Shown piece by piece: positions 1 to 64,000 of a DNA stretch of 64,000 bases. Position 1 is the stretch's first letter; every line of letters starts with the position of its first letter. The position numbers were made by a program, and so were the translations under genes. The notes under the pieces were generated by a model. That model was not told the DNA's origin and did not search any database. It worked only from the letters and a program-made list of their open reading frames with translations. Source of the DNA: Verrucomicrobia bacterium LP2A (GTDB lineage Bacteria; Verrucomicrobiota; Verrucomicrobiia; Methylacidiphilales; Methylacidiphilaceae); assembly GCA_000526255.1 (NCBI GenBank), contig JAFS01000002.1, positions 310,001 through 374,000 on the forward strand. The letters are read 5' to 3'.

Positions 1-658
1 CGAACCAGTCGGAAGCCGAGATCCTCTCGCCGCCGAAACCCCCCTCGCCGTTCCCAAGCGCTTCATCGGCCTTGCGCTGAAAAGCTTCGGCGCCAGAGGA
101 AAGGGGAAAGCGGCCCGCTTCGCTGAGGTCCGCCTTGCACCGGGCGCACAGCCGCAAAACGCGATCCTCGGCGACAAGGCGGTGCGGCTGGACCGGTGCG
201 CCGCAGGCCTGGCACCGGTCCCGCAGCATCACGCCGTGCAGGAGACACCCCGTGTTCCACGCGAAGCGCCACCGCCTGCGGAAATAGGGCTTCACATCCT
301 GCGCCAGGCATTCGGGGCAGTACTGCTGGCCGGCGCGCCTTGCGCGGTTTCTCGAACCCAGCGCCAGGATCCATGGCCATGCCGCCGCCGCAGGCAGGGT
401 CCGCCCGGCGACGAGCTCGGCATCCCGCCGCAGGGCGCTCATCTCGAAAACCGCCTTCGGCAGCCCCGAGGCGTTGGAAAGCGCGGGAAGATGGCCGGCC
501 GGAATCCCCCTGTCGACATCCACGGTCCATGCCCGCCACCCGCGCCAGACGGCACCGGTCAGGACCAAGGGGTCACAGCCTTGCGCGAGCGCGGCGCGCG
601 TCAACCACGAAGAGATCGACTCCTCGGGCAACATGGGTACCGGGATCGTCCAAGGCAT
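1..658 (-). CDS. tniQ: TniQ family transposition target-selection protein (partial, C-terminus outside window)
   Basis: Translating the minus strand from ATG at 658 gives 219 residues with no stop before the window edge, so the gene is cut by the window and not necessarily broken. The N-terminus (MPWTIPVPMLPEESISSWL) is the usual TniQ opening. Zinc-ribbon cysteines follow: CPEC at about residues 114-117, CLLH at 138-141, CQAC at 149-152 and CARC at 171-174. TniQ/TnsD proteins choose the insertion site by binding DNA (or a guide complex in CRISPR-associated transposons) and recruiting the AAA+ protein. The start overlaps the tniB stop by one base (TGATG), indicating translational coupling. Whether it extends into a long TnsD-like form cannot be judged from here. 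Confidence 0.85.
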   Translation of the reverse strand, partial: MPWTIPVPMLPEESISSWLTRAALAQGCDPLVLTGAVWRGWRAWTVDVDRGIPAGHLPALSNASGLPKAVFEMSALRRDAELVAGRTLPAAAAWPWILALGSRNRARRAGQQYCPECLAQDVKPYFRRRWRFAWNTGCLLHGVMLRDRCQACGAPVQPHRLVAEDRVLRLCARCKADLSEAGRFPLSSGAEAFQRKADEALGNGEGGFGGERISASDWF

Positions 659-1548
659 CACACCACGATCTCCCGGACTCCGCGGGTCGGGCGCACCCAC
701 GCCTTGGCTTGAATGATCTCCTTATCGATGGCCGCCTTCCCGCTCAGGATAGCTTCGATGCCGCATTCGACCAGGAGGCGGTGCAGGTCGCCCAAATTCC
801 CGCCGGAAATCGCGTGAAGCGCGGAGGCCAACTCGGGCTGATGCAGCCCCGAGGGCTCCTTGAGCGGCAAAACCTGCTCGAACGAGGCCAGCAACTTCCG
901 AAAATCGGCAGTGAGTTCCCAGAGTGGCAGGGGGAGAATATCGAAGCGACTGGCGTGCTGGGGGTCTGTGTGCAGCACGCGCACGGCCTCACGCGTGCCC
1001 ACCCCGACAATCGGAATCATCAACTCGTTGCATAGCAGCTTGATCGCGTTCATGACCTCGCGCTGCTTGATCGGGCTGCCCGTCAGCAGGGAGTGAAACT
1101 CGTCGACGATCAACAACCGGGTGCGGCACGCGCGGAGTTGATGGATGACCTGGTAGCGCAGTTTCGGCGCCGGGTCCGCCGCGCGATAAGGCGCCCAGAA
1201 TCGCTCCAGGATCCCGATGTAGAAACCCTTCTCGTCCGCGCTTGGCGGCGCCTCGGTCAGCATGACCGGCTTCACGGGCTCGCCATCCTCGCCGACATAG
1301 CCCTGGCCGTGCAGATCCACGAAGCGCCGCACGATCGTCGTCTTCCCGTTGTTGGGCTCGCCGACGATCAGGAGATTGGGCATGCGCGGCCGCGTGGGTC
1401 GATCCATCAGGCTGCGCAAGGCTTGGATGGTTCGGTTTGCCAGGCCGTAGCCGATCCATCGTGGCTGATCCATGAAGGCAATGCGCTCCTTGACCGGCAG
1501 AGCGATAATATGGCGGAAATCTGGATGAATATGTGCAAATGTGCTCAT
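658..1548 (-). CDS. tniB: TniB/TnsC-type AAA+ transposition regulator
   Basis: This 296-residue ATPase has a Walker A motif at about residues 63-71 (GEPNNGKTT) and a Walker B motif (RLLIVDEFH) about 85 residues later. It is the size of TniB of Tn5053-like elements, much shorter than TnsC of Tn7. Proteins of this family polymerise on target DNA with ATP and bridge the target selector (TniQ) and the transposase. The start lies four bases inside the 3' end of tniA, and the stop overlaps the tniQ start by one base. The order tniA-tniB-tniQ is therefore tightly coupled. No catalytic motif appears lost. Confidence 0.92.
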   Translation of the reverse strand: MSTFAHIHPDFRHIIALPVKERIAFMDQPRWIGYGLANRTIQALRSLMDRPTRPRMPNLLIVGEPNNGKTTIVRRFVDLHGQGYVGEDGEPVKPVMLTEAPPSADEKGFYIGILERFWAPYRAADPAPKLRYQVIHQLRACRTRLLIVDEFHSLLTGSPIKQREVMNAIKLLCNELMIPIVGVGTREAVRVLHTDPQHASRFDILPLPLWELTADFRKLLASFEQVLPLKEPSGLHQPELASALHAISGGNLGDLHRLLVECGIEAILSGKAAIDKEIIQAKAWVRPTRGVREIVV

Positions 1549-3449
1549 TGGATCTCTTCAAATGGCTCGACGCCGCCTTCGGCCCATTCCTGCGGAGCTG
1601 GTGCCGGCGGCGGCTGCGCGCTCGGCGCGGCCGGAGACACCTTCTTCTCGTGCTCGCGGCGGCGCTGCGCCAGCCGCCTCGCCTTTCTGGTCTTTTCCTT
1701 CGACTCCTCCACCTTGCTGCGCAGCTCGGTCACGGCGCGAAGGATTTGCACTTGGTTGATGGAACGGCAGCCCTCTTTGCGCAAGCGCTCCTTGGCCCGT
1801 TCGACCTCCCAGATGCTCATTGGCGGAAGGGACTGATCGGCGAACGGAATCTTAAAATACTGTCCAATGACGGGGTCCCTGAACCAGACCGCGCTGATGT
1901 CGCGCGGGTCCCTTCTGAAGATGAATTCGCGTTTTTTCCCGCTGCCGTCTGGATCCCGATCGTTGATCCAGGGCCGTAGCGCCTCGGCGTAGTAGGTCAT
2001 TGCGTCAATCCTGACGCCGAATGTTTGAACCGTGCGCCGGAACGCGGGCAGGAAATCGAGCAATAGGCTGGCGGGGTCGGCTGGCCGGGGCGGCAGACCC
2101 GTTCCGGGCGTCTTCCCGTCGCCAAAAACCCCAAGCTCCCATTTCCTTCGCGGCGAGGTGCCGATCCCCGCGTGAAGTCGCTCGTGATAGACCTTACAGA
2201 TCAAGGCGACCAACCATTCCTCGAATTCCGTCTTGGTCATCGCCGCGTGCTTTTCGGGGTTGTAACCCTCCTTGTCTTTCACCGACGAAAAGGTCGTGCC
2301 CGGCAGATCGTGGATTTCCTTGAGCAACGAACCGATGGCTCGCTCGACATGGCCTCCGTACCGGGGTTGGCGCACCGGCCGAAATTCCAGGTTGATGCCG
2401 TAGGCGAGGCACGACTGCCGGAAATTCTCGGAACGGAAATCCGCGTCGTTGTCGACATGGATCGTCCTGGGCACTCCCCAGACGGGCCACTGCGCGTCCA
2501 CCTTGTGGCGCAGCAGCCATTCATCCTTGGGGAGAATGGCGTGGGCGACGCACAACGCGACGGAGGTCTCCGACGGCGGATCGAAGGACAGGTAGTAACC
2601 CGCGACCATGCGGCTGTAGACGTCGATCGCCAGCGTGATCCAGGGCCTGCCGATCGGCTTGCGGTGGATGTCATCGACCAGGATGATGTCGGCTGGGGTG
2701 TGATCGATCTGCACCACGGCAAGCGGATAGTCCGCATGGGGGAAAGCTCCCGCTGATGGGGTGAAACGGTTCTTGGCCCTTTCCCGGTAACCCCGGCTGC
2801 TCAGGAGATCGTGCTCGGGGATGCGGTTGATCCTGGCCCGGATCGCGCTGGGGCTTGGAGGATCGATGCGGCGCTCATGGCAACGGCGCAAAATCTCGAT
2901 CACCGCCTTCTGCGCGGTAGGTCTCTGCGGCGTGAGATAGAAGCCGCGGATCACCTCGTCGACGATGGCCTCCGCGTCACTGGAGAGGCGTGACTTCCCG
3001 GCCTTCCAACCCCTGGCCCGCGGGATCAGGGACAAGACAGATCCCGTGGCCCGATAGCGCCTGAGCCACCGATAGAGCGTCACCGCGTCAACGCCGACCT
3101 CCCCGGCGCGTCTCTCCACGTCCCGCCTGCCCACCCGCTGGCGTTGGACGAACGGCTGGATCGCGGCGTAACGGCGCTCGGCCTCGCGCCAATCTTTATC
3201 GTCGATCTCCGCGAGGTCCTTTCGGATTTCAAGCTCATCCGGCCCATCCGCCGGGGCGAGTTCCGCCACGGGCAAGGAGGCGGCGCGGCCCGTTTCAACG
3301 TCCGTGCCAATCACCGTGTTGAAATCAATGACCTGGGCGATGCGGTAGGCCGCGTTGCCGCGCCGCACGTAGGCACCGGGTTGAATGACGATCTGCCGCC
3401 TCGACGGCGCCAGCCCAGCCGGAGGGAGATCCGTGCTCAGTTTAGGCAT
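1545..3449 (-). CDS. tniA: TniA/TnsB-type DDE transposase
   Basis: This 634-residue Mu/TnsB family transposase has helix-turn-helix DNA-binding regions in the first 200 residues and a retroviral-integrase (rve) core. I place the catalytic triad at the Asp of QIDHTPAD, the Asp of HVDNDADF and the Glu of GGHVERAIGS. The C-terminal part resembles the Mu transposase beta-barrel region followed by a basic, Ala/Pro-rich tail. It cleaves and joins the 3' ends of the element and binds the end repeats at 4159-4243. It overlaps tnsA by eight bases and tniB by four, so the module is a single operon. Length and motifs look intact. Confidence 0.93.
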   Translation of the reverse strand: MPKLSTDLPPAGLAPSRRQIVIQPGAYVRRGNAAYRIAQVIDFNTVIGTDVETGRAASLPVAELAPADGPDELEIRKDLAEIDDKDWREAERRYAAIQPFVQRQRVGRRDVERRAGEVGVDAVTLYRWLRRYRATGSVLSLIPRARGWKAGKSRLSSDAEAIVDEVIRGFYLTPQRPTAQKAVIEILRRCHERRIDPPSPSAIRARINRIPEHDLLSSRGYRERAKNRFTPSAGAFPHADYPLAVVQIDHTPADIILVDDIHRKPIGRPWITLAIDVYSRMVAGYYLSFDPPSETSVALCVAHAILPKDEWLLRHKVDAQWPVWGVPRTIHVDNDADFRSENFRQSCLAYGINLEFRPVRQPRYGGHVERAIGSLLKEIHDLPGTTFSSVKDKEGYNPEKHAAMTKTEFEEWLVALICKVYHERLHAGIGTSPRRKWELGVFGDGKTPGTGLPPRPADPASLLLDFLPAFRRTVQTFGVRIDAMTYYAEALRPWINDRDPDGSGKKREFIFRRDPRDISAVWFRDPVIGQYFKIPFADQSLPPMSIWEVERAKERLRKEGCRSINQVQILRAVTELRSKVEESKEKTRKARRLAQRRREHEKKVSPAAPSAQPPPAPAPQEWAEGGVEPFEEIQ

Positions 3450-4125
3450 GCTCCGGGATCCAAACTTCCGTTGAATCGCCCAGGGGGCGCGAGATCTCGC
3501 AGTCGATCTTCCGGACGGCCAACAGGTGCCAGAGGAGCGCGATCCCCTCGGCCCGGCAAATGCCTACCAAGTGTCTTGCGATGAGATGAGCGATGCTGAC
3601 TTTTCCTATCGCTCGCACGGTTTCCAGAAGGATGGCGCAGTCCTCCACCGGGAATGCCATGCGCTTGTACCGTCCGAGAAAGAGAATGTTTTCCAAGGCC
3701 TGATCCCGGATTCTCGTCTCGTCTTGGATGTGGAACGTCCAGCCCTGTTCCCTGGCGAAGCGTCCCGCCGCCTTCCACTTGGGCAACCACTCTCGCCAGT
3801 GTCTGCGCCACTCGGCCCCGGGTTTCACCTCGACCAGGACAGGCTTGGGATGGCTCCCGCAATGCTCGGGATCCCGCCGGTAGTAGACGAGGAAATCCGG
3901 AATGTATCTTCGCAAACAGCCGGTCCGCGGATCGGCATAATGAATCCGGCATGGCTGCGGAACGACATCGAGCACCGCGAGGGAGAACTCCTTGCGAATG
4001 ATAAAATCGCGCTCCAGCGTCGATTCAAATTCGATTGCCGATTTTCCGCGGAACATGTACACGCCGGACACGCTCCGCCTGGTCGGCCCAATAGCGCGTG
4101 CCTGCTTGTGGATTGTGGGACGCAT
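3442..4125 (-). CDS. tnsA: TnsA endonuclease subunit of heteromeric transposase
   Basis: This 227-residue protein has the TnsA N-terminal restriction-endonuclease-like fold signature. Candidate catalytic residues are Glu38 (STLERDF), Asp77 (YIPDFLV) and Lys101 in VEVKPG, matching the E-D-K set of Tn7 TnsA. The C-terminal half should be the region that contacts the transposase and AAA+ partner. TnsA cuts the 5' ends of the element, which turns copy-in (cointegrate) transposition into cut-and-paste. It is the first gene of the operon, next to the transposon terminus, the same relative place as in Tn7 and Tn6022. Start at ATG 4125; its first bases lie at the edge of the AT-rich end. Confidence 0.88.
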   Translation of the reverse strand: MRPTIHKQARAIGPTRRSVSGVYMFRGKSAIEFESTLERDFIIRKEFSLAVLDVVPQPCRIHYADPRTGCLRRYIPDFLVYYRRDPEHCGSHPKPVLVEVKPGAEWRRHWREWLPKWKAAGRFAREQGWTFHIQDETRIRDQALENILFLGRYKRMAFPVEDCAILLETVRAIGKVSIAHLIARHLVGICRAEGIALLWHLLAVRKIDCEISRPLGDSTEVWIPEHA

Positions 4126-4262
4126 CGGTTGCGCTTATTTCGAAAAAACTCGCTTCGCGTTGCAGTTATTGGCTTAACTGTCGTTGCATTATTTTCCAAC
4201 ACTTTAAAATACTTTCTCTGGGAAGAGCAATCGTTTTGTTGCATCCATTTCCAAAAATGACA
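4126..4262. repeat. Transposon terminus with three TnsB-type end repeats
   Basis: This AT-richer stretch without a gene carries the motif GTTGCA three times in the same orientation, at 4159-4164, 4183-4188 and 4238-4243, each preceded by CG- or T-rich bases (TTCGCGTTGCAGTTAT, ACTGTCGTTGCATTAT, CGTTTTGTTGCATCCAT). The stretch ends in TGACA at 4258-4262, the complement of the TGTCA tip usual for Tn7/Tn5053-type elements. The promoter of the transposition operon must also lie here. Position and repeat layout are seen; binding by the transposase is inferred from family knowledge. Confidence 0.7.
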
Positions 4263-4942
4263 GAGGGCCTCGCCTGATACCCGGCGAAGTCAGCCTCGCC
4301 CACCACGGGGTTCTTTTTCTCGACGAGCTTCCCGAATTCAGCAGGAACGCCCTGGAGGCGCTCCGGCAGCCGCTCGAGGACGGAAAGCTGACCCTGTCCC
4401 GCGCTGCGGGAACGGTCACCTTTCCCGCCGGCTTCATGCTGGTGGCCGCCATGAACCCCTCACCGACCGGCGGCTTCGACGACGCCGTTCGCGGAAAGTG
4501 CACGCCCGGAGCGATGCGCCGCTACCTCAACCGGATTTCGGGCCCTCTGCTCGACCGGATCGACCTGCACGTGGAGGTCCCCGCCGTCGACCGGGAACTG
4601 CTCCTCCGCGCCGATGCGGCGGAGAGCTCGGCGGCGATGCGTGACCGGGTGGAAGAGGCCCGTGGAATTCAGACCCGGAGGCTGTCGGGTCGGCGCAAGA
4701 TCCACACCAATGCCCGAATGGGCGCCCGCGACATCACGCGCTTCTGCGCCCTCTCTCCGCCCTGCGCGAGCTTTCTCTCCCAGGCTCTTTCCGATCTCGG
4801 GCTTTCGGCGAGGGCCTTCCACCGGATCCTCAAGGTCGCCCGGACCGTAGCCGACCTAGTCGGTCGCGAGGATCTGCACGAGGAAGACCTCGCGGAGGCG
4901 ATCGGGTTCCGCTCGCTCGATCGCCGGATCTGGGGAGAGTGA
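4263..4942 (+). pseudogene. comM: comM (YifB, Mg-chelatase-like AAA+) 3' fragment, interrupted by the transposon
   Basis: The frame is open from the transposon junction to the stop at 4942 (about 226 codons). It encodes the second half of ComM: PGEVSLAHHGVLFLDELPEF (Walker B and surroundings), the MNPSPTG motif, the SGPLLDRIDLHVEV sensor region and the C-terminal Mg-chelatase helical lid. The Walker A half is missing, and the codons just inside the junction (GGPRLIPGE in the restored frame) fit the glycine-rich loop normally found there. ComM is a hexameric branch-migration helicase that helps integrate DNA during natural transformation. The 5' half should lie beyond the other end of the element. 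As it stands the gene cannot make a working ATPase. Confidence 0.88.
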
Positions 4943-5024
4943 GCCGTCTAGGAAAAAGGCCTTCGCCGTGCTTTCTCTTTGGAAAAATGGCGGAATCGAG
5001 TCTAGCTTAGGGTGGCTCGTTCGC

Positions 5025-5867
5025 ATGACCGACATTGCTTCCCGGAATCGATCCTCTCGCCGGGCACTCTCGAGTGCCAAAGCCGCATTAGCCCTGGCTG
5101 GAGCCTTTTGGCTCTTCGGGCTTATCCCGCCCGCCCGCTCAGCGCCCGATCCCGCCAAACCCTGCCCGCCGATCGAATTTCTGCAGGGGCGCTTTTGGAG
5201 GAACTTCCGCCTCCAGGACTTCGCCCTGCACGGGGTGATCGAGTCGGAGCGGGAGAGTTACCCGATCCAACTTATCCTTCACGACCGCAAGATGATTTAC
5301 GATTTCGAGAATCCTCCATTCCAGGTTCGCGTGGAGATCCAGCCGGAGCGGAGCATCATCGAGCGGCGCAGGCAGAAACGGGAGCCCTGGCAACCCGTTT
5401 CCGGCCGGGCACGAATGAGCCCGATTCTCGACACCGACATCACCTATGAGGATCTCTGCCTCGACTTCATGCGGTGGGAACGGATCCGTCCTCTGGGGAC
5501 CGATCATGTGAAGACGTTGACCGCTTGGGCCTTTGATGCCGTTCCGCCTCCGGGCACGAGCGCGTATGCCAAGGTGCGCTACTGGATCGCCGCCGAGTAT
5601 TACGCTCTCTTGCGGGCCGACGGATACAACGGGGCGGGCGAGCTGATCAAGCGCCTGGAAGTGAACGGGGTCCAGCGGATCGGGGAAGCCTACGTCATCA
5701 AGGAAATGCAGGTTTCCTCCTTCGACCCGAAGAAGGAGAGCTCCTCGCGCACCTTGATCAACATCCGCCGGGGAGAGGCGCTTCCTCCGGAAGCGCGGAG
5801 AGTTCCATCCGGCACCGGAGCCCGCTGTCGCCGGCCGCCGAACGTGGCCTCCCGCTTAGGAGACTAA
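5025..5867 (+). CDS. Exported LolA-like (outer-membrane lipoprotein-sorting type) protein
   Basis: From ATG 5025 this gives about 280 residues with a signal peptide (hydrophobic ALALAGAFWLFGLIPPA, cleavage near ARS-AP). The mature part has the pattern of the LolA-like outer-membrane lipoprotein-sorting family: conserved ITYEDLCLDFMRWE and a later WIAAEYYALLRADGYN, then YVIKEMQVSSFD. These proteins are thought to carry lipids or lipoproteins across the periplasm, but the substrate is unknown here. An upstream GTG at 4968 is possible but would put about 20 residues before the signal peptide. The 3' end overlaps the convergent glmM by 12 bases. The last 30 residues are basic and low in complexity. 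Confidence 0.75.
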   Translation: MTDIASRNRSSRRALSSAKAALALAGAFWLFGLIPPARSAPDPAKPCPPIEFLQGRFWRNFRLQDFALHGVIESERESYPIQLILHDRKMIYDFENPPFQVRVEIQPERSIIERRRQKREPWQPVSGRARMSPILDTDITYEDLCLDFMRWERIRPLGTDHVKTLTAWAFDAVPPPGTSAYAKVRYWIAAEYYALLRADGYNGAGELIKRLEVNGVQRIGEAYVIKEMQVSSFDPKKESSSRTLINIRRGEALPPEARRVPSGTGARCRRPPNVASRLGD

Positions 5868-7226
5868 AATTTCCTCGCGGCGGAAGGCAAGAAGCAGCCG
5901 CTCTTCCCACTTTTCCAAGACGTCCGGCTCGGGCCCCTCAATCAGGAGGCGGATCTTTGGTTCCGTTCCGGAATACCGGAGGAGGATTCGTCCCTGCTCT
6001 CCTAAGGCCCGCTCGGCCTCGGCAACCGCCTCTGCCACCCTCGGCATGCTCTCGAGCGGCTTCTTCTCCCGGACCGCCAAGTTGACCTGCCGCTGGGGAT
6101 ATTTCCGCAGGCAGCGGCGGAGCTCCGCAAGCGGGCTACCCGTTGTCGAGACGATCCGAAGAATTTCGAGCCCCGCGCGCAGTCCATCCGCACTCGACGC
6201 CTGGTCCAGGAGCAAAAGATGCCCCGATTGCTCCCCGCCGAGATTGAGCCCACGGGCACGCATGGCCTCCGCGACATGCCGATCCCCTACGTCTGTTCGC
6301 ACGACCCGCACCCCGACTTCCTGCAGCATCCGATCGAGCCCAAGATTGCTCATGACCGTCGCCGCCACCATCTCATGGGCGAGGAGCTGCCGACGATGAT
6401 AGTCGAGAGCCAGGATGGCCAGGAGGTCGTCGCCGTCGAGGACTTCGCCCTTATGGTCGCAGCAGAGCAGACGATCCCCGTCCCCGTCGAGGGCCATGCC
6501 AAGGTCCGCGTCAACCATCCGGACGAGCTCGGAGAGCTTTTCCGGATGCATGCTGCCGCAATCGAGATTGATGTTGATCCCGTTGGGGCTCGCGGAGAAG
6601 ACGAACGGCTTGCCGCCAAGGCGAGCGAAGAGGGGGCCGACCAAGTCCGAAGCCGCTCCGTTGGCCGCATCAACGACGATTCGAAGCCGGGAAAGGTTCC
6701 CGCTGTCCGGCCAATGGTGCTGCAGCGAATCGAGATAGAGATCCCGCGCCTGCGGAAAGGGCTCGAGCCGTCCCACCCGAGAACCGACGGGCCCCTGAAA
6801 AGAAAGCCAGGGGTAATCGGAAAGCCGGCACGCAATCTCCCGCTCGGTCGCTTCCGAGAGCTTGGCCCCATCGGGGCCGAAAATCTTGATCCCGTTGTCT
6901 GGAAACGGGTTGTGCGATGCGCTAATCATCACACCCCCGGCGGCTCCCAGGGATCGGGCTAGATCGCCTACCGCCGGAGTCGGCAGCACGCCCAGACAGA
7001 CCGCGTCGACGCCGACGGAAAGAATCCCCGAGACCAGGGCCGATTCGAGCATCTCGCTTGAAATTCTGGGGTCGCGCCCGACGACGATCTTTCTTTTTTC
7101 CCCTACCGCCAGAGAGGAGGCAGCGATCGCTCCCACCGCGACGGCAACCGCCGGGGTCAGCGGATGGCGATTCGCCGTTCCCCGAATGCCATCGGTTCCA
7201 AACAGTGGCTGCGTCATTAGCCTCAT
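5856..7226 (-). CDS. glmM: Phosphoglucosamine mutase
   Basis: This 456-residue enzyme converts glucosamine-6-phosphate to glucosamine-1-phosphate for peptidoglycan and LPS precursors. Visible motifs are FGTDGIRG near the N-terminus, the phosphoserine loop ISASHNP, the metal-binding DGDGDR, the substrate loop GGEQSGH and the phosphate-binding RYSGTEPKIR near the C-terminus. I chose ATG 7226 (MRLMTQPLFG) because GGGAG lies six bases upstream and the resulting length is normal. A longer frame to 7358 overlaps the small peptide gene just upstream. It is the last gene of polX-folP-cdaA-microprotein-glmM, the cdaA-cdaR-glmM context known from Firmicutes. Confidence 0.95.
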   Translation of the reverse strand: MRLMTQPLFGTDGIRGTANRHPLTPAVAVAVGAIAASSLAVGEKRKIVVGRDPRISSEMLESALVSGILSVGVDAVCLGVLPTPAVGDLARSLGAAGGVMISASHNPFPDNGIKIFGPDGAKLSEATEREIACRLSDYPWLSFQGPVGSRVGRLEPFPQARDLYLDSLQHHWPDSGNLSRLRIVVDAANGAASDLVGPLFARLGGKPFVFSASPNGININLDCGSMHPEKLSELVRMVDADLGMALDGDGDRLLCCDHKGEVLDGDDLLAILALDYHRRQLLAHEMVAATVMSNLGLDRMLQEVGVRVVRTDVGDRHVAEAMRARGLNLGGEQSGHLLLLDQASSADGLRAGLEILRIVSTTGSPLAELRRCLRKYPQRQVNLAVREKKPLESMPRVAEAVAEAERALGEQGRILLRYSGTEPKIRLLIEGPEPDVLEKWEERLLLAFRREEILVS

Positions 7227-7240
7227 CTGCCGCTCCCGGG

Positions 7241-7378
7241 CTACTTCGCCAAGCCTAGCGAGGAAAGAATCTGGTCGATCGAGCCGGGTTCGATCGATTC
7301 TCGGAGGATCGCCCATACGGCGATCGCGAGAACCAGAGAAATCACCTTCTGTTTCCAATTCTCCAGCAGCCGGCTCAT
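7241..7378 (-). CDS. 45-residue single-membrane-span CdaR/YbbR-like microprotein
   Basis: The minus strand from ATG 7378 to TAG at 7241 encodes 45 residues: a short basic N-terminus (MSRLLENWKQK), one hydrophobic helix (VISLVLAIAVWAIL) and a polar tail ending SSLGLAK. The N-terminus plus helix resembles the membrane anchor of CdaR (YbbR-domain) proteins, which sit between cdaA and glmM in many bacteria and modulate the c-di-AMP synthase CdaA. Here all the YbbR repeats are absent. It lies 33 bases after cdaA and 14 bases before glmM on the same strand. A real role as a minimal CdaA partner is inference; the alternatives are a decayed cdaR or chance. Confidence 0.6.
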   Translation of the reverse strand: MSRLLENWKQKVISLVLAIAVWAILRESIEPGSIDQILSSLGLAK

Positions 7379-7411
7379 GAACCTGTCCCCCTCTGCTCGC
7401 GCATTGTCTGG

Positions 7412-8155
7412 CTAAATCAGGATCTCCGTCAACCGCGCACGCAGGCGGTTCGGATCGAAGTGTCGCTCCAGCTTTCCCTCCAGAGCAATGGAGATAGTGC
7501 CCGTCTCCTCGGAGACCACGATGACCACAGCGTCGGTCATCTCGCTCAAGCCCAAGGCCGCTCGGTGGCGCAGGCCAAGCGGCCGTTCGAGCCGATCGGT
7601 TTCGCTCAGCGGGAAAACCGCTGCCGCCACCACGAGGCGGTTCTCCCGGATGACCACCCCGCCGTCATGGAGGGGCGTGCGCGGGTAAAAGGTCGTCACG
7701 AGAAGGTCTGCGCTCAGCTTGGCGTCCAGAAGGGTCCCCGTGTCTCGAGCGGGACGGTAGAGATCTTCCCGCTCCATGGAGATGAGCGCTCCGAACCGCT
7801 CGCGCTGGCAAATTTCGGCCGCATTGACGATGTGCTCGATCACCTCCGCTTGCTGCTGCCTACCGGAAGTGGTCACGCTCCGGCGCCCCACTTCCGCGAG
7901 CACCTGACGGAGCTCAGGCTGGAAAAGCACGACCAGCGCCACAAAGAAAGACGGGGAAAAGAGCCGGATGAGCTCGGTGACCACCCGCAGATGGAGAACG
8001 GCGGAGAAGAGGGTGAGGACCACGAGCACAATCAGAAGTCCGGTCAGCACCTGCACCCCGCGCGTCCCCTGGAGGAGCTTCCAGACCTGATAGATGACGA
8101 TGGCGATGATCAGGATCTCTACCGTCCAGGAGAGAGGCTGCGCAAAAGCCTTCAC
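7412..8155 (-). CDS. cdaA: Diadenylate cyclase CdaA
   Basis: This 247-residue membrane enzyme makes c-di-AMP from two ATP. Three hydrophobic helices fill about residues 10-95 and precede the DAC domain. Active-site motifs are LHDGGVVI (the DGA motif, here DGG) and LGLRHRAALG (RHR). c-di-AMP governs potassium and osmolyte transport and cell-wall balance in bacteria that make it. The GTG start overlaps the folP stop (GTGA). The next genes are a CdaR-like microprotein and glmM, whose product is known to bind and restrain CdaA in Firmicutes. Confidence 0.93.
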   Translation of the reverse strand: MKAFAQPLSWTVEILIIAIVIYQVWKLLQGTRGVQVLTGLLIVLVVLTLFSAVLHLRVVTELIRLFSPSFFVALVVLFQPELRQVLAEVGRRSVTTSGRQQQAEVIEHIVNAAEICQRERFGALISMEREDLYRPARDTGTLLDAKLSADLLVTTFYPRTPLHDGGVVIRENRLVVAAAVFPLSETDRLERPLGLRHRAALGLSEMTDAVVIVVSEETGTISIALEGKLERHFDPNRLRARLTEILI

Positions 8156-9150
8156 GGGAGCCCCCCCTCCAGAACGGCAAAAACCTCCCGGGCCGCGACA
8201 GCCCGGTCCACGTCATGGACTCGCCAAACCGCAGCACCCCGGCTCGAGGCGAGAATCGCCGCCGCCAGGCTCGCCGCATCCTGGCCTTCCTCGCCGACCA
8301 GCTCCCGAAGAAAGCTCTTCCGGGAAACTCCCACCAGCAGCGGCCGTTCCATCTCCGCGAACACGGGGAGATCGCGAAGCAACCGCCGGTTCTGCTCCCC
8401 CGTCTTGGCAAAGCCAAAGCCGACGTCGCAAATGATCCGTTCCCTGGAAATGCCGGCTTCGATCGACTCGGCCAGGCGGGTCATCAGCTCATCCTTGACC
8501 TCGCGGACCACGTCGCGATAGACGGCATCGGCGCGCATGGTCTTCGGCATTCCTCGGGAGTGGACCAGAACATACCCGGCGCCCGCCTCCTTCACCGCCT
8601 CCCAGACTCCCGTGTCCCATTTGCCGCCTGACACATCGTTGACGATCTCGGCCCCTTCCGAAAGGGCCACCCGGGCAACACCGCCCTTATAGGTATCTAC
8701 GGAGATCGGGATCGCGAGTCGCCCGGCGACCTTGCGCAAAACCGGGAGGAGTCGGCGGAGCTCCTCCCTTTCCGAGACGGGCTCCGCGCCGGGCCGCGTC
8801 GACTCGGCGCCGAAATCCACCAGATCAATCCCGATTTGCTCCATGCGCAGGGCTTCGTCCGCCGCCTCCCGCACCGAGAGCAATCGACCCCCACCGGAAA
8901 ACGAATCAGGAGTCAGGTTAATGATCCCCATGACGCGCGGCCTCTGCGAGGAGAGCTCGATCGAGCGGAGAGAAGTCACCCACCGCGCAGAAGTGGGTGG
9001 CGTCCTTACGCCATTCCCGTTCTGGACCGCTCCCCCTCCGAAGGCGCGCGAATCGGCGGTGAGGGAATCCGCGCGATCCGGTAATCGACCGGCTGCTACC
9101 TGCTTGCCGGGAGCGGAAGGGACCGATTGTCTGGAAGCGAAGATCTCCAC
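8152..9150 (-). CDS. folP: Dihydropteroate synthase
   Basis: This enzyme condenses p-aminobenzoate with hydroxymethyldihydropterin diphosphate in folate synthesis. Motifs: VMGIINLTPDSFSGGGR (pterin/phosphate loop), DFGAESTRPGAEPVS, SVDTYK, EIVNDVSGG, VLVHSRGMP and a C-terminal RVHDV. The frame is open to GTG 9150 (332 residues), but the family is usually near 275, and about 57 residues before the first core strand look like non-conserved coding. A GTG at 8979 (VTSLRS) would give 275 residues and is a good alternative. The gene follows polX by four bases and overlaps cdaA by four, so it is in the same operon. Confidence 0.92.
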   Translation of the reverse strand: MEIFASRQSVPSAPGKQVAAGRLPDRADSLTADSRAFGGGAVQNGNGVRTPPTSARWVTSLRSIELSSQRPRVMGIINLTPDSFSGGGRLLSVREAADEALRMEQIGIDLVDFGAESTRPGAEPVSEREELRRLLPVLRKVAGRLAIPISVDTYKGGVARVALSEGAEIVNDVSGGKWDTGVWEAVKEAGAGYVLVHSRGMPKTMRADAVYRDVVREVKDELMTRLAESIEAGISRERIICDVGFGFAKTGEQNRRLLRDLPVFAEMERPLLVGVSRKSFLRELVGEEGQDAASLAAAILASSRGAAVWRVHDVDRAVAAREVFAVLEGGLP

Positions 9151-9154
9151 TCCG

Positions 9155-10939
9155 TCAGCCGCCGTCTCCCCGCTTTTTTCTTAAGGCTCCTTCTACGAGC
9201 TTCAGCGAGAGTGTATTTATCACGTCTTCCCGGCGAAGCCAACCCTTCCTCGCAATGTTTACGCCGATGCGAAGGAACCCGAGCTCCCGGATATGGTGCG
9301 CATCCGGATTGATGACGCAACGTACTCCCTTGTCCCTCGCCGCGTGCCACCACCGCCAATCGAGATCGAGCCGGAGCGGCTGCGCATTGAGCTCGATCCA
9401 GGTCCCCGTCTCGGCCGCGCAGTCGAGGATCTTTTCCAGATTGACGGGATAGGCCTTCCGCATCAAGAGAAGCCGCCCGGTCGGATGGCCTAGCATGGTG
9501 ACATAGGGGTTTTCCATCGCCCGAACGATCCGGCGGGTCATCTCCTCCTCGTTCCCGGAAAATCCGGCATGGACCGAAGCCACGACATAATCGAAGGTCG
9601 CCAGCACCGAGTCGGCAAAATCGAGCCGACCCTCGCGTAAGATATCGCACTCCGTTCCGGAGAGGAGCCGAAAGCCGCGAAAAGTCTTATTAAGCTTCCG
9701 AATCTCCTCCTGCTGGCGCTCTACCCTAGCCTCATCGAGGCCGCTCGCCTGGAACGAGGACTTCGAATGGTCGGCGATTCCCAGATACTCCAGCCCCAGA
9801 TCCTGCGCCGCATCGGCCATCGCATCGAGAGTGCTGTGCCCGTCGCTCTCGGTGGTATGGCAATGGAAGGTCCCTCGCAGATCAGTCCACTCCACCAGGC
9901 GGGGAATCCGGTCGTTCTCGGCCGCTTCGATCTCGCCCAGATTCTCCCGCAGCTCGGGCGGGATGTAGGCGAGCCCGAGCTGGGCGTAGATCTCCGCTTC
10001 ATCCCGACAGAGGATACGTTCTCCTGCCGCTTCCTTTTCGGGGAGGGCGTCCTCCGAGCCCTCGGACAAGTGGCCTCGACTCTCGCGGAAGAGCCCCCAC
10101 TCCGAGAGTTTCTTCCCCTGGGCGATCGCGCGCTGCCGCAGGGCGATGTTGTGCTCCTTGCTCCCGGTGAAATGGAGGAGCGCGTACGGATAGTCCTCAT
10201 CGGGCACGACGCGGAGATCGCAGGCGAGCCCGCCTTCCAGGACGACGCTCGATTTGGTCTCCCCATGATTGACGATGCGCTGCACCCCAGAGGACGAGAC
10301 GAATGCCTCCATCACCGATCCCGACATCACCGACGAGCAGACCAGATCGAGATCCCGGACGATCTCCTTGCCCCGCCGGAAGCTGCCCCCCATGCTCACG
10401 CGAACCACGTCCGGATGGGATCGAAGCTGCTCGACAAGCTGCTCGGCCAGCCCGATCAGATCCCCGTACCGATGGTAGGAAGCGTAGGCGCGCCGCTGTT
10501 CGATCCCCGCAAGGATGGACCCCTCGGTCTTCGACCCGAAGCCCGGAAGCTTGCCGACCCGGTGGTCGCGGCAGGCGGCTTCGAGCTCGACTAGATCCCG
10601 AACCTTCAGTTTTTCCCAAAGAATCTTCACTTTCTTGGGTCCGAGCCCGGGAATGTCGAGGAATGCAACCACCCCCGGCGGGAAAGAGCGCTTGAGCTCT
10701 TCCAGATAGCCCAAGCGGCCCGTGTCGACCATCTCCTGAAGCTTTGCCCGGATCCCCTCCCCGACACCCTTGAGCTGGTCGAGCTTTCCTTCCCGAACCA
10801 ACGACTCGAAATCTTCCGAAAGCGAGTCGATGGCCCGCGCCGCAGTTCGGTAGGCCCGGGATTTGAAGGGATTTTCCCCCCGCAGCTCGAGCAGCGTCGC
10901 AATCTCCTCAAGCACGGCAATGGCCTCGTCCTTTGTCAT
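9155..10939 (-). CDS. polX: Bacterial DNA polymerase X with PHP domain
   Basis: From ATG 10939 (MTKDEAIAVLEE) this gives 594 residues. The N-terminal third has helix-hairpin-helix repeats (LDQLKGVGEGIRAKL, FLDIPGLGPKKVK). The polymerase-beta-like nucleotidyltransferase core carries GGSFRRGKEIVRDLD with the metal-binding DLD. The C-terminal PHP domain starts at about residue 340 with TFHCHTTESDGHS and has later metal ligands (GIADHS, HAGF, GHPTG, NPDAH). Such proteins fill short gaps in base-excision repair and have 3'-5' exonuclease or AP-endonuclease activity. A longer frame to 10999 adds 20 residues without support. It is the first gene of the polX-folP-cdaA-glmM run and diverges from hemL. 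Confidence 0.94.
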   Translation of the reverse strand: MTKDEAIAVLEEIATLLELRGENPFKSRAYRTAARAIDSLSEDFESLVREGKLDQLKGVGEGIRAKLQEMVDTGRLGYLEELKRSFPPGVVAFLDIPGLGPKKVKILWEKLKVRDLVELEAACRDHRVGKLPGFGSKTEGSILAGIEQRRAYASYHRYGDLIGLAEQLVEQLRSHPDVVRVSMGGSFRRGKEIVRDLDLVCSSVMSGSVMEAFVSSSGVQRIVNHGETKSSVVLEGGLACDLRVVPDEDYPYALLHFTGSKEHNIALRQRAIAQGKKLSEWGLFRESRGHLSEGSEDALPEKEAAGERILCRDEAEIYAQLGLAYIPPELRENLGEIEAAENDRIPRLVEWTDLRGTFHCHTTESDGHSTLDAMADAAQDLGLEYLGIADHSKSSFQASGLDEARVERQQEEIRKLNKTFRGFRLLSGTECDILREGRLDFADSVLATFDYVVASVHAGFSGNEEEMTRRIVRAMENPYVTMLGHPTGRLLLMRKAYPVNLEKILDCAAETGTWIELNAQPLRLDLDWRWWHAARDKGVRCVINPDAHHIRELGFLRIGVNIARKGWLRREDVINTLSLKLVEGALRKKRGDGG

Positions 10940-11086
10940 GCGGAGCCTCCTCAGACAAGCATATCGCGCCGGAAGCTGCTCGCCAAGTCGGAGAGCCAAA
11001 CCGCCCCGGTGGCCAGCGCCTTTCCGTCGCCGCCAGACGATCCTCGCGTTGCGCAGGGCGCCTCCATTGAGTAGACTCTCTCCAAG

Positions 11087-12376
11087 GTGGAGCGCCGCTC
11101 ATCCGCAAGCCTCTGGAAGAAGGCACAGTCTCTTTTCCCCGGAGGGGTGAACTCCCCGGTCCGCTCCTTTCGCTCCGTGGGGGGAGAGCCCTTTTTTGCC
11201 CGGCGCGCGGAAGGGGCGACCCTCTGGGACGAGGATGGCCGCCCTTATATCGATTATGTCTGCTCTTGGGGGGCGCTTGCACTCGGCCACGCGCACCCCG
11301 CGATCCAGGCCGCGCTCCGGGAGGCGATCGCCGAAGGAACGAGCTTCGGCGTTCCGAGCGCACGCGAAGTCTGGCTTGGGGAAAAGATCCGCGCTGCGGT
11401 CCCCTCGATCGAAAAGCTGCGCATGACCTCGAGCGGCACCGAAGCCTGCATGACCGCGATCCGCTTGGCTCGCGGCTTCACCGGTCGGGAGAAGATCCTC
11501 AAGTTTGCCGGCTGCTACCATGGTCACAGCGATTCTCTCTTGGTTAAGGCGGGGTCCGGAGCCCTCACGCACGGAGAACCCGATAGCGCTGGCGTCCCCC
11601 GGGCCCTGGCGGAGCTCACGGTCGTCCTGCCGTGGAACGATGCCGCCGCCGCAAGCGATCTCTTCGCCCGGGAAGGCGAGCGGATTGCCGCGGTCATCCT
11701 AGAGCCGGTCCCTGCCAACGCGGGGCTTCTCCCGCCCCGGAGCGGATTCCTCGAACGAGTCCGAGAGCTCTGCGACCGGTATGGCGTACTGCTCATTTTT
11801 GACGAGGTAATCACCGGCTTCCGCCTGAGCATGGGGGGAGCCCAGGAACGCTTTGCGATTCGGCCCGACCTCACGATTTTCGGCAAGATCGTCGGCGGCG
11901 GCCTGCCCGCAGCCGCCTTGGGCGGCAGGGCGGACATCCTCGACCGGTTGGCCCCGGAGGGCGACGTCTATCAGGCCGGAACCCTGAGCGGGAACCCGCT
12001 GGCCATGGCTGCTGGCCTCGCGCAGATCGAGGAGATGGAGAGCAGCGGGGCCCACGAGCGGCTGGAGCGGCTGGGGACGATCCTCGAGTCGGAAATCCAG
12101 GAGCTTCTGCGCCGCCGGGGGGAGAAGTCCGTCCAGTTTCAGAGAGCGTCCTCTCTCTTCTGCCTCTTCTTCACCGAACGCCCGGTCTTCTCGCTCGAGC
12201 AGGCGATGGCGAGCGATCGGAAGCGATTTACGCGCTTTTTCCACTCTCTGCTGCGCCAAGGGGTCTTCTTCCCGCCTTCCCCCTTCGAAAGCTGTTTTCT
12301 CTCCACCGCGCACTCGGAGAAGGAGATTGAGATGACGGTCGCTGCCGTCGGCCAAGCTCTGAAAGAGTCCCAATGA
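11087..12376 (+). CDS. hemL: Glutamate-1-semialdehyde 2,1-aminomutase
   Basis: This 429-residue PLP enzyme makes 5-aminolevulinate for heme and cobalamin. The family pattern is clear: SLFPGGVNSPVRSF at the N-terminus, SSGTEACMTAIRLARG, YHGHSDSLLVKAGSG, FDEVITGFR, and the PLP lysine in FGKIVGGGLPAAALGG. The start is GTG 11087, with AAGG just upstream. It overlaps the next gene (ATGA at 12373), although that gene has no evident link to heme synthesis. The 147 bases between polX and hemL must hold both divergent promoters. Confidence 0.95.
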   Translation: MERRSSASLWKKAQSLFPGGVNSPVRSFRSVGGEPFFARRAEGATLWDEDGRPYIDYVCSWGALALGHAHPAIQAALREAIAEGTSFGVPSAREVWLGEKIRAAVPSIEKLRMTSSGTEACMTAIRLARGFTGREKILKFAGCYHGHSDSLLVKAGSGALTHGEPDSAGVPRALAELTVVLPWNDAAAASDLFAREGERIAAVILEPVPANAGLLPPRSGFLERVRELCDRYGVLLIFDEVITGFRLSMGGAQERFAIRPDLTIFGKIVGGGLPAAALGGRADILDRLAPEGDVYQAGTLSGNPLAMAAGLAQIEEMESSGAHERLERLGTILESEIQELLRRRGEKSVQFQRASSLFCLFFTERPVFSLEQAMASDRKRFTRFFHSLLRQGVFFPPSPFESCFLSTAHSEKEIEMTVAAVGQALKESQ

Positions 12377-14139
12377 AGCATCGGTTCCTTCCGGGCCTTC
12401 TCCTCCCCCTTTTCTGGCTAGGCCTTGCGACGAGAATGCCGGCAGCCGCTCCGCAGGAATCGGTTTTCCCCAAGAGCCAGCTCCGTCCGGGCATGCACGG
12501 CCTCACCTACACCGTCCTGCAGGGCAGCAAGATCGAACCGCTCCAGACCGAAATCCTGGGCATTGCCAAGGATTTCGTCGGCCCGGGGCTCGACTTGATC
12601 ATTGCCAAGCTTGTCGATTCCAAGACAGCGACGACCGGCGCGGTGCATGGCATGAGCGGGAGCCCTCTCTACATCGATGGCAAGCTCGTGGGTGCGCTTT
12701 CGCGGCGGATCGCATCTTTTGAGAAGGACGGCCATTGCGGCTTTACCCCAATTGAGGACATGTTGCGCGTGGAGCAGGAGCCGGCTCCGGAGCCCGCCCA
12801 TCCCCTGCCGACCCAATTGCGCGATGCCTGGCACTGGGCGGGACCGCTTCCCCTGCGAGGGGCGGCGCTCCGAGCCGACTATTTAGGCATCCCGCTCTCG
12901 GTCGGAGGGCTCAACCCGAAGGTAGTGTCCCGCTTCCTGGAATCGCTCGGCCTCCGGGGAACACCGATGCTCGCCGTGCCGGGCGGGGGTACGACGACCG
13001 TCGCGGGCGGCGGCTCCGCCTTGGAGCCGGGGGCGCCGCTGGCCGCAGTCATGATGACGGGAGACATCAACATCTCGGGAACCGGGACCCTCACCTGGCG
13101 CAACGGCAATCGGGTTCTCGCCTTCGGTCACCCGATGTTCGGTTTCGGGAAGAGCGACCTCCCCATGGCCGCAGCGGAGGTGGTGACGACCGTGCCCAGC
13201 TACGAGACGCCCTACAAGCTCACGAATGTGGGAAGAGTCATCGGGACGATCCTCGAAGACCGGCTTTCCGCCATTGGAGGGGAGGTCGGACAGATGCCGA
13301 AGCTCGCGTCCTACCGGATCGAGCGTTCCCACCGGGGTCGCCCGTTGCCTCCGTTGCAGGGAGAGTTTGTCTCTCATCCGCTCTTGACTCCGCTCCTGGT
13401 GAACCTCGCCATGGGCCAGATCTTTTCGGCGACCGACAGCTTCGGCCGCAGCTTCACCCTCTCGGTCGATGGCCTGGTCCATTTCCGCAACCTCCCCTCG
13501 CTCCACCTGCAAGGGATCTACTCCGGCGAAGACGGAGATCTGGTGAGCGCGATCCTCGAAATGGTGCAGCCGCTGCAGCTGCTCTTTCAACAACCCTGGG
13601 TCGAACCAGTCGTCGAGTCGCTCGAGCTGAAGACCGCGTCCACGGAGGAGGAAACGAACTGGGGAATCGAAAGAGCCTCGGTGGACAATCCGCGATCTCC
13701 TCCCGGAGGAACGATCTGGGTCAACGTGGTCCTGCAAGAGCGGCATGGCCGCCGACTCGCGCGGAGAGTTCCGCTCCGCCTCCCGCCGGGACTCCATGAT
13801 CAGCCCGTAGCCATCCGCATCGCGTCCGGTCACGCGCTCGACATGCGGGCCCTCCTTCGCAAGGTGCCCTCGGCGGAAAGCGCTGAGGAGCTCATCGCCT
13901 TGCTCAACGACCAGCATCCGAACGACACGCTCTACGTGCAAGCGATCACCGAATCCTCGGGGCTCGTCTCCGAAGCCAGTGACCTGCCCGCCCTTCCCCC
14001 GACCGTTCGGGCGACTCTTTCTCCCTCGACCTCTTCCAAGCAGGCCGCTCCCTGGAACGAACTGGTCTGGTCCGAGCAGTCCCTTTCGCTCCCGGGAGTC
14101 GTCAACGGCGAGCAGCTTGTCCGAATTGACGTGCGGTGA
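12373..14139 (+). CDS. Exported SpoIVB (S55) peptidase-like protein
   Basis: This 588-residue protein has a signal peptide (PGLLLPLFWLGLATRMPAAA). Residues about 35-260 match the SpoIVB/S55 serine-peptidase region: PGMHGLTYTVLQGS, then VHGMSGSPLYIDGKLVGAL at about 91-109, then a GHCGFTPIEDML segment and a later VLAFGHPMFGFG. In Bacillus SpoIVB the GMSGSP motif carries the catalytic serine. Here the protein is much longer, with about 300 extra C-terminal residues and no PDZ domain I can recognise. Verrucomicrobia do not sporulate, so the role is not sigma-K activation; processing of an envelope protein is a guess. It is translationally coupled to hemL. Confidence 0.75.
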   Translation: MKHRFLPGLLLPLFWLGLATRMPAAAPQESVFPKSQLRPGMHGLTYTVLQGSKIEPLQTEILGIAKDFVGPGLDLIIAKLVDSKTATTGAVHGMSGSPLYIDGKLVGALSRRIASFEKDGHCGFTPIEDMLRVEQEPAPEPAHPLPTQLRDAWHWAGPLPLRGAALRADYLGIPLSVGGLNPKVVSRFLESLGLRGTPMLAVPGGGTTTVAGGGSALEPGAPLAAVMMTGDINISGTGTLTWRNGNRVLAFGHPMFGFGKSDLPMAAAEVVTTVPSYETPYKLTNVGRVIGTILEDRLSAIGGEVGQMPKLASYRIERSHRGRPLPPLQGEFVSHPLLTPLLVNLAMGQIFSATDSFGRSFTLSVDGLVHFRNLPSLHLQGIYSGEDGDLVSAILEMVQPLQLLFQQPWVEPVVESLELKTASTEEETNWGIERASVDNPRSPPGGTIWVNVVLQERHGRRLARRVPLRLPPGLHDQPVAIRIASGHALDMRALLRKVPSAESAEELIALLNDQHPNDTLYVQAITESSGLVSEASDLPALPPTVRATLSPSTSSKQAAPWNELVWSEQSLSLPGVVNGEQLVRIDVR

Positions 14140-14149
14140 AGGGCGGCGC

Positions 14150-14179
14150 TTGACGGCCTTCGGCGGAAGTCGGTAAACA
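14150..14179 (+). promoter_or_regulatory. Candidate sigma-70 type promoter for the cytochrome c peroxidase gene
   Basis: TTGACG at 14150-14155 and TAAACA at 14174-14179 are 18 bases apart, in the 126-base gap before the gene that starts at 14266. The -35 is close to consensus; the -10 is weak. No transcript evidence is available. Confidence 0.35.
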
Positions 14180-14265
14180 ATAAGCACTACGATTTGCGAA
14201 TGATCGCAGGCAGGGAGAATCCCCGGGTGCGGGATGCTCTCGAAGCGCTCGACAGGGAGGAGAGG

Positions 14266-15297
14266 ATGAACGTGAAGCGTCTGATTCTTTGTGCTTTCGT
14301 CTTGGCGCATTGCTGCATCATCGGTTCCGCAATCGGACAAACGGTCGACCCGGATCAGGCCAAGCAGATCTTTGGCGTGCTGCCCCAGGTGGCGGAAAAT
14401 CTGCAGAATCCCGTGACTCCAGAAAAGGTCTCTTTAGGGAAGTCGCTCTATTTCGACCGGAGGCTCTCCAAGAGCAGCTCGATCAGCTGCAGCAGCTGCC
14501 ATGACCTGACCATGGCCGGAGTCGACGGACTCTCCACCTCGCTCGGCTACCGCTGGCAACTCGGCCCTCGCAATGCCCCTACCGTCCTGAACGCCGCCTT
14601 GGAGTTCGCGCAATTCTGGGATGGCCGGGCCAAGGACGTCGAGGAACAGGCCAAGGGCCCGATCCTCAACCCCAAGGAGATGGCGGCAACGAAAGAGTTG
14701 GTCCTGCATCGGCTCAAGAGCATTCCGGAATACGTCGATGCCTTTCGCAAGGCCTTCCCGGAAGAGAAGGAGCCTCTCACCTATGACAACACCGCGAAGG
14801 CCATCGCCGCTTTCGAGCGGACCCTGCTCACCCCCTCTCGCTTCGACCAGTACATTGCCGGCAATGCCTCCGCTCTCACCGAGCAGGAACGACTGGGGTT
14901 GAATACCTTTGTCGGCGTCGGCTGCACCACCTGCCACAACGGAGTCGGAGTCGGGGGAGGAAGCTTTCAGAAATTCGGCGTAATCCACAAGCCGGATTGG
15001 CTCAAGGACTTGGGAAGATATGAGGTGACCAAGAACGAGGCGGACAAATATGTCTTCAAAGTACCCTCGCTTCGCAACGTCGCCCTGACCGCCCCCTATT
15101 TCAACGACGGCTCGGTCTGGAGCCTGGAAGAAGCCGTCAAGACGATGGCCTTTGCACAATTGGGCCGCACGCTTTCGGAGGCGGAGGTCAAGAACATCGT
15201 AGCTTTCCTGCACGCCCTCTCGGCGGATCCCGCCTTCGTCGTCTCGCCGCCGACGCTGCCTCCCTCCTCCCTCTCGACGCCAAAGCCGATGCCCTAA
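14266..15297 (+). CDS. Di-heme cytochrome c peroxidase (CcpA/MauG family)
   Basis: This exported protein of 343 residues starts at ATG 14266, chosen because GGGAGGAGAGG lies just upstream and a signal peptide (LILCAFVLAHCCIIGSAIGQ) follows directly. Two heme sites are present: SCSSCHD in the N-terminal domain and GCTTCHN in the C-terminal domain. Other family marks are GKSLYFDRRLS, GPRNAPTVLNA, QFWDGRAKDVEEQA and VPSLRNVALTAPYFNDGS. It reduces hydrogen peroxide in the periplasm using electrons from small cytochromes c. MauG-type oxidation of a partner protein is an alternative I cannot exclude. The next gene begins nine bases after its stop. Confidence 0.9.
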   Translation: MNVKRLILCAFVLAHCCIIGSAIGQTVDPDQAKQIFGVLPQVAENLQNPVTPEKVSLGKSLYFDRRLSKSSSISCSSCHDLTMAGVDGLSTSLGYRWQLGPRNAPTVLNAALEFAQFWDGRAKDVEEQAKGPILNPKEMAATKELVLHRLKSIPEYVDAFRKAFPEEKEPLTYDNTAKAIAAFERTLLTPSRFDQYIAGNASALTEQERLGLNTFVGVGCTTCHNGVGVGGGSFQKFGVIHKPDWLKDLGRYEVTKNEADKYVFKVPSLRNVALTAPYFNDGSVWSLEEAVKTMAFAQLGRTLSEAEVKNIVAFLHALSADPAFVVSPPTLPPSSLSTPKPMP

Positions 15298-15306
15298 GGG
15301 TTCCCT

Positions 15307-17469
15307 TTGCCGCTTCTCTTCCGTCGCAAGACTGTTGCTCTGTTCGCGGTTACCCTAGCGTGGCTCGTCTGCGTCCGGCAGGCCTTCGCCGTTCATCCGC
15401 AGCGGATCGTCCTCGACACCTATTCCGATTTTGCGCTGGGCACCGCCGAGAGCGTGACCGTCTGCGATGCGGGGCTTCTGCAGCCCGCGCCCTCGGTTGA
15501 GCTGATGGCGAGGCTGCCGGCCGACCAACTCTGGGCGATCCTTCCGGAAAACGACGGCTCAGTGCTCGTGGCGACTTCTCCCGAGGCGAAGATTTTCCGC
15601 ATCGGGCAACACCGCGAAATCACCCTCCTGGCCTCCTTCCATGAGCACCAGGTCTACGCGATCGCCCGGAGTCCGAAGGGCGAGCTTTTTGCGGCAACTT
15701 CCCCGAATGGCAAGATCTACCTTGTCCCGGAGAAAGGGGCGCCGGTCGTCTACTTCGATCCGAAGGAAACGTACATCTGGTCCCTCCTCTTCGATCCGGA
15801 TGGCGTCCTCTATGCCGGGACCGGCACTGCCGGGAAGATCTATCGCGTCGAGGGGCCGCAAAAGGGTGGGCTCTTCTGCGCAACCAGGGAGACGCATGTC
15901 CGCTGCCTCGCCTGGGAAAGACCGGGAGTGCTGCTCGCGGGCAGCGCGCCGCGAGGGCTTCTCCTCCGCGTCCTGCCCGGCGGGAGGGCGGTAGCTCTTG
16001 CCGACAGCGAGAGAGAAGAGGTGAACCAGATCGTCGTCTCCCCCGACGGCTCCGTCTTTTTTTCCGCCGTCGGGATCCACCATCCTCCCCGTGCGCCGGG
16101 GCCCTCCCCGGAGCCCGGCGCCGCTTCCACCGATCTCGGCACGCCCCCCCCGGAAGCTCCCGAATTCGAAGAGCCGCCGCGGGAACTGGGCCGCGGATTC
16201 CCGCTCGGGATGTTCAAGACCGCCGCACCCGCACCACTCTCCCATCTCTGGATGATCGATCGATCTCTCGTTCCCCGGACGATTTGGGGAAGTCGCGATC
16301 TCCTCTTATCTCTGCTCCACGCTCCGATGGGTCTTTTGGCCGGAACGGCCGGCGACGGCTACCTCTACCGGATCAGTCCGGAAGGAAGGAGCGACCGCTT
16401 GCTTAAGATCGACGCTCCCTCCGTTCAAGTCGCGGTCGCGACCCGTTCTCAAAGGCTCCTTCTCGGCGCCAGCAATCCCGCCCGGATCTTTTTGGCGGGC
16501 GGAGCTCCCCGCTCCGCAGGGCTCTACCGCTCCGCTCCTCTCGATGCCGGAAATTTCGCCCGATGGGGGCGCTTGCTCGTCGAAAAGACGGGTGCGGTGG
16601 AACTTCGGACGCGAACGGGGAACAGCCCAAGGCCGGACAGCTCCTGGTACGAATGGCTTCCGGCTCCCGACGGCCGCTGCCAGAACCCGCCAGGCCGCTA
16701 TTTTCAGTTCGAGATCGGTCTCCCCCAGGGGAGTTCGGTCAATCGCGTCCAAGCGGTCTTTTTGCCCTATAATCTGCCCCCCAGGATCGAGAAGCTCCAA
16801 ATTCTTCCGCCGGGAGTGGCCTACTCGGAGATGCCTCCCCCTCCCGCTCCACTGCAGGCGCGCACGCTCGATCAGCTTCTTGCCCAGGAAGACAAGCCCG
16901 AGCCGGTGGACATCTTCCCTCCCATGCCTCCCCGGTATCAGGCGAAAGAAGCCCGCGGGCTCCGCACTGTCGTTTGGAAAGCGGAGGATCTCGACGGCGA
17001 CGATCTCCGCTATTCGGTCTGCTACCGTACCGAGAAGGAAGGCGCGTGGCATCTCCTCGTCAAGGATTGGGAGGAGGAGCTCTTCAGCTGGGACACCTCT
17101 GGATGGCCTGACGGACGCTATCTCCTCAAGGTCGAAGCTTCCGATGCTCGGGACAACGCACCGGGCGAGGGGCTTACCGGCTCTCTGAACAGCCGCTCGT
17201 TCCTCGTCGACAATACGCCGCCGCGCATCCGCGTCCTCTCTTCGGGGGAGGGAAGGCTCCGCTTCCGCGTGAGCGAGGACGCGAGCGGGATTCGATCAGT
17301 CCAGATTTCGCGCGACGGCCGCGAGTTCTTGCCGATTCCTCCGCTCGACGGAATCCTCGATTCCGAAGAGGAGGAATTTGACTCCCCCCTCGCAAAGGGG
17401 GAAACCCTGTTCATCCGCGCAGAGGACGAAGCGGGGAACGTCGCGAGCGCCTCCTCGGCAAGCAAGTGA
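15307..17469 (+). CDS. Large exported beta-propeller-like protein of unknown function
   Basis: This 720-residue protein has a signal peptide (VALFAVTLAWLVCVRQAFA). It shows repeated blades of the form SVLVATSPEAKIFRI, ELFAATSPNGKIYLV, VLYAGTGTAGKIYRV and LLAGTAGDGYLYRI, which suggest a seven- or eight-bladed propeller in the first 450 residues. A fibronectin-like region follows at about residues 540-700 (LRTVVWKAEDLDGDDLRYSV, GRYLLKVEASD). It probably binds a ligand or partner at the cell surface or in the periplasm; no catalytic residues are evident. The only plausible start is TTG 15307. It follows the cytochrome peroxidase by nine bases and probably shares its transcript. Confidence 0.75.
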   Translation: MPLLFRRKTVALFAVTLAWLVCVRQAFAVHPQRIVLDTYSDFALGTAESVTVCDAGLLQPAPSVELMARLPADQLWAILPENDGSVLVATSPEAKIFRIGQHREITLLASFHEHQVYAIARSPKGELFAATSPNGKIYLVPEKGAPVVYFDPKETYIWSLLFDPDGVLYAGTGTAGKIYRVEGPQKGGLFCATRETHVRCLAWERPGVLLAGSAPRGLLLRVLPGGRAVALADSEREEVNQIVVSPDGSVFFSAVGIHHPPRAPGPSPEPGAASTDLGTPPPEAPEFEEPPRELGRGFPLGMFKTAAPAPLSHLWMIDRSLVPRTIWGSRDLLLSLLHAPMGLLAGTAGDGYLYRISPEGRSDRLLKIDAPSVQVAVATRSQRLLLGASNPARIFLAGGAPRSAGLYRSAPLDAGNFARWGRLLVEKTGAVELRTRTGNSPRPDSSWYEWLPAPDGRCQNPPGRYFQFEIGLPQGSSVNRVQAVFLPYNLPPRIEKLQILPPGVAYSEMPPPPAPLQARTLDQLLAQEDKPEPVDIFPPMPPRYQAKEARGLRTVVWKAEDLDGDDLRYSVCYRTEKEGAWHLLVKDWEEELFSWDTSGWPDGRYLLKVEASDARDNAPGEGLTGSLNSRSFLVDNTPPRIRVLSSGEGRLRFRVSEDASGIRSVQISRDGREFLPIPPLDGILDSEEEEFDSPLAKGETLFIRAEDEAGNVASASSASK

Positions 17470-17488
17470 GGGCTCCGGTCACGCCGCT

Positions 17489-19561
17489 TCAGGCCGGCGA
17501 TCCTTCTAACCCGGGCAAAAGACCTCCCGTAGCCTTCTCTCCGGGAGCCGGAGCGGGTGTAACGTTCCCGGCAGCGGCTGGGAGGGCGCTGTCGGGAGGA
17601 GTCGGCCGCGGCGGAGGAGAAACCAGACGCCCGGTTCGGATAATCTCTTCCGCTTGCGGGGCATCCAATGTTTCGTAGTCGAGGAGCGCCTTCGCCAGCG
17701 CATCCATCTGCGTGCGATTCGCAACAATCAGATCCTTCGCGCGCTGATAGGCCGCTTGGATCAGCTGCTTGACCTCACCGTCGATCGCTTCGGCGGTGGC
17801 CTCGCTGTACGCCCTCGACATGCCCAAGTCCCGCCCCAGGAAAGTCATCGTTGGATCGTCCGCATAGTGGACCATGCCCAGCTTCTCGCTCATGCCCCAC
17901 TCGCACACCATCCGCCGGGCATACCAGGTCGCCTGCCGGATGTCGCCGCTGGCTCCGCTCGAGATGTCGCCCAGGAAGACCTCCTCCGCTACCCGCCCCC
18001 CCATTGCAACGCAGAGACTGTCGAGAAGCTCCTTCTTCCTCGTGTTGTATCGATCGCTCGCCGGCAGCATCATCGTGACCCCTAGGGCCGGCCCCCGTGG
18101 AATAATGCTCACCTTATGCAGGGGGTCGGTGTGCTCCAGAAGCACGTTGAGGAGCGCATGGCCCGCCTCGTGGTAGGCGGTGATCCGCTTCTCCTCCTCG
18201 CTCATCGCCAGGCTCTTGCGCTCGCGTCCCCAGCGCACCTTATCCCGAGCCTCTTCCAATTCGGGCTGCCCGATCGACTCCCTCCCCCTTCCGGCAGCCA
18301 AAAGGGCCGCCTCGTTGATCAAGTTGGCCAGCTCCGCTCCCGAAAAGCCGGCGGTGCCTCTGGCCAAAGCATGAAGATCGGCCTTATTCGAGAGCTTCAC
18401 CTTGGTCGAGTGGACCTTGAGGACTTCTTCGCGCCCCCGAATGTCCGGCAGATTAACGCGAACCTCCCGATCGAACCGGCCGGGACGGAGGAGAGCCGCA
18501 TCGAGCACGTCCTTGCGGTTGGTTGCGGCGATGACAATGACCCCTTCCTGAGATTCAATCCCGTCCATTTCGACAAGCAAGGCGTTGAGCGTCTGCTCGC
18601 GCTCGTCGTGGCCTCCGCCCAGGCCGGTTCCCCGGCTCCGTCCGACGGCATCGATCTCATCGATGAAGACGATGCAAGGAGCATGGCGCCGGGACTGCTC
18701 GAACATGTCTCGGACCCGCGAAGCACCCACTCCGACGAACATCTCCACGAAGTCGGAGCCGCTGATGCTGAAGAAGGGCACATCGGCCTCGCCCGCGATC
18801 GCCTTGGCGAGCAAAGTCTTCCCCGTTCCGGGAGGCCCGACCATCAAGACTCCCTTGGGGATCCGTCCGCCCAGCTTCTGGAAGCGCTTCGGATCCTTAA
18901 GGAACTCCACGATCTCCTGCACCTCCTGCTTGGCTTCCTCGATCCCCGCCACGTCCTGAAAGGTGATCTTGGTCTTTTCCCCGGAGAGGAGCCGCACTCG
19001 GCTCTTCCCAAAGCTGAAGGCGGTCTTCCCCGCCATCCGGATCTGCTGCCGGAAGAGTAAGTAGAGGGCCAGGATGAAGAGGAGAAAGGGCAGGATGCTC
19101 AGCAGCGCCTGGCCCCAGAAATTATGGACGACCCGAATGTCGACCTCCGGGAAGCCCCTGGCGGCAAGAAGGTCGTGAAGATCCCGGTTGAAATCGAGAT
19201 CGACGGTCGTTCGAAACGGGACGAGGACCATCGCTCCCGGTGAGTCGGGCGAGGGCTTGACGTAGCGCCCTTCCAGATAGGTTTGTCCGTTCGAAGTGTC
19301 TCGAACGAAGGCGATTGACTTCACTTGCTTCTGGTCGAGCAGCCGGACGAGCTGCGGCAGCGTCTTGCCCTCGATCGTCGGAGTCGGTCCCGCGCCCACG
19401 AAATAGAGCAGCGCGGAAAAGACGAAGGCAACCAGAAGGAAGAAGACTAACCCCTTCCATTTACCGTCTCCCGAGCCTTTCTGGTCCCGCAGCGGGGAGT
19501 CGTTCTTCTTGCCACGAGCGGGCTTGCCTCTTTCTGGAAACTGGGTCGGCGTCAGCGCCAT
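17489..19561 (-). CDS. ftsH: ATP-dependent zinc metalloprotease FtsH
   Basis: This 690-residue membrane protease degrades unfolded membrane proteins and regulatory proteins. It has two transmembrane helices around a periplasmic domain (about residues 38-55 and 155-175) and an AAA+ domain with Walker [14 protein letters not shown], Walker [13 protein letters not shown] and the second region of homology [20 protein letters not shown]. The zinc site is HEAGH ([10 protein letters not shown]). The C-terminus is Pro/Ala-rich. AAAGGAG lies before the ATG. It is convergent with the beta-propeller gene, with only 19 bases between the stops, and is last in the mqn-containing run. Confidence 0.97.
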
Positions 19562-19592
19562 CGTTTTGTTCTCCTTTGGTCAGAGTATCGGC

Positions 19593-20798
19593 CTAGACCA
19601 TATCACCGCTCTCCTGGACTAGCAAACGGAGGCGGCGCTCCCGATCGTGCTTGGACGCCCCCGCTCCGACCACTTCCCCGGCCGGGCGGGCGACGGAAGC
19701 ACACCGGTAGTAGGTATCACGCGCAACCGGCTCGCGGCCGTTCTCCCGGATCGCCGACGCAAGGGCGTCGGCTGTTTGCGAAACAGGGCTCCTCGAGCCC
19801 GCCATGTGAAAGATCTTTTCCTCCTCGATCGTCCCGTGGAGATCGTCCGCACCGAACGAAAGCGCGACCTGGCCCAGAGACAGGCCCGAGCTGATCCAGT
19901 ACGAGGTGATATGGTCGACGTTGTCAAGATAGATGCGGCTGACCGAGAGAGTGCGCAACGTATCCAAGGGGCTCGCCCGCCGGAGGTGGGAAAGCTTCGT
20001 GTTGGTCGGCTCGAAGGCAAACGGGACAAAGCCGCAAAAGCCCCGGGTCTCCTCCTGCAGCTCGCGCAATCGCCGCAGATGATCGACCCGGTGCGCCAGT
20101 GTCTCCACATGGCCGAAGAGCATCGTAGCGGTGCTCTTCTTCCCCATCCCGTGCCAGATCCGATGGACCTCGAGCCACTCCTCGGCGCTCTCCTTCCCCC
20201 GACAAATCTGGTCCCGGACCTCGGCATCGAAAATTTCGGCTCCTCCTCCCGTGAGGGAGTCGAGACCCGAGGCGGCCAGATCTTCGAGCACCTCCGGAAT
20301 GGAGCGGCGGGCAATTCGATGCGCCAAGTGGCGGATCTCCACGGCGGTAAATGCCTTGACCATCATCCCGGGGCAGCGCTCCTTGATTGCCGAGATCAGA
20401 TCCCGGTAATAGGAAAACGGCAGCTTGGGGTGAAGTCCTCCGACGCAGTGAACTTCGACCGCCCCGCTTCTCCACGACCGCACGGCCTGCAGGACGAGCT
20501 CCTCGACCGAATGGAGAAAGGCGCCCGGCTCGCCCGCTCGACGGTAGAACGCGCAAAAGCGGCAGCTCAACAGGCAGATGTTGGAGTAGTTGAGATAGCG
20601 ATTGACGAGATAGGATCCGCGTAACCCGTTCTTGCGGCGAGAAACCAGATCGGCCAGCGCACCGACCGCATTGGGGTCCGGGCAGGTGAAGAGCCGCAGG
20701 GCGCACACTTCATCGATCCTCTCCCCCGCGACGACCCGCTCGGCGATGTCCGCGATCTGCGCCTTGCGACAGGCATCCCAAAGGGCCGTCACAGCCAT
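19593..20798 (-). CDS. mqnE: Aminofutalosine synthase (radical SAM)
   Basis: This 401-residue radical SAM enzyme joins the MqnA product 3-[(1-carboxyvinyl)oxy]benzoate to SAM-derived adenosine, giving aminofutalosine in the futalosine menaquinone pathway. The iron-sulfur motif is CLLSCRFC (CxxxCxxC) at about residues 77-84, preceded by NRYLNYSNI. Downstream it has HCVGGLHPKLPF, GGGAEIF and ATMLFGHVE, typical of the MqnC/MqnE/CofH group. I assign MqnE rather than MqnC because a clear MqnC is present at 31704-32804 and the two differ in the expected way. It overlaps mqnP by ten bases. Confidence 0.9.
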   Translation of the reverse strand: MAVTALWDACRKAQIADIAERVVAGERIDEVCALRLFTCPDPNAVGALADLVSRRKNGLRGSYLVNRYLNYSNICLLSCRFCAFYRRAGEPGAFLHSVEELVLQAVRSWRSGAVEVHCVGGLHPKLPFSYYRDLISAIKERCPGMMVKAFTAVEIRHLAHRIARRSIPEVLEDLAASGLDSLTGGGAEIFDAEVRDQICRGKESAEEWLEVHRIWHGMGKKSTATMLFGHVETLAHRVDHLRRLRELQEETRGFCGFVPFAFEPTNTKLSHLRRASPLDTLRTLSVSRIYLDNVDHITSYWISSGLSLGQVALSFGADDLHGTIEEEKIFHMAGSRSPVSQTADALASAIRENGREPVARDTYYRCASVARPAGEVVGAGASKHDRERRLRLLVQESGDMV

Positions 20799-21682
20799 AG
20801 GCTCCCGACGACCCCCAGCAGAAGAAGCAAGCTCACCGCCACGTTGACTGCGAAAAACGCCATGTTCAGGGCTCGCCCATCCTTATCCCCATCCTTACCC
20901 TGGCAGAGGCGATGTTCGTAGAGGAGGGCTACCCCAGAAATCGCGCAAGCCCACCAATATGCTCCCGAAAGACCCGCCTGCAAGCCGAAAGCGATCCAGC
21001 CGACCCAAGCAGACCCGTGGAGAAGACGTGCCATCCGAAGAGTGGCGGCCGTCCCGAACCGGGCGGGAAAGGAGTGGAGCCCGAGCCGACGGTCGACCTC
21101 CTGATCCTGCAGTGCGTAGATCAGATCAAACCCGAAGGTCCAGGCAAGCACCGAAGCCGCAAGGAGGTAGGGCGCGGCGCTCGTCAACTCTCCCCGTACC
21201 GCCGCCCATGCTCCGAGCGGGGCCAGGGCGAGAGCGAGTCCCAGGAAGGCATGACAAAAGGCGGTGAAGCGCTTCGCATAGGAGTAGCCGAGAACAACCG
21301 CGATCGCCAGCGGGGCGAACAATCGGCAGAGCCCGTTCAGGAACAAGAGACCGACGGCGAAAACGGCGAGCCCGGCAAGACAGAGAGCCAGGGTTTCCGC
21401 TCGGCTCGCCAGCCGGCTCCTCTCCACCGTCCGGGGATTCTGGCGGTCGATCTCCCAATCGACATACCGGTTGAAGGCCATGGCGGCGGTCCGCGCGCCC
21501 ACCATGCAGAGCAGGATTCCCAAGAGAATCGTTGCGGAGGGGAGCCCTCGGGCCGCGACCAGCATGGCGGACAGTGCAAAGGGAAGCGCAAAGAGCGTGT
21601 GACTAAACTTGATCAGCCGCAGCAGGTTGGCCAGCCGGACAGATGGAGAGCTGACGGTCGTCACGGCTTCTTCTCCTTCCAC
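20789..21682 (-). CDS. mqnP: UbiA-family prenyltransferase (MqnP)
   Basis: This 297-residue integral membrane protein has about eight helices. The two Asp-rich motifs of UbiA prenyltransferases appear as NRYVDWEIDRQNPRT (NDxxDxxxD-like) and DLIYALQDQEVDRRLGLHS. It sits between ubiX and mqnE, and its length fits MqnP, which attaches the polyprenyl tail to the 1,4-dihydroxy-6-naphthoate precursor in the futalosine pathway. A 4-hydroxybenzoate octaprenyltransferase (UbiA proper) is unlikely because no other ubiquinone gene is seen here. It overlaps ubiX by 22 bases and mqnE by 10. Confidence 0.85.
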   Translation of the reverse strand: MEGEEAVTTVSSPSVRLANLLRLIKFSHTLFALPFALSAMLVAARGLPSATILLGILLCMVGARTAAMAFNRYVDWEIDRQNPRTVERSRLASRAETLALCLAGLAVFAVGLLFLNGLCRLFAPLAIAVVLGYSYAKRFTAFCHAFLGLALALAPLGAWAAVRGELTSAAPYLLAASVLAWTFGFDLIYALQDQEVDRRLGLHSFPARFGTAATLRMARLLHGSAWVGWIAFGLQAGLSGAYWWACAISGVALLYEHRLCQGKDGDKDGRALNMAFFAVNVAVSLLLLLGVVGSLWL

Positions 21683-22221
21683 CGGACGGCCAGGTCGTGG
21701 GGGATCTGGAGGTGGTCGAGCACACGGGCGACCACGGTGTCCACAAGAGCAAGAACGCTCTGGGGCTTCCCGTAAAACGAAGGGCAGGCGGGAATCACAA
21801 CGGCACCCGCTTCAATCAGGGTCACCATGTTTCGCGCGTGGATCAGATTCCACGGGGTCTCCCTGGGAACGAGGACGAGCGCCCTCCGTTCCTTCAGGAA
21901 GACGTCCGCCGCTCGCCCGATCGCCCCTTCGGAGACGCCGTGAGCGATCCGCCCTGCCGTGCCCATCGAACAGGGGATGATGACCATCGCGGAAAAGGGA
22001 TTCGACCCGCTCAAGAACGGAGCTTCGAGTGAGCGCTGGCCATGAACCGAGAAACGAGGAGGAATGGCGAGACCGCCCTTCTCCAGCTCCTCTCTGGCTA
22101 CTTGACGCGCGCAGTCGCTTACGACCACGTGGACCTCGTGGTCCCCGGTCTCCAGGAACGAAAGCAGCCTCTGCGCATAGAGCGCACCACTCGCTCCCGT
22201 AACCGCGATCACGAGGCGCAT
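21661..22221 (-). CDS. ubiX: UbiX-family flavin prenyltransferase
   Basis: This 186-residue flavoprotein makes prenylated FMN for UbiD-type decarboxylases. Motifs: VIAVTGASGALYAQRLL (FMN site), VVSDCARQVA, the small-molecule site around MVIIPCSMGTAGRIAHG, and LVPRETPWNLIHARNM. Beside mqnP and mqnE it most likely supplies the cofactor for the decarboxylase of the late futalosine pathway (the MqnL/MqnM pair). The decarboxylase itself is not in the window. The gene is first of a tight ubiX-mqnP-mqnE run, separated by about 80 bases from the hypothetical gene upstream. Confidence 0.92.
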   Translation of the reverse strand: MRLVIAVTGASGALYAQRLLSFLETGDHEVHVVVSDCARQVAREELEKGGLAIPPRFSVHGQRSLEAPFLSGSNPFSAMVIIPCSMGTAGRIAHGVSEGAIGRAADVFLKERRALVLVPRETPWNLIHARNMVTLIEAGAVVIPACPSFYGKPQSVLALVDTVVARVLDHLQIPHDLAVRWKEKKP

Positions 22222-22299
22222 GGATCGCTCTCCCTCCAGCGAAGGTCAACCCGGACGTCGACCCGCCCCGCACGGAGGGAACCGACCGGGATCGCGCCG

Positions 22300-22947
22300 C
22301 TAGACCAGATCGTAGCCTCCGCCCGAATCGTCGGAATCGCTCGAATCGTCGGCGGCCAGATTCGCCGAAGAATCATCGCCTCCGTCCTGATCGTCGCAGC
22401 AGGACGAGGGCGCTGAGGACTCTGCAGGCGGCTGTTGCGGGCGCCCCTCCCCCCAGGACCCCTCCCGCGGCTGCTCTGGCTCGACGATCACGTCGAGCGG
22501 CTGCTGCGGGTGCGGACCGAAGACCCGATCGATCATCCCGCCCATGAGAGCGCCCAGACCCATAAAGCCCGCCGCCTTCGCCACCTCCCCAACGGGGTTG
22601 CCTGTCGTCGCCGCCGGAGGCGTCGGGGCCGCCAGATGTGCCTCCGGCCGGGGTGGCTCGTCAAACCGGGTTGTAAGGCCATGCTCCGGGGAGGAAGCAC
22701 GGCCCGAGATGCGGGAGGCGATCGCCTCCCGCAACCCCTCCACGGAAGGGGCGGGAATCGGATGCGGAAAGATCAGCGAAGCCGGCTCATCGGAAGAAGC
22801 GCTCTCCCCCTTCCGGACGGCAGCGGCAAGCCACTCCCGTTCCGCCGGTGACAGAACCGCCGGGTTGAGGTCCAGGACGGTGCTCTCCGGCGCATCAATG
22901 CCTCGGCGCAACGCTTCCACGGGATCGACAGTGCAGCGAAGTTTCAC
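22300..22947 (-). CDS. Unrecognised protein with glycine-rich helix and acidic Cys-Cys tail
   Basis: From GTG 22947 (GGAGG seven bases upstream) this gives 215 residues. The first 50 form a small folded-looking segment (VKLRCTVDPVEALRRGIDAP, then LDLNPAVLSPAEREWLAAAV). Residues about 85-125 are Pro/Ala-rich. A glycine-rich segment AAGFMGLGALMGGMIDRVFG may insert in or lie on a membrane. The last 60 residues are mostly acidic and serine (SSCCDDQDGGDDSS and following), with one Cys-Cys pair. I do not recognise the family. It lies between dapB and ubiX on the same strand, with about 80-95 bases on either side, so it may be separately transcribed. Confidence 0.6.
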   Translation of the reverse strand: MKLRCTVDPVEALRRGIDAPESTVLDLNPAVLSPAEREWLAAAVRKGESASSDEPASLIFPHPIPAPSVEGLREAIASRISGRASSPEHGLTTRFDEPPRPEAHLAAPTPPAATTGNPVGEVAKAAGFMGLGALMGGMIDRVFGPHPQQPLDVIVEPEQPREGSWGEGRPQQPPAESSAPSSCCDDQDGGDDSSANLAADDSSDSDDSGGGYDLV

Positions 22948-23042
22948 ATGTACCTCCAATAAACTTCCCAAGCGTAGCCCTCTCCGCTTGTCATGGCAAG
23001 CCGGGCCTCTGCCAGCGAGGGCGACCCGGCGCCCTCTTCTCC

Positions 23043-23789
23043 CTATCTCTCTCTCTCGGCCAACCCGAGAACATCCTCCATCGAGTAGATTCCGGGAGGC
23101 TTTCCCACCGCCCAGCGTGCCGCCCGAAGGGCGCCCAGGGCAAAGGTATCCCGTGTCTCGGCCCGGTGCGTGAGCTCCAGCACTTCTCCCGGACCCGCGA
23201 AGAGGACGGTGTGGAGTCCCACGATCCGCCCGCCGCGGATCGCGTGGATCCCGATTTCCCCCGCCTCCCGCGGACCTGTCTCTCCCTGCCTTCCGGAGCG
23301 CACGGCCTTTTCGAGAGAGACCCCGCGCACCTCCGCGACGATTTCCGCCAGGCGGCGAGCGGTTCCGCTGGGTGCGTCCCGTTTCGCCCGATGGTGGGCT
23401 TCCACGATCTCGGGATCAAACTCCTCCCCGAGAACTGTGGCCGCCTTTCGCACGAGGTAGAAAAGCAGGTTGACCCCCGTAGAAAAGTTGGGCGCCCAGA
23501 CGATCGGAATCGACTCGGCCACCCGGCGCACCCGAAGGGCCTCCTCGGGCAGATGGCCTGTCGTCCCGATCACGAGCGCCTTGCCCGCCTTGGCACTCGC
23601 CTCGGCGAGCTCCGTGGAAAAGCCGTGCGCGCTGAAGTCGATGATGACGTCGCTCCCGGCGAGCGCCGGCGCGAGCGGATCTCCTTGATCGATCGCTCCC
23701 GCAATCTCCCATTCGCCCGCCAAGCGCGCCTGCTCCAGAACCGCCGTCCCCATGCGCCCCTTGGCGCCGACCACCATCAGACGAATCAT
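23043..23789 (-). CDS. dapB: 4-Hydroxy-tetrahydrodipicolinate reductase
   Basis: This 248-residue NAD(P)H enzyme performs the second committed step of the lysine/diaminopimelate pathway. Motifs: VVGAKGRMG nucleotide loop at the start, GTTGHLPEEA, PNFSTGVN, and the catalytic EAHHRAKRDAPSGTA. Length is normal. It follows dapA by 12 bases; dapF-dapA-dapB form one operon. Confidence 0.97.
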   Translation of the reverse strand: MIRLMVVGAKGRMGTAVLEQARLAGEWEIAGAIDQGDPLAPALAGSDVIIDFSAHGFSTELAEASAKAGKALVIGTTGHLPEEALRVRRVAESIPIVWAPNFSTGVNLLFYLVRKAATVLGEEFDPEIVEAHHRAKRDAPSGTARRLAEIVAEVRGVSLEKAVRSGRQGETGPREAGEIGIHAIRGGRIVGLHTVLFAGPGEVLELTHRAETRDTFALGALRAARWAVGKPPGIYSMEDVLGLAERER

Positions 23790-23801
23790 GCCCGGTCCCC
23801 T

Positions 23802-24680
23802 CTATTCCATTCCCACGAGCGAAAGCGTCTTTTCGAGCCGGGCTCGGCTGCTCGGCTGCAGGGGGACCAGAGGAAGCCGGACGTCGGGCGCGATCCGCCC
23901 GCGAAGCGAGAGCGCCGTCTTGATCGGCACCGGGTTGGTTTCCACGAACAGATCGCGAAAGAGCGGATAAAGACGGCGATGGAGCCGTTCGGCTTCCGCG
24001 ACCTTGCCCGAGAGGAAGGATTGCACGAGGTCGACGACCGCCCTGGGCAGAAGATTGGAGGCAACGCTGACCACCCCGGCCGCACCCACGCTCAGGAATG
24101 GCAGGGTGAGCGAATCGTCCCCGCTCAGCAGCGCGAAAGCGTCGGGAAGCAGTTGGCGAAGCTGGCTCAGCCGGTCGACGGAACCGCCGGCCTCCTTGAG
24201 CCCGATGATGCTCTTGTGCCCTCTCGCGAGCGCCTGGACGGTCTCCACCGCGATCTCGACCCCACACCGACCGGGGATGCTATAGAGGACCAGAGGCAGC
24301 CGCGTACTCCCGGCGATCGCCGCGAAATGGGCGTAGAGCCCGGCCTGGCTCGGCTTGTTGTAATAGGGGGCGACAAGCAGCGCCCCGTCGGCTCCCGCCG
24401 CTTCCGCAGCGCGAGTCAGCTCGATCGCCTCGGCTGTGCTGTTGGAGCCCGTTCCTGCAAGAACGGTCACCCTCCCGGCAGTAAATTCGACCGTCTTGGC
24501 AATGACCCGGATATGCTCCTCGTGGGTGAGCGTGGGAGACTCTCCGGTGGTTCCCACGGGTACGAGCCCGGCCACCCCTCCTTCAATCTGCGCCTCCACC
24601 AGGAGTCGCAAGGCCTCCTCATCGACCGCACCTCCACGAAACGGCGTCACGAGCGCGGTATAGGTTCCCAACAGCTTCAT
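23802..24680 (-). CDS. dapA: 4-Hydroxy-tetrahydrodipicolinate synthase
   Basis: This 292-residue class I aldolase condenses pyruvate with aspartate semialdehyde. Motifs: ALVTPFRGG, the GTTGESPTLTHEEH signature, the substrate tyrosine in LYSIPGRCG, and the Schiff-base lysine in IIGLKEAGG. The start overlaps the dapF stop by four bases (ATGA). Confidence 0.97.
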   Translation of the reverse strand: MKLLGTYTALVTPFRGGAVDEEALRLLVEAQIEGGVAGLVPVGTTGESPTLTHEEHIRVIAKTVEFTAGRVTVLAGTGSNSTAEAIELTRAAEAAGADGALLVAPYYNKPSQAGLYAHFAAIAGSTRLPLVLYSIPGRCGVEIAVETVQALARGHKSIIGLKEAGGSVDRLSQLRQLLPDAFALLSGDDSLTLPFLSVGAAGVVSVASNLLPRAVVDLVQSFLSGKVAEAERLHRRLYPLFRDLFVETNPVPIKTALSLRGRIAPDVRLPLVPLQPSSRARLEKTLSLVGME

Positions 24681-25495
24681 TCTCCCACCTCCATCTCTCC
24701 CGTAAAGACCGCCCTGGCCGGACCCTCGAGCCGAACCTCATGAAGTCGATCACCCGTCCGCTCGAATCCTACGCGAAGCCAATCCCCGCTTCGAACCAGG
24801 ACCGAAACCGGGGAGGAATACCCTTTTACGCAATGAGCCACAAGAGCGGAAGCCGTGACGCCGGTTCCGCACGCGAGCGTCTCCGCCTCGACCCCTCGTT
24901 CATAGGTCCGCACTGAAATCCGATCGGACCCCAGCAGCTCGACGAAATCGGCATTGGCCCCTTCGGGAGCGAAGTCCGGGAGCCACCGCAGCTCCCGCCC
25001 CAGCTCCTCTACATCGATGCTCTTGACGCTCTGCACGAAGACGATCAGATGCGGCACTCCGGTATGAATCCAGTGCGCCTCCAGCGGTCCATGTCGAGTG
25101 GAAATGAGCTGCCGCAGCCGCGACTCTCCGGGATCGGGCATCGTAATGGAGACCTCCTCGCCCGCAAAGGTCGCCTCGACGAGGCCGGCACCGGTGAGAA
25201 AGGAGACCCGACCGCCCTCTTGTTCCTTCACCAGAGGCTCTAAGAAGCGGGCGAAGCAGCGGGCTCCGTTTCCGCAAAGGGAGGCTTCGCCCCCGTCGGC
25301 GTTGTAGTAGCGCATCCGGATGCGGTCTTGCCTCCCCTCGGTTTCCACGACGAGCATCCCGTCGGCGCCGATGCCAAAGTGCCGATTGCAGACCCGGGCG
25401 ATCTGATCCGGGCGCAACCGGAGGCGGCCTTCCCGATTGTCGACAAGGACAAAGTCATTGCCGGCCCCGGTCATTTTCGTAAAGTGGATCTTCAT
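24677..25495 (-). CDS. dapF: Diaminopimelate epimerase
   Basis: This 272-residue racemase converts LL- to meso-diaminopimelate. The catalytic cysteine pair is seen in CGNGARCFARF and ACGTGVTASAL; the N-terminal FTKMTGAGNDFVLVDN is a family mark. I take ATG 25495. The frame stays open upstream to 25675, but that would cross the divergent hisH start and is not conserved. It is the first gene of the dapF-dapA-dapB operon, and its promoter must lie in the 59 bases shared with hisH. Confidence 0.95.
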   Translation of the reverse strand: MKIHFTKMTGAGNDFVLVDNREGRLRLRPDQIARVCNRHFGIGADGMLVVETEGRQDRIRMRYYNADGGEASLCGNGARCFARFLEPLVKEQEGGRVSFLTGAGLVEATFAGEEVSITMPDPGESRLRQLISTRHGPLEAHWIHTGVPHLIVFVQSVKSIDVEELGRELRWLPDFAPEGANADFVELLGSDRISVRTYERGVEAETLACGTGVTASALVAHCVKGYSSPVSVLVRSGDWLRVGFERTGDRLHEVRLEGPARAVFTGEMEVGE

Positions 25496-25554
25496 TCGTA
25501 ATCGCAAAGTTTTGATCGAATCGGATCTTTTGCAAAGGAATTGCACGAAAAACG

Positions 25555-26238
25555 TTGAACTCCCTTTCTCCTCAACCCGCTTCCTCCGGCTCCCGCCCTC
25601 TTCTGGGCGTCGTCGATTACGGCATGGGCAACCTCCGGAGCGTGGAAAAAGCGCTCGCGTTCGTCGGGGCGGCACCCCGACGGGTCACGAAGCCTGATGA
25701 CCTGGCCGATCTGGCCGGCGTCGTCCTTCCCGGAGTCGGCGCGTTCGGCGACTGCGCCGCGCGGCTGACGCAAACCGGGTTGTGGGGTCCGCTGCGGGAG
25801 TGGGCCGGCGGCGGAAAGCCGTTCCTCGGCATCTGCCTGGGCTATCAACTCCTCTTCGAAAGAAGCGCCGAAAGCCCGGGGATTGCCGGATTCGGGCTCA
25901 TTCCCGGCCAGGTGGTCCGCTTCCCAGAAGGGGTCGGAAAGGTCCCCCAAATCGGCTGGAACACCTTCCAAATCGTCCATGAAAGCGAGTTCACCCGCGA
26001 GGTCCGGTCGGGAGAGTTCGTCTATTTTGTTCACAGCTACTATCCCGTACCCCTAGATCCGGAATGGATCGCCCTCGAGACCGATTACGGGGTGTCCTTC
26101 GCAAGTGGCGTCTGCCGGGATGCCCTCTTCGCGGTCCAGTTTCACCCGGAAAAGAGCCAGCGGGTGGGCTTGCAGCTCTTGAGCAACTTTGTCCGAGTCG
26201 CCGCACGCCACGAGGCGACCCCTCTGTCCATTCCGTGA
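25555..26238 (+). CDS. hisH: Imidazole glycerol phosphate synthase glutaminase subunit
   Basis: This 227-residue class I glutamine amidotransferase feeds ammonia to HisF. It has VVDYGMGNLRSVEKAL at the N-terminus, the nucleophile cysteine in GICLGYQLLFE, and the His-Glu pair in VQFHPEKSQ. The only start that keeps the N-terminal strand is TTG 25555. The stop overlaps the hisA start (GTGA). No hisF follows in this window, so the partner is encoded elsewhere. Confidence 0.94.
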   Translation: MNSLSPQPASSGSRPLLGVVDYGMGNLRSVEKALAFVGAAPRRVTKPDDLADLAGVVLPGVGAFGDCAARLTQTGLWGPLREWAGGGKPFLGICLGYQLLFERSAESPGIAGFGLIPGQVVRFPEGVGKVPQIGWNTFQIVHESEFTREVRSGEFVYFVHSYYPVPLDPEWIALETDYGVSFASGVCRDALFAVQFHPEKSQRVGLQLLSNFVRVAARHEATPLSIP

Positions 26239-26966
26239 AGCTCTTTGCCGCCATCGACTTGCTCGGAGGAAAGGTCGTCCGCCTCCGGCAGGGAAAACGG
26301 GATTCCGCCACCGTCTATTCCGAGGATCCTCTGGCTGCTGCCCTTCGCTGGGAAGACGAAGGGGCCGATGGCCTGCACATCGTCGACCTGGCGGGAGCGT
26401 TTTCCGGTGCCTCCTCTTCCCTGCCCTGGGTCGAGGCGATCGCAAAACGGGTTCGGATTCCCATTCAATTCGGCGGCGGACTCCGGACCGAAGAAGCAGT
26501 CGAAGAAGCCCTCCGGCGCGGATCCTCGCGGGTGGTCATCGGTACTCGGGCGTGGGAAGAGGATGATTTCCTTCCGGAGCTCGCAGCCCGCTTCGGCTCG
26601 GAGCGGCTCGTCCTCGCCTTGGACGCCCGCAACGGGGAAGTCCGGATTGCTGGCTGGGAGCGCGGCACAGGAAAGAAGCTGATCGACGCGGCCCGGCATG
26701 CCCACGATTATGGAGCGGGCTTCCTCCTCTATACCGATGTCTCCGTCGATGGCATGCTCTCCGGCCCGGACCTGGAGCGAACCCGGCAGCTCGTCGAATC
26801 GGTCCCGCTCCCGGTCTTCGCCTCGGGCGGGATCGGGAAGCCCGACGATCTCCGCGCCCTGCAGCAAATTCCACGCCTCTACGGGGCGGTCCTGGGCCGA
26901 GCGATCTACGAAAAGACGGTCTCCCTGCGCGATTGGCGCGCGGAAGCCGGCGGAAAGAACGCTTAG
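26235..26966 (+). CDS. hisA: Phosphoribosylformimino-5-aminoimidazole carboxamide ribotide isomerase
   Basis: This 243-residue (beta/alpha)8 barrel isomerises ProFAR in histidine synthesis. Motifs: FAAIDLLGGKVVRLRQG (with the catalytic Asp of AAIDL), QFGGGLRTEE, VIGTRAW, LALDARNGEV, LLYTDVSVDGML and FASGGIGKPDDL. The GTG start at 26235 overlaps hisH by four bases; an upstream frame to 26064 only covers the 3' end of hisH. The 195 bases that follow, up to the convergent metallophosphoesterase, hold no gene I can support. Confidence 0.96.
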   Translation: MKLFAAIDLLGGKVVRLRQGKRDSATVYSEDPLAAALRWEDEGADGLHIVDLAGAFSGASSSLPWVEAIAKRVRIPIQFGGGLRTEEAVEEALRRGSSRVVIGTRAWEEDDFLPELAARFGSERLVLALDARNGEVRIAGWERGTGKKLIDAARHAHDYGAGFLLYTDVSVDGMLSGPDLERTRQLVESVPLPVFASGGIGKPDDLRALQQIPRLYGAVLGRAIYEKTVSLRDWRAEAGGKNA

Positions 26967-27161
26967 GCCGCAAGGGGAAATCGCGCCTCGCGGCTGGCCC
27001 TGCATCTCCTGATCTGGGACAGCTTTCTCGGCGCTCTTTTGGGTTCTGCTCCCTCTTTGAGTGGCTTTCCTCTCTTTCCTCCTCCGCTGCTGCACGGCCT
27101 TGGGGGCCACTCCCCCCTTCTTCCAGAAGGCAGCGCGGCTCTTTGGAGAAGCCGAGGTGGC

Positions 27162-28370
27162 TCATTCCCGGGAAGAAGGGCAAGATGCTTGGCGGCTTCG
27201 ATCTCCCTCTGACGCGGACGAAAAACGGAGGGTGATCTGGAAGATTTCCGAGCGCTGCCCGATCCGGATGGGCGGGCCCCAAGTGCCCGCACCCCGAGTG
27301 ACCACAACATGGGTCTTCCCCCTCCATCCATAACCGTAGGCAAGGGAATAGAGCCGGGCGACAACGTAGTTGAGGGGCCAGAACTGGCCGTCGTGCGTAT
27401 GCCCGCAAACGACCAGCGCCGCCCCGCAATCGGCCGCCTCGTCGAGCGCGGAAGGGCGGTGGTCGAGAACCAGGAGGGGCAGCTGCGGGTCGGTCTTCTC
27501 CAGGATCTGCTGGAGCGGGCGGCGCGGACGGCCGTCGCCCAGCACCGTTTTCGCCCGGTCCTCCCGGCCGGCGATTCGGAGAAAGCCTCTGACCTCCACA
27601 CACCGGTCGCGCAGAACGGAGATCCCGTTCTTTTCCAGGAAGGTGGCGACTCCGTCGGCGCCGCAATAGTATTCATGGTTTCCCACGCAAGCGAAGACGC
27701 CGAGCGGGGCGCGAAGGGAGCGGAAGAGAGGTCCAACGCCGGCCTTCTCGAGAACCTCAGAGGGAGCATCAACCAAGTCCCCCGGCAGAAGGATGAGATC
27801 AGGTCCCGCCGACCGGATCGCTTTGAGGATGCGGGCGAGCCTTTTGGCGCCAAAGGTTCCGGTGATGTGGAGGTCCGAAGCGACGGCAACGGTCAGATGC
27901 GTGGGAGCGGAGGGGAGAGCCGTCGGCGTATTGATCGAAAGATCGAGCCTTCGGAGCTCCACTCGGCGGGCGTTGGCGGATCCCTTGAGGAGCAGGAGTA
28001 CGACCAAGCCCACCAGGCCGAGAGCCGATGCCCAGGGGGGAAGGAGGCTCGTTTCGAACCGGGCGAAGCCCGGCAGGAGCCGCAGCAGATCCCAGAGAGT
28101 GATTCCAAGAAAGAGGTAGAGAACCGACGGAATCCAGAGCGAAGTGAGGAGGACCGCTGAATCGGCGAGCGAGGAAGGGTTCCGCTCCTGCCACTTCCGG
28201 GCCGCAGGATAGCCGAAAACGCAAGCGGCCGCGAGGCAAAGGTAGCCGACGCGGAGAAGGAGATGGGGGGGCAGGACGAGCCAGCCGCGCACGGCCACGT
28301 AAAGGCCGAGGGTCAGGTAGCCACCAATCAGGAGAGCCGAGAGGGAAATTCCCGGGGTCCTCCTCGCCAC
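27162..28370 (-). CDS. Membrane-anchored metallophosphoesterase (YaeI type)
   Basis: In this 402-residue protein the first 135 residues contain four or five hydrophobic helices. The calcineurin-like domain follows: ASDLHITG, PGDLVDAP, CVGNHEYYCG, LVLDHRP and CGHTHDGQFWPL, which supply the two-metal site. This arrangement matches YaeI/YkuE-like phosphodiesterases thought to act on phospholipids or UDP-lipids at the membrane. The substrate is not known here. It is last in the long minus-strand run, nine bases after carB. Confidence 0.88.
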   Translation of the reverse strand: MARRTPGISLSALLIGGYLTLGLYVAVRGWLVLPPHLLLRVGYLCLAAACVFGYPAARKWQERNPSSLADSAVLLTSLWIPSVLYLFLGITLWDLLRLLPGFARFETSLLPPWASALGLVGLVVLLLLKGSANARRVELRRLDLSINTPTALPSAPTHLTVAVASDLHITGTFGAKRLARILKAIRSAGPDLILLPGDLVDAPSEVLEKAGVGPLFRSLRAPLGVFACVGNHEYYCGADGVATFLEKNGISVLRDRCVEVRGFLRIAGREDRAKTVLGDGRPRRPLQQILEKTDPQLPLLVLDHRPSALDEAADCGAALVVCGHTHDGQFWPLNYVVARLYSLAYGYGWRGKTHVVVTRGAGTWGPPIRIGQRSEIFQITLRFSSASEGDRSRQASCPSSRE

Positions 28371-28379
28371 GGCACGCTC

Positions 28380-31300
28380 CTACCGGCGCGAAGCGAGCGC
28401 CGCGTGATGCTCCTGCAGCGCCTTGACCCGGAATTCCTTGTGCTGCAGGGAGCGGATCGCCTGCACGGTAGCCCACGCCGCCGCCATCGTGGTCATGACG
28501 GGGACTCCCGCGTAGAGGGCTCGGGTTCGGATCTGGATCTCGTCATGCCGCGCCGTGCGTCCTCCCGGACAGTTGATTACCAGCGCAATCTCCTCGTTCT
28601 TGAGCATGTCCAAGATATTGGGACGGCCTTCCGAGAGCTTGTGCAGGCGGTGGCAAGGGACGCCCGCCTCGGCCAGGGCACGGCCGGTCCCAGCCGTGCT
28701 GTAGAGAGTAAATCCGAGCTCCTGGAGGGCGCGGGCGATCCGGGCGCCCTCTTGCTTATCCTGATCCCGGACGCTCACGAAGACATTGCCTCGGAGCGGG
28801 AGGCTCGGCGAGGCCGCCGTCTGGGTCTTGGCGTAGGCGAGTCCCAGATCCTCATCGATGCCCATCACCTCACCTGTCGACTTCATCTCGGGACCCAGGA
28901 GAATGTCGACGCCGGGGAAGCGAAGGAAGGGAAAGACCGCTTCCTTGACGCAATAGTAGCTGGGAATTACTTCCCGCGTAAAGCCGAGCTCGGAGAGCTT
29001 CCGTCCAACCATCACCTTTGCCGCCAGCTTGGCCAGCGGCACTCCAATCGCCTTGCTCACGAAGGGGACGGTTCGGGAAGCCCGGGGGTTGACCTCGAGA
29101 ACGTAGAGGCCATCGCTCTTGACCGCAAATTGAACGTTCATGAGCCCTCGAACCTCGAGATCGAGCGCCAGGGAACGAATCGCTCCCCGGATCTCCTCCT
29201 GGATGGCGGCCGAAAGGGTAGGAGCGGGAATCACGCAGGCGCTGTCGCCCGAATGGACCCCGGCCTGCTCGATATGCTCCATAATTGCGCCCACGACGAC
29301 CGTCTCGCCGTCGCAAAGGCAGTCGACGTCCACCTCGGTCGCGTCTTCCAGGAAACGGTCGATCAGGATCGGCCTATCGGGAGAGACGAGCAGCGCCTCC
29401 CGGGCGTAGCGCCGTAAATCTTCCTCGGTGTAAACAATCTGCATCGCTCTACCCCCGAGAACGAAAGAGGGTCGGACGAGGATCGGATAACCGATCTTGG
29501 CCGCCCCGACGACCGCCTCTTCCTCGCTCCGCCCGGTCACGCTCAGCGGCTGGCGTAGGCCCAGCTTGGAGACGAGCGCGGCAAAGAGCTCTCGATCCTC
29601 GGCGCGCTCGATCGAGCGCACCGCGGTCCCGAGGATCCGCACCCCCGCTCGCTCCAGATCCGCCGCGAGGTTGAGGGGGGTCTGTCCGCCGAACTGAACG
29701 ATAGCGCCGGAAGCTTGGGTCGCCTCGTAGACGTTGAGGACATCTTCGAGCGTGAGCGGCTCGAAGAAGAGGAGATCGCTGCAGTCGTAGTCAGTAGATA
29801 CGGTCTCGGGATTGGAGTTGACCATGATCGCCTCCTTCCCCAGCTCCCGGAGAGCCATCGCCGCATGGACGCAGCAGTAGTCGAACTCGATCCCCTGTCC
29901 GATCCGATTCGGTCCTCCCCCGAGGACGAGAATCCGCTCTTTCTCTCCGACCGGCGGCAGCTCCCGGCATCCGCCCTCGTAGCTCGAGTAGTAGTAGGGA
30001 GTGTAGGCGGTGAACTCGCCCGCGCAGGTGTCCACGAGCCGATAGGAAGGCCGGAGGTTCCGCTCGATCCTCCGGGAGCGAATCTCTTCTTCCGAAACGC
30101 CCCACACGTGGGCGATCTGCCGATCGGAAAAGCCCTTGCGCTTGGCTCGAGCGAGGGAGTCCGAGTCCTGCGGCTCCTTCGGCAGACGTCCCTCCTCTGC
30201 GACTAGCCCGCGAATCTGCTCGAGAAACCACGGATCGATGCCCGAGAGCTCGGCGATTTCTGTGAGCTCCATCCCCGCCCGGAAGGCGTGGCGGATATAG
30301 AAGATCCGTTCCGCCCGAGGGGTGACGAGATAGTGACGGATCTCCTCCATCGAGGGAAGCGGGTCGGATTGAGCGCCGCCCCCTCCCAGGCCCCAAGCTC
30401 CCACTTCCAGGGAACGGAGGCCTTTCTGGAGCGACTCCTGGAAGGTCCTTCCCATCGCCATCGCCTCGCCCACGCTCTTCATCGAGGAGGTGAGCGTGAG
30501 GTCGGAGGCCGGAAATTTTTCGAAGGTAAAGCGCGGGAGCTTAGTGACGACATAGTCGATCGTCGGCTCGAAGCTCGCGGGCGTCTCCCGGGTGATGTCG
30601 TTGCGCAGCTCGTCGAGCGTGTACCCGACTGCCAATTTCGCCGCGATCTTGGCGATCGGATAGCCGGTTGCCTTCGAGGAGAGGGCCGAGGAGCGGGAAA
30701 CACGAGGGTTCATCTCGATGACAAGCTGCCGCCCGGTCTTCGGATCGACCGCGAACTGAATGTTGGACCCTCCGGTTTCGACGCCGATCTCCCGGATGAC
30801 AGCGAATGCCGCATCGCGCATCCTCTGGTATTCCCGATCAGAAAGCGTCTGGATGGGAGCGATGGTGATGCTGTCCCCGGTGTGCACCCCCATGGGATCG
30901 AAGTTCTCGATTGAGCAGACGACGACGCAATTGTCCGCCCGATCGCGCATGACCTCGATCTCGAACTCCTTCCAGCCGAGCAGGCATTCTTCGATCAAGA
31001 TCTCCCCGATCGGAGAGGTCGCCAAGCCCCCGGCTACGATCCCTTCGAACTCTTCGCGGTTGTAGGCGATTCCTCCCCCCATGCCGCCCAGGGTGAAGGC
31101 CGGTCGGATGATCAGAGGGAACCTACCAATCGTCTCGGCAACGCTCCGGGCCATCTCAAGGCTTCGCGCGGTTCCCGAGTTGGGCACGCCAAGGCCGATA
31201 CGCACCATCGCCTCCTTGAACAGCTGCCGATCCTCGGCCTTCTTGATGGCCTCTGGCTGGGCGCCGATCATCCGAACGCCATAGCGCTCCAAGAGCCCCC

Positions 31301-31613
31301 GGTCGGCCGCGGCGGTAGCCACGTTGAGAGCGGTCTGTCCGCCGAGTGTGGGGAGAAGCGCATCGGGTCTTTCCCGCTCCAAAATCTTCTCCAGCACCGC
31401 GACCGAGATCGGTTCCAGATAGGTGCGATCCGAAAACTCCGGATCGGTCATGATGGTCGCCGGATTGCTGTTGAGAAGGATGACCCGATATCCTTCCTCC
31501 TTGAGCGCCTTGCAGGCCTGCACCCCAGAATAGTCGAATTCGCAGCCCTGCCCGATCACGATCGGCCCGCTGCCGATCAACAAGATCGAATGCAGATCAT
31601 CCCGCTTAGGCAT
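28380..31613 (-). CDS. carB: Carbamoyl-phosphate synthase large subunit
   Basis: This 1077-residue enzyme makes carbamoyl phosphate for arginine and pyrimidines. It has two homologous halves, each with a PreATP-grasp loop ([19 protein letters not shown] and [18 protein letters not shown]) and an ATP-grasp domain, with an oligomerisation domain between them. A C-terminal MGS-like allosteric domain (about the last 140 residues) includes [12 protein letters not shown] and NCPGG. I choose ATG 31613 (MPKRDDLHS), after AAGGAAG; the frame to 31694 is longer than needed. The small subunit carA is not in the window. It lies between mqnC and a metallophosphoesterase. Confidence 0.97.
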
Positions 31614-31703
31614 AGTCTGAAGAAACTTCCTTTTCGGATCGATTAGGCGCTCGCAGAGGAGATCGTTTTCCGGCGGGGCGGGCCGACGGGGCAAAGGGTT
31701 CGT

Positions 31704-32804
31704 TCATGACAGGAGCTCGTACCAGTTGTTCCGACGTCTCGGTTCAAATCCCCCGTCGCGGATGAAGCGTTCGATCTCCTCCGCCGTCATGCGGAAGGTC
31801 GTGCCCGCCGCAGAGACAACGTTCTCTTCCATCATGACGCTTCCGAAGTCATTGGCTCCGAAGCGGAGAGCCACCTGTCCGATCTCCGGCCCCTGGGTCA
31901 CCCAGGAGGATTGGACATTATCGACATTGTCGAGGAAGATCCGTGCGAGGGCCTGCATTCGCAGGTATTCGGAGGGGCCGAGCTTCTTGGCGCTCAGGGC
32001 CGTGTGGTCGGGCTGGAAGGTCCAGCAGATGAACGCGGTGAATCCGCCGGTCTCGTCCTGAAGCTCGCGGAGGCGACGGAGATGCTCAATCCGATCCTCG
32101 AGCGTCTCGACATGTCCGAACATCATGGTCGAGCTCGATCGCAGCCCCAGCCGGTGAGCGGTCCGCATCACCTCGAGCCACTGATCGGCGGTGCATTTGA
32201 GCGCTGCGATGCGCTTGCGCACTTGGTCGACCAGGATTTCGGCGCCTCCGCCGGGCACCGAACCCAAGCCGGCGTCCCGGAAGCGGCGTAGCACCTCTTC
32301 GAGCGGCATTTCGAACGTTCGGGAAAAGTGGACGAACTCCGGAGGGGAAAAGCCGTGGATGTTGATTCCCGGATGCTTCTCCTTCAGATAGTGAAGAAGC
32401 TCCAGGTAGTAATCGATTCCCAGGTCCGGATGGTGTCCGCCCTGGAGAAGGATCTGCGTCCCGCCGATCGCCTCGAGCTCGGCAACCTTCTCGCCGATCT
32501 GCTCCGGGCTGAGGACGTAATGGTCCGGATCTTTTTTTCTCCGGTAGAAGGCACAGAACTTGCAGCCGACGTTGCAGACGTTGGTGTAGTTGATATTGCG
32601 ATCGACAATGTAGGTGACGATCCTCTCCCCGGCCCCTTCGTAGGCATCGTTCTTCTTCCGCCGGCGGAAGGCGTCCGCCAGGAGTCCCAGCTCCGATAAC
32701 GGAAGGAAATAGAGTTCCCGCGCCTCTTCCGGAGTAATCCTCTCCCCGGCCAAAACCTTCGCCCCCACTCTTCCCTCGATACCGTTTCCGTTGCTCAAAT
32801 CCAT
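31704..32804 (-). CDS. mqnC: Cyclic dehypoxanthinyl futalosine synthase (radical SAM)
   Basis: This 366-residue radical SAM enzyme cyclises dehypoxanthinyl futalosine in menaquinone synthesis. The cluster motif is CNVGCKFC after DRNINYTNV. Other marks are LQGGHHPDLGIDYY, GGGAEIL, TMMFGHVET and the C-terminal NDFGSVMMEENVVSAAG. I choose ATG 32804 (MDLSNGNG), which has a strong GGAAGGAG seven bases before it; a frame to 32867 would overlap mqnA more deeply. It overlaps mqnA by ten bases. Confidence 0.95.
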   Translation of the reverse strand: MDLSNGNGIEGRVGAKVLAGERITPEEARELYFLPLSELGLLADAFRRRKKNDAYEGAGERIVTYIVDRNINYTNVCNVGCKFCAFYRRKKDPDHYVLSPEQIGEKVAELEAIGGTQILLQGGHHPDLGIDYYLELLHYLKEKHPGINIHGFSPPEFVHFSRTFEMPLEEVLRRFRDAGLGSVPGGGAEILVDQVRKRIAALKCTADQWLEVMRTAHRLGLRSSSTMMFGHVETLEDRIEHLRRLRELQDETGGFTAFICWTFQPDHTALSAKKLGPSEYLRMQALARIFLDNVDNVQSSWVTQGPEIGQVALRFGANDFGSVMMEENVVSAAGTTFRMTAEEIERFIRDGGFEPRRRNNWYELLS

Positions 32805-33535
32805 ACGAGCTCCTTCCCATCGACTACCTTCTCTCCCAGAATCCGCAGCTCGTGGGCAAAGCGGCAAAGGCCCTCCCGTTCCCGCTCCCCCACTTCGTAC
32901 CGGATGTAGCGAGTCAAATACTCGAGTTGGCTCTCGTCTTTCGCAATCGAAGCCCGCGCGGCAAGGCCACGCCGCTTCGCGTCGCGCAGGAGCGGAGCGA
33001 GCTTTTTGGCTTCCCCTCTCTCGCGCCGGACCGCCCAGGCGGCGAAGACGAAGGGGAGTCCCGTCTGCTCATGCCATCCTTGCCCCAAGTCGAGGAGTGC
33101 GGCTCCCGGGTTTTCCTTCCGAAACGCGAGCGCCCGATCCCCGATCAAGAGCCGAGCATCGGCCCGCTCCGTAAAAGGGAGGTACTTCGGATGAAAGCCA
33201 AGAAAATTCTCCAGAAGCACCCGAACCAAGAGGAAGGACGATCGCGTATCGGGGTCGAGGGCGACTGTCCGTACGTCGCGCAGGGAACTCTCATGGACGA
33301 GGATGACGCTTTTGACCGGACCGTCAGCCACGATCCCCACGCCGTCAACCAGGGCAAATTCCCCCGAAAGAGAAGCGCCCAGCGGCGCCAGCCCCACGTC
33401 GATCTCGCCCGCCCGGAGCCGGCCCGGCAGCTCGGCGGGCGGAAAGAACGACACGTGCTCCTCCAACCCGTAGATGAGAGGCTTCGCGTTGAGATAGGGG
33501 GCACACCCGATGCGAAAAGGACTCATGCCGCTCAT
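32795..33535 (-). CDS. mqnA: Chorismate dehydratase
   Basis: This periplasmic-binding-protein-fold enzyme of about 246 residues converts chorismate to 3-[(1-carboxyvinyl)oxy]benzoate, the first futalosine-pathway step. Family marks are RIGCAPYLNAKPLIYGL, GEIDVGLAPLGA, LDPDTRSSFLLVRVLL and LDLGQGWHEQTGLPFVFA. Start ATG 33535 has AGAAGG upstream; GTG 33544 and ATG 33526 are also possible. It is coupled to mqnC and follows recJ by about 30 bases. Genes mqnB and mqnD are absent from the window. Confidence 0.93.
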   Translation of the reverse strand: MSGMSPFRIGCAPYLNAKPLIYGLEEHVSFFPPAELPGRLRAGEIDVGLAPLGASLSGEFALVDGVGIVADGPVKSVILVHESSLRDVRTVALDPDTRSSFLLVRVLLENFLGFHPKYLPFTERADARLLIGDRALAFRKENPGAALLDLGQGWHEQTGLPFVFAAWAVRRERGEAKKLAPLLRDAKRRGLAARASIAKDESQLEYLTRYIRYEVGEREREGLCRFAHELRILGEKVVDGKELVWI

Positions 33536-33565
33536 TGCTCTCACCTTCTATCCGATCGCCCCTTC

Positions 33566-35353
33566 TCATTCAATCGTCGCGCTGCGCAAGCAGCCGCCCG
33601 GTTCGGCTCTCCAATCAACGATCCGCACCCGGATCCGTTTGCCCAGCGCATCCCAATCGAGATGCCCGGCAATCTGAAATCTCCCGGGAATGACGCGGCT
33701 CACCGCAAGGTCGAAGGCGAACGCCTCGCACCGCGCATCGCCCGAGCGGAGCAACATCCGCGTGCAACCTCGAGCCTGGACCGGTGGTCGCTCCAGGGAG
33801 AGCGTGGGAAAGGCGAAAAGCGGCCGGGCATTTCCCGCCCCGAAGGGGGCCAGTCGCTCTAACTCGTCGTAAAGCGGGAGCCCCGCGGCGGAGAGAGGCA
33901 GCTCTCGTGTGATCTTCAGGCGCTTGCGAAAGAGCTCGGGCGAGCCCTCTCGCTTCACCCACCCAGCCAAGCTCGCGCGAAAAGCGGGGAGATTTTCCTC
34001 CCGGACAGAGAAGCCGGCAGCGAGGTCGTGGCCGCCGAACTTCTCCAAATGGGCGGCAGCCACCCGTAACCCCTCGACGATCGACATCCCCGGAATCCCG
34101 CGAGCGCTTCCCTTCCCTTCCCCCGATTCGTCAAAGGCGACGACCGCCACTAGTCGATGGAACCGCTTGAGAAGACGCGAGGCGACGACTCCCGCCACCC
34201 CCGCGTGCCACCCCCTCTTTCCCACCACGATTGCCCCGCTCGTCAAAGCCGAAGGCTCTTTTTCCAGGACTCCGAGCGCTTCCTCAAGCATCTGGCGCTC
34301 AACCAGCCGCCGCTGGAGGTTCTTTCGGTGAAGAGAGAGCGCTCCTTCTTCCGCCTCGGAGGTCGAATCGGTCAGCAGGAGGTGGAGCGATTCCATCGCG
34401 TCGTCGAGCCTCCCACTCGCATTGAGACGAGGAGCCAGCCGGAAGGCGACATCGTCGACCGTCGGTTTCTCGCCTACGTTCGATACGCTCGCGAGCGCGC
34501 GCAAGCCGGGCAAGCGGCGGCGGCCAAGCTGCTCCAGGCCACGCGCGACCAGGATCCGATTGTCCCCGGTCAAGGGCACCACGTCCCCGATGGTCCCCAG
34601 GGCGACCAGATCGAGCTCCTCGCGCAGCACCAGCCGCTCGCGGTAACCCGGCTCCAGCTTGAGAAGCCCATGGAGCAGCTTGAAGACGAGCCCAACACTC
34701 GCCAAGTGGCTGCCTCGACCATCCTGGTGCGGATTCACGATCGCGCAAGCCCGCGGCCAGCGGCCAGCAGGTTGATGGTGGTCGACGACGAGCGCTTCGA
34801 CTCCCTCTTCCTCGAGCCAGGCCAATTCCTCGACCGAAGTCGTGCCGCAATCGACGGCGACGACCAAGTCGGGTGTGCCCTTCCCTCCCGGCCCGAGCCG
34901 CTCTCTCTCCCGGTGGACAAGACGGAAGGCCCGCTCCAGTCCCTTCCGGGTGAGCCCGTAGCCCTCCGAAGCCCTCTCCGGAATGAAGGCCGTTACGGGA
35001 ACTCCCAAAAGGCGCAAGGCCCGCACCAGAAGGGCCGTCGAGCTCACCCCGTCGACATCGTAGTCGCCGTACACCAGCGTCCATTGCCTCCGGGCGATGG
35101 CCTCCCTGAGCCGTTCGGACGCCTGCCGCAAGCCGGTCAATTGAAAGGGGTCTTCGAGCTCGGAGAGCCGGGGCTGGAGAAAGCGGGAAGCCTCCGCCGG
35201 ATCACGATAGCCGCGCTCGGCAAGGAGCTCCCCAAGCAAGGGAGAGACGCCTAGGTCGCGAGCGAGGGCTTCGACCTCTTCCCCCGAGGCACCGATCTCC
35301 CAAATCGTCTCGGCTTCCCATTCGGCTCGATCGCTCATCGCAGCTTCGTCCAT
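33566..35353 (-). CDS. recJ: Single-stranded-DNA-specific exonuclease RecJ
   Basis: This 595-residue 5'-3' exonuclease acts in recombination and mismatch repair. The DHH phosphoesterase motifs are visible: YGDYDVDGVSSTALL, VAVDCGTTSVEE, LVVDHHQPAGRWP and NPHQDGRGS. The DHHA1 part carries GWHAGVAGVVASRL and the FGGHDLAAGFSV motif. The C-terminal OB-fold ends the protein. Length is normal. It is about 100 bases downstream of secDF on the same strand. Confidence 0.95.
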   Translation of the reverse strand: MDEAAMSDRAEWEAETIWEIGASGEEVEALARDLGVSPLLGELLAERGYRDPAEASRFLQPRLSELEDPFQLTGLRQASERLREAIARRQWTLVYGDYDVDGVSSTALLVRALRLLGVPVTAFIPERASEGYGLTRKGLERAFRLVHRERERLGPGGKGTPDLVVAVDCGTTSVEELAWLEEEGVEALVVDHHQPAGRWPRACAIVNPHQDGRGSHLASVGLVFKLLHGLLKLEPGYRERLVLREELDLVALGTIGDVVPLTGDNRILVARGLEQLGRRRLPGLRALASVSNVGEKPTVDDVAFRLAPRLNASGRLDDAMESLHLLLTDSTSEAEEGALSLHRKNLQRRLVERQMLEEALGVLEKEPSALTSGAIVVGKRGWHAGVAGVVASRLLKRFHRLVAVVAFDESGEGKGSARGIPGMSIVEGLRVAAAHLEKFGGHDLAAGFSVREENLPAFRASLAGWVKREGSPELFRKRLKITRELPLSAAGLPLYDELERLAPFGAGNARPLFAFPTLSLERPPVQARGCTRMLLRSGDARCEAFAFDLAVSRVIPGRFQIAGHLDWDALGKRIRVRIVDWRAEPGGCLRSATIE

Positions 35354-35456
35354 GGAGCACCTTGCCCTCCCGCCTGACCGGCCTCTTCCCCCTCCTTCCG
35401 AGGCGAGAGCCTGGGATCCGCCTAAAAAGGACGCACGAAATGCACGCCTCCGACCC

Positions 35457-37751
35457 TCACGCGCTCTGCGTGGCCGGGCGCCCCAACGGGTGGGCGCCCC
35501 TCCCTCGAAGCTCGTGAAACCAGTACATGAGAGCGGGTGTCAAAAAGTGGGAGGAAAACATGCCGCCCAATACGCCAATGAGGATCGCCAGGGCAAACGG
35601 GGAGATCACCGGACCCCCGAGCACCAGCATCGAAAGGTTCGCTAGAAGAACGGTGCCGCCCGTGATCAGCGTACGGGCTAGAGTCAAATTGACCCCGCTG
35701 TTGACATGCTCAGCGAAGGTGCCCGCCAGGCGCAGGCGAGCTGCCTCCCGGACCCGGTCGGAAATAACGATCTTCTCATTGATCGAATAGCCGAGGATCG
35801 TCAAGAAGGCGCCGACCAGCGGCATCGTAAATTCCTGACCCAGGATCGCCATGAATCCTACAGCCAGGAAGACGTCGTGGAGCTGGCCGAGTGCGGCCGC
35901 AGCGGCGAACGACCATTCGTAACGAATCGTGACATAGAGAAGGATGGCCACGAGGCCCAGGGAGAGAGCGAGCAGGGCGCGTCCCTTGAGCTCCTCCCCC
36001 ACGACAGGACCGACGCTGTCTAGCCTGGCATTGGCGAATCGGGCGGTCGGGAGCTTGCTCTGCAGGATCTGCAAGGCGCGTCCCCCCTCGCCATAGCGGG
36101 TCTGCAAGGATAGCTGTCGGTACTCGCGCGCAAATTGCACCATGCTTGGATGGATCCCCGCTCCTTCCAGCGCCGCTCGAACCTCCTGGATGGAGGCAGC
36201 TTGCTGATAGCCGACGGTCAGGGAATCTCCGCCCACGAAATCGACTCCTAAGAGCTTATCGCTGCGGACAAAGAAGGTGGCCATCCCGGCGGCGAGCAGA
36301 GCGAGGGCCAGCCAGCACGCCGTCCGCCGCCAAGCCAGAAAGGGGAAGCTCGGGCGCGTCAAAATGCGCATCATGGAAAGGCGCCGCAGCCAGCCGCTCA
36401 CCAGAAGCCACTCGAAGGCATTCCGAGTCACTACGAGGGCGGCGAAGAGGTTGGCCACGATCCCGAGCACGAGCGTGACGGCAAAGCCTTGGAGTGGCCC
36501 GCTCCCGAGCCACATCAGGATCACGGCGACCAGGATGACGGTGACATTCGAGTCGAAGATGGCGCTGAATGCGCGCTCGAATCCGACGGTCACCGCCTGC
36601 CGGAGCGGCTTCCCCGCGTCGAGCTCATCCCGCATGCGCTCATACACCAGGACGTTGGCGTCAACGGCCATCCCGATCGTCAAAATGACTCCGGCCAGTC
36701 CGGGGAGGGTCAAGGTAAAGTGGAATTGCGCCAGGAAGCCAAAGAGCAAAAAGAGATTCACCGCCAGCGCGAGCACGGCAACCAGGCCGGCCGCTCGGTA
36801 ATAGGCCACCATGAAGAGGACGACGAGCGCCAAGGCTACCCATGCCGCTCTGGCGCCGCTCAAGATCGAGTCGCGGCCCAGCGACGGATCGATCCCCCGC
36901 TCCTCCAGCAGCTTGACCGGCATTTCGAGCGGGTTCTCCAGGATGCTCGCCAGATCCTCCGCCTCCTTGGGACTCATGTTGCCCCCGGAGATGACCGCGC
37001 TGCGAAAGATCGCCGACTGAATTACGGGCGCGCTCTTCACCTCTCCATCCAGTACGATCGCCAACTGTTTCCCGATGTTGCCGCTCGTTATCGCCCCGAA
37101 GCGGCGCGATCCCTCGTCGCTGAATTCGATCACCACGGTGGGCCGACCGACCTCGTCGAACCCTCGAAACGCCCGCTGTACATACTTCCCCCCCATCTCC
37201 GCGCGGCGCTTCACCAAGATCTGGCGTAACCCGGAGCTCCTCCCCTCCTCCGGAGCAAAGGAAAGCACCTCGTAATCGGGGGGAATCCGTCCCTGTCCCG
37301 CCTGAATCTCCGCGAGAAGCTGGCCGGCCTGCGGGTGAACCATCTTGAACTCGAGCTTGGCCACTTTCGAAAGCTGCTGCCGCGCCGCGTTCTTTTCGGT
37401 TTCGGCCAAGCCGGGAATCTGAACGCTGATCCGGTTGCGACCCACCGGCTGGATGATCGGCTCCGACAAGCCAAACTTATCCACCCGCTTCCGGATCACC
37501 GCCGTGGCCTGCTGCAACGCCCCCGGGGAAGGCTGGCCTTCCAACTCCAGAAGAAAAGCCGTCCCCCCTTTGAGGTCGAGCCCGAGCCGAATCGACTTGT
37601 CGAGCGGAAAGAGGGAGATCCCGGCGTTGGCCAGGAGCATGACGATGCAGAAGAGGCCCACCCATCGGCGCACCCGTTCCTCGGTCGAAGTGAAATACCA
37701 GATCAGGGCAATAAGGAAGAAGAGTGCCGTGACGAAGGACCAAAGCAGCAT
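35457..37751 (-). CDS. secDF: Protein translocase SecDF (fused SecD and SecF)
   Basis: In this single 764-residue protein SecD and SecF are fused. The SecD half has LGLDLKGGTAFLLEL, the periplasmic domain with the P1 head, and transmembrane motifs including IGMAVDANVLVYERMRDE. The SecF half has LGVDFVGGDSLTVGY, ILGYSINEKIVISDRVRE and GVLGGMFSSHFLTPALMY. About twelve membrane helices are expected. SecDF uses the proton gradient to pull secreted proteins across the membrane. Fusion is known from Bacillus and several other phyla. It follows yajC, the usual partner. Confidence 0.96.
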   Translation of the reverse strand: MLLWSFVTALFFLIALIWYFTSTEERVRRWVGLFCIVMLLANAGISLFPLDKSIRLGLDLKGGTAFLLELEGQPSPGALQQATAVIRKRVDKFGLSEPIIQPVGRNRISVQIPGLAETEKNAARQQLSKVAKLEFKMVHPQAGQLLAEIQAGQGRIPPDYEVLSFAPEEGRSSGLRQILVKRRAEMGGKYVQRAFRGFDEVGRPTVVIEFSDEGSRRFGAITSGNIGKQLAIVLDGEVKSAPVIQSAIFRSAVISGGNMSPKEAEDLASILENPLEMPVKLLEERGIDPSLGRDSILSGARAAWVALALVVLFMVAYYRAAGLVAVLALAVNLFLLFGFLAQFHFTLTLPGLAGVILTIGMAVDANVLVYERMRDELDAGKPLRQAVTVGFERAFSAIFDSNVTVILVAVILMWLGSGPLQGFAVTLVLGIVANLFAALVVTRNAFEWLLVSGWLRRLSMMRILTRPSFPFLAWRRTACWLALALLAAGMATFFVRSDKLLGVDFVGGDSLTVGYQQAASIQEVRAALEGAGIHPSMVQFAREYRQLSLQTRYGEGGRALQILQSKLPTARFANARLDSVGPVVGEELKGRALLALSLGLVAILLYVTIRYEWSFAAAAALGQLHDVFLAVGFMAILGQEFTMPLVGAFLTILGYSINEKIVISDRVREAARLRLAGTFAEHVNSGVNLTLARTLITGGTVLLANLSMLVLGGPVISPFALAILIGVLGGMFSSHFLTPALMYWFHELRGRGAHPLGRPATQSA

Positions 37752-37782
37752 GGCGTTTCTCTCTCCTGAGGAGACCGGAGGC

Positions 37783-38136
37783 CTACTTCTCTTCCGCTTC
37801 TGCCTTCGTGACCGAAGTGAGACTCGTTTTGAGCACTTCGACCTTCACGTTCTCCGCTACCCGGATGAGCACGGTCTTGTCCTTGACGTTGGTGACCGTT
37901 CCCAGCAACCCGCCGCTGGTCACCACTCGGTCGCCGGTCTTGACACCCGCGATGAGGCGCTCCTGCTCCTTCCGGGCCTTCTGCTGCGGCCGGATCAAAA
38001 GGAAGTAGAAAACCCCGAAGATGAGTGCCAGCGTAATCAGCGACGAAAAGGCTGGCATCTCCGCCGGCTGCCCGGCGGCCTGCCCTCCAGCGGCTGATGG
38101 TTGTGCTGCGGCGATCCAGAAAAGTTCCATGCCCAT
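37783..38136 (-). CDS. yajC: Preprotein translocase accessory subunit YajC
   Basis: This 117-residue protein has one membrane helix (LITLALIFGVFYFLLIRPQQ) followed by the typical QKARKEQERLIAGVKTGDRVVTSGGLLGTV. The N-terminus is longer and Ala/Gln-rich. It lies between tgt (3-base gap) and secDF, the widely conserved tgt-yajC-secDF order. Confidence 0.94.
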   Translation of the reverse strand: MGMELFWIAAAQPSAAGGQAAGQPAEMPAFSSLITLALIFGVFYFLLIRPQQKARKEQERLIAGVKTGDRVVTSGGLLGTVTNVKDKTVLIRVAENVKVEVLKTSLTSVTKAEAEEK

Positions 38137-38139
38137 GCT

Positions 38140-39593
<1,454 letters not shown>

Positions 39594-40619
39594 ATGCCGC
39601 AATTGCGCCGGGAACCGCTTTTCCCCAAACGGTGGGTCGTTTTTGCTCCGGAGCGCAAGCAGCGCCCGATCGATTACCCTCCTCCACCCGAGCCGCTCAG
39701 CTCGATCTGCCCGTTCATGGCGGGCAACGAAGCCCTCACCCCCCACGAAGTCTTCGCGATCCGCCCGGAGGGTGGACTTCCGGACTCCCCGGGCTGGAGG
39801 GTCCGAGTGGTTCCCAACCGTTTTCCGGCGCTTCGCATCGAAGGGGAGCTTCTGCCAGAAGGGGTCGGTCTCTACGACCGGATCAACGGGATCGGCGCTC
39901 ATGAAGTGATCATCGAGACCCCCGATCCGGACCAGGAGCTCGAAGATCAACCCTTGGGAGCGGTAACCGACGTGCTCCGCGCCTACCGGGCGCGGATCAT
40001 CGACCTGGTCCAGGATGTCCGCTTTCGGTACATTTTTGTCTTCAAGAACGTCGGCATGCTCGCCGGGGCTTCTCTGCGGCATCCCCATTCCCAGCTCATC
40101 GCACTCCCGGTGGTTCCGCGCGCCATCGAAGAGCAGCTGGAGACCGCTCGTTCCCACTTCGAGCTCAAGGAGCGCAGCCTCTTTGCCGACGTCTTGCAAG
40201 CCGAGCTCAAGTCGGGCGATCGGCTGGTCTACGAGAATTCGGCGTTCGCCTCGTTCTGCCCTTGGGCCAGCCGGTTCCCTTTCGAAACTTGGATCCTGCC
40301 GAAGTTTCCCGCCGCCCACTTCCACACGCTCGATGATTATCATCTCGGTCTGCTCGCCGAAGCACTCCGCCACGTGCTTCGCCGAATCCGGAAAGGCTTG
40401 CGGAACCCGGCCTACAACATGATCCTGCAGACCGCCCCCTTTCACCTCCCTCGCGTCCACGAATCGATTCCCCCGGAAATGGAGTTTCGCTGGCATATCG
40501 AAATCCTTCCCCGCCTGGCGCAGGCTGCCGGATTCGAGTATGGTACCGGGTTCTACATCAACACCACCTTCCCGGAGGAAGCCGCAGCCTTTCTCCGGCG
40601 GGTCCGCGCGGAAACGTAG
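39594..40619 (+). CDS. galT: Galactose-1-phosphate uridylyltransferase family protein (HIT fold)
   Basis: From ATG 39594 (MPQLRREPLFPKRWVVFAPE) this gives 341 residues. The HIT-type active site is seen as ASLRHPHSQLIALP (HPH...Q). Further marks are VVPNRFPALR, GAHEVIIETPDPDQE, FCPWASRFPFETWILPK and a C-terminal HWHIEILPRL-like segment (FRWHIEILPR). It should transfer UMP between UDP-glucose and galactose-1-phosphate; the zinc cysteines of classic GalT are not evident, so the sugar may differ (ADP- or other hexose-1-phosphate). It stands about 80 bases before two GH57 genes, so a role in glycogen or galactose metabolism is plausible. Confidence 0.82.
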   Translation: MPQLRREPLFPKRWVVFAPERKQRPIDYPPPPEPLSSICPFMAGNEALTPHEVFAIRPEGGLPDSPGWRVRVVPNRFPALRIEGELLPEGVGLYDRINGIGAHEVIIETPDPDQELEDQPLGAVTDVLRAYRARIIDLVQDVRFRYIFVFKNVGMLAGASLRHPHSQLIALPVVPRAIEEQLETARSHFELKERSLFADVLQAELKSGDRLVYENSAFASFCPWASRFPFETWILPKFPAAHFHTLDDYHLGLLAEALRHVLRRIRKGLRNPAYNMILQTAPFHLPRVHESIPPEMEFRWHIEILPRLAQAAGFEYGTGFYINTTFPEEAAAFLRRVRAET

Positions 40620-40700
40620 CATGGGGCTTCCCTCGTCTTCGAAAGTCGGCAAAACTGCTCCCCGGGACTCTCCGCGAATCGACACCATAGGAGCCACTCG

Positions 40701-42860
40701 GTGAATCTCGTTCTCCTCTGGCACATGCACCAGCCGGATTATGTCGACCGGCAGAGCGGCAAGGCGCGCATGCCCTGGGTCCGGCTGCACGCGGTCCATA
40801 GCTACCTCGACATGATCGAGATGGTCGACCGCTTTCCCAACCTCAGAGTCGCCTTCAACTTCACCCCGGTTCTGCTCGAGCAGCTCGTGGAGCTGGGCGC
40901 AGGCGAGGTCATCGACGACTGCGAGGCCTGGAGCCGCATCCGGGCGGAGGATCTTACACAAGGGGAGAAGGAAAAGATCCTCGAGCATTTCTTCCGCGCC
41001 AACTTCGATACGCTCATCCGTCCGTTGCCCCGCTATTGGGAGCTGCTCAACCGGCGCGGCCGAATCGTCCATTTTGGCAACCTGGCGGAACTGACGAGCC
41101 TCTTCTCCGCACAGGACTATCGCGACCTGCAGGTGCTCTACAACCTGGCATGGTGCGGCTTCGCGGCTTATCGAACCTACCCCTTGCTCCAGGAGCTGCG
41201 CGCACAGGGACGGGACTTCACCGAAGAGCAAAAAGGCCAACTGCTTGATCTCCACCGGGAGATCGTCCGTACGGTGCTCTCCCGCTACCGGGCGGCCGTC
41301 GACCGAGGCCAGGTCGAGATCACGACCTCTCCGTACTGCCATCCGATCCTGCCGCTTCTGTTGGACACCAACTTCGCGCGCCGATCGATGCCTCACGTCA
41401 ACCTTCCGCCCCAATTTTCCGCTCCGGAAGATGTGCGGAGCCAGCTCGCACTCGCCCAGGAGAAGATGCGGGAGGTTTTCGGAGCGCCGGCGCGAGGCAT
41501 CTGGCCCTCGGAGGGATCCGTAGCTCCCGAGCTGATTCCCTTCTTTCGCGAAGCGGGCTTCGACTACTTCTTCACCGACGAGGCGATTCTCTTCCGCAGC
41601 TTGGAGATCGATCCGCGCTGGCGGGGAAAGGGAGTCGATCATATGGTCCTTTTCCAAGGCTGGGCGGTGAGCTGGGGTGGAGCCGCGGTTTCGGCTCTTT
41701 TTCGCGAGAGGCCGCTTTCGGATTTCATCGGCTTTCGCGCTTCGCAGAATCCCCCCGACCAGGCGGCCAACTATCTCCTCCACCACTTCGAGCACATTTG
41801 CGACGCGGCGGCTTCGCCGGAGGCGGCGCTCTTGATCGCCCTCGACGGCGAGAACGCCTGGGAGGCGTTTCCGGACGGCGGAGAGCGCTTTCTCTCGAGC
41901 CTCTATCAGGGGCTCACGACCCACAGCCGCCTCCACACCGCCCGTCCTGCGGACTACTTCGACCGTTTTTCTCCGAAAGTGGAGCTCGGAGCGCTCCACA
42001 CCGGCTCGTGGATCAATGCCGATTTCGACATTTGGATCGGCGACGCCGAGGAAAATCGCGCCTGGGAGTGGCTCGGACGAACCCGCCAGTTCCTACGGCG
42101 TCTCGGAGAAGACCGTGCGCTTCCCGCGGAGCAGCTCGCGGCGGCGATGCGCTCGCTCTACTCGGCCGAGGGGAGCGACTGGTTCTGGTGGTACGGACCC
42201 GACTTCTCGACCGACTCCGACCTTCTTTTCGACGAGATCTTCCGCACACACCTACGAAACGTCTATCATGCTCTGGGCTTTTCGCCCCCTCCCTATCTCG
42301 ACTTTCCGATTTGTGCGCCGGCCGCTCCCACGCCCTATACAACTCCGCGGCTCTACATCCATCCTCAACTGACCGGCCGTTTGGACAATTTCTTCGACTG
42401 GGTGGGGGCGGGAAGCATGGACGTGCTGGCGCAGCAGAGTACCATGTTCCAATCGAACCGATTGGGCCAAAAACTCTACTTCGGCTTCGACGAGGAGCGC
42501 TTTTACCTAAGGCTCGATCTCGCGGGCTCCCCGGAGGAGGTCGAAGTGGAGTTCCTGGCACCCCAAATCCGTCGAGTGACGGCATCCCTTCTCTCGTCCG
42601 GCTCCTGGCTGGTCCGCACCGAACTCTCCGATGACGCCGTCCTCTTCGACCCCGTCGACGATCGGGGCACGGCCGCATGGGAGGACTTTTTCGTCCTCAT
42701 CGTGCCGGTGGCCTCCCTCGGATGGAAAGCGAACGATTCGGTCAGCTTTTTCGTTCGCCTATTGCGCGAACGGCTCGTTTTGGAACGTTACCCGGAGCGG
42801 GGAACGATTGATTTCCTTTTTCCGTCCAAGGACTTCGAAGCCCGCCAATGGTTCGTCTAG
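40701..42860 (+). CDS. GH57 family alpha-amylase/glucanotransferase-like enzyme
   Basis: This 719-residue protein opens with the GH57 signature LVLLWHMHQPDY. Conserved regions follow: SPYCHPILPLL, the nucleophile region RGIWPSEGSVAPEL (Glu in WPSE), YFFTDEAIL, and the acid/base region LIALDGENAWE. The C-terminal 250 residues are a beta-rich domain. It matches the COG1449 group of alpha-glucan-acting enzymes, probably cytoplasmic because no signal peptide is present. The exact activity (amylase, branching or debranching) cannot be told. It overlaps the next GH57 gene by 13 bases, so both are produced together. Confidence 0.87.
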   Translation: MNLVLLWHMHQPDYVDRQSGKARMPWVRLHAVHSYLDMIEMVDRFPNLRVAFNFTPVLLEQLVELGAGEVIDDCEAWSRIRAEDLTQGEKEKILEHFFRANFDTLIRPLPRYWELLNRRGRIVHFGNLAELTSLFSAQDYRDLQVLYNLAWCGFAAYRTYPLLQELRAQGRDFTEEQKGQLLDLHREIVRTVLSRYRAAVDRGQVEITTSPYCHPILPLLLDTNFARRSMPHVNLPPQFSAPEDVRSQLALAQEKMREVFGAPARGIWPSEGSVAPELIPFFREAGFDYFFTDEAILFRSLEIDPRWRGKGVDHMVLFQGWAVSWGGAAVSALFRERPLSDFIGFRASQNPPDQAANYLLHHFEHICDAAASPEAALLIALDGENAWEAFPDGGERFLSSLYQGLTTHSRLHTARPADYFDRFSPKVELGALHTGSWINADFDIWIGDAEENRAWEWLGRTRQFLRRLGEDRALPAEQLAAAMRSLYSAEGSDWFWWYGPDFSTDSDLLFDEIFRTHLRNVYHALGFSPPPYLDFPICAPAAPTPYTTPRLYIHPQLTGRLDNFFDWVGAGSMDVLAQQSTMFQSNRLGQKLYFGFDEERFYLRLDLAGSPEEVEVEFLAPQIRRVTASLLSSGSWLVRTELSDDAVLFDPVDDRGTAAWEDFFVLIVPVASLGWKANDSVSFFVRLLRERLVLERYPERGTIDFLFPSKDFEARQWFV

Positions 42861-44887
42861 ACTCGGTGCGGCTGGTTTGGGTCGTCCACTTTCACCAGCC
42901 CTTGGATAATTTCCCGGAAACTTTCCGCCGCTTCCTCGATCGGGTCTGCCACCCCTTTTTGGATGCCCTGGAGCGCCATCCACGGATTCGCATGGGCCTC
43001 CACTTTTCGGGAGGATTTCTCCACCACCTCGAACGCGAAGACCCCGGACTCCTCGAAAAGCTCGGTAGAATCGTCTCCCGTAATCAAGTCGAGCTCCTGG
43101 GGGGAGGCTTCTACGAGCCGATCCTGAGCATGATCCCGGCTGCGGATGCCGCAGCACAGCTCCAAAAGACAGCGGCATGGCTCCAAGAGCGATTTCAGGT
43201 TCTTCCTCGCGGGGCCTGGCTGCCCGAATCGGTCTGGGAGCCCTGGTTTCCGGCACTTCTCTCCGAAGCGGGCTACGATTATGTGCTGCTGGAAGACCGC
43301 CTGCTCGAAAGGGCCGGCCTCGAGCCGGCCGAGCTCTGCCATCCCTTTCTGACCAGCCACTTGTCCGCTCCGATTTTGATCTTGCCGGTCGCTTCCCGCC
43401 TTTCGGCGGAGATCCCCTTTCGGCCGCTCAAGGATATCCACGCTTCGCTCGTCCAACTCTGCCATCGCCCGGAGCCCCAAATGCTGATCCTGGCACAGAG
43501 TGCCGAAGCCTACGGATTCTGGCCATCGACCTTTCACCGCTTTTACGAGGAAGCCGTGCTCGAGGAGTGGCTGACCTACCTCGAAAATCAGTCGCAACGC
43601 CTGCCCATGGAGACGCCAGGCGAAGCGTCTGCAGGGAATTGGCCAGCGGTGTTCCTCTCGTCGGGCGCTCGCACCGACCTGGAAGGGTACGCGCTGCCTC
43701 CCGCCGCGAGCCGATCCTACTTTGCTGTGCGGGAAGACCTTTCCCACCGTTTCGATGCCGATCGTTTCTTCCGGTTTCTCCATGGCGGCGCTTGGCAGGA
43801 GTTTTTCGCGAAGTATTCCGAAGCGAACTGGATGCACAACAAGATGCTCGCGATCAGCCGGCGCATCCGCAGCCTCCCTGGCGCAGAGAATTCGCCCGGT
43901 TATGACCACCTCCTCGCCGCGCAGGAACATACCCCTTATTGGCACGCGCTGAGCGGCGGGCTCTTTGCCAACTATCTGCGCGATGCGGTCTATCGACGGC
44001 TTCTCCAGGCAGAAGAGGAGTTGGATCAGGGTTCCCCGCCTCCGGCAACGGATCGGGTCGACCTCGACTCCGATCGCCAGCCAGAAGTGATCCTGCGCAC
44101 GAGTGCCTGCCGGGCCGTCGTCGACCCAGACTATGGCGGGTCGCTTGTGGAGCTGGCGTTCCGTCCCTCCCGCTACAACGTGGCAAACACCTTGCGCCGC
44201 TATGCCAAGGTCTATCCCGACCTGCCCCCGATGGAGCCGATCGAGGACTGGCATCGACGCCACCTCTTCCAAGAACACTTCATCCCCGGCGAAACGACAC
44301 TCTCCCAATTCGAGAAGGAGTCCTACATCGAGCGCGGGGACTTCATCAATCTCCCCTACCAGATTCTCTCGCTCGAAGAGGAGGGCCCCATGCGACGGCT
44401 GTTGCTCGAACGGGAGGGGGGTATCTACCTCGACCAGGAGCGGAGGGCGCTCCGCTGCCGGAAGCTTTTCGAGCTCGAGGAGCCCGATTCCCTCCGAGTG
44501 CACTACACAATCACCAACGAAAGCGAGCTGCCGCTCGATCTCCACTTCGTCTGCGAGGCAAACTACACCTTTCTTACCCCGGAAGGGTCGCGTCGATTCG
44601 TCTCCTTAGGGGAAGATCGGCTCCCCTGCGGGCTCCTTTTCGAGCGGGGGGCGATTCAGTCCTGGGATCTCGTCGACGAAACCCAGTCGTTGCGATGGGA
44701 GTGGACCCTGCCCGAAGGGCCCTCCACTCTCTGGCACTATCCCGTCTACACCATCGGGTATGCGAACGGCCAGTTTGAGCACAATTATCAGGGCTCGGCG
44801 CTCGGGATCGTCTGGCCTCTCCATCTGCCTTCGAGTGAAAAGCAAGTGTTTACGATTTTCACTCGGTTTCGGCATCTCCAAGGTTGA
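42848..44887 (+). CDS. GH57 family 4-alpha-glucanotransferase-like enzyme with DUF1925/DUF1926-type C-terminus
   Basis: This 679-residue protein begins [20 protein letters not shown], the GH57 N-terminal motif. [16 protein letters not shown] and [12 protein letters not shown] (catalytic Glu in WLPE) follow. After the barrel come a three-helix part and a long beta-sandwich with [17 protein letters not shown] and [18 protein letters not shown], as in the DUF1925/DUF1926 regions of 4-alpha-glucanotransferases. It should disproportionate maltodextrins in the cytoplasm. ATG 42848 lies inside the end of the preceding GH57 gene. Confidence 0.88.
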
Positions 44888-44925
44888 TCTCGGAAAGGCT
44901 TCTCACTACTCTCCTGCCCAAAGGG

Positions 44926-45360
44926 ATGAAAAAGATCTTTCTGGTTTCATTGAGCTTCAGCTTCTTTGTCTTCGGATGTGCCTCCCCGTCAAAGAAGGTA
45001 AAGAGCGGCGAGGCTTCCGGCGCCAGCTCGGGGTCGATGCCCCAACCCGCGAATCAACCCGAGTCGACGGCCGCGAATCAGCCGGGCGGCGGAGGGCCCT
45101 CTTCGGGCGGTACTTCCGGGACCCCTTCGAGCCAGACGCCCGCCACCGGTCAATATAAGCCATGGGGTCAGGAGGGACAGGCTCCCGCAGGACCCTCCAC
45201 GGCCTCGACACGGTATCCGAAGGGAACGCCCGTGGAGGGGAAGCCCGGTTATGTCAAGAGCCCCTATGCGCCTGATGCTGGCCTCGTCGACGTTCGAGGC
45301 TTTCCTCCGGGAACCGAAGTGCGCTGCCCCTACACCGGCAAGATCTTCGTGGTTCCATAA
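44926..45360 (+). CDS. Small lipoprotein with C-terminal CPYTGKIF motif
   Basis: From ATG 44926 ([20 protein letters not shown]) this gives a 144-residue lipoprotein with lipobox VFGC. About 70 residues rich in Ser, Gly, Pro and Gln follow, then a short ordered end: [19 protein letters not shown] and [15 protein letters not shown]. The low-complexity middle is probably a flexible spacer. The C-terminal tail looks like a small conserved module with one cysteine, but I cannot name its function. The frame is open back to 44884, overlapping the GH57 stop, but the signal peptide fixes the start. It may be cotranscribed with the GH57 pair. Confidence 0.7.
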
Positions 45361-45883
45361 GCGGGTTGCAGGATTTCGCCTCCCGCCAGCGGCCAGTCGC
45401 GCCTGAGGTGCGACGAAGGCTCGATTCGTCGTGATTTCCGGCCAGGGCGGGAAGAGACGAGCGGGCTTCCCGAGCCGCCACCACACGGCTGTTTGCCCGC
45501 CCACGATCACGCCAGCTTCTTCCCGAACCGGAAGAGATTGGTTCCCGGATCTTCCGCTATCCCCTCCCTCCCCGATCGGGTTGGCGGTTCCGGTCCATTT
45601 CAGTCATCCCGCTTCCATCCGACGCGAAAAATGGCCTCTCCACCCAAAAGTCTCTTGGATCCACTCTGGCAGGGAAGGCCGCTTTCCCTCCCGGTTGTCA
45701 TTACGCCGAGTTAAGACGGTTTGTACCAGGAAAAGGGGGCCTTTCCTTGGCTCTTTTGCGACCTTCCCTACCGGCCATAGTCAGGCTTCTTGAGAAATGC
45801 GGTCTACGCCCTGGCCCAGGAGCAAGCCTGCCCCAAGCGCCTGGCCTTCCTGCCCTGCCACCTTCAGACGATCTTTCACCGCA
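45361..45883. other. Gene-poor stretch, no supported feature
   Basis: These 523 bases lie between the lipoprotein and the toxin gene. Frames of up to about 120 codons exist on the plus strand but are Pro/Arg/Ser-rich, lack ribosome-binding sites and resemble nothing I know. A weak hairpin (AGGAAAAGG with CCTTTCCTT) lies near 45729-45752. I see no RNA gene. Confidence 0.5.
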
Positions 45884-46162
45884 TCAGGGCTGCTTCCGGT
45901 AGATGTTGCGGCGGTGACCGATGAGAAGGACAAGAATACGTAAAGCGCCATCCTCGATCTTTGCGATCAGGCGGTAATCGCCTACTCGATAGCGCCAAAG
46001 CTCTCCGAAACGGGGACCGTTGAGGCGCTCCCCTATGCCTCGCGGATCGTCGAGTGGTGCAACACGCTCGTGAAGAAAAAGGAGGATGCGCCGGGCAATC
46101 GGTGGGTCGAGCTTCTCCAGAGTTTTCCGTGCCAGGGTGGATAGCTCAACCCGCCATGCCAT
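45884..46162 (-). CDS. RelE/ParE-type toxin
   Basis: This 92-residue basic protein has the RelE/ParE fold pattern: MAWRVELSTLARKTLEKLD at the start, ARRILLFLHERV, the LWRYRVGDYRLIAKIED strand pair and VLLIGHRRNIYR at the end. RelE members cut mRNA on the ribosome; ParE members poison gyrase. The C-terminal HRRNIYR favours the RelE side. It overlaps the antitoxin gene by 17 bases and is cotranscribed with it. Confidence 0.88.
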   Translation of the reverse strand: MAWRVELSTLARKTLEKLDPPIARRILLFLHERVAPLDDPRGIGERLNGPRFGELWRYRVGDYRLIAKIEDGALRILVLLIGHRRNIYRKQP

Positions 46163-46373
46163 AATGTTTCATCACTTCTTCCAGTGGCAGAGATTCTGAC
46201 CTCCCTGCGCGCATCGCCTCGATCTCTCCTTCTGCCAAGTAGATATCCTCCATAACCTCGATGTATTCTCGAATGGCTTCGATCACATAATAGGTTTTGC
46301 TGCGGCCAGTCCTATCGGCGAGGCTTTGCAGTCGAGACTCAAGATCACCTGGGAGGCGGACGGATAAAGGCAT
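46146..46373 (-). CDS. RHH-type antitoxin of the RelE/ParE pair
   Basis: This 75-residue protein begins MPLSVRLPGDLESRLQSLA, the ribbon-helix-helix pattern of CopG/RelB-like antitoxins, with TGRSKTYYVIEAIREYIE as the two helices. An acidic tail should wrap the toxin. It is placed first, as usual, and should repress its own promoter at 46401-46428. Confidence 0.87.
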   Translation of the reverse strand: MPLSVRLPGDLESRLQSLADRTGRSKTYYVIEAIREYIEVMEDIYLAEGEIEAMRAGRSESLPLEEVMKHYGMAG

Positions 46374-46395
46374 GGTGATTCGCTCTTTCGATTGA

Positions 46396-46428
46396 ATACA
46401 AGTATCGCATCATCCCCTGAATTGTCAA
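46396..46428 (-). promoter_or_regulatory. Promoter and likely operator of the toxin-antitoxin operon
   Basis: On the minus strand TTGACA (46428-46423) and GATACT (46406-46401) are 16 bases apart, a strong sigma-70 pattern about 28 bases before the antitoxin ATG. The palindrome ATAC-TT-GTAT (46405-46396) overlaps the -10 box, as expected for an RHH autorepressor site. Function is inferred. Confidence 0.6.
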
Positions 46429-46512
46429 GGCACCCAACGCTTGCCTCATCTCTCGCGGTCAAGCCGCATCGGCCTGGGTTGAGCCGGACTTGGCGTTTTT
46501 GCAGCAGTATGG

Positions 46513-46737
46513 TCACTCGGCAATCCTCTTCACCATGGTGAGGATCTGCTCCTCGCTGAGGACCCTCGTTTGCACAAGGGCCGCCAAATCCACCTTGGGT
46601 GGACTTCCTTCGGCCCACGAAGATTGGTGTAGACCAGCCCGGAGAAGAAAGAAGAAGCTGAGAGGAAGCAAGAGGTTCCCGCGGCGGTACCTGTTTCTTC
46701 TCAGGGGCATCGGAATCGCCTCGCTGGAACGCGCCAA
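46513..46737 (-). CDS. Possible short exported peptide or remnant in a gene-poor gap
   Basis: This frame of up to 74 codons contains a signal-peptide-like stretch (basic RRNRYRRG, hydrophobic LLLPLSFFFLLRAG, then SWAEG) and a short soluble end (LAALVQTRVLSEEQILTMVKRIAE). The end looks like the last helix of some small exported protein, but no heme or catalytic motif is present. The rest of the gap between 46374 and 46955 (582 bases) holds only the promoter above and a hairpin (GGGGAATTTCCCC, 46952-46940) just after the coxB stop. Low confidence; it may be chance or debris. Confidence 0.25.
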   Translation of the reverse strand: MARSSEAIPMPLRRNRYRRGNLLLPLSFFFLLRAGLHQSSWAEGSPPKVDLAALVQTRVLSEEQILTMVKRIAE

Positions 46738-46955
46738 AGCGGTTTATGCGGGAAGGATTGCGTTAGCGTCAACCCCCTTTCCCAACCCGTAGCGGCGGAT
46801 CAACAGGACCAAATAGCCTCCGCTCCCCGGGCAATTCGAGCGGAGACCGCGTGCTTCCGCCTCTTTACCCGGCGAGCCCGCTCCTCACCCTACCTGGCCA
46901 AAACGAGCAGAGACTGAAGCTACGCGAAGATGAATTCCCGGGGAAATTCCCCAGG

Positions 46956-47750
46956 CTACCGCCGAGCCATCGACGTTTCGCCGACAGGAGGCTTGGTCTG
47001 CGAAAGCTGCTGCATCTGCTTGAGCCATGCCTCGTAGTCGCTCTCTGTGTCGACGACGAGAAAGCCCTTCATTGCAAAATGGCCGACGCCGCAAAGCTGG
47101 CCGCAGGCGATCTCGAAGCGACCCGTGTGGGTTGGAGTGAACCACATCGGGATGGTCAGCCCGGGGATCGCGTCCCGCTGAATCCGCATCTGGATCACGT
47201 AGTAGTTGTGCACCACGTCGCGGGAGCCCAGGTAGATGAGAACCGGTCTGCCGACCGGCACGTGCATCTCGTTCATCGTGATGATGTCGTCCTTGGAAGC
47301 CGGGTCGGTCTTGTCGAGACCGATCGGATTCATCCCGTCTGCCAGACGCATGTCCCGGCGGCCCATCCTCCCATCGGGCCCAGGATAGTGGAAGATCCAA
47401 CCAAACTGTTGGGCCACCGCCTCGAGGGTCACCGCTTCTCCCGGCCCTGGCGGATTGAGCACACGGTTTCCCCAAAGCGGGACGGAAAATCCGAAGAGCA
47501 GCACCATTTCCGCGAAAATGATCGTCCACTCCAGATGCTTGGGCCAAGCGGCCTTCAGCCCCTCGTAGCTCGCCTTCGGGCTCTTGTCGGCGCGAAAGCG
47601 CATCAGAGCATAGACGAAAAATCCAAACCAGATGAGGAAGAGAATCAGCGAGAACCAGAGGATGGCCTCGATGAACTCGTCGATCTGCCGTCCATGCTCG
47701 GACATGCAGCGCGAAATGCCACTCAGCTCAAGAAGAAGTGCGAACACCAT
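46956..47750 (-). CDS. coxB: Cytochrome c oxidase subunit II
   Basis: This 264-residue protein has two N-terminal membrane helices (FALLLELSGI and IEAILWFSLILFLIWFGFFVYAL) plus a periplasmic cupredoxin domain. The CuA ligands are intact: His in DVVHNYYV and CGQLCGVGHFAM (C-x3-C-x3-H-x2-M). QFGWIFHYPGPDG is the aromatic pre-strand. No cytochrome c domain is fused at the C-terminus. It is the last gene of the cox cluster, which is unusual since subunit II commonly comes first. It overlaps the small gene before it by 23 bases. Confidence 0.94.
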   Translation of the reverse strand: MVFALLLELSGISRCMSEHGRQIDEFIEAILWFSLILFLIWFGFFVYALMRFRADKSPKASYEGLKAAWPKHLEWTIIFAEMVLLFGFSVPLWGNRVLNPPGPGEAVTLEAVAQQFGWIFHYPGPDGRMGRRDMRLADGMNPIGLDKTDPASKDDIITMNEMHVPVGRPVLIYLGSRDVVHNYYVIQMRIQRDAIPGLTIPMWFTPTHTGRFEIACGQLCGVGHFAMKGFLVVDTESDYEAWLKQMQQLSQTKPPVGETSMARR

Positions 47751-47976
47751 TCAACCCTCCCGATTGATTTTTAGACCGGCTAGCCCGAATGAAAAAGCGG
47801 ATGAAGGCTCCGAAAACCAAGCCCAACAACACGAGCATCAGCAGCACCGCCGGCAAGATCCCCCGTGTCGCCTGGGACTTGGGCACGCCACAGATGGCGC
47901 AGGCCCAACTCTCGGCGGGCAAGGCAGCCAAGAGCCCCCCAAGCAGGAGAGCGATGCCGCTCAAACGTTTTCTCAC
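47728..47976 (-). CDS. Small exported membrane protein with CAICG motif
   Basis: This 82-residue protein has a signal peptide (LSGIALLLGGLLAALPAESWA) followed at once by CAICGVPKSQATRG. A single membrane helix (ILPAVLLMLVLLGLVFGAFIRFFI) and a basic tail follow. The CxxC could bind a metal or act as a thiol pair; a link to copper delivery to CuA is attractive because coxB is the very next gene, but this is inference. I do not know a named family. Confidence 0.65.
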   Translation of the reverse strand: MRKRLSGIALLLGGLLAALPAESWACAICGVPKSQATRGILPAVLLMLVLLGLVFGAFIRFFIRASRSKNQSGGLNGVRTSS

Positions 47977-48021
47977 CTCCGCATCTCCTTTCCGATGCTT
48001 GCGCGTCCCGCGCCCTCTTCG

Positions 48022-48330
48022 CTAGCGATAGCGTGCGCCTCCACGGGCTCCAACCGCATCCGAATCAGCTACTTCCAGGAATTCGGCGTAGGCCGGCGGC
48101 GGCTTTTGCGACCGCCGGTAGAGATTCCATATGAAGAACGCCACGCTGCCGATCGGAATCAGCACGATGCCCACCAGCATCCAAGCGACGGCATCTCCCG
48201 GCTCGTGCCCGAGCGCGGGTATGTTCACCATCGGCGAGAGCATGCGGTCCCCGATCGCGATGAACCCGAGTGCTCCCAGGAAGAGCAATCCCCCTCCCAG
48301 GGATAGCAGCGAGCTCAAGCGCATCTTCAT
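48022..48330 (-). CDS. Small two-helix membrane protein of the cox cluster
   Basis: From ATG 48330 this gives about 102 residues. Hydrophobic helices lie at about 7-27 (LLSLGGGLLFLGALGFIAIG) and 48-69 (AWMLVGIVLIPIGSVAFFIW), with a basic turn and a polar tail. No recognised family. It overlaps the next upstream small gene by four bases, which supports real translation. A role as an accessory or assembly subunit of the oxidase is inferred from context only. Confidence 0.6.
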   Translation of the reverse strand: MKMRLSSLLSLGGGLLFLGALGFIAIGDRMLSPMVNIPALGHEPGDAVAWMLVGIVLIPIGSVAFFIWNLYRRSQKPPPAYAEFLEVADSDAVGARGGARYR

Positions 48331-48536
48331 TCGCCCAGTCCCATGCGCCGCGTCTTCCGCAGGAACCAGAAGCCGTAGACGACGATGCCAAGCGCAGCCG
48401 CCAAGGAGCACGCCCCGAACCAGAGCAGCGCAACTCCTTGGTGCTCCTGATACCCCATGAGCCCCCAGCCTCCCAGTCCAACGAAGAGGCAGGTGACGAT
48501 CGCGACGAAGAGAATGTGAAATTGGCGTAGCGACAT
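48327..48536 (-). CDS. Small two-helix membrane protein of the cox cluster
   Basis: These 69 residues contain helices LFVAIVTCLFVGLGGWGLMG and LWFGACSLAAALGIVVYGFWFL and a basic end (RKTRRMGLGE). It sits 12 bases after the subunit IV gene and overlaps the following gene by four bases. I cannot name the family; small hydrophobic proteins of this size often accompany caa3-type oxidases. Confidence 0.6.
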   Translation of the reverse strand: MSLRQFHILFVAIVTCLFVGLGGWGLMGYQEHQGVALLWFGACSLAAALGIVVYGFWFLRKTRRMGLGE

Positions 48537-48548
48537 CTTTCCTCTCCT

Positions 48549-48851
48549 TCACTTCACTGAGTTCAACTGATCCACGTAGCAGCAAAGAAACAGGACAAGT
48601 AACACCGCAACGAAAACAACCGCAAGTCCCATGAGGTAATGCACGGTCTTCTTTTCGGAGAAAAAATGCATCAGGATGCCGAGCGCCAAAATCGCCTGCG
48701 TTCCCGCAACCAGGAGGCCTACCCCCAGGTTTCCGCTGCCGAGGGGGAGGTAGGACGCCGCGACGTTGATTACGGCGAGGACCAGGAGCAGCCCGAAGAC
48801 CTTCACGTATGCGGGAATCTGCTTTGTTGGATCGTGCGTTTCTTCGTTCAT
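48549..48851 (-). CDS. coxD: Cytochrome c oxidase subunit IV (prokaryotic COX4 type)
   Basis: This 100-residue protein has three hydrophobic helices (VFGLLLVLAVINVAASYLPL, VGLLVAGTQAILALGILMHFF, VHYLMGLAVVFVAVLLVLFL). The ILMHFF stretch resembles the COX4_pro family. It follows coxC by 27 bases. It should stabilise the oxidase core and bears no cofactor. Confidence 0.82.
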   Translation of the reverse strand: MNEETHDPTKQIPAYVKVFGLLLVLAVINVAASYLPLGSGNLGVGLLVAGTQAILALGILMHFFSEKKTVHYLMGLAVVFVAVLLVLFLCCYVDQLNSVK

Positions 48852-48878
48852 GGCGTATCTCCGATGGAAAGGCTGCTT

Positions 48879-49682
48879 CTAGAGCAAGTAGAGGGTGGGA
48901 AAGAGAAAGATCCAGACCAAGTCAACGAAATGCCAGAATAGCCCGGCCACCTCGACGCGGTTGGCCAAATGTTCCGGGTTGGTTCGATAGAGCTTTGCTC
49001 CTGGCCCCCAGAAAAAGCCGAGCACCAACAACCCACCAATGATGTGGAGGCCATGAAGCCCGGTCATCGTAAAGTAGGTGGCGAGGAACGTGCTGTAGCG
49101 AGGCGTAAAATTCGACCACCATTGGATGTCGCTCTTCGGAATCTCAAGCACCTTCTCTTCCCCGGCGGCTGCCGGGCGTCCGAAGATGGACTGTAGCTGG
49201 TAACCGAAGCTCCCCGCGTCCTCGGCGTCCGGGAGGATGCGGAGCACGTTGCTCTTCATCGCTTCCTCCGGGGTCATTTCCAGATGCCCCGTGATCTCCT
49301 GGCCATTGTTGAGGATGACCCCGTAGTGATGAAGCTTGTCCTTGTACTCCAGGGACTTCACGCAGAGGAAGAGGACGCCGCAGACCAGCGTCGCGCCGAG
49401 CCATCTCCGGTAGCTCTGGAACTGGCGCATCTTGAGAGCCGTCCAGGCCATCACCATGGTGATGCTCGAGGTGATCAGCACGACCGTGTTGAAGAGCCCC
49501 ATCGGCACGTTCAGCAGGTGGTGCGGCCAATGGGTCGCTCCCATGCGCAGGAAGATGTAGGCGGAAAAAAGCCCTCCAAACAACATGACTTCGGACGCGA
49601 GGAAGAGCCAGATGCCGATCTTGGCATTGTAGGCGCCCGTATCGGGACGCGCTGTGACGTTGTAGGGGATTTCGATTTCCAT
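48879..49682 (-). CDS. coxC: Cytochrome c oxidase subunit III
   Basis: This 267-residue protein has an N-terminal KIGIWLFLASEVMLFGGLFSAY segment with the conserved Glu, and FTMTGLHGLHIIGGLLVLGF near the end, both family marks. Between helices, at about residues 120-192, there is an inserted polar stretch (GVILNNGQEI to KSDIQWWSN) not found in ordinary short subunit III proteins. It follows coxA by 18 bases. The inserted part may contact the neighbouring cytochromes or Alternative Complex III. Confidence 0.92.
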   Translation of the reverse strand: MEIEIPYNVTARPDTGAYNAKIGIWLFLASEVMLFGGLFSAYIFLRMGATHWPHHLLNVPMGLFNTVVLITSSITMVMAWTALKMRQFQSYRRWLGATLVCGVLFLCVKSLEYKDKLHHYGVILNNGQEITGHLEMTPEEAMKSNVLRILPDAEDAGSFGYQLQSIFGRPAAAGEEKVLEIPKSDIQWWSNFTPRYSTFLATYFTMTGLHGLHIIGGLLVLGFFWGPGAKLYRTNPEHLANRVEVAGLFWHFVDLVWIFLFPTLYLL

Positions 49683-49700
49683 GGCTTACTGCTTCTTCGA

Positions 49701-51584
49701 TTAGACGCTGGAGAGCTTGGGCTCGGGAACCTTCGATTCTTCCTCCACCCACTGAGGGAGGTAGTCGTGCGCTGCGCCGGGGACGCTGTATTCGTAGGGT
49801 CCGCGATAGACAGCCATCGGATGGGTAAAGTTCCCATGCCCGGGGGGGGTCGGGGCCGCCCATTCGAGCGTGTTTGCCTGCCACGGGTTGTCGGACGTCA
49901 CCCTTTTTCCGCGCCAGATGCTCCAGAAGAAATTGATGATGAATGGAATTTGACCGATGGCGAGGATCCAGGCCGAAACGGACATCACCTGGTTGAGCCA
50001 GAGAACGGGTTGGGCCATCTGCCAGCCGGCGCCGCCATCGTACCAGCGACGATGCACTCCCGCGAATCCTTGGATCAGCATCGGGAAGAAGACCCCGTTG
50101 AAAAAGATGATGGTCATCCAAAAATGCACCTTCCCCCAGAATTCGTTCATCATCCGCCCCGTCGCCTTGGGGAACCAGTAGTAGATCCCGGCAAAGAGGC
50201 CCATGATCGAGGCTGGAGCCATCATATAGTGGAAATGGCCGATCACGTAGTAGGTGTCATGGAGCACCATATCCGACGCTGTCCAACCGAGCGGCAAGCC
50301 GGTCAATCCGCCAATGCCAAACATCGGCAGCCATGCGAGGGCGAAAAGCATGGGAACCGGGAGCCGGATCGATCCGCCCCAAAGAGAGAGAAGGAGCACG
50401 GTCCCCAGCAGTACCGACGGGATCGAAATAATCGTGGTGAAGATCTGGAAGAAGGTGGTGATGCTCTGTCCCATCCCGGTCATGTACATATGATGGGCCC
50501 AGACGACCATCGAGAGGAAGCCGATCGAAAGCAGTGAGTAGACGAAGATCTTATAGCTCCACAGCGGCTTCCGGGTGTTATTCGCGATCACCTCGCCGAC
50601 GATCCCCATGGTGGGCAAAATCTGGACGTAGACCTCCGGGTGGCCGAGGAACCAGAAGAGATGCTGCCAGAGCAGGGCGGAGCCGCCCCCGCTCACTGGC
50701 CAATGGCGCCCTCCGATGACAAGGCCATCGGGCGAGAAGAAGCTCGTGCCGAAGAGCCGGTCCATGAGCTGCATGACCGCCGCCGATTCGAGAGGCGGAA
50801 AGGCCAGGAGCAGGAGAAACGCGGTGACCAGCTCCGACCAGACGAAGACCGGAAGTCGCATCCATTGGAGGCCCGGGGCCCGAAGCTGAATGATCGTGGC
50901 AATGATATTGACCGAGCCGAGCAGAGACCCGGTGATATTGAACGCCATGCCGATCAGCCAGAGAGTCTGGCCATTGAGGATCGGCTCAAAGCCCATTCCC
51001 GTGTCGGAAACGTTGGCCAGAGGAGGGTAGGAGGTCCAACCCGACTTCGCCGCACCTCCGGGCACCAGGAAGCTTCCGAGCATGATCAAGACACCCACGA
51101 AAAAGGTCCAGAAGCTCGCCATGTTGAGGCGGGGAAAGGTCATGTCCGGAGCCCCGATCTGCAGGGGAACGACGAAATTCCCGAAGCCGGCGAAGAGCGC
51201 CGGGACGATCGCCATGAAGATCATCATCGTCCCATGGATGGCCCCGAAGGAATTGTACAGGTTGGGGGTCATCACTCCGCCGGGAGCGAGGTTGGCTCCA
51301 AAAACGGCCGTCAAAAGGGGTCCGATCACAGGCACGGGCTTCCCCGGGAAGGAGAGCTGCCAGCGCATCACGACCATCAGCCCGAAGCCGAAGAGGGCGA
51401 CCAGGAGCGAGGTGATCATGTACTGAATCCCGATCACCTTGTGATCGGTGGAAAAGACATAGCGCCTCCACCAGGAAAGCTCGGGATGATGTTCGTGATG
51501 GCCGGTTCCGTGGGAAGGGGCCTTACCCTCGCCGCCTTGTGGCTGTGCCGTCTTGTGCCTCTGCTCGTCCATATCCTGCCGCAC
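49701..51584 (-). CDS. coxA: Cytochrome c oxidase subunit I
   Basis: This 627-residue catalytic subunit has a His-rich polar N-terminus. Ligands are all visible: FGAIHGTMM (low-spin heme), GHPEVYV (CuB His and cross-linked Tyr), WAHHMYMTG (CuB pair) and VIGHFHYMM (high- and low-spin hemes). The GHPEVY tyrosine marks an A-type heme-copper oxidase that reduces oxygen and pumps protons. It is the first gene of coxA-coxC-coxD-three small genes-coxB, with a 250-base gap from the cytochrome c gene upstream. Confidence 0.96.
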   Translation of the reverse strand: MRQDMDEQRHKTAQPQGGEGKAPSHGTGHHEHHPELSWWRRYVFSTDHKVIGIQYMITSLLVALFGFGLMVVMRWQLSFPGKPVPVIGPLLTAVFGANLAPGGVMTPNLYNSFGAIHGTMMIFMAIVPALFAGFGNFVVPLQIGAPDMTFPRLNMASFWTFFVGVLIMLGSFLVPGGAAKSGWTSYPPLANVSDTGMGFEPILNGQTLWLIGMAFNITGSLLGSVNIIATIIQLRAPGLQWMRLPVFVWSELVTAFLLLLAFPPLESAAVMQLMDRLFGTSFFSPDGLVIGGRHWPVSGGGSALLWQHLFWFLGHPEVYVQILPTMGIVGEVIANNTRKPLWSYKIFVYSLLSIGFLSMVVWAHHMYMTGMGQSITTFFQIFTTIISIPSVLLGTVLLLSLWGGSIRLPVPMLFALAWLPMFGIGGLTGLPLGWTASDMVLHDTYYVIGHFHYMMAPASIMGLFAGIYYWFPKATGRMMNEFWGKVHFWMTIIFFNGVFFPMLIQGFAGVHRRWYDGGAGWQMAQPVLWLNQVMSVSAWILAIGQIPFIINFFWSIWRGKRVTSDNPWQANTLEWAAPTPPGHGNFTHPMAVYRGPYEYSVPGAAHDYLPQWVEEESKVPEPKLSSV

Positions 51585-51651
51585 TCCGTTTCGTGCTTCT
51601 TAGAAAATTCGGGGCGCAACCATAATCCCGTTGCCCCCTCCCGCTACAAGT

Positions 51652-51705
51652 GAATTATTTTCGTCCGGCCTGACAAGAACTTTCTGTGACACTTGTCCTA
51701 ACAAG
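51652..51705 (-). promoter_or_regulatory. Candidate promoter and FNR-like inverted repeat upstream of coxA
   Basis: In the 250-base gap between the cytochrome c gene (stop at 51835) and coxA, the minus strand has TTCTTG (51679-51674), a 16-base spacer and TAATTC (51657-51652). Just upstream lies the palindrome CTTGT-TAGG-ACAAG (51705-51692), with the spacing of CRP/FNR-family boxes. It suggests that the cox genes have their own regulated promoter, separate from the act genes. The boxes are far from consensus, so this is tentative. Confidence 0.3.
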
Positions 51706-51834
51706 TTCGCCGCCAAGCAGCTCCAGTCTTCATCTCCCTTTGGGCTCGCAGGGTGGCGTTTGGAGCGATGTTGCCTAAGGTTTTTACCGGGGATTTGCTT
51801 CCGCTGGCTCTGGATGGCCTCCCCGCTCTGCGAG

Positions 51835-52494
51835 CTACTCACCCTTTTTTTCCGCCTTCTCTCCGGATAGGGACCCAAGCTCGTCGACCTTCCATGGTGC
51901 CGCATGGCCGCCACATTCGGCGCGGACCGCCTTCACCTCTCCTTCCTCGATGGCGGAGGCGTGACTCCCCCACGACTGACGCAGGAAGGTCAGGATGGCC
52001 GCGATCTTCTCGTCGGTCAGCACGGTTTTCCAGGCGGGCATCATCCCATTGTACTCGGCCCCCGACACCTTGACCGGCCCCTGCAGGCCCCCAATCAGGA
52101 TCGCCGTGAGGACTCGCGGGTCTCCATTCACCCATTCCGAACCGGCGACCGGGGGGAACTGGCCGGTCATTCCCTGCCCGTTGGGTTGATGGCAAGCGGC
52201 GCAGTTCGCCTGGTACAGCTCTCGGCCGAGAGCTGTCGGATCGACAGCCGGCGCTTTCGCCGCCGCTCCCCCCGAGGCATTCGCCGCACTGCCATGCGCC
52301 GGCGGCGTCGGCGGCAGGCCAGCAAGGAGTCCGCTCGCGTCATAGACGTCCCAGCGAAATCCGCCACTATATCGGAAGAAATAGGCGATCGCGAAGAGGA
52401 CCACGATTGCCGCAAAGGCGACGAAGGAGCAGGGGATCTGCTCTCGAGGCCGATCTCCCGCCACGCGCTTCTCCGGTTCGACTTCTTGATTCAT
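51835..52494 (-). CDS. Membrane-anchored mono-heme cytochrome c
   Basis: This 219-residue protein has one membrane helix (CSFVAFAAIVVLFAIAYFF) near the N-terminus, an Ala/Pro-rich linker, then a class I cytochrome c domain. The heme site is ANCAACHQPNGQGMTG, with the distal methionine in YNGMMPAWKTVLTDEKIAAILTFLRQ. A charged C-terminal tail of about 40 residues follows. The ATG at 52494 overlaps the ccoO-like stop (ATGA). By position it could hand electrons from Alternative Complex III to CuA. A longer open frame to 53181 crosses the ccoO-like gene and is not the coding start. Confidence 0.9.
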   Translation of the reverse strand: MNQEVEPEKRVAGDRPREQIPCSFVAFAAIVVLFAIAYFFRYSGGFRWDVYDASGLLAGLPPTPPAHGSAANASGGAAAKAPAVDPTALGRELYQANCAACHQPNGQGMTGQFPPVAGSEWVNGDPRVLTAILIGGLQGPVKVSGAEYNGMMPAWKTVLTDEKIAAILTFLRQSWGSHASAIEEGEVKAVRAECGGHAAPWKVDELGSLSGEKAEKKGE

Positions 52495-53078
52495 TGGCTC
52501 TGATCGGCCTCCGCCGGGGGCACTCTCTGGAGGGAAAGCAGATAGGCGACGAGCGCCCTCGCTTCCGGCCTCGGCACGACTTGAAATCCAGGCGCCAGCG
52601 CGGCGCGGCCCGCAAGGGGTAAGGCATCGGGCAGCGGCGTCCCGAGCAGCGGGACGCGAGCGTAGAGATACCGGTAGGACGGCATCAGCGAGCCGGGAAA
52701 GATCGTTCGGGGATCGTATAACAAACGGTAATACCAACGGACGTCGGTGCGACGCTCTCCTACGTTGGCGAGGTCGGGCCCAAGGCGGAGCACGCCCAGC
52801 GGAACGATATGCTCCTCCCGGTACTCGGGCGGCGTCGTCCGACGCGCGCCCCACCCCCGGGCAATATCTGACCCGAGGTTTGCCGGACGAACGACCTGCG
52901 TGTGGCAGGAAGCGCACCCGTTGGCCGCATAGATTCTGCCGCCGACGGCGGCTCGCCCGAAGGGTGCTCCGCCGGGGCCGGCCGGCCCGAGCTTCGTCAG
53001 GGGCATCCAGACGAGAAGAGACCATCCCGCTCCTGTCGCAAGCAGGATGCCGAGGAGCAGACGTTTCGGTTCCGTCAC
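52491..53078 (-). CDS. CcoO/FixO-like mono-heme cytochrome c
   Basis: From GTG 53078 (AAGGAG ten bases upstream; GTGA overlap with the ccoN-like stop) this gives 195 residues. A membrane helix (LLLGILLATGAGWSLLVWMPL) precedes YAANGCASCHTQVVRPANLGSD, the exact CcoO pattern (NGCxxCHTQxVRP). GPDLANVGERRTDVRWYYRLLYDPR and SLMPSYRYL continue the match. CcoO passes electrons to CcoN in cbb3 oxidases. Here the paired CcoN homologue lacks metal ligands, so this cytochrome cannot serve a normal cbb3 oxidase. Confidence 0.87.
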   Translation of the reverse strand: MTEPKRLLLGILLATGAGWSLLVWMPLTKLGPAGPGGAPFGRAAVGGRIYAANGCASCHTQVVRPANLGSDIARGWGARRTTPPEYREEHIVPLGVLRLGPDLANVGERRTDVRWYYRLLYDPRTIFPGSLMPSYRYLYARVPLLGTPLPDALPLAGRAALAPGFQVVPRPEARALVAYLLSLQRVPPAEADQSQ

Positions 53079-54532
53079 GGCGTCCGCGCTCCTTCCATCG
53101 CCACACCCGGAAGCGCTGCCTTCTCCCCCTCGCGTCGATTCGCCCCGCTTTCCACGAGGAGCCAAAGAAGATGGAGACCAAAGACGGCGTGAGCCGCCAA
53201 CAGAGCCATCGCCGGGGCCGCCGCGCTGCGCAGGAAGGGGAGAAGCGAAAGGATCACCTCATGGATGGGAACCTCGGCATTATCGAGCGCAACCCCTTGA
53301 AAAAGCCCCCCGACGGCGAGCAGGCCGGCCAGAAAGCTGATCCCGTAGCTGCTGAGCAGGAAGTGCGCCTTCGCCAATCCCACGGACGGCCAGGATCGGC
53401 CGAGCACCCGCGGCAAGATGGTGTAGAGCAGAGCAAAGAAGGTCATGCCCAAAAAGCCGTAAAGGAAGAGCGTCAACTGAGCTTCTTCCAGGACGGTGTA
53501 GTGCACGTAGCGGCTCCATGCCGGCAGGACCAGCACCGCACCAAGCCCAGCGGCTACCAGGAAGGAGCCCATGCCGAATCGCAGGAAATGCCAGCCGGGA
53601 TCCCACTGTTTCCCCTCCGCCGGCGCTCCGCGAGCCGCCGCCCAAAACCCCAACCCGATCGCGACCGCCGCCGCCCAGAGCAAGAAACGGGAGGAGACCC
53701 CCGTCGAAACCATCCAGAGGGGGAACGGCCCGCCCACCAGATGGGCCATTCCGGCAAGATTCGCGAAGAGCACCCAAGCCCAGAAAGCCCAGCGGCCTAG
53801 CCCGGCGAAGGACGCCGGCCGACCGAGGAAGCCGGGGAGGAGCAGGTGCATGGCCCCAAGAGCGAACGCCCCCAACCCTGCGTAGAGGAGCCCGTCATTG
53901 AACCACCATTCGAGCGATCCAATGGCCACCCCGCGCACCGACGGATCGTGCAACCAGAGCGCCGCCGCTCCTCCAGCCCACGGAATCCAGACAAGTCCCA
54001 GAAGCAGGAATCTCGATGCGAGCGAACTCTCCTCCCACCGGCGCACCAGGACGGCGACGAGCCACCCCGCGGAGAGGAGATAGGCCATCCCGAGCGAAGG
54101 CAGGGAGAATGTCGGCAGTCCAAGCCAGGAGAGAGAACGGCTTTCCCCGGCCAACACTCCGGTGATCCCGCTCCACAATCCCAAATTCCAGAGGAAGGAC
54201 GAGGCGAGAAACCACCGTCCGCCGGGAAGAGGAAGCCTCCCACCCTTCGTGACGGCCCAAAGAACCGCGCAGAGCCCCATGGGGATGCCGAATCCGTAGA
54301 CGAAGCTCAGGAAAGCCGCCGGGCTGATCCGTCCGAAGGTGAGCCAGCCCCATGTGCCCAGAAATCGGGGATCGACGAGCTTGAGGCTGCCGAGCAGCGC
54401 CAGAATGCTCGCCACCCAGAGCCAGACGGCCGCCGGCACGACCAACCCAAGGACGGGGACGCGCAAGGACGATACCGCGTCCCGGGTTCCAGCCCTTACC
54501 GGCGTCTCCTCGCATTCCGAAGTTTCTGCCAT
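53075..54532 (-). CDS. CcoN-like membrane protein lacking heme and copper ligands
   Basis: This 485-residue protein has about twelve membrane helices. It keeps CcoN landmarks: LTFGR at 64-68, WWFNDG at 209-214, GMAHLVGG at 261-268, and a C-terminal TVLEEAQ at 346-352 before FALLYTILPRV. In active cbb3 subunit I these places read LTFGRxxPLHTN, WWYGHN, GPHHLHYT and IGHVHSG. Here the low-spin heme His is Ala, the GHN His is replaced by Asn-Asp, only one His of the HH pair remains, and both helix X His are gone. It cannot bind the usual hemes or CuB. I start at ATG 54532 (GGAGG ten bases upstream); ATG 54541 and 54595 are alternatives. Confidence 0.82.
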   Translation of the reverse strand: MAETSECEETPVRAGTRDAVSSLRVPVLGLVVPAAVWLWVASILALLGSLKLVDPRFLGTWGWLTFGRISPAAFLSFVYGFGIPMGLCAVLWAVTKGGRLPLPGGRWFLASSFLWNLGLWSGITGVLAGESRSLSWLGLPTFSLPSLGMAYLLSAGWLVAVLVRRWEESSLASRFLLLGLVWIPWAGGAAALWLHDPSVRGVAIGSLEWWFNDGLLYAGLGAFALGAMHLLLPGFLGRPASFAGLGRWAFWAWVLFANLAGMAHLVGGPFPLWMVSTGVSSRFLLWAAAVAIGLGFWAAARGAPAEGKQWDPGWHFLRFGMGSFLVAAGLGAVLVLPAWSRYVHYTVLEEAQLTLFLYGFLGMTFFALLYTILPRVLGRSWPSVGLAKAHFLLSSYGISFLAGLLAVGGLFQGVALDNAEVPIHEVILSLLPFLRSAAAPAMALLAAHAVFGLHLLWLLVESGANRREGEKAALPGVAMEGARTP

Positions 54533-54551
54533 GATTGCCATTCCTCCGCCA

Positions 54552-54962
54552 TCAGGGTTTCGGAGCGGGAGAAGGCCGCTGTCGCAAGAGCGCACCGGGA
54601 AGAAGAACCTTCGATGGGCCGACTTCCTTGCTCTTCAGCCGCTCTCCTTCCAACTCCATCGCCCGCTCGATAGGCAGGGCGACGATCCCTTTGTCCCGAT
54701 CGATCCAATGGTATCGGCCCAGCGTTTCCCGATCGGCCTTGCGCAAGGCCTCGAGCCGCTCGACCCGCTCGGTCAGCGCCTGCTTCGCGTCCCTTTCCTC
54801 CGCCTGCGTCAAGCTCCGGGTGATCAGAAAGACCCCTACAGCCGGCCAGACGAGCAGGAATACACCCCACCAGTACGCCATCATGCCCGGAGATCGGTTC
54901 CCTCCGGAAGGCTCTCGAACGGCTTTCCCTTCCCCTCTGCTGCCATCGTCCTCGTTCGGCAT
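54552..54962 (-). CDS. Small single-span membrane protein of the Act/cox locus
   Basis: This 136-residue protein has a polar N-terminus, one helix (MMAYWWGVFLLVWPAVGVFLI), a coiled-coil-like stretch (QAEERDAKQALTERVERLEAL) and the segment YHWIDRDKGIVALPIERAMEL. That last motif resembles short proteins found next to caa3 oxidases (W-x-D-x-x-x-G-x-V-x-I-P-I-x-x-A-M). It lies between actF and the ccoN-like gene with 12- to 20-base gaps. An accessory or assembly role is inferred from context. Confidence 0.65.
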   Translation of the reverse strand: MPNEDDGSRGEGKAVREPSGGNRSPGMMAYWWGVFLLVWPAVGVFLITRSLTQAEERDAKQALTERVERLEALRKADRETLGRYHWIDRDKGIVALPIERAMELEGERLKSKEVGPSKVLLPGALLRQRPSPAPKP

Positions 54963-54974
54963 GCGGGTTCTCCT

Positions 54975-56183
54975 CTAGCTGACTACCTCCAGCGACTCGC
55001 GCAACCGGGGGTCGTGCTTGGGATAGAGCTCGCAGGAGACGAGCCGCCGCAAGAATGCGCCCGCCATGAGGCACCCCATTCCCGCCCAGACAACGACCTC
55101 GAGCACCCCGATCGCTACCGCCTTTTCGAAAACCGCAGGAAGGATGAGCCAATAGAGCTCGGCCGCCTGCATCAGAAGCACCCAGGCAGCGGTCAGCGCA
55201 AGCATCTTCGGATTGCGCTTGGTCGCTTGCGAGAGAAGCAGGAGAAAGGGCACGAAGAATCGGCCGAGCACCAGGCCGATCGCAAACCAGTTCCAGCTTC
55301 CCCTGTTGCGCTGGATGAAGAAATAGGTCTCCTCGGGGATATTGGCATACCAGATCAACATATACTGACTGAAGGCGAAATAGCCCCAAAGGGCCGTGAA
55401 GGCGAAGAGCAGCTTGCCCAGGAGGTGGAGATGTTCTTCGGTCATCTGCGGAAGGTAGCCCCTTCCCCGCAACCAAAGAAGGATCAGAATCCACAGCGCC
55501 AGGCTGGCCCCGGCCGCCCCCACGAAGACAAAACCTCCCCAGAGGGTCGAACCCCAACGGAAGTCGAGCCCCATCAACCAATCGATCGCCGCAAAGGTGA
55601 TGCAGGCGCCATAGACGAAGAGAAGGCCGTAGGAGAACTTCTGCATGCGCACCGTGTGCCATGGATCGCTGTCGCGATCCTGGCTGCGGGAGCCGTTCCA
55701 GAGAAAGAGCGCGGCAAGGATCCAAAACCCGAAGAAAAATACCGCCCGGATCGTAAAAAACGGGAGATTGAGGTAGGCCGACTTCGCTTGAAGTGCCCGG
55801 TCGTGAGCGAGGGCGGGACTCGTCCACTCGTAGAGATAATGGCCCCAAAAGGCATCCCAGAGGATCGGCAGAAAGAGCAACGCAACCCATGGGAAGAGGC
55901 TGGCGATGTTTTCCGCCTGCCGGCGCAGGAGGACTCCCCATCCCGCATTGGTCACGTAGTGGAGCAGCACCCAGAAGAGCGCTCCGGCACAGAGGCTGAA
56001 GAAGAAAAAGAAGGAAAAGAGCCAGCCATGGAAAAATTCCTTGGGATGCCACCAGGCTCCTGCGAACGAGGCCGTCAGGAGCAGGGCGCCCGCGCTCTGG
56101 AGCCGCCCCCCGAGCGCCTTGATGTGCGCCGCCGGAAGGGGAACAGAGGCGCGAAGCTCGGGAGCAGATTCGGTGTGACCCAT
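54975..56183 (-). CDS. actF: Alternative Complex III subunit ActF
   Basis: This 402-residue membrane protein has about ten helices and repeated aromatic motifs (SFAGAWWHPKEFFHGWLFSFFF, LFLPILWDAFWGHYLYEW, FAFSQYMLIWYANIPEE). These match ActF, a shorter paralogue of the ActC/NrfD-type membrane anchor. In structures of the complex, ActC and ActF hold the quinol site region and the possible proton paths. It follows actE by two bases. Confidence 0.9.
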   Translation of the reverse strand: MGHTESAPELRASVPLPAAHIKALGGRLQSAGALLLTASFAGAWWHPKEFFHGWLFSFFFFFSLCAGALFWVLLHYVTNAGWGVLLRRQAENIASLFPWVALLFLPILWDAFWGHYLYEWTSPALAHDRALQAKSAYLNLPFFTIRAVFFFGFWILAALFLWNGSRSQDRDSDPWHTVRMQKFSYGLLFVYGACITFAAIDWLMGLDFRWGSTLWGGFVFVGAAGASLALWILILLWLRGRGYLPQMTEEHLHLLGKLLFAFTALWGYFAFSQYMLIWYANIPEETYFFIQRNRGSWNWFAIGLVLGRFFVPFLLLLSQATKRNPKMLALTAAWVLLMQAAELYWLILPAVFEKAVAIGVLEVVVWAGMGCLMAGAFLRRLVSCELYPKHDPRLRESLEVVS

Positions 56184-56185
56184 CG

Positions 56186-56797
56186 CTATTTCCCTTCCAT
56201 CTCCGGACGTTCCGCAATCGGAACGTCCGCGAGCGTGGCCTTTTGACTGAGCTGCAAAGCCCGGATGTAGGCGACGACGGCCCAGCGCTCCTCCACGCTC
56301 AGGTTGGCTCCGTATCCCAGCATCAGCCCCTGTCCATGGGTGACGACGTAGAAGATCTGGCCATCAGGCATCTGCTGGGTGTGATCCGAATGGTAGTTGG
56401 GCACTCCGACAAGGCCGTACTGGGTCGCAATGCCGTTTCCCGATCCCGTCGCTCCGTGGCAGGCGCTGCAAAAGATTTCAAACCGTTCCTTCCCCTTCTT
56501 GAGCGTTTCCGCGGTCACGGAAATAGGGATCCCATCCCCCCAGTAATCTCCCATCATCCCGGTGTTCAGATAGGGGTGATCGACCGGAGCGCTCATCGGA
56601 ATCGTCCCTGATACGGGGTAGCGGCTTGCCCGACGGTCCGGAAAGAAGAGGCTGGGAGCCTGCTCCTTCACTTTGGCCTGTCGCACCATGTCGGGGAAAA
56701 TCTCGATGGGGTTGCGCGTCGTCTTGGCGCCGCGGAATCCGGTCACGCTGACCACCGCAAACACAAGGCAGGCGAGGAACAAGAGGAAGGTGCGCAT
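56186..56797 (-). CDS. actE: Alternative Complex III mono-heme cytochrome c ActE
   Basis: This 203-residue protein has an N-terminal helix or signal (FLLFLACLVFAVVSVTGF) and one heme site, FCSACHGATGSGNG, with a Met-rich distal region (GQGLMLGYG). The pre-heme part contains NPIEIFPDM, typical of ActE. It receives electrons from the Fe-S/heme chain and passes them to the oxidase cytochromes. It starts 13 bases after the actCD stop. Confidence 0.92.
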   Translation of the reverse strand: MRTFLLFLACLVFAVVSVTGFRGAKTTRNPIEIFPDMVRQAKVKEQAPSLFFPDRRASRYPVSGTIPMSAPVDHPYLNTGMMGDYWGDGIPISVTAETLKKGKERFEIFCSACHGATGSGNGIATQYGLVGVPNYHSDHTQQMPDGQIFYVVTHGQGLMLGYGANLSVEERWAVVAYIRALQLSQKATLADVPIAERPEMEGK

Positions 56798-56810
56798 GAT
56801 TCCGAGCGGC

Positions 56811-58823
56811 CTATCGAGGAATATAGGTGAGTCGTCTCCCTCCCAACCGTTCCAGGAATTCCCGGCTTTCGGCCGGCGAGAACGCGGGATCCCTCGCCTC
56901 GATGACGAGGAAGAATCCGTCGTCGGTCGCCCGTCGAGAGAGCTCCCCCCAATTCCAGACCGGGTGGTGAGGTCTCGGAAGCCGCGAGAGGAGCACGACG
57001 GCCAGAAATCCGCTGAATGCGGCGAAGAGAATGGTCAGCTCGAGCAAAACGGGGACGAAGGCGGGGAGGCTGAAGTAGGGCTTGCCTTGGACGACGGTCG
57101 CGTAGAAAAGGCCCTGCAGTTGACCCGTCGTCAGGCTTCGGAGCAATTCGGGGCGCGGGACCGAGGTGACCGTCACCATGGCAATCCCGATGAGGAGGCC
57201 CAGCAAACCTCCCATCAACACGAAAAAGGAGACACGGGATTTGGGTAGGCGCATGGCCTGCTCCATGCCATGAATGGGATGGGGCGCATAGGCATCCCAC
57301 CAGACGTATCCTTTCTTTCGGGTCTCCTCGCTCGCCCTTCGCAGCTCCTCTTCCGAAGAAAACTCGGCTCCCAATCCGTAGATTCCCTGGTCCGGCAGGG
57401 GCGCCGGCACCTCGGCCGCAGCTTCCGGCTCCCGCGGCCGACGCGGCTTCGCCAGCAGGGTCTTGATCTCCGCGATGGAGATCGCGGGCAAGACCCTCAG
57501 AAAGAGCAGGAAGAGGAAAAAGAAGAGGCCGACACTGCCGAAGAAGAGCCCCCAATCCACCCAGGTCGGCAGATAGTGGCGCCAAGAGGAAGGCAGGAAA
57601 TCCCGCTCGAGGCTGACGACGATGATCGAGTAACGCTCGAACCACATGCCCACGTTGATGAGCACCGATGCCGTCCAGAGGATCCACGGATGGATTCGAC
57701 AGAGCCGGAACCAGAAGATCTGAGGAAGGAGGACGTTGAATCCGAACATGAAGAAGTAGGTGGAGCGGTCGGGGCCCGTGATCCGATTCCAGAACGTGTA
57801 TCGTTCGTAGGGATTGGCTCCGTACCAGGCCATGAAGAGTTCGATCAGATAGGAGTAGCCGACCAGCGATCCCGTCGCCAACAGCACCTTCGCCATATTG
57901 TCCAGGTGCTTCTCCGTAATCATGTCTTTGAGGCGAGGATAGGCGGCGCGCAGCGGAACCATGAGCGTGACGATCATCGCAAAGCCGCTGAAGATGGCTC
58001 CCGTAATGAAATCGGGTGGGAAGATGGTCGTGTGCCATCCAGGCAGCACGGTCGTCGCGAAATCGGTGGAGACCACCGAGGCGACGGAAATCACGAGCAC
58101 GCTCACCACTCCCGCGATGCAGAGGTATCCCGCCTCGTAGTGGCGCCACGCCCGAAGCGAACCCGTCCACCCCCAGCAGAGCACATGGTAGAGCCGTTTC
58201 TTCCACAGCTTGGTTGCCCGGTCCCGAAGGGAGGCGATATCGGGAAGCAGGCCGAAATACCAGAACAGGCAGGAGACAGTGAAATAGGTTCCCACGGCAA
58301 ACTCGTCCCAGAGGAGCGGAGCACGGAAGTTCTGCCAGACCGCGTACGACTCCGGGACCGGCACCATGTACCAGAACATCCATTGCCGACCGATGTGGAA
58401 GAGGGGGAAGACCGCCGCGCAGAGAACGGCGAAGATCGTCATGGCTTCGGCCGCGCGGTTCACGGAGTTCCGCCACCTTTGGCGCGTGAAGAGCAGGATC
58501 GCCGAGATCAAGGTGCCGGCGTGCCCGATCTCGATCCAAAAGACGAAGTTGAGGATGGCCACACCCCAAAAGACCGGGCTCTGCAGCCCCCAAACGCCCA
58601 AGCCCGTGCTGATGAAATAGACGACGACCAGCGGTACCGCTCCCGCCAAGAGTCCGAAAGCCACCACCGCAAGCCACCACCAGAGGGGAGCCGGCCTTTC
58701 CACCACGGAGCAGACGGCGTCATTCACCCAAGACGCTTCCCGCTCGTTCAAGACGAGCGCCGGGCGCGCCAGAAGCTCCCGACCGCTTTCCTCTCTATCG
58801 ACCGCGTTCTCCACCCTCGGCAT
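56811..58823 (-). CDS. actCD: Fused Alternative Complex III subunits ActC and ActD
   Basis: One continuous frame of 670 residues. Residues 1 to about 455 are ActC (NrfD/PsrC-like): ten helices, with VFWIEIGHAGTLISAIL, FPLFHIGRQWMFWY, WDEFAVGTYFTVS and NVGMWFERYSIIV. A Pro/Ala/Glu linker (KPRRPREPEAAAEVPAPLP) follows. From about residue 482 to the end it is ActD (DUF3341): YGLGAEFSSEEELRRA, WDAYAPHPIHGMEQAM, PAFVPVLLELTILFAAF and FFLVIEARDPAF. The two are separate genes in the well-studied complexes. ATG 58823 has AAGGA upstream. No frameshift is needed to join them. Confidence 0.9.
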   Translation of the reverse strand: MPRVENAVDREESGRELLARPALVLNEREASWVNDAVCSVVERPAPLWWWLAVVAFGLLAGAVPLVVVYFISTGLGVWGLQSPVFWGVAILNFVFWIEIGHAGTLISAILLFTRQRWRNSVNRAAEAMTIFAVLCAAVFPLFHIGRQWMFWYMVPVPESYAVWQNFRAPLLWDEFAVGTYFTVSCLFWYFGLLPDIASLRDRATKLWKKRLYHVLCWGWTGSLRAWRHYEAGYLCIAGVVSVLVISVASVVSTDFATTVLPGWHTTIFPPDFITGAIFSGFAMIVTLMVPLRAAYPRLKDMITEKHLDNMAKVLLATGSLVGYSYLIELFMAWYGANPYERYTFWNRITGPDRSTYFFMFGFNVLLPQIFWFRLCRIHPWILWTASVLINVGMWFERYSIIVVSLERDFLPSSWRHYLPTWVDWGLFFGSVGLFFFLFLLFLRVLPAISIAEIKTLLAKPRRPREPEAAAEVPAPLPDQGIYGLGAEFSSEEELRRASEETRKKGYVWWDAYAPHPIHGMEQAMRLPKSRVSFFVLMGGLLGLLIGIAMVTVTSVPRPELLRSLTTGQLQGLFYATVVQGKPYFSLPAFVPVLLELTILFAAFSGFLAVVLLSRLPRPHHPVWNWGELSRRATDDGFFLVIEARDPAFSPAESREFLERLGGRRLTYIPR

Positions 58824-58849
58824 CTTCATTCCTTGGCTTGGCGCTCTGC

Positions 58850-61800
58850 TTAGCCCGCACGCCGGCTCGTATCCTCGATGGCTCCTTTTTGCTCTCCGGC
58901 GCTTGGACGCTCCTCCCCGCCTCCGAGATCGGGATTCGGATTCCGGATGCGCGCGAGGTAAGAAACCCGTGGGCGCACGTTGAGATACTCCAACACCCGG
59001 TAAGCTCGGGAGTCCGCCTTCCAGCGAGAAACCTGGCTTTCCGGATCGGCCAGATCTCCGAAAGTGATCGCTCCGGCAGGGCAGGCCTCTTGGCAAGCCG
59101 TCCGCACGCTATCCCGAGGAATGGATTGCGGCACTCCGTCGCGGGCTCGGACAAGGGTAGCAATCTTGGCTTCCTCAATCCGTTGGACGCAAAAGGTGCA
59201 CTTTTCCATTACCCCGCGCATCCGGACGGTCACGTTGGGATTGCGCTGCATCTGCACGGTCAGCGGGCTTCCTAGGGATCCGAACGGACCCAGGTAGAGA
59301 TTCCCCACCGACCATGGGCCGATCTTTTTCGTCTTCAGGACGTCGCGCTTGTTGAAATCGAAGAAATTGAACCGACGGACCTTGTAGGGGCAATTCGCCG
59401 CGCAAGCCCGCGTGCCGATGCATCGATTGTAGGCCATCACGTTCAGCCCCTCCTCGCTGTGTACGGTGGCATTCACGGGGCAGACCGTCTCGCAGGGAGC
59501 ATTCTCGCACTGTTGGCAGAGCATCGGCTCGGGCATCGTGCGCAGATCGGCTTCGGTGCCCGTAAAGTAGCGGTCGATACGGATCCATTGCATGATCCGG
59601 CCACGGATCACCTGCCCCTTGCCCACGATCGGCACGTTGTTCTCGCTCTGGCAGGCGATGACGCAGGCATTGCATCCGACGCAGCTCCCCAGGTCGATCA
59701 CCATTCCCCACTGGTAAGCGCCCTTGCTCACCCCTTCGGTATAGGCGGGTCCGGGCTCCTTGGCCCCGTAAGGGTTGGGATAGATCGAAACCTCCGGGAC
59801 CGAGCGTGCCTCCCCATCCTCTCGCTTGGCGAAATCGGGTACCGCGCGGTACTCGGCCAGGCTTCCCTCCCGCACCAGGCCCCGATCGCCGGGATCCGCG
59901 TGAAGTTGCGCCTGTGCGATGGGGTAGCTCCTTCCGATCGGAATGACGGAAACCCCGGAGGCGTAGCGCAAGGTCTCCCGAGACCGGAGCAAGTAGGCAT
60001 TGAACCCATGACCTTGCGCCACTCTCCCACCAAAGGAGCGTCCGTACCCGAGAGCGAGCGAAAGAGCGTTTTCGGCATGCCCCGGAACGATGAGCGTCGC
60101 GGCCTCCAGTCGGCGGCCGCCGCTTTCCAGCAGCACCAGTTCCGCCCGCCGGGAATCCCCGCCGCTGGAGGAGAGCCCCAGCTTGCGAGCCGTTTGCGGG
60201 CCCATGAGGACCGCATTATCCCAGGTAAGCTTCGTAATGAAATCCGGCAGCTCCTGCAGCCAACCGTTGTTGGCCTGGCGCCCGTCGCCGATTTTCGTGC
60301 AGGGATAGAAGGAAAGCTCGAGACCGCCCGCCGCCCGCCTTCGAGCCAGATCCTTCGCAACCACGGGTTGTGCTTGATCCCAGCGCGGCTCGGGAGAGAG
60401 CGGACTGGGGGCGCTTCCCGGCCAGAATCCGTCGTGAAGGCACCGCCGCCATGCTTCCGTTCGATCCTTTTCCTCGACGCGACAGAGCCGCGCGAAGTTC
60501 TCCTGCACCCTTCTCGCCGCGATGGGTAAGGGCAAGATGGGCGGCCCTCCGGCAAGGGGGGGCTGCGAAAGCTGCATCGGGCTCGCTTCTTCCGGCGCCG
60601 CCAAGGCGTCCGTCTCTCCGCACAAGGCGGCCAGGACATCGATCTCCGAGAGAGCGCCGAAAAGAGGCAGGATCATGGGCTGCGCGCTCAGATAGGTCCC
60701 ATCCTGCCCGAAGGCATCCCCCCAACTCTCCAGATAATGAGCCATGGGAGCATGCCAGTGGCTCGCCTGCGCGGTCTCGTCCGCCAAAAATCCGAGATGG
60801 ATCACCTGCGGCACGCTCCGCTGCAGCCGCAGCCAATCGAGATCCACAGGCGCTGTATAGACGGGATTGGCTCCGAGAATCAGAAGTGCCTGGACATCTT
60901 CCTTCCGGATCTGCTCCGCAAGGGACTCGAGCGGCTCAGCTTCGTCCTCCAGAGCCGGAATCAGATCGAGAGCCGAGCGTTTTTCGAACGCCATGTTCAT
61001 CGTCAGAGCCAGCAGCGCTGCGGGGGCCGGAAAGTCTCGACCCATGACGATGAGAGGGCGCTTGGCTCGGACCAAATCCTGGGCGACGGCCTTCGCCCAC
61101 TTGCGCACCGGCTCTCCCCAATCCTCCCCCGCCGCCCGACCGAAGGGCTCGAGCTGCGCGAGCCCGGCGGCCGCGAGCTCGCGCGCCACCAAAGCAAGAA
61201 AGGACGCCTGATCTCCCACCCGCAAAGCGAGCCGGTGATCGGCGATCGCGCCCGTTGAAGTCAGCCGCTCCTCGACCGCGTAAATCCGGCTCATCTCGTC
61301 CCCTGGATTCAGCAGCCTGCGGCGCGCAGCAATCCCGCGCACAGCCCACGGCCCTTCCTGATCTCCCGAAGCAAAGTCACAGCCGATGGAAAGAATGACA
61401 TCGGCTTCCGCCCAACGAGGAAGAAGAGTCAGCCGTTCCCCGAAGAGCTGCCGGGTAGCCGCAAAGCGATCCCCATTCCCCAGAGGACTGTAGGTGGAGA
61501 GAATGGCTTCCGGATAGTGCTTTCGGAACTCCTCCCGCAGGCCGGCGAGGGTGGGAGAGACGGTCGGTTCGACGACGACCGCAAGCCCCGCCCCCTTGGT
61601 TTCTCGCCAGGAGCCGATCGACTTGCCCAGGAGCTCGACAAACCGCTGGCGGGTCGCGGGATAACCATTCTCCAGGAAGCCCGCCGCCCGATCCGGATCG
61701 TAAAGATCGAGGACCGAAGCTTGAAGCTGCGGGGTTAGTCCCGCGTCGGACGCAATTCGATTCGCTTCCAGATGCGTCGGCCGACCCTCATAGGTCGTCA

Positions 61801-62104
61801 CAAAGAGAGGGACCCCTCCGTAGACCGCGGGGGCCGTCGTCGCATAGAGGAGCGGCTTCCCCGGAACCACCCACTCGGGACTCGCGGTGTACGGGACCAG
61901 ATGACCTTCCGGGCGTCGACAGCTAGCCAAGCCGATCCCTCCGAGGGCAAACGACGCCCCCATGACCCGCAGGAAGTTCCGGCGGCTGATCGATTCCCAG
62001 GCAAAATCGCGGGACGGCTCGGTAGCCTCCAAGGAGGACGCCGCTCCGACCGGGGGCAAGGCATCGCTCCCCGCAGGCCTCGGCCTCGTGTTCTTGGGTT
62101 CCAT
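58850..62104 (-). CDS. actB: Alternative Complex III subunit ActB (molybdopterin-like domain plus Fe-S domain)
   Basis: This 1084-residue protein has a twin-arginine signal (ISRRNFLRVMGASFALGG at residues 39-56), so Tat export is likely. A large molybdopterin-oxidoreductase-like part, which in the known complexes carries no molybdenum, precedes a C-terminal ferredoxin-like part. That part has four cysteine groups: CVGCNACVIAC, CQQCENAPCETVCP, CIGTRACAANCP and CTFC...CQEACP, for three [4Fe-4S] and one [3Fe-4S] type clusters. ATG 62104 has AAGGAGG ten bases before it. It follows actA by 25 bases and precedes actCD by 26. Confidence 0.95.
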   Translation of the reverse strand: MEPKNTRPRPAGSDALPPVGAASSLEATEPSRDFAWESISRRNFLRVMGASFALGGIGLASCRRPEGHLVPYTASPEWVVPGKPLLYATTAPAVYGGVPLFVTTYEGRPTHLEANRIASDAGLTPQLQASVLDLYDPDRAAGFLENGYPATRQRFVELLGKSIGSWRETKGAGLAVVVEPTVSPTLAGLREEFRKHYPEAILSTYSPLGNGDRFAATRQLFGERLTLLPRWAEADVILSIGCDFASGDQEGPWAVRGIAARRRLLNPGDEMSRIYAVEERLTSTGAIADHRLALRVGDQASFLALVARELAAAGLAQLEPFGRAAGEDWGEPVRKWAKAVAQDLVRAKRPLIVMGRDFPAPAALLALTMNMAFEKRSALDLIPALEDEAEPLESLAEQIRKEDVQALLILGANPVYTAPVDLDWLRLQRSVPQVIHLGFLADETAQASHWHAPMAHYLESWGDAFGQDGTYLSAQPMILPLFGALSEIDVLAALCGETDALAAPEEASPMQLSQPPLAGGPPILPLPIAARRVQENFARLCRVEEKDRTEAWRRCLHDGFWPGSAPSPLSPEPRWDQAQPVVAKDLARRRAAGGLELSFYPCTKIGDGRQANNGWLQELPDFITKLTWDNAVLMGPQTARKLGLSSSGGDSRRAELVLLESGGRRLEAATLIVPGHAENALSLALGYGRSFGGRVAQGHGFNAYLLRSRETLRYASGVSVIPIGRSYPIAQAQLHADPGDRGLVREGSLAEYRAVPDFAKREDGEARSVPEVSIYPNPYGAKEPGPAYTEGVSKGAYQWGMVIDLGSCVGCNACVIACQSENNVPIVGKGQVIRGRIMQWIRIDRYFTGTEADLRTMPEPMLCQQCENAPCETVCPVNATVHSEEGLNVMAYNRCIGTRACAANCPYKVRRFNFFDFNKRDVLKTKKIGPWSVGNLYLGPFGSLGSPLTVQMQRNPNVTVRMRGVMEKCTFCVQRIEEAKIATLVRARDGVPQSIPRDSVRTACQEACPAGAITFGDLADPESQVSRWKADSRAYRVLEYLNVRPRVSYLARIRNPNPDLGGGEERPSAGEQKGAIEDTSRRAG

Positions 62105-62129
62105 CAACTCATCCCCTCCTTCGCGCAAC

Positions 62130-62783
62130 CTACCGGTGGCAGGCAGAGCAGTTGTCGGACGGCTGAATTTTCTCCTGCTCGACCAGACGCTTGCCCATCT
62201 CGGCCTGCCGTTCCCCGCCCGGAGGCTCCCATCCCAGATCAAAAACCTTTTCCTGCGGCCGGACGAAATATTCCGGATTCCGATGACAATCCAAGCACCA
62301 GCTCATGCTCAGAGGCGTCTTATGATAAACGGTCCTCATCAAGTTCACCTCCCCATGGCAACTGAAGCAGCTCACCCCACGGTTCACATGGGCGGAGTGG
62401 TCGAAGTAGACGTAATCCGGCAATTGATAGACCCGAGTCCATCGCACCGGCTCCCCGGTCTCCCAGCTCTCGCGCAACGCGGCCAGCTTCGGGCTGTCGG
62501 CTTTGACCATCCGGTGACAGGACATGCAGGTTTGGGTCGTCGGCACGTTGGAAAAACCGCTCTTTTCCACGAAGCTATGGCAGAAGCGGCAGTCGAGCCC
62601 GAGACCCGTTACATGCAGGGAATGATCGAAGGGAATCGGCTGCTTGGGCATGTAGCCGACCCGCGTGTATTTCGGAGTGAAGTAGTAGGCGATCCCGGCG
62701 ACCGTCAGGGCGGCGATGATGAGAATTCCAACGACGATCTTCCGGGGAAGCTCATTGGCCGCTTTCCCGAAGAGATTCGCCAT
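62130..62783 (-). CDS. actA: Alternative Complex III pentaheme cytochrome c ActA
   Basis: This 217-residue protein has one N-terminal helix (IVVGILIIAALTVAGIAYYF) and five CxxCH heme sites: CRFCH, CMSCH, CFSCH, CLDCH and, at the very end, CSACH. It is the multiheme subunit on the periplasmic face. It is the first gene of the act operon, and its promoter should lie in the roughly 180 bases after tRNA-Met. Confidence 0.94.
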   Translation of the reverse strand: MANLFGKAANELPRKIVVGILIIAALTVAGIAYYFTPKYTRVGYMPKQPIPFDHSLHVTGLGLDCRFCHSFVEKSGFSNVPTTQTCMSCHRMVKADSPKLAALRESWETGEPVRWTRVYQLPDYVYFDHSAHVNRGVSCFSCHGEVNLMRTVYHKTPLSMSWCLDCHRNPEYFVRPQEKVFDLGWEPPGGERQAEMGKRLVEQEKIQPSDNCSACHR

Positions 62784-62924
62784 TCGTTACACCCCGACCC
62801 CTGCGATTCTGCGAGAAAGACCCTCCCGTCCAGGAAGCTCCCGTCGCCTGGAACCTCCTCCCGCAATGAAAAACCGGCTAACACAGCGGCTTTCCAGCAA
62901 CAAGCCTTTTGGCGGGGAAGATAG

Positions 62925-62947
62925 CGAAAACCCGAGCATGCTCGATG
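62925..62947 (-). terminator. Weak hairpin with T-run between tRNA-Met and actA
   Basis: On the minus strand CGAG-CATG-CTCG is followed by GGTTTTCG, about 20 bases after the tRNA-Met 3' end. It could end the tRNA transcript before actA. The stem is only four to five pairs, so it is tentative. Confidence 0.3.
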
Positions 62948-62965
62948 ACATTTCCCTCTTTTCCG

Positions 62966-63037
62966 TGGCAGGGGAGAGAATCGAACTCTCGACCAAGGGC
63001 TTATGAAACCCCTGCTCTGCCGCTGAGCTACCCTGCC
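62966..63037 (-). tRNA. tRNA-Met (anticodon CAT)
   Basis: This 72-base cloverleaf has acceptor GGCAGGG paired with CCCTGCC, D-arm GCTC...GAGC, anticodon loop TTCATAA and T-arm GAGAG-TTCGATT-CTCTC. Discriminator A; no CCA is encoded. The acceptor starts with a normal G-C pair, so it is an elongator type and not the initiator. A tRNA-Ile with modified CAT anticodon cannot be fully excluded. It is transcribed toward actA. Confidence 0.93.
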
Positions 63038-63180
63038 GGAGGAATCTTGACGCAACCTCTACCGCCCACATTCCGCGGCGAGCGGAGATCTCTCCGGGCG
63101 CAACCGAATTACCGCTATTCTTTTTGGCGCCAGGGGAAGGTCAACACAAATTCCGGAATCCACGAGGAGGAGAAAGAACT

Positions 63181-63209
63181 TTGCCTTTGGCCGAATCCCT
63201 CTATACAAT
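63181..63209 (+). promoter_or_regulatory. Sigma-70 type promoter of tRNA-Pro
   Basis: TTGCCT at 63181-63186, a 17-base spacer and TACAAT at 63204-63209 lie 15 bases before the mature tRNA 5' end. The -10 is one mismatch from consensus. The rest of the gap between the two tRNAs (63038-63180) shows nothing else I can support. Confidence 0.6.
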
Positions 63210-63223
63210 GGATCTCAGCTTAG

Positions 63224-63297
63224 CGGGCTGTGGCGCAGTCTGGTAGCGCGCTTGGTTCGGGACCAAGAGGTCCAGGGTTCAAATCCCTGCAGCCCGA
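63224..63297 (+). tRNA. tRNA-Pro (anticodon CGG)
   Basis: This 74-base cloverleaf has acceptor CGGGCTG paired with CAGCCCG, D-arm GCGC...GCGC, anticodon stem CTTGG/CCAAG with loop TTCGGGA, and T-arm CAGGG-TTCAAAT-CCCTG. Discriminator A; CCA not encoded. CGG reads CCG codons, which are frequent in this GC-rich sequence. Confidence 0.95.
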
Positions 63298-63308
63298 GTG
63301 GATCGTGC

Positions 63309-63998
63309 ATGGCTTCGACATCGTCAGCCACTCCGCTCGATTCTACCGGGTCGGCTGATGCCGAACCGGGGAAGAATGCGACGTCCAGCGGCGTCCGGTC
63401 GTCATGGGAGTTTTTTCCTGCTCTTACCGCGGCGAAGCTTCCCCACGGCTTTTCCCTTCGGACCGGCGGAATCAACCATCCTCCTCCGGTTCGCGACCTG
63501 GGCATCGATCCCGACCGCCTGATCGGAGCCGAGCAGCCCCACGGCAATGAGATCGCTTTCGTCGAAAACTCCTCGCCCCGATTTTACCCGGGCGTCGATG
63601 GCCTTCTCACCCAATGCCAAGGAGTGGCCCTCAAGATCCGCATCGCGGACTGCGCCGCCGTCTATCTCTTTGATCCGGAGATTCCGGCCCTCGGCCTCGT
63701 TCACTCCGGACGGAAGGGGAGTGAAGCAGGGATCGTCGCCAAGGCGATCGAAGGCTTTCGGAATCGCTGGGGCTCCCCGGCCGAACGCCTGACGCTCCAA
63801 ATCAGCCCTTGCATCCGTCCTCCCCACTACGAAGTCGATTTTGCGCGGCAGATTCGGGAGCAAGCTCTGGACATGGGAGTCCGCTCTCTGTTCGACTGTG
63901 GAACCTGCACGGCCTGCCACCTCGACCGCTATTTTTCCTATCGGGTGGAAAAGGGGAGGACCGGGAGAATGTGGGCGGTCGCCATGCTTCCGGTTTGA
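63309..63998 (+). CDS. pgeF: Laccase-domain protein (YfiH/PgeF family)
   Basis: From ATG 63309 this gives 229 residues, ending two bases before the window end. Family marks: FSLRTGG, EQPHGNEIAF, VDGLLTQ, ADCAAVYLFDP, GLVHSGRKG and the C-terminal CTACHLDRYFSYR. YfiH-type proteins act on purine nucleosides, or edit peptidoglycan precursors by removing misplaced serine. The zinc His/Cys set (PHG, ADC, VHSG) is present, although the usual HAGWRG motif reads HSGRKG. An upstream frame would run through tRNA-Pro and is rejected. Confidence 0.85.
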   Translation: MASTSSATPLDSTGSADAEPGKNATSSGVRSSWEFFPALTAAKLPHGFSLRTGGINHPPPVRDLGIDPDRLIGAEQPHGNEIAFVENSSPRFYPGVDGLLTQCQGVALKIRIADCAAVYLFDPEIPALGLVHSGRKGSEAGIVAKAIEGFRNRWGSPAERLTLQISPCIRPPHYEVDFARQIREQALDMGVRSLFDCGTCTACHLDRYFSYRVEKGRTGRMWAVAMLPV

Positions 63999-64000
63999 GC

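Follow-up and report, generated by a model that had tools for sequence, protein, structure and literature searches.

A CcoN homologue without heme and copper ligands beside alternative complex III in Methylacidiphilaceae, and recurrent ligand loss among act-linked CcoN of Verrucomicrobiia

The window analysed here, a 64,000-nucleotide stretch of Verrucomicrobia bacterium LP2A (contig JAFS01000002.1, positions 310,001–374,000), encodes a 485-aa CcoN homologue (53075–54532, minus strand) in which the positions that bind heme and copper in cbb3 oxidases have, with a single exception, been replaced. Judged from these replacements, the loss of catalysis in this protein is near certain. Such losses recur in the act-linked CcoN of other Verrucomicrobiia: on a tree of alternative complex III (ACIII) proteins, the CcoN ligand state changed at least 14 times. 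The window protein is probably a pseudo-CcoN, a cofactor-free anchor that would hold CcoO and CcoP between ACIII and another oxidase.

The CcoN homologue and its gene cluster

On the minus strand of the window the cluster reads actA, actB, an actC–actD fusion, actE, actF, a small ORF, ccoN, ccoO, a ccoP-like gene, coxA, coxC, subunit IV and coxB, with actABCDEF of ACIII present in order. ActA (62130–62783) is a pentaheme cytochrome c with five CxxCH motifs, and ActB lies in an ORF of 58850–62242 whose true start is probably internal; gene order contributed to both assignments. ActC is fused in frame to ActD in a single 761-aa ORF (56811–59096, true start internal to the ORF) matching the separate actC and actD of relatives; the fusion is found in Methylacidimicrobium, and the genes are separate in most other Verrucomicrobiia clusters. 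ActE (56186–56797) was identified as a mono-heme cytochrome c by Cytochrome_CBB3 (4.6e-13) and gene order, and ActF (54975–56183), which has no Pfam match, is named from gene order, its order and homology being kept across clusters. A small one-TM protein of unassigned family (54552–54962, minus strand), which contains YHWIDRDKGIVALPIERAMEL, follows; in most clusters, whether CcoN is intact or degraded, a relative of it fills the place between actF and ccoN. In intact relatives the CcoS (FixS) gene sits just upstream of ccoN, and since the corresponding gap in the window measures 19 nt (54533–54551), there is no room for it.

Both heme c subunits of a cbb3 oxidase are encoded alongside the CcoN homologue. 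The CcoO/FixO-like gene (52491–53078; FixO 1.3e-18), which starts at a GTG overlapping the ccoN stop codon, specifies a membrane-anchored mono-heme cytochrome c with one CxxCH (CASCH), one TM and a SLMPSY axial Met context. The CcoP-like membrane-anchored cytochrome c (51835–52494; Cytochrom_C 9.7e-13, partial ccoP 2e-8) has one TM and a single CxxCH heme motif, whereas canonical CcoP has two. An aa3-type oxidase comes next, comprising its catalytic subunit CoxA (49701–51584; COX1 5e-129, CtaD 7.8e-165), CoxC (subunit III, 48879–49682; COX3 5.5e-19), subunit IV (COX4_pro, 48549–48851; 7.6e-8) and CoxB (subunit II, 46956–47750), which carries the CuA motif CGQLCGVGHFAM and is not fused to a cytochrome c domain. 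Elsewhere in the window, two overlapping long plus-strand ORFs (40701–44887; 719 and 679 aa) resemble, by eye, glycoside hydrolase family 57-type proteins.

The window protein passed the cut-off of Pfam COX1 (6e-16) and matched NCBIfam ccoN weakly, far under its cut-off. Among the PDB relatives found, the nearest solved structures were CcoN chains only, and profile–profile comparison with two CcoN (hhalign) returned a probability of 97% (E 1.7e-11), bearing out the CcoN homology that a preliminary description of the window had claimed from sequence landmarks. On sequence grounds alone, then, the protein belongs to the COX1 fold, is related to CcoN, and keeps the fold signature, its place in the operon and its reading frame. 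It shares with CcoN of cbb3 (C-type) oxidases the FGR and WW motifs, the P-x-W loop and the ccoO and ccoP-like neighbours, and differs in lacking the heme ligands, two of the three CuB ligands, the cross-link Tyr and CcoS, and in the single heme of its CcoP-like partner. Hydropathy indicated about 12–14 segments, which fits some 12 helices, the exact count not being given by this method; an AlphaFold model from a genus-level alignment of 4 sequences (mean pLDDT 41.6) was too poor for use. The window belongs to a Methylacidimicrobium genome, orthologues in that genus, one of them in M. tartarophylax, being 79–93% identical. The genome encodes 5 COX1 proteins, which by score, with NorB tested, are two A-type, one B-type, one NorB and the window CcoN, and no second CcoN was present in any Methylacidiphilaceae genome examined. 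A reading of the window protein as cNOR (NorB), which has a related COX1 fold, was rejected: its best PDB matches are CcoN, to which it is nearer, the ligands are absent, and NorB has a gene of its own in this genome (L038, best match NorB 1e-81).

Ligand columns were read from a MAFFT alignment of the window protein, 28 relatives and two CcoN of solved structure, later extended to 138 sequences in all. The position of each ligand follows established knowledge of cbb3 structure. The seven catalytic columns read A/D/A/A/H/Q/T in the window protein. The two low-spin heme b histidines, on helices II and X, are replaced by Ala73 and Thr354; the proximal heme b3 His of helix X by Gln352 (Glu according to hhalign); the first CuB His by Asp213, within WWFND; the CuB His2/His3 pair by Ala263/His264; and the cross-link Tyr by Ala257. 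The two methods differ in helix X register by about 2–3 residues (Q/T by MAFFT, E/T by hhalign), and neither alignment places a His at any ligand position of that helix. The protein has 9 histidines (195, 229, 264, 315, 344, 390, 424, 448 and 454), of which His264, at a CuB position, and His344, a non-ligand, are the sole oxidase-conserved core histidines left. In Methylacidiphilum the equivalent positions are occupied by Ser, Glu, Ser, Ser-His, Phe and Val. The preliminary description had held that no heme b, heme b3 or CuB site remains, and this stands: every ligand save His264 is gone, and the Tyr with them. Its Ala, Asp and single His were recovered, and for its Glu/Ala in helix X the alignments give Q/T or E/T. 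It had named ligand histidines at shifted positions as grounds for abandoning the claim; in helix X, where the register differs, neither alignment shows one.

Recurrent ligand loss and its companions

The CcoN family is present in 216 of 286 Verrucomicrobiia genomes, as counted by a search that also catches canonical CcoNO. A survey for linkage of ligand-less CcoN to act genes, suggested in the earlier account and confined to Verrucomicrobiota, yielded 118 clusters of Verrucomicrobiia with actF in place, of which 83 have a degraded CcoN (at least one catalytic residue missing) and 35 an intact one (all seven present); the clusters were picked by search rank, and this ratio is not a frequency. 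Six or seven catalytic residues are missing in 69 of 84 degraded sequences. In the degraded set, mean retention over the seven catalytic columns is 13%; random sevens drawn from the 123 columns invariant in intact relatives averaged 58%, and none of 100,000 draws was as low as observed. The order actABCDEF–small ORF–ccoN–ccoO–ccoP is identical in intact and degraded clusters, and full-length CcoN is kept in all 83 degraded ones. Wherever the heme c subunits were located, CcoO has exactly one CxxCH (78/78 degraded, 34/34 intact) and CcoP at least one (81/81 degraded, 33/33 intact). Intact act-linked CcoN (e.g. L135, L137, L139 and L140) share with the window protein the cluster and its order, about 30% identity and the same GGPxPxW loop, and differ from it in retaining CcoS and the full set of seven catalytic residues. 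Downstream coxA occurs in 31/83 degraded versus 7/35 intact clusters, a weak trend, and ligand loss as a consequence of an adjacent coxA was set aside as an explanation.

Several loci depart from this pattern. In one clade (L090, L091, L092, L099 and L101) both low-spin heme b histidines persist and the ligands of heme b3 and CuB have been lost; these proteins could represent an intermediate stage, possibly as carriers of electrons by heme b alone. In the taxonomic order of the window, two loci of family f3 (L194 and L196) have a canonical fused CcoNO gene and, divergent beside it and away from act genes, a further CcoN homologue that is ligand-less and accompanied by a CcoO of its own. Outside Verrucomicrobiia but within the phylum, the matches read were fused canonical CcoNO or intact CcoN; in three of another class (L187, L188 and L197), an intact CcoN homologue and CcoO lie near a protein of about 600 aa that matches the ActE cytochrome model, which looks like a different cytochrome–CcoNO cluster.

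The CcoS gene follows the state of CcoN closely. Pfam FixS matches were obtained in 40 genomes, every one immediately 5' of an act-linked ccoN of the intact kind, and a CcoS model built from these matches placed CcoS next to 35/35 intact but 1/83 degraded ccoN, the sole exception (L073) having one ligand different. Over 14 independent tree pairs, CcoS tracks the CcoN state with at most one exception (p about 1e-4). None was found in 12 Methylacidiphilaceae genomes searched, nor did CcoG give any match over the cut-off in the Methylacidiphilaceae genomes searched. CcoS is reported to be essential for an active cbb3 oxidase (PMC7558416). Dependence on other oxidases differs in the same direction, in a comparison resting on few genomes: 3 of 31 genomes (G062, G066 and G180, two of one genus) encode no COX1 protein besides an intact act-linked CcoN, and the same holds for degraded CcoN without adjacent coxA in 0 of 45 assessable genomes. 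The latter derive from 46 genomes, 45 of which have another COX1 protein; in G046 the contig ends just after the cluster. An intact CcoN can thus be the only heme-copper oxidase of a genome, and a degraded CcoN never clearly is.

Two trees were compared, of which that of ACIII (ActA, ActE and ActF) is preferred to that of CcoN because it leaves CcoN out. On the ACIII tree the intact/degraded label changes 18 times, 14 of these changes being forced by strongly supported branches; if regain is excluded, 23–30 losses are needed, whatever the root. The CcoN tree, rooted with canonical CcoN, has intact sequences basal and most degraded ones clustered, with 5 changes, a clustering that long branches may have caused. 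By position on the ACIII tree, the intact CcoN most similar to each degraded one has a median rank of 3 among 33 (17 by chance), and the ligands were therefore lost in place and not by import. Methylacidimicrobium and Methylacidiphilum, both degraded, group together on the trees; for the genus of the window the nearest-intact rank is poor (13–32), and the ACIII tree therefore does not fix its exact point of loss.

Possible roles of the ligand-less protein

Between Methylacidimicrobium species the window CcoN gene has a dN/dS of 0.14–0.18, near that of actF (0.11–0.17) and the ccoP-like gene (0.16–0.21), with ccoO at 0.10–0.21 and coxA at 0.05–0.06. Its ORF has no frameshift, and no internal stop codon was found in any degraded homologue among the matches listed. 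These data indicate a gene under purifying selection and not in decay. The preliminary description had argued for a selected non-catalytic role from some 12 helices in an unbroken frame, a proposal strengthened by the dN/dS, the retained heme c motifs and the loss of CcoS in step; of the roles it put forward, a membrane scaffold for cytochromes beside the Act complex fits best.

An anchor of this kind could have arisen as follows. In an ancestral ACIII–CcoNOP assembly, electrons would have passed from quinol through ACIII and CcoO/CcoP to CcoN. In the lineage of the window and many others, O2 reduction would then have been handed to another oxidase, CcoN still holding CcoO and CcoP against ACIII, so that the heme c relay would no longer end at CcoN but at a soluble carrier or the oxidase that took over. 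That CcoN touches ACIII, CcoO and CcoP is a premise taken from cbb3 structures and gene order. The acceptor in the window lineage is probably the adjacent aa3 oxidase, whose CoxB has CuA and no cytochrome c domain of its own; given that coxA adjoins a minority of clusters, the acceptor would lie elsewhere in clusters without a neighbouring cox gene. The ACIII–aa3/caa3 supercomplexes of Flavobacterium johnsoniae and Rhodothermus marinus are alike in having act genes followed by oxidase genes and a heme c relay from ActE to the oxidase. We know of no CcoN/CcoO/CcoP module described between ACIII and oxidase in either of them. The published account of these supercomplexes describes none there (PMC5928083). 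The chances are about even that Verrucomicrobiia possess an undescribed assembly, in which ACIII is always accompanied by CcoN–CcoO–CcoP and the CcoN core has been switched off repeatedly to give a cofactor-free heme c bridge to other oxidases.

A possible, if less likely, variant is that CcoN anchors CcoO and CcoP to ACIII only, electrons leaving through a soluble cytochrome c or to several acceptors without contact with aa3. The 52 of 83 degraded clusters without adjacent cox genes and the several oxidases of these genomes are in keeping with it; against it, coxA is directly downstream in the Methylacidiphilaceae clusters read, and carrier-free ACIII–oxidase supercomplexes are known in other phyla (PMC5928083).

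It is doubtful that the fold was taken over for a different membrane task, such as a quinone site or a proton or ion path, with no part in holding cytochromes. Strong purifying selection on a protein of about 12 helices would agree with such a task, as would the free evolution of the former cofactor core, but ccoO and ccoP remain adjacent and the pattern of conservation points elsewhere. The columns conserved in degraded homologues all belong to those of the old fold, namely helix-packing G, P and W and the periplasmic GGPxPxW loop. Besides the ligands, the degraded set has lost the cross-link Tyr, the HFT/HYT His, the Arg that adjoins the His of helix II, and a number of core Ser/Thr that are invariant in intact relatives (columns T221, S246, T325 and S328; intact letters throughout), and no new conserved ligand, polar or acidic residue has appeared across it. 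The quinone or proton-path role that the preliminary description had offered as another option accordingly found no positive support, Tyr257 and the core polar residues being lost.

Binding of heme or metal through new, lineage-specific ligands is very unlikely: His264, His344 and His229 are left in the window protein and the first two are common to Methylacidiphilum, but His264 is kept in 27% and His344 in 21% of degraded homologues, the helix II–helix X heme site is without any His, and CcoS is gone. Still less credible is a decaying relic kept only through its place in the operon, for which the freely drifting ligand-pocket columns and the long branches might speak; dN/dS, the absence of internal stops and the full length of CcoN after so many independent losses contradict it.

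Implications for verrucomicrobial respiration

The ccoN gene of these methanotrophs is usually annotated as a high-affinity cbb3 oxidase. The Kam1 genome paper places a cbb3 oxidase with ACIII and ties it to high O2 affinity (PMC6688271), a 2021 review reports the same co-location in these methanotrophs and states, with reference to Refojo et al. 2010, that only they and Opitutaceae have C-type oxidase genes together with ACIII (PMC8498564), and a 2024 paper also names a cbb3 oxidase in their cluster (PMC11102522). We found no report of the ligand loss in the portions of the literature covered by our search, outside which Refojo et al. 2010 lay. An active cbb3 oxidase, for which CcoN homology, the adjacent ccoO and ccoP-like genes and these annotations speak, is the least tenable of the readings and can hardly be maintained, since the heme b and b3 ligands, two of three CuB positions and the cross-link Tyr are gone in every Methylacidiphilum and Methylacidimicrobium homologue examined and these genomes have no CcoS, no CcoG match over the cut-off and no second CcoN.

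The sequence thus argues against a working cbb3 oxidase in these methanotrophs, and because the CcoN of the cluster is without its heme and copper residues, a high O2 affinity needs another source, aa3 or ba3. More widely, in many Verrucomicrobiia the number of oxidases is overestimated when genes are annotated by COX1 homology. The repeated changes on the ACIII tree amount to at least 14 natural replicates in which the active site was lost while the cytochrome subunits and the place beside complex III were kept, and they therefore make a structural role of CcoN in the supercomplex testable.
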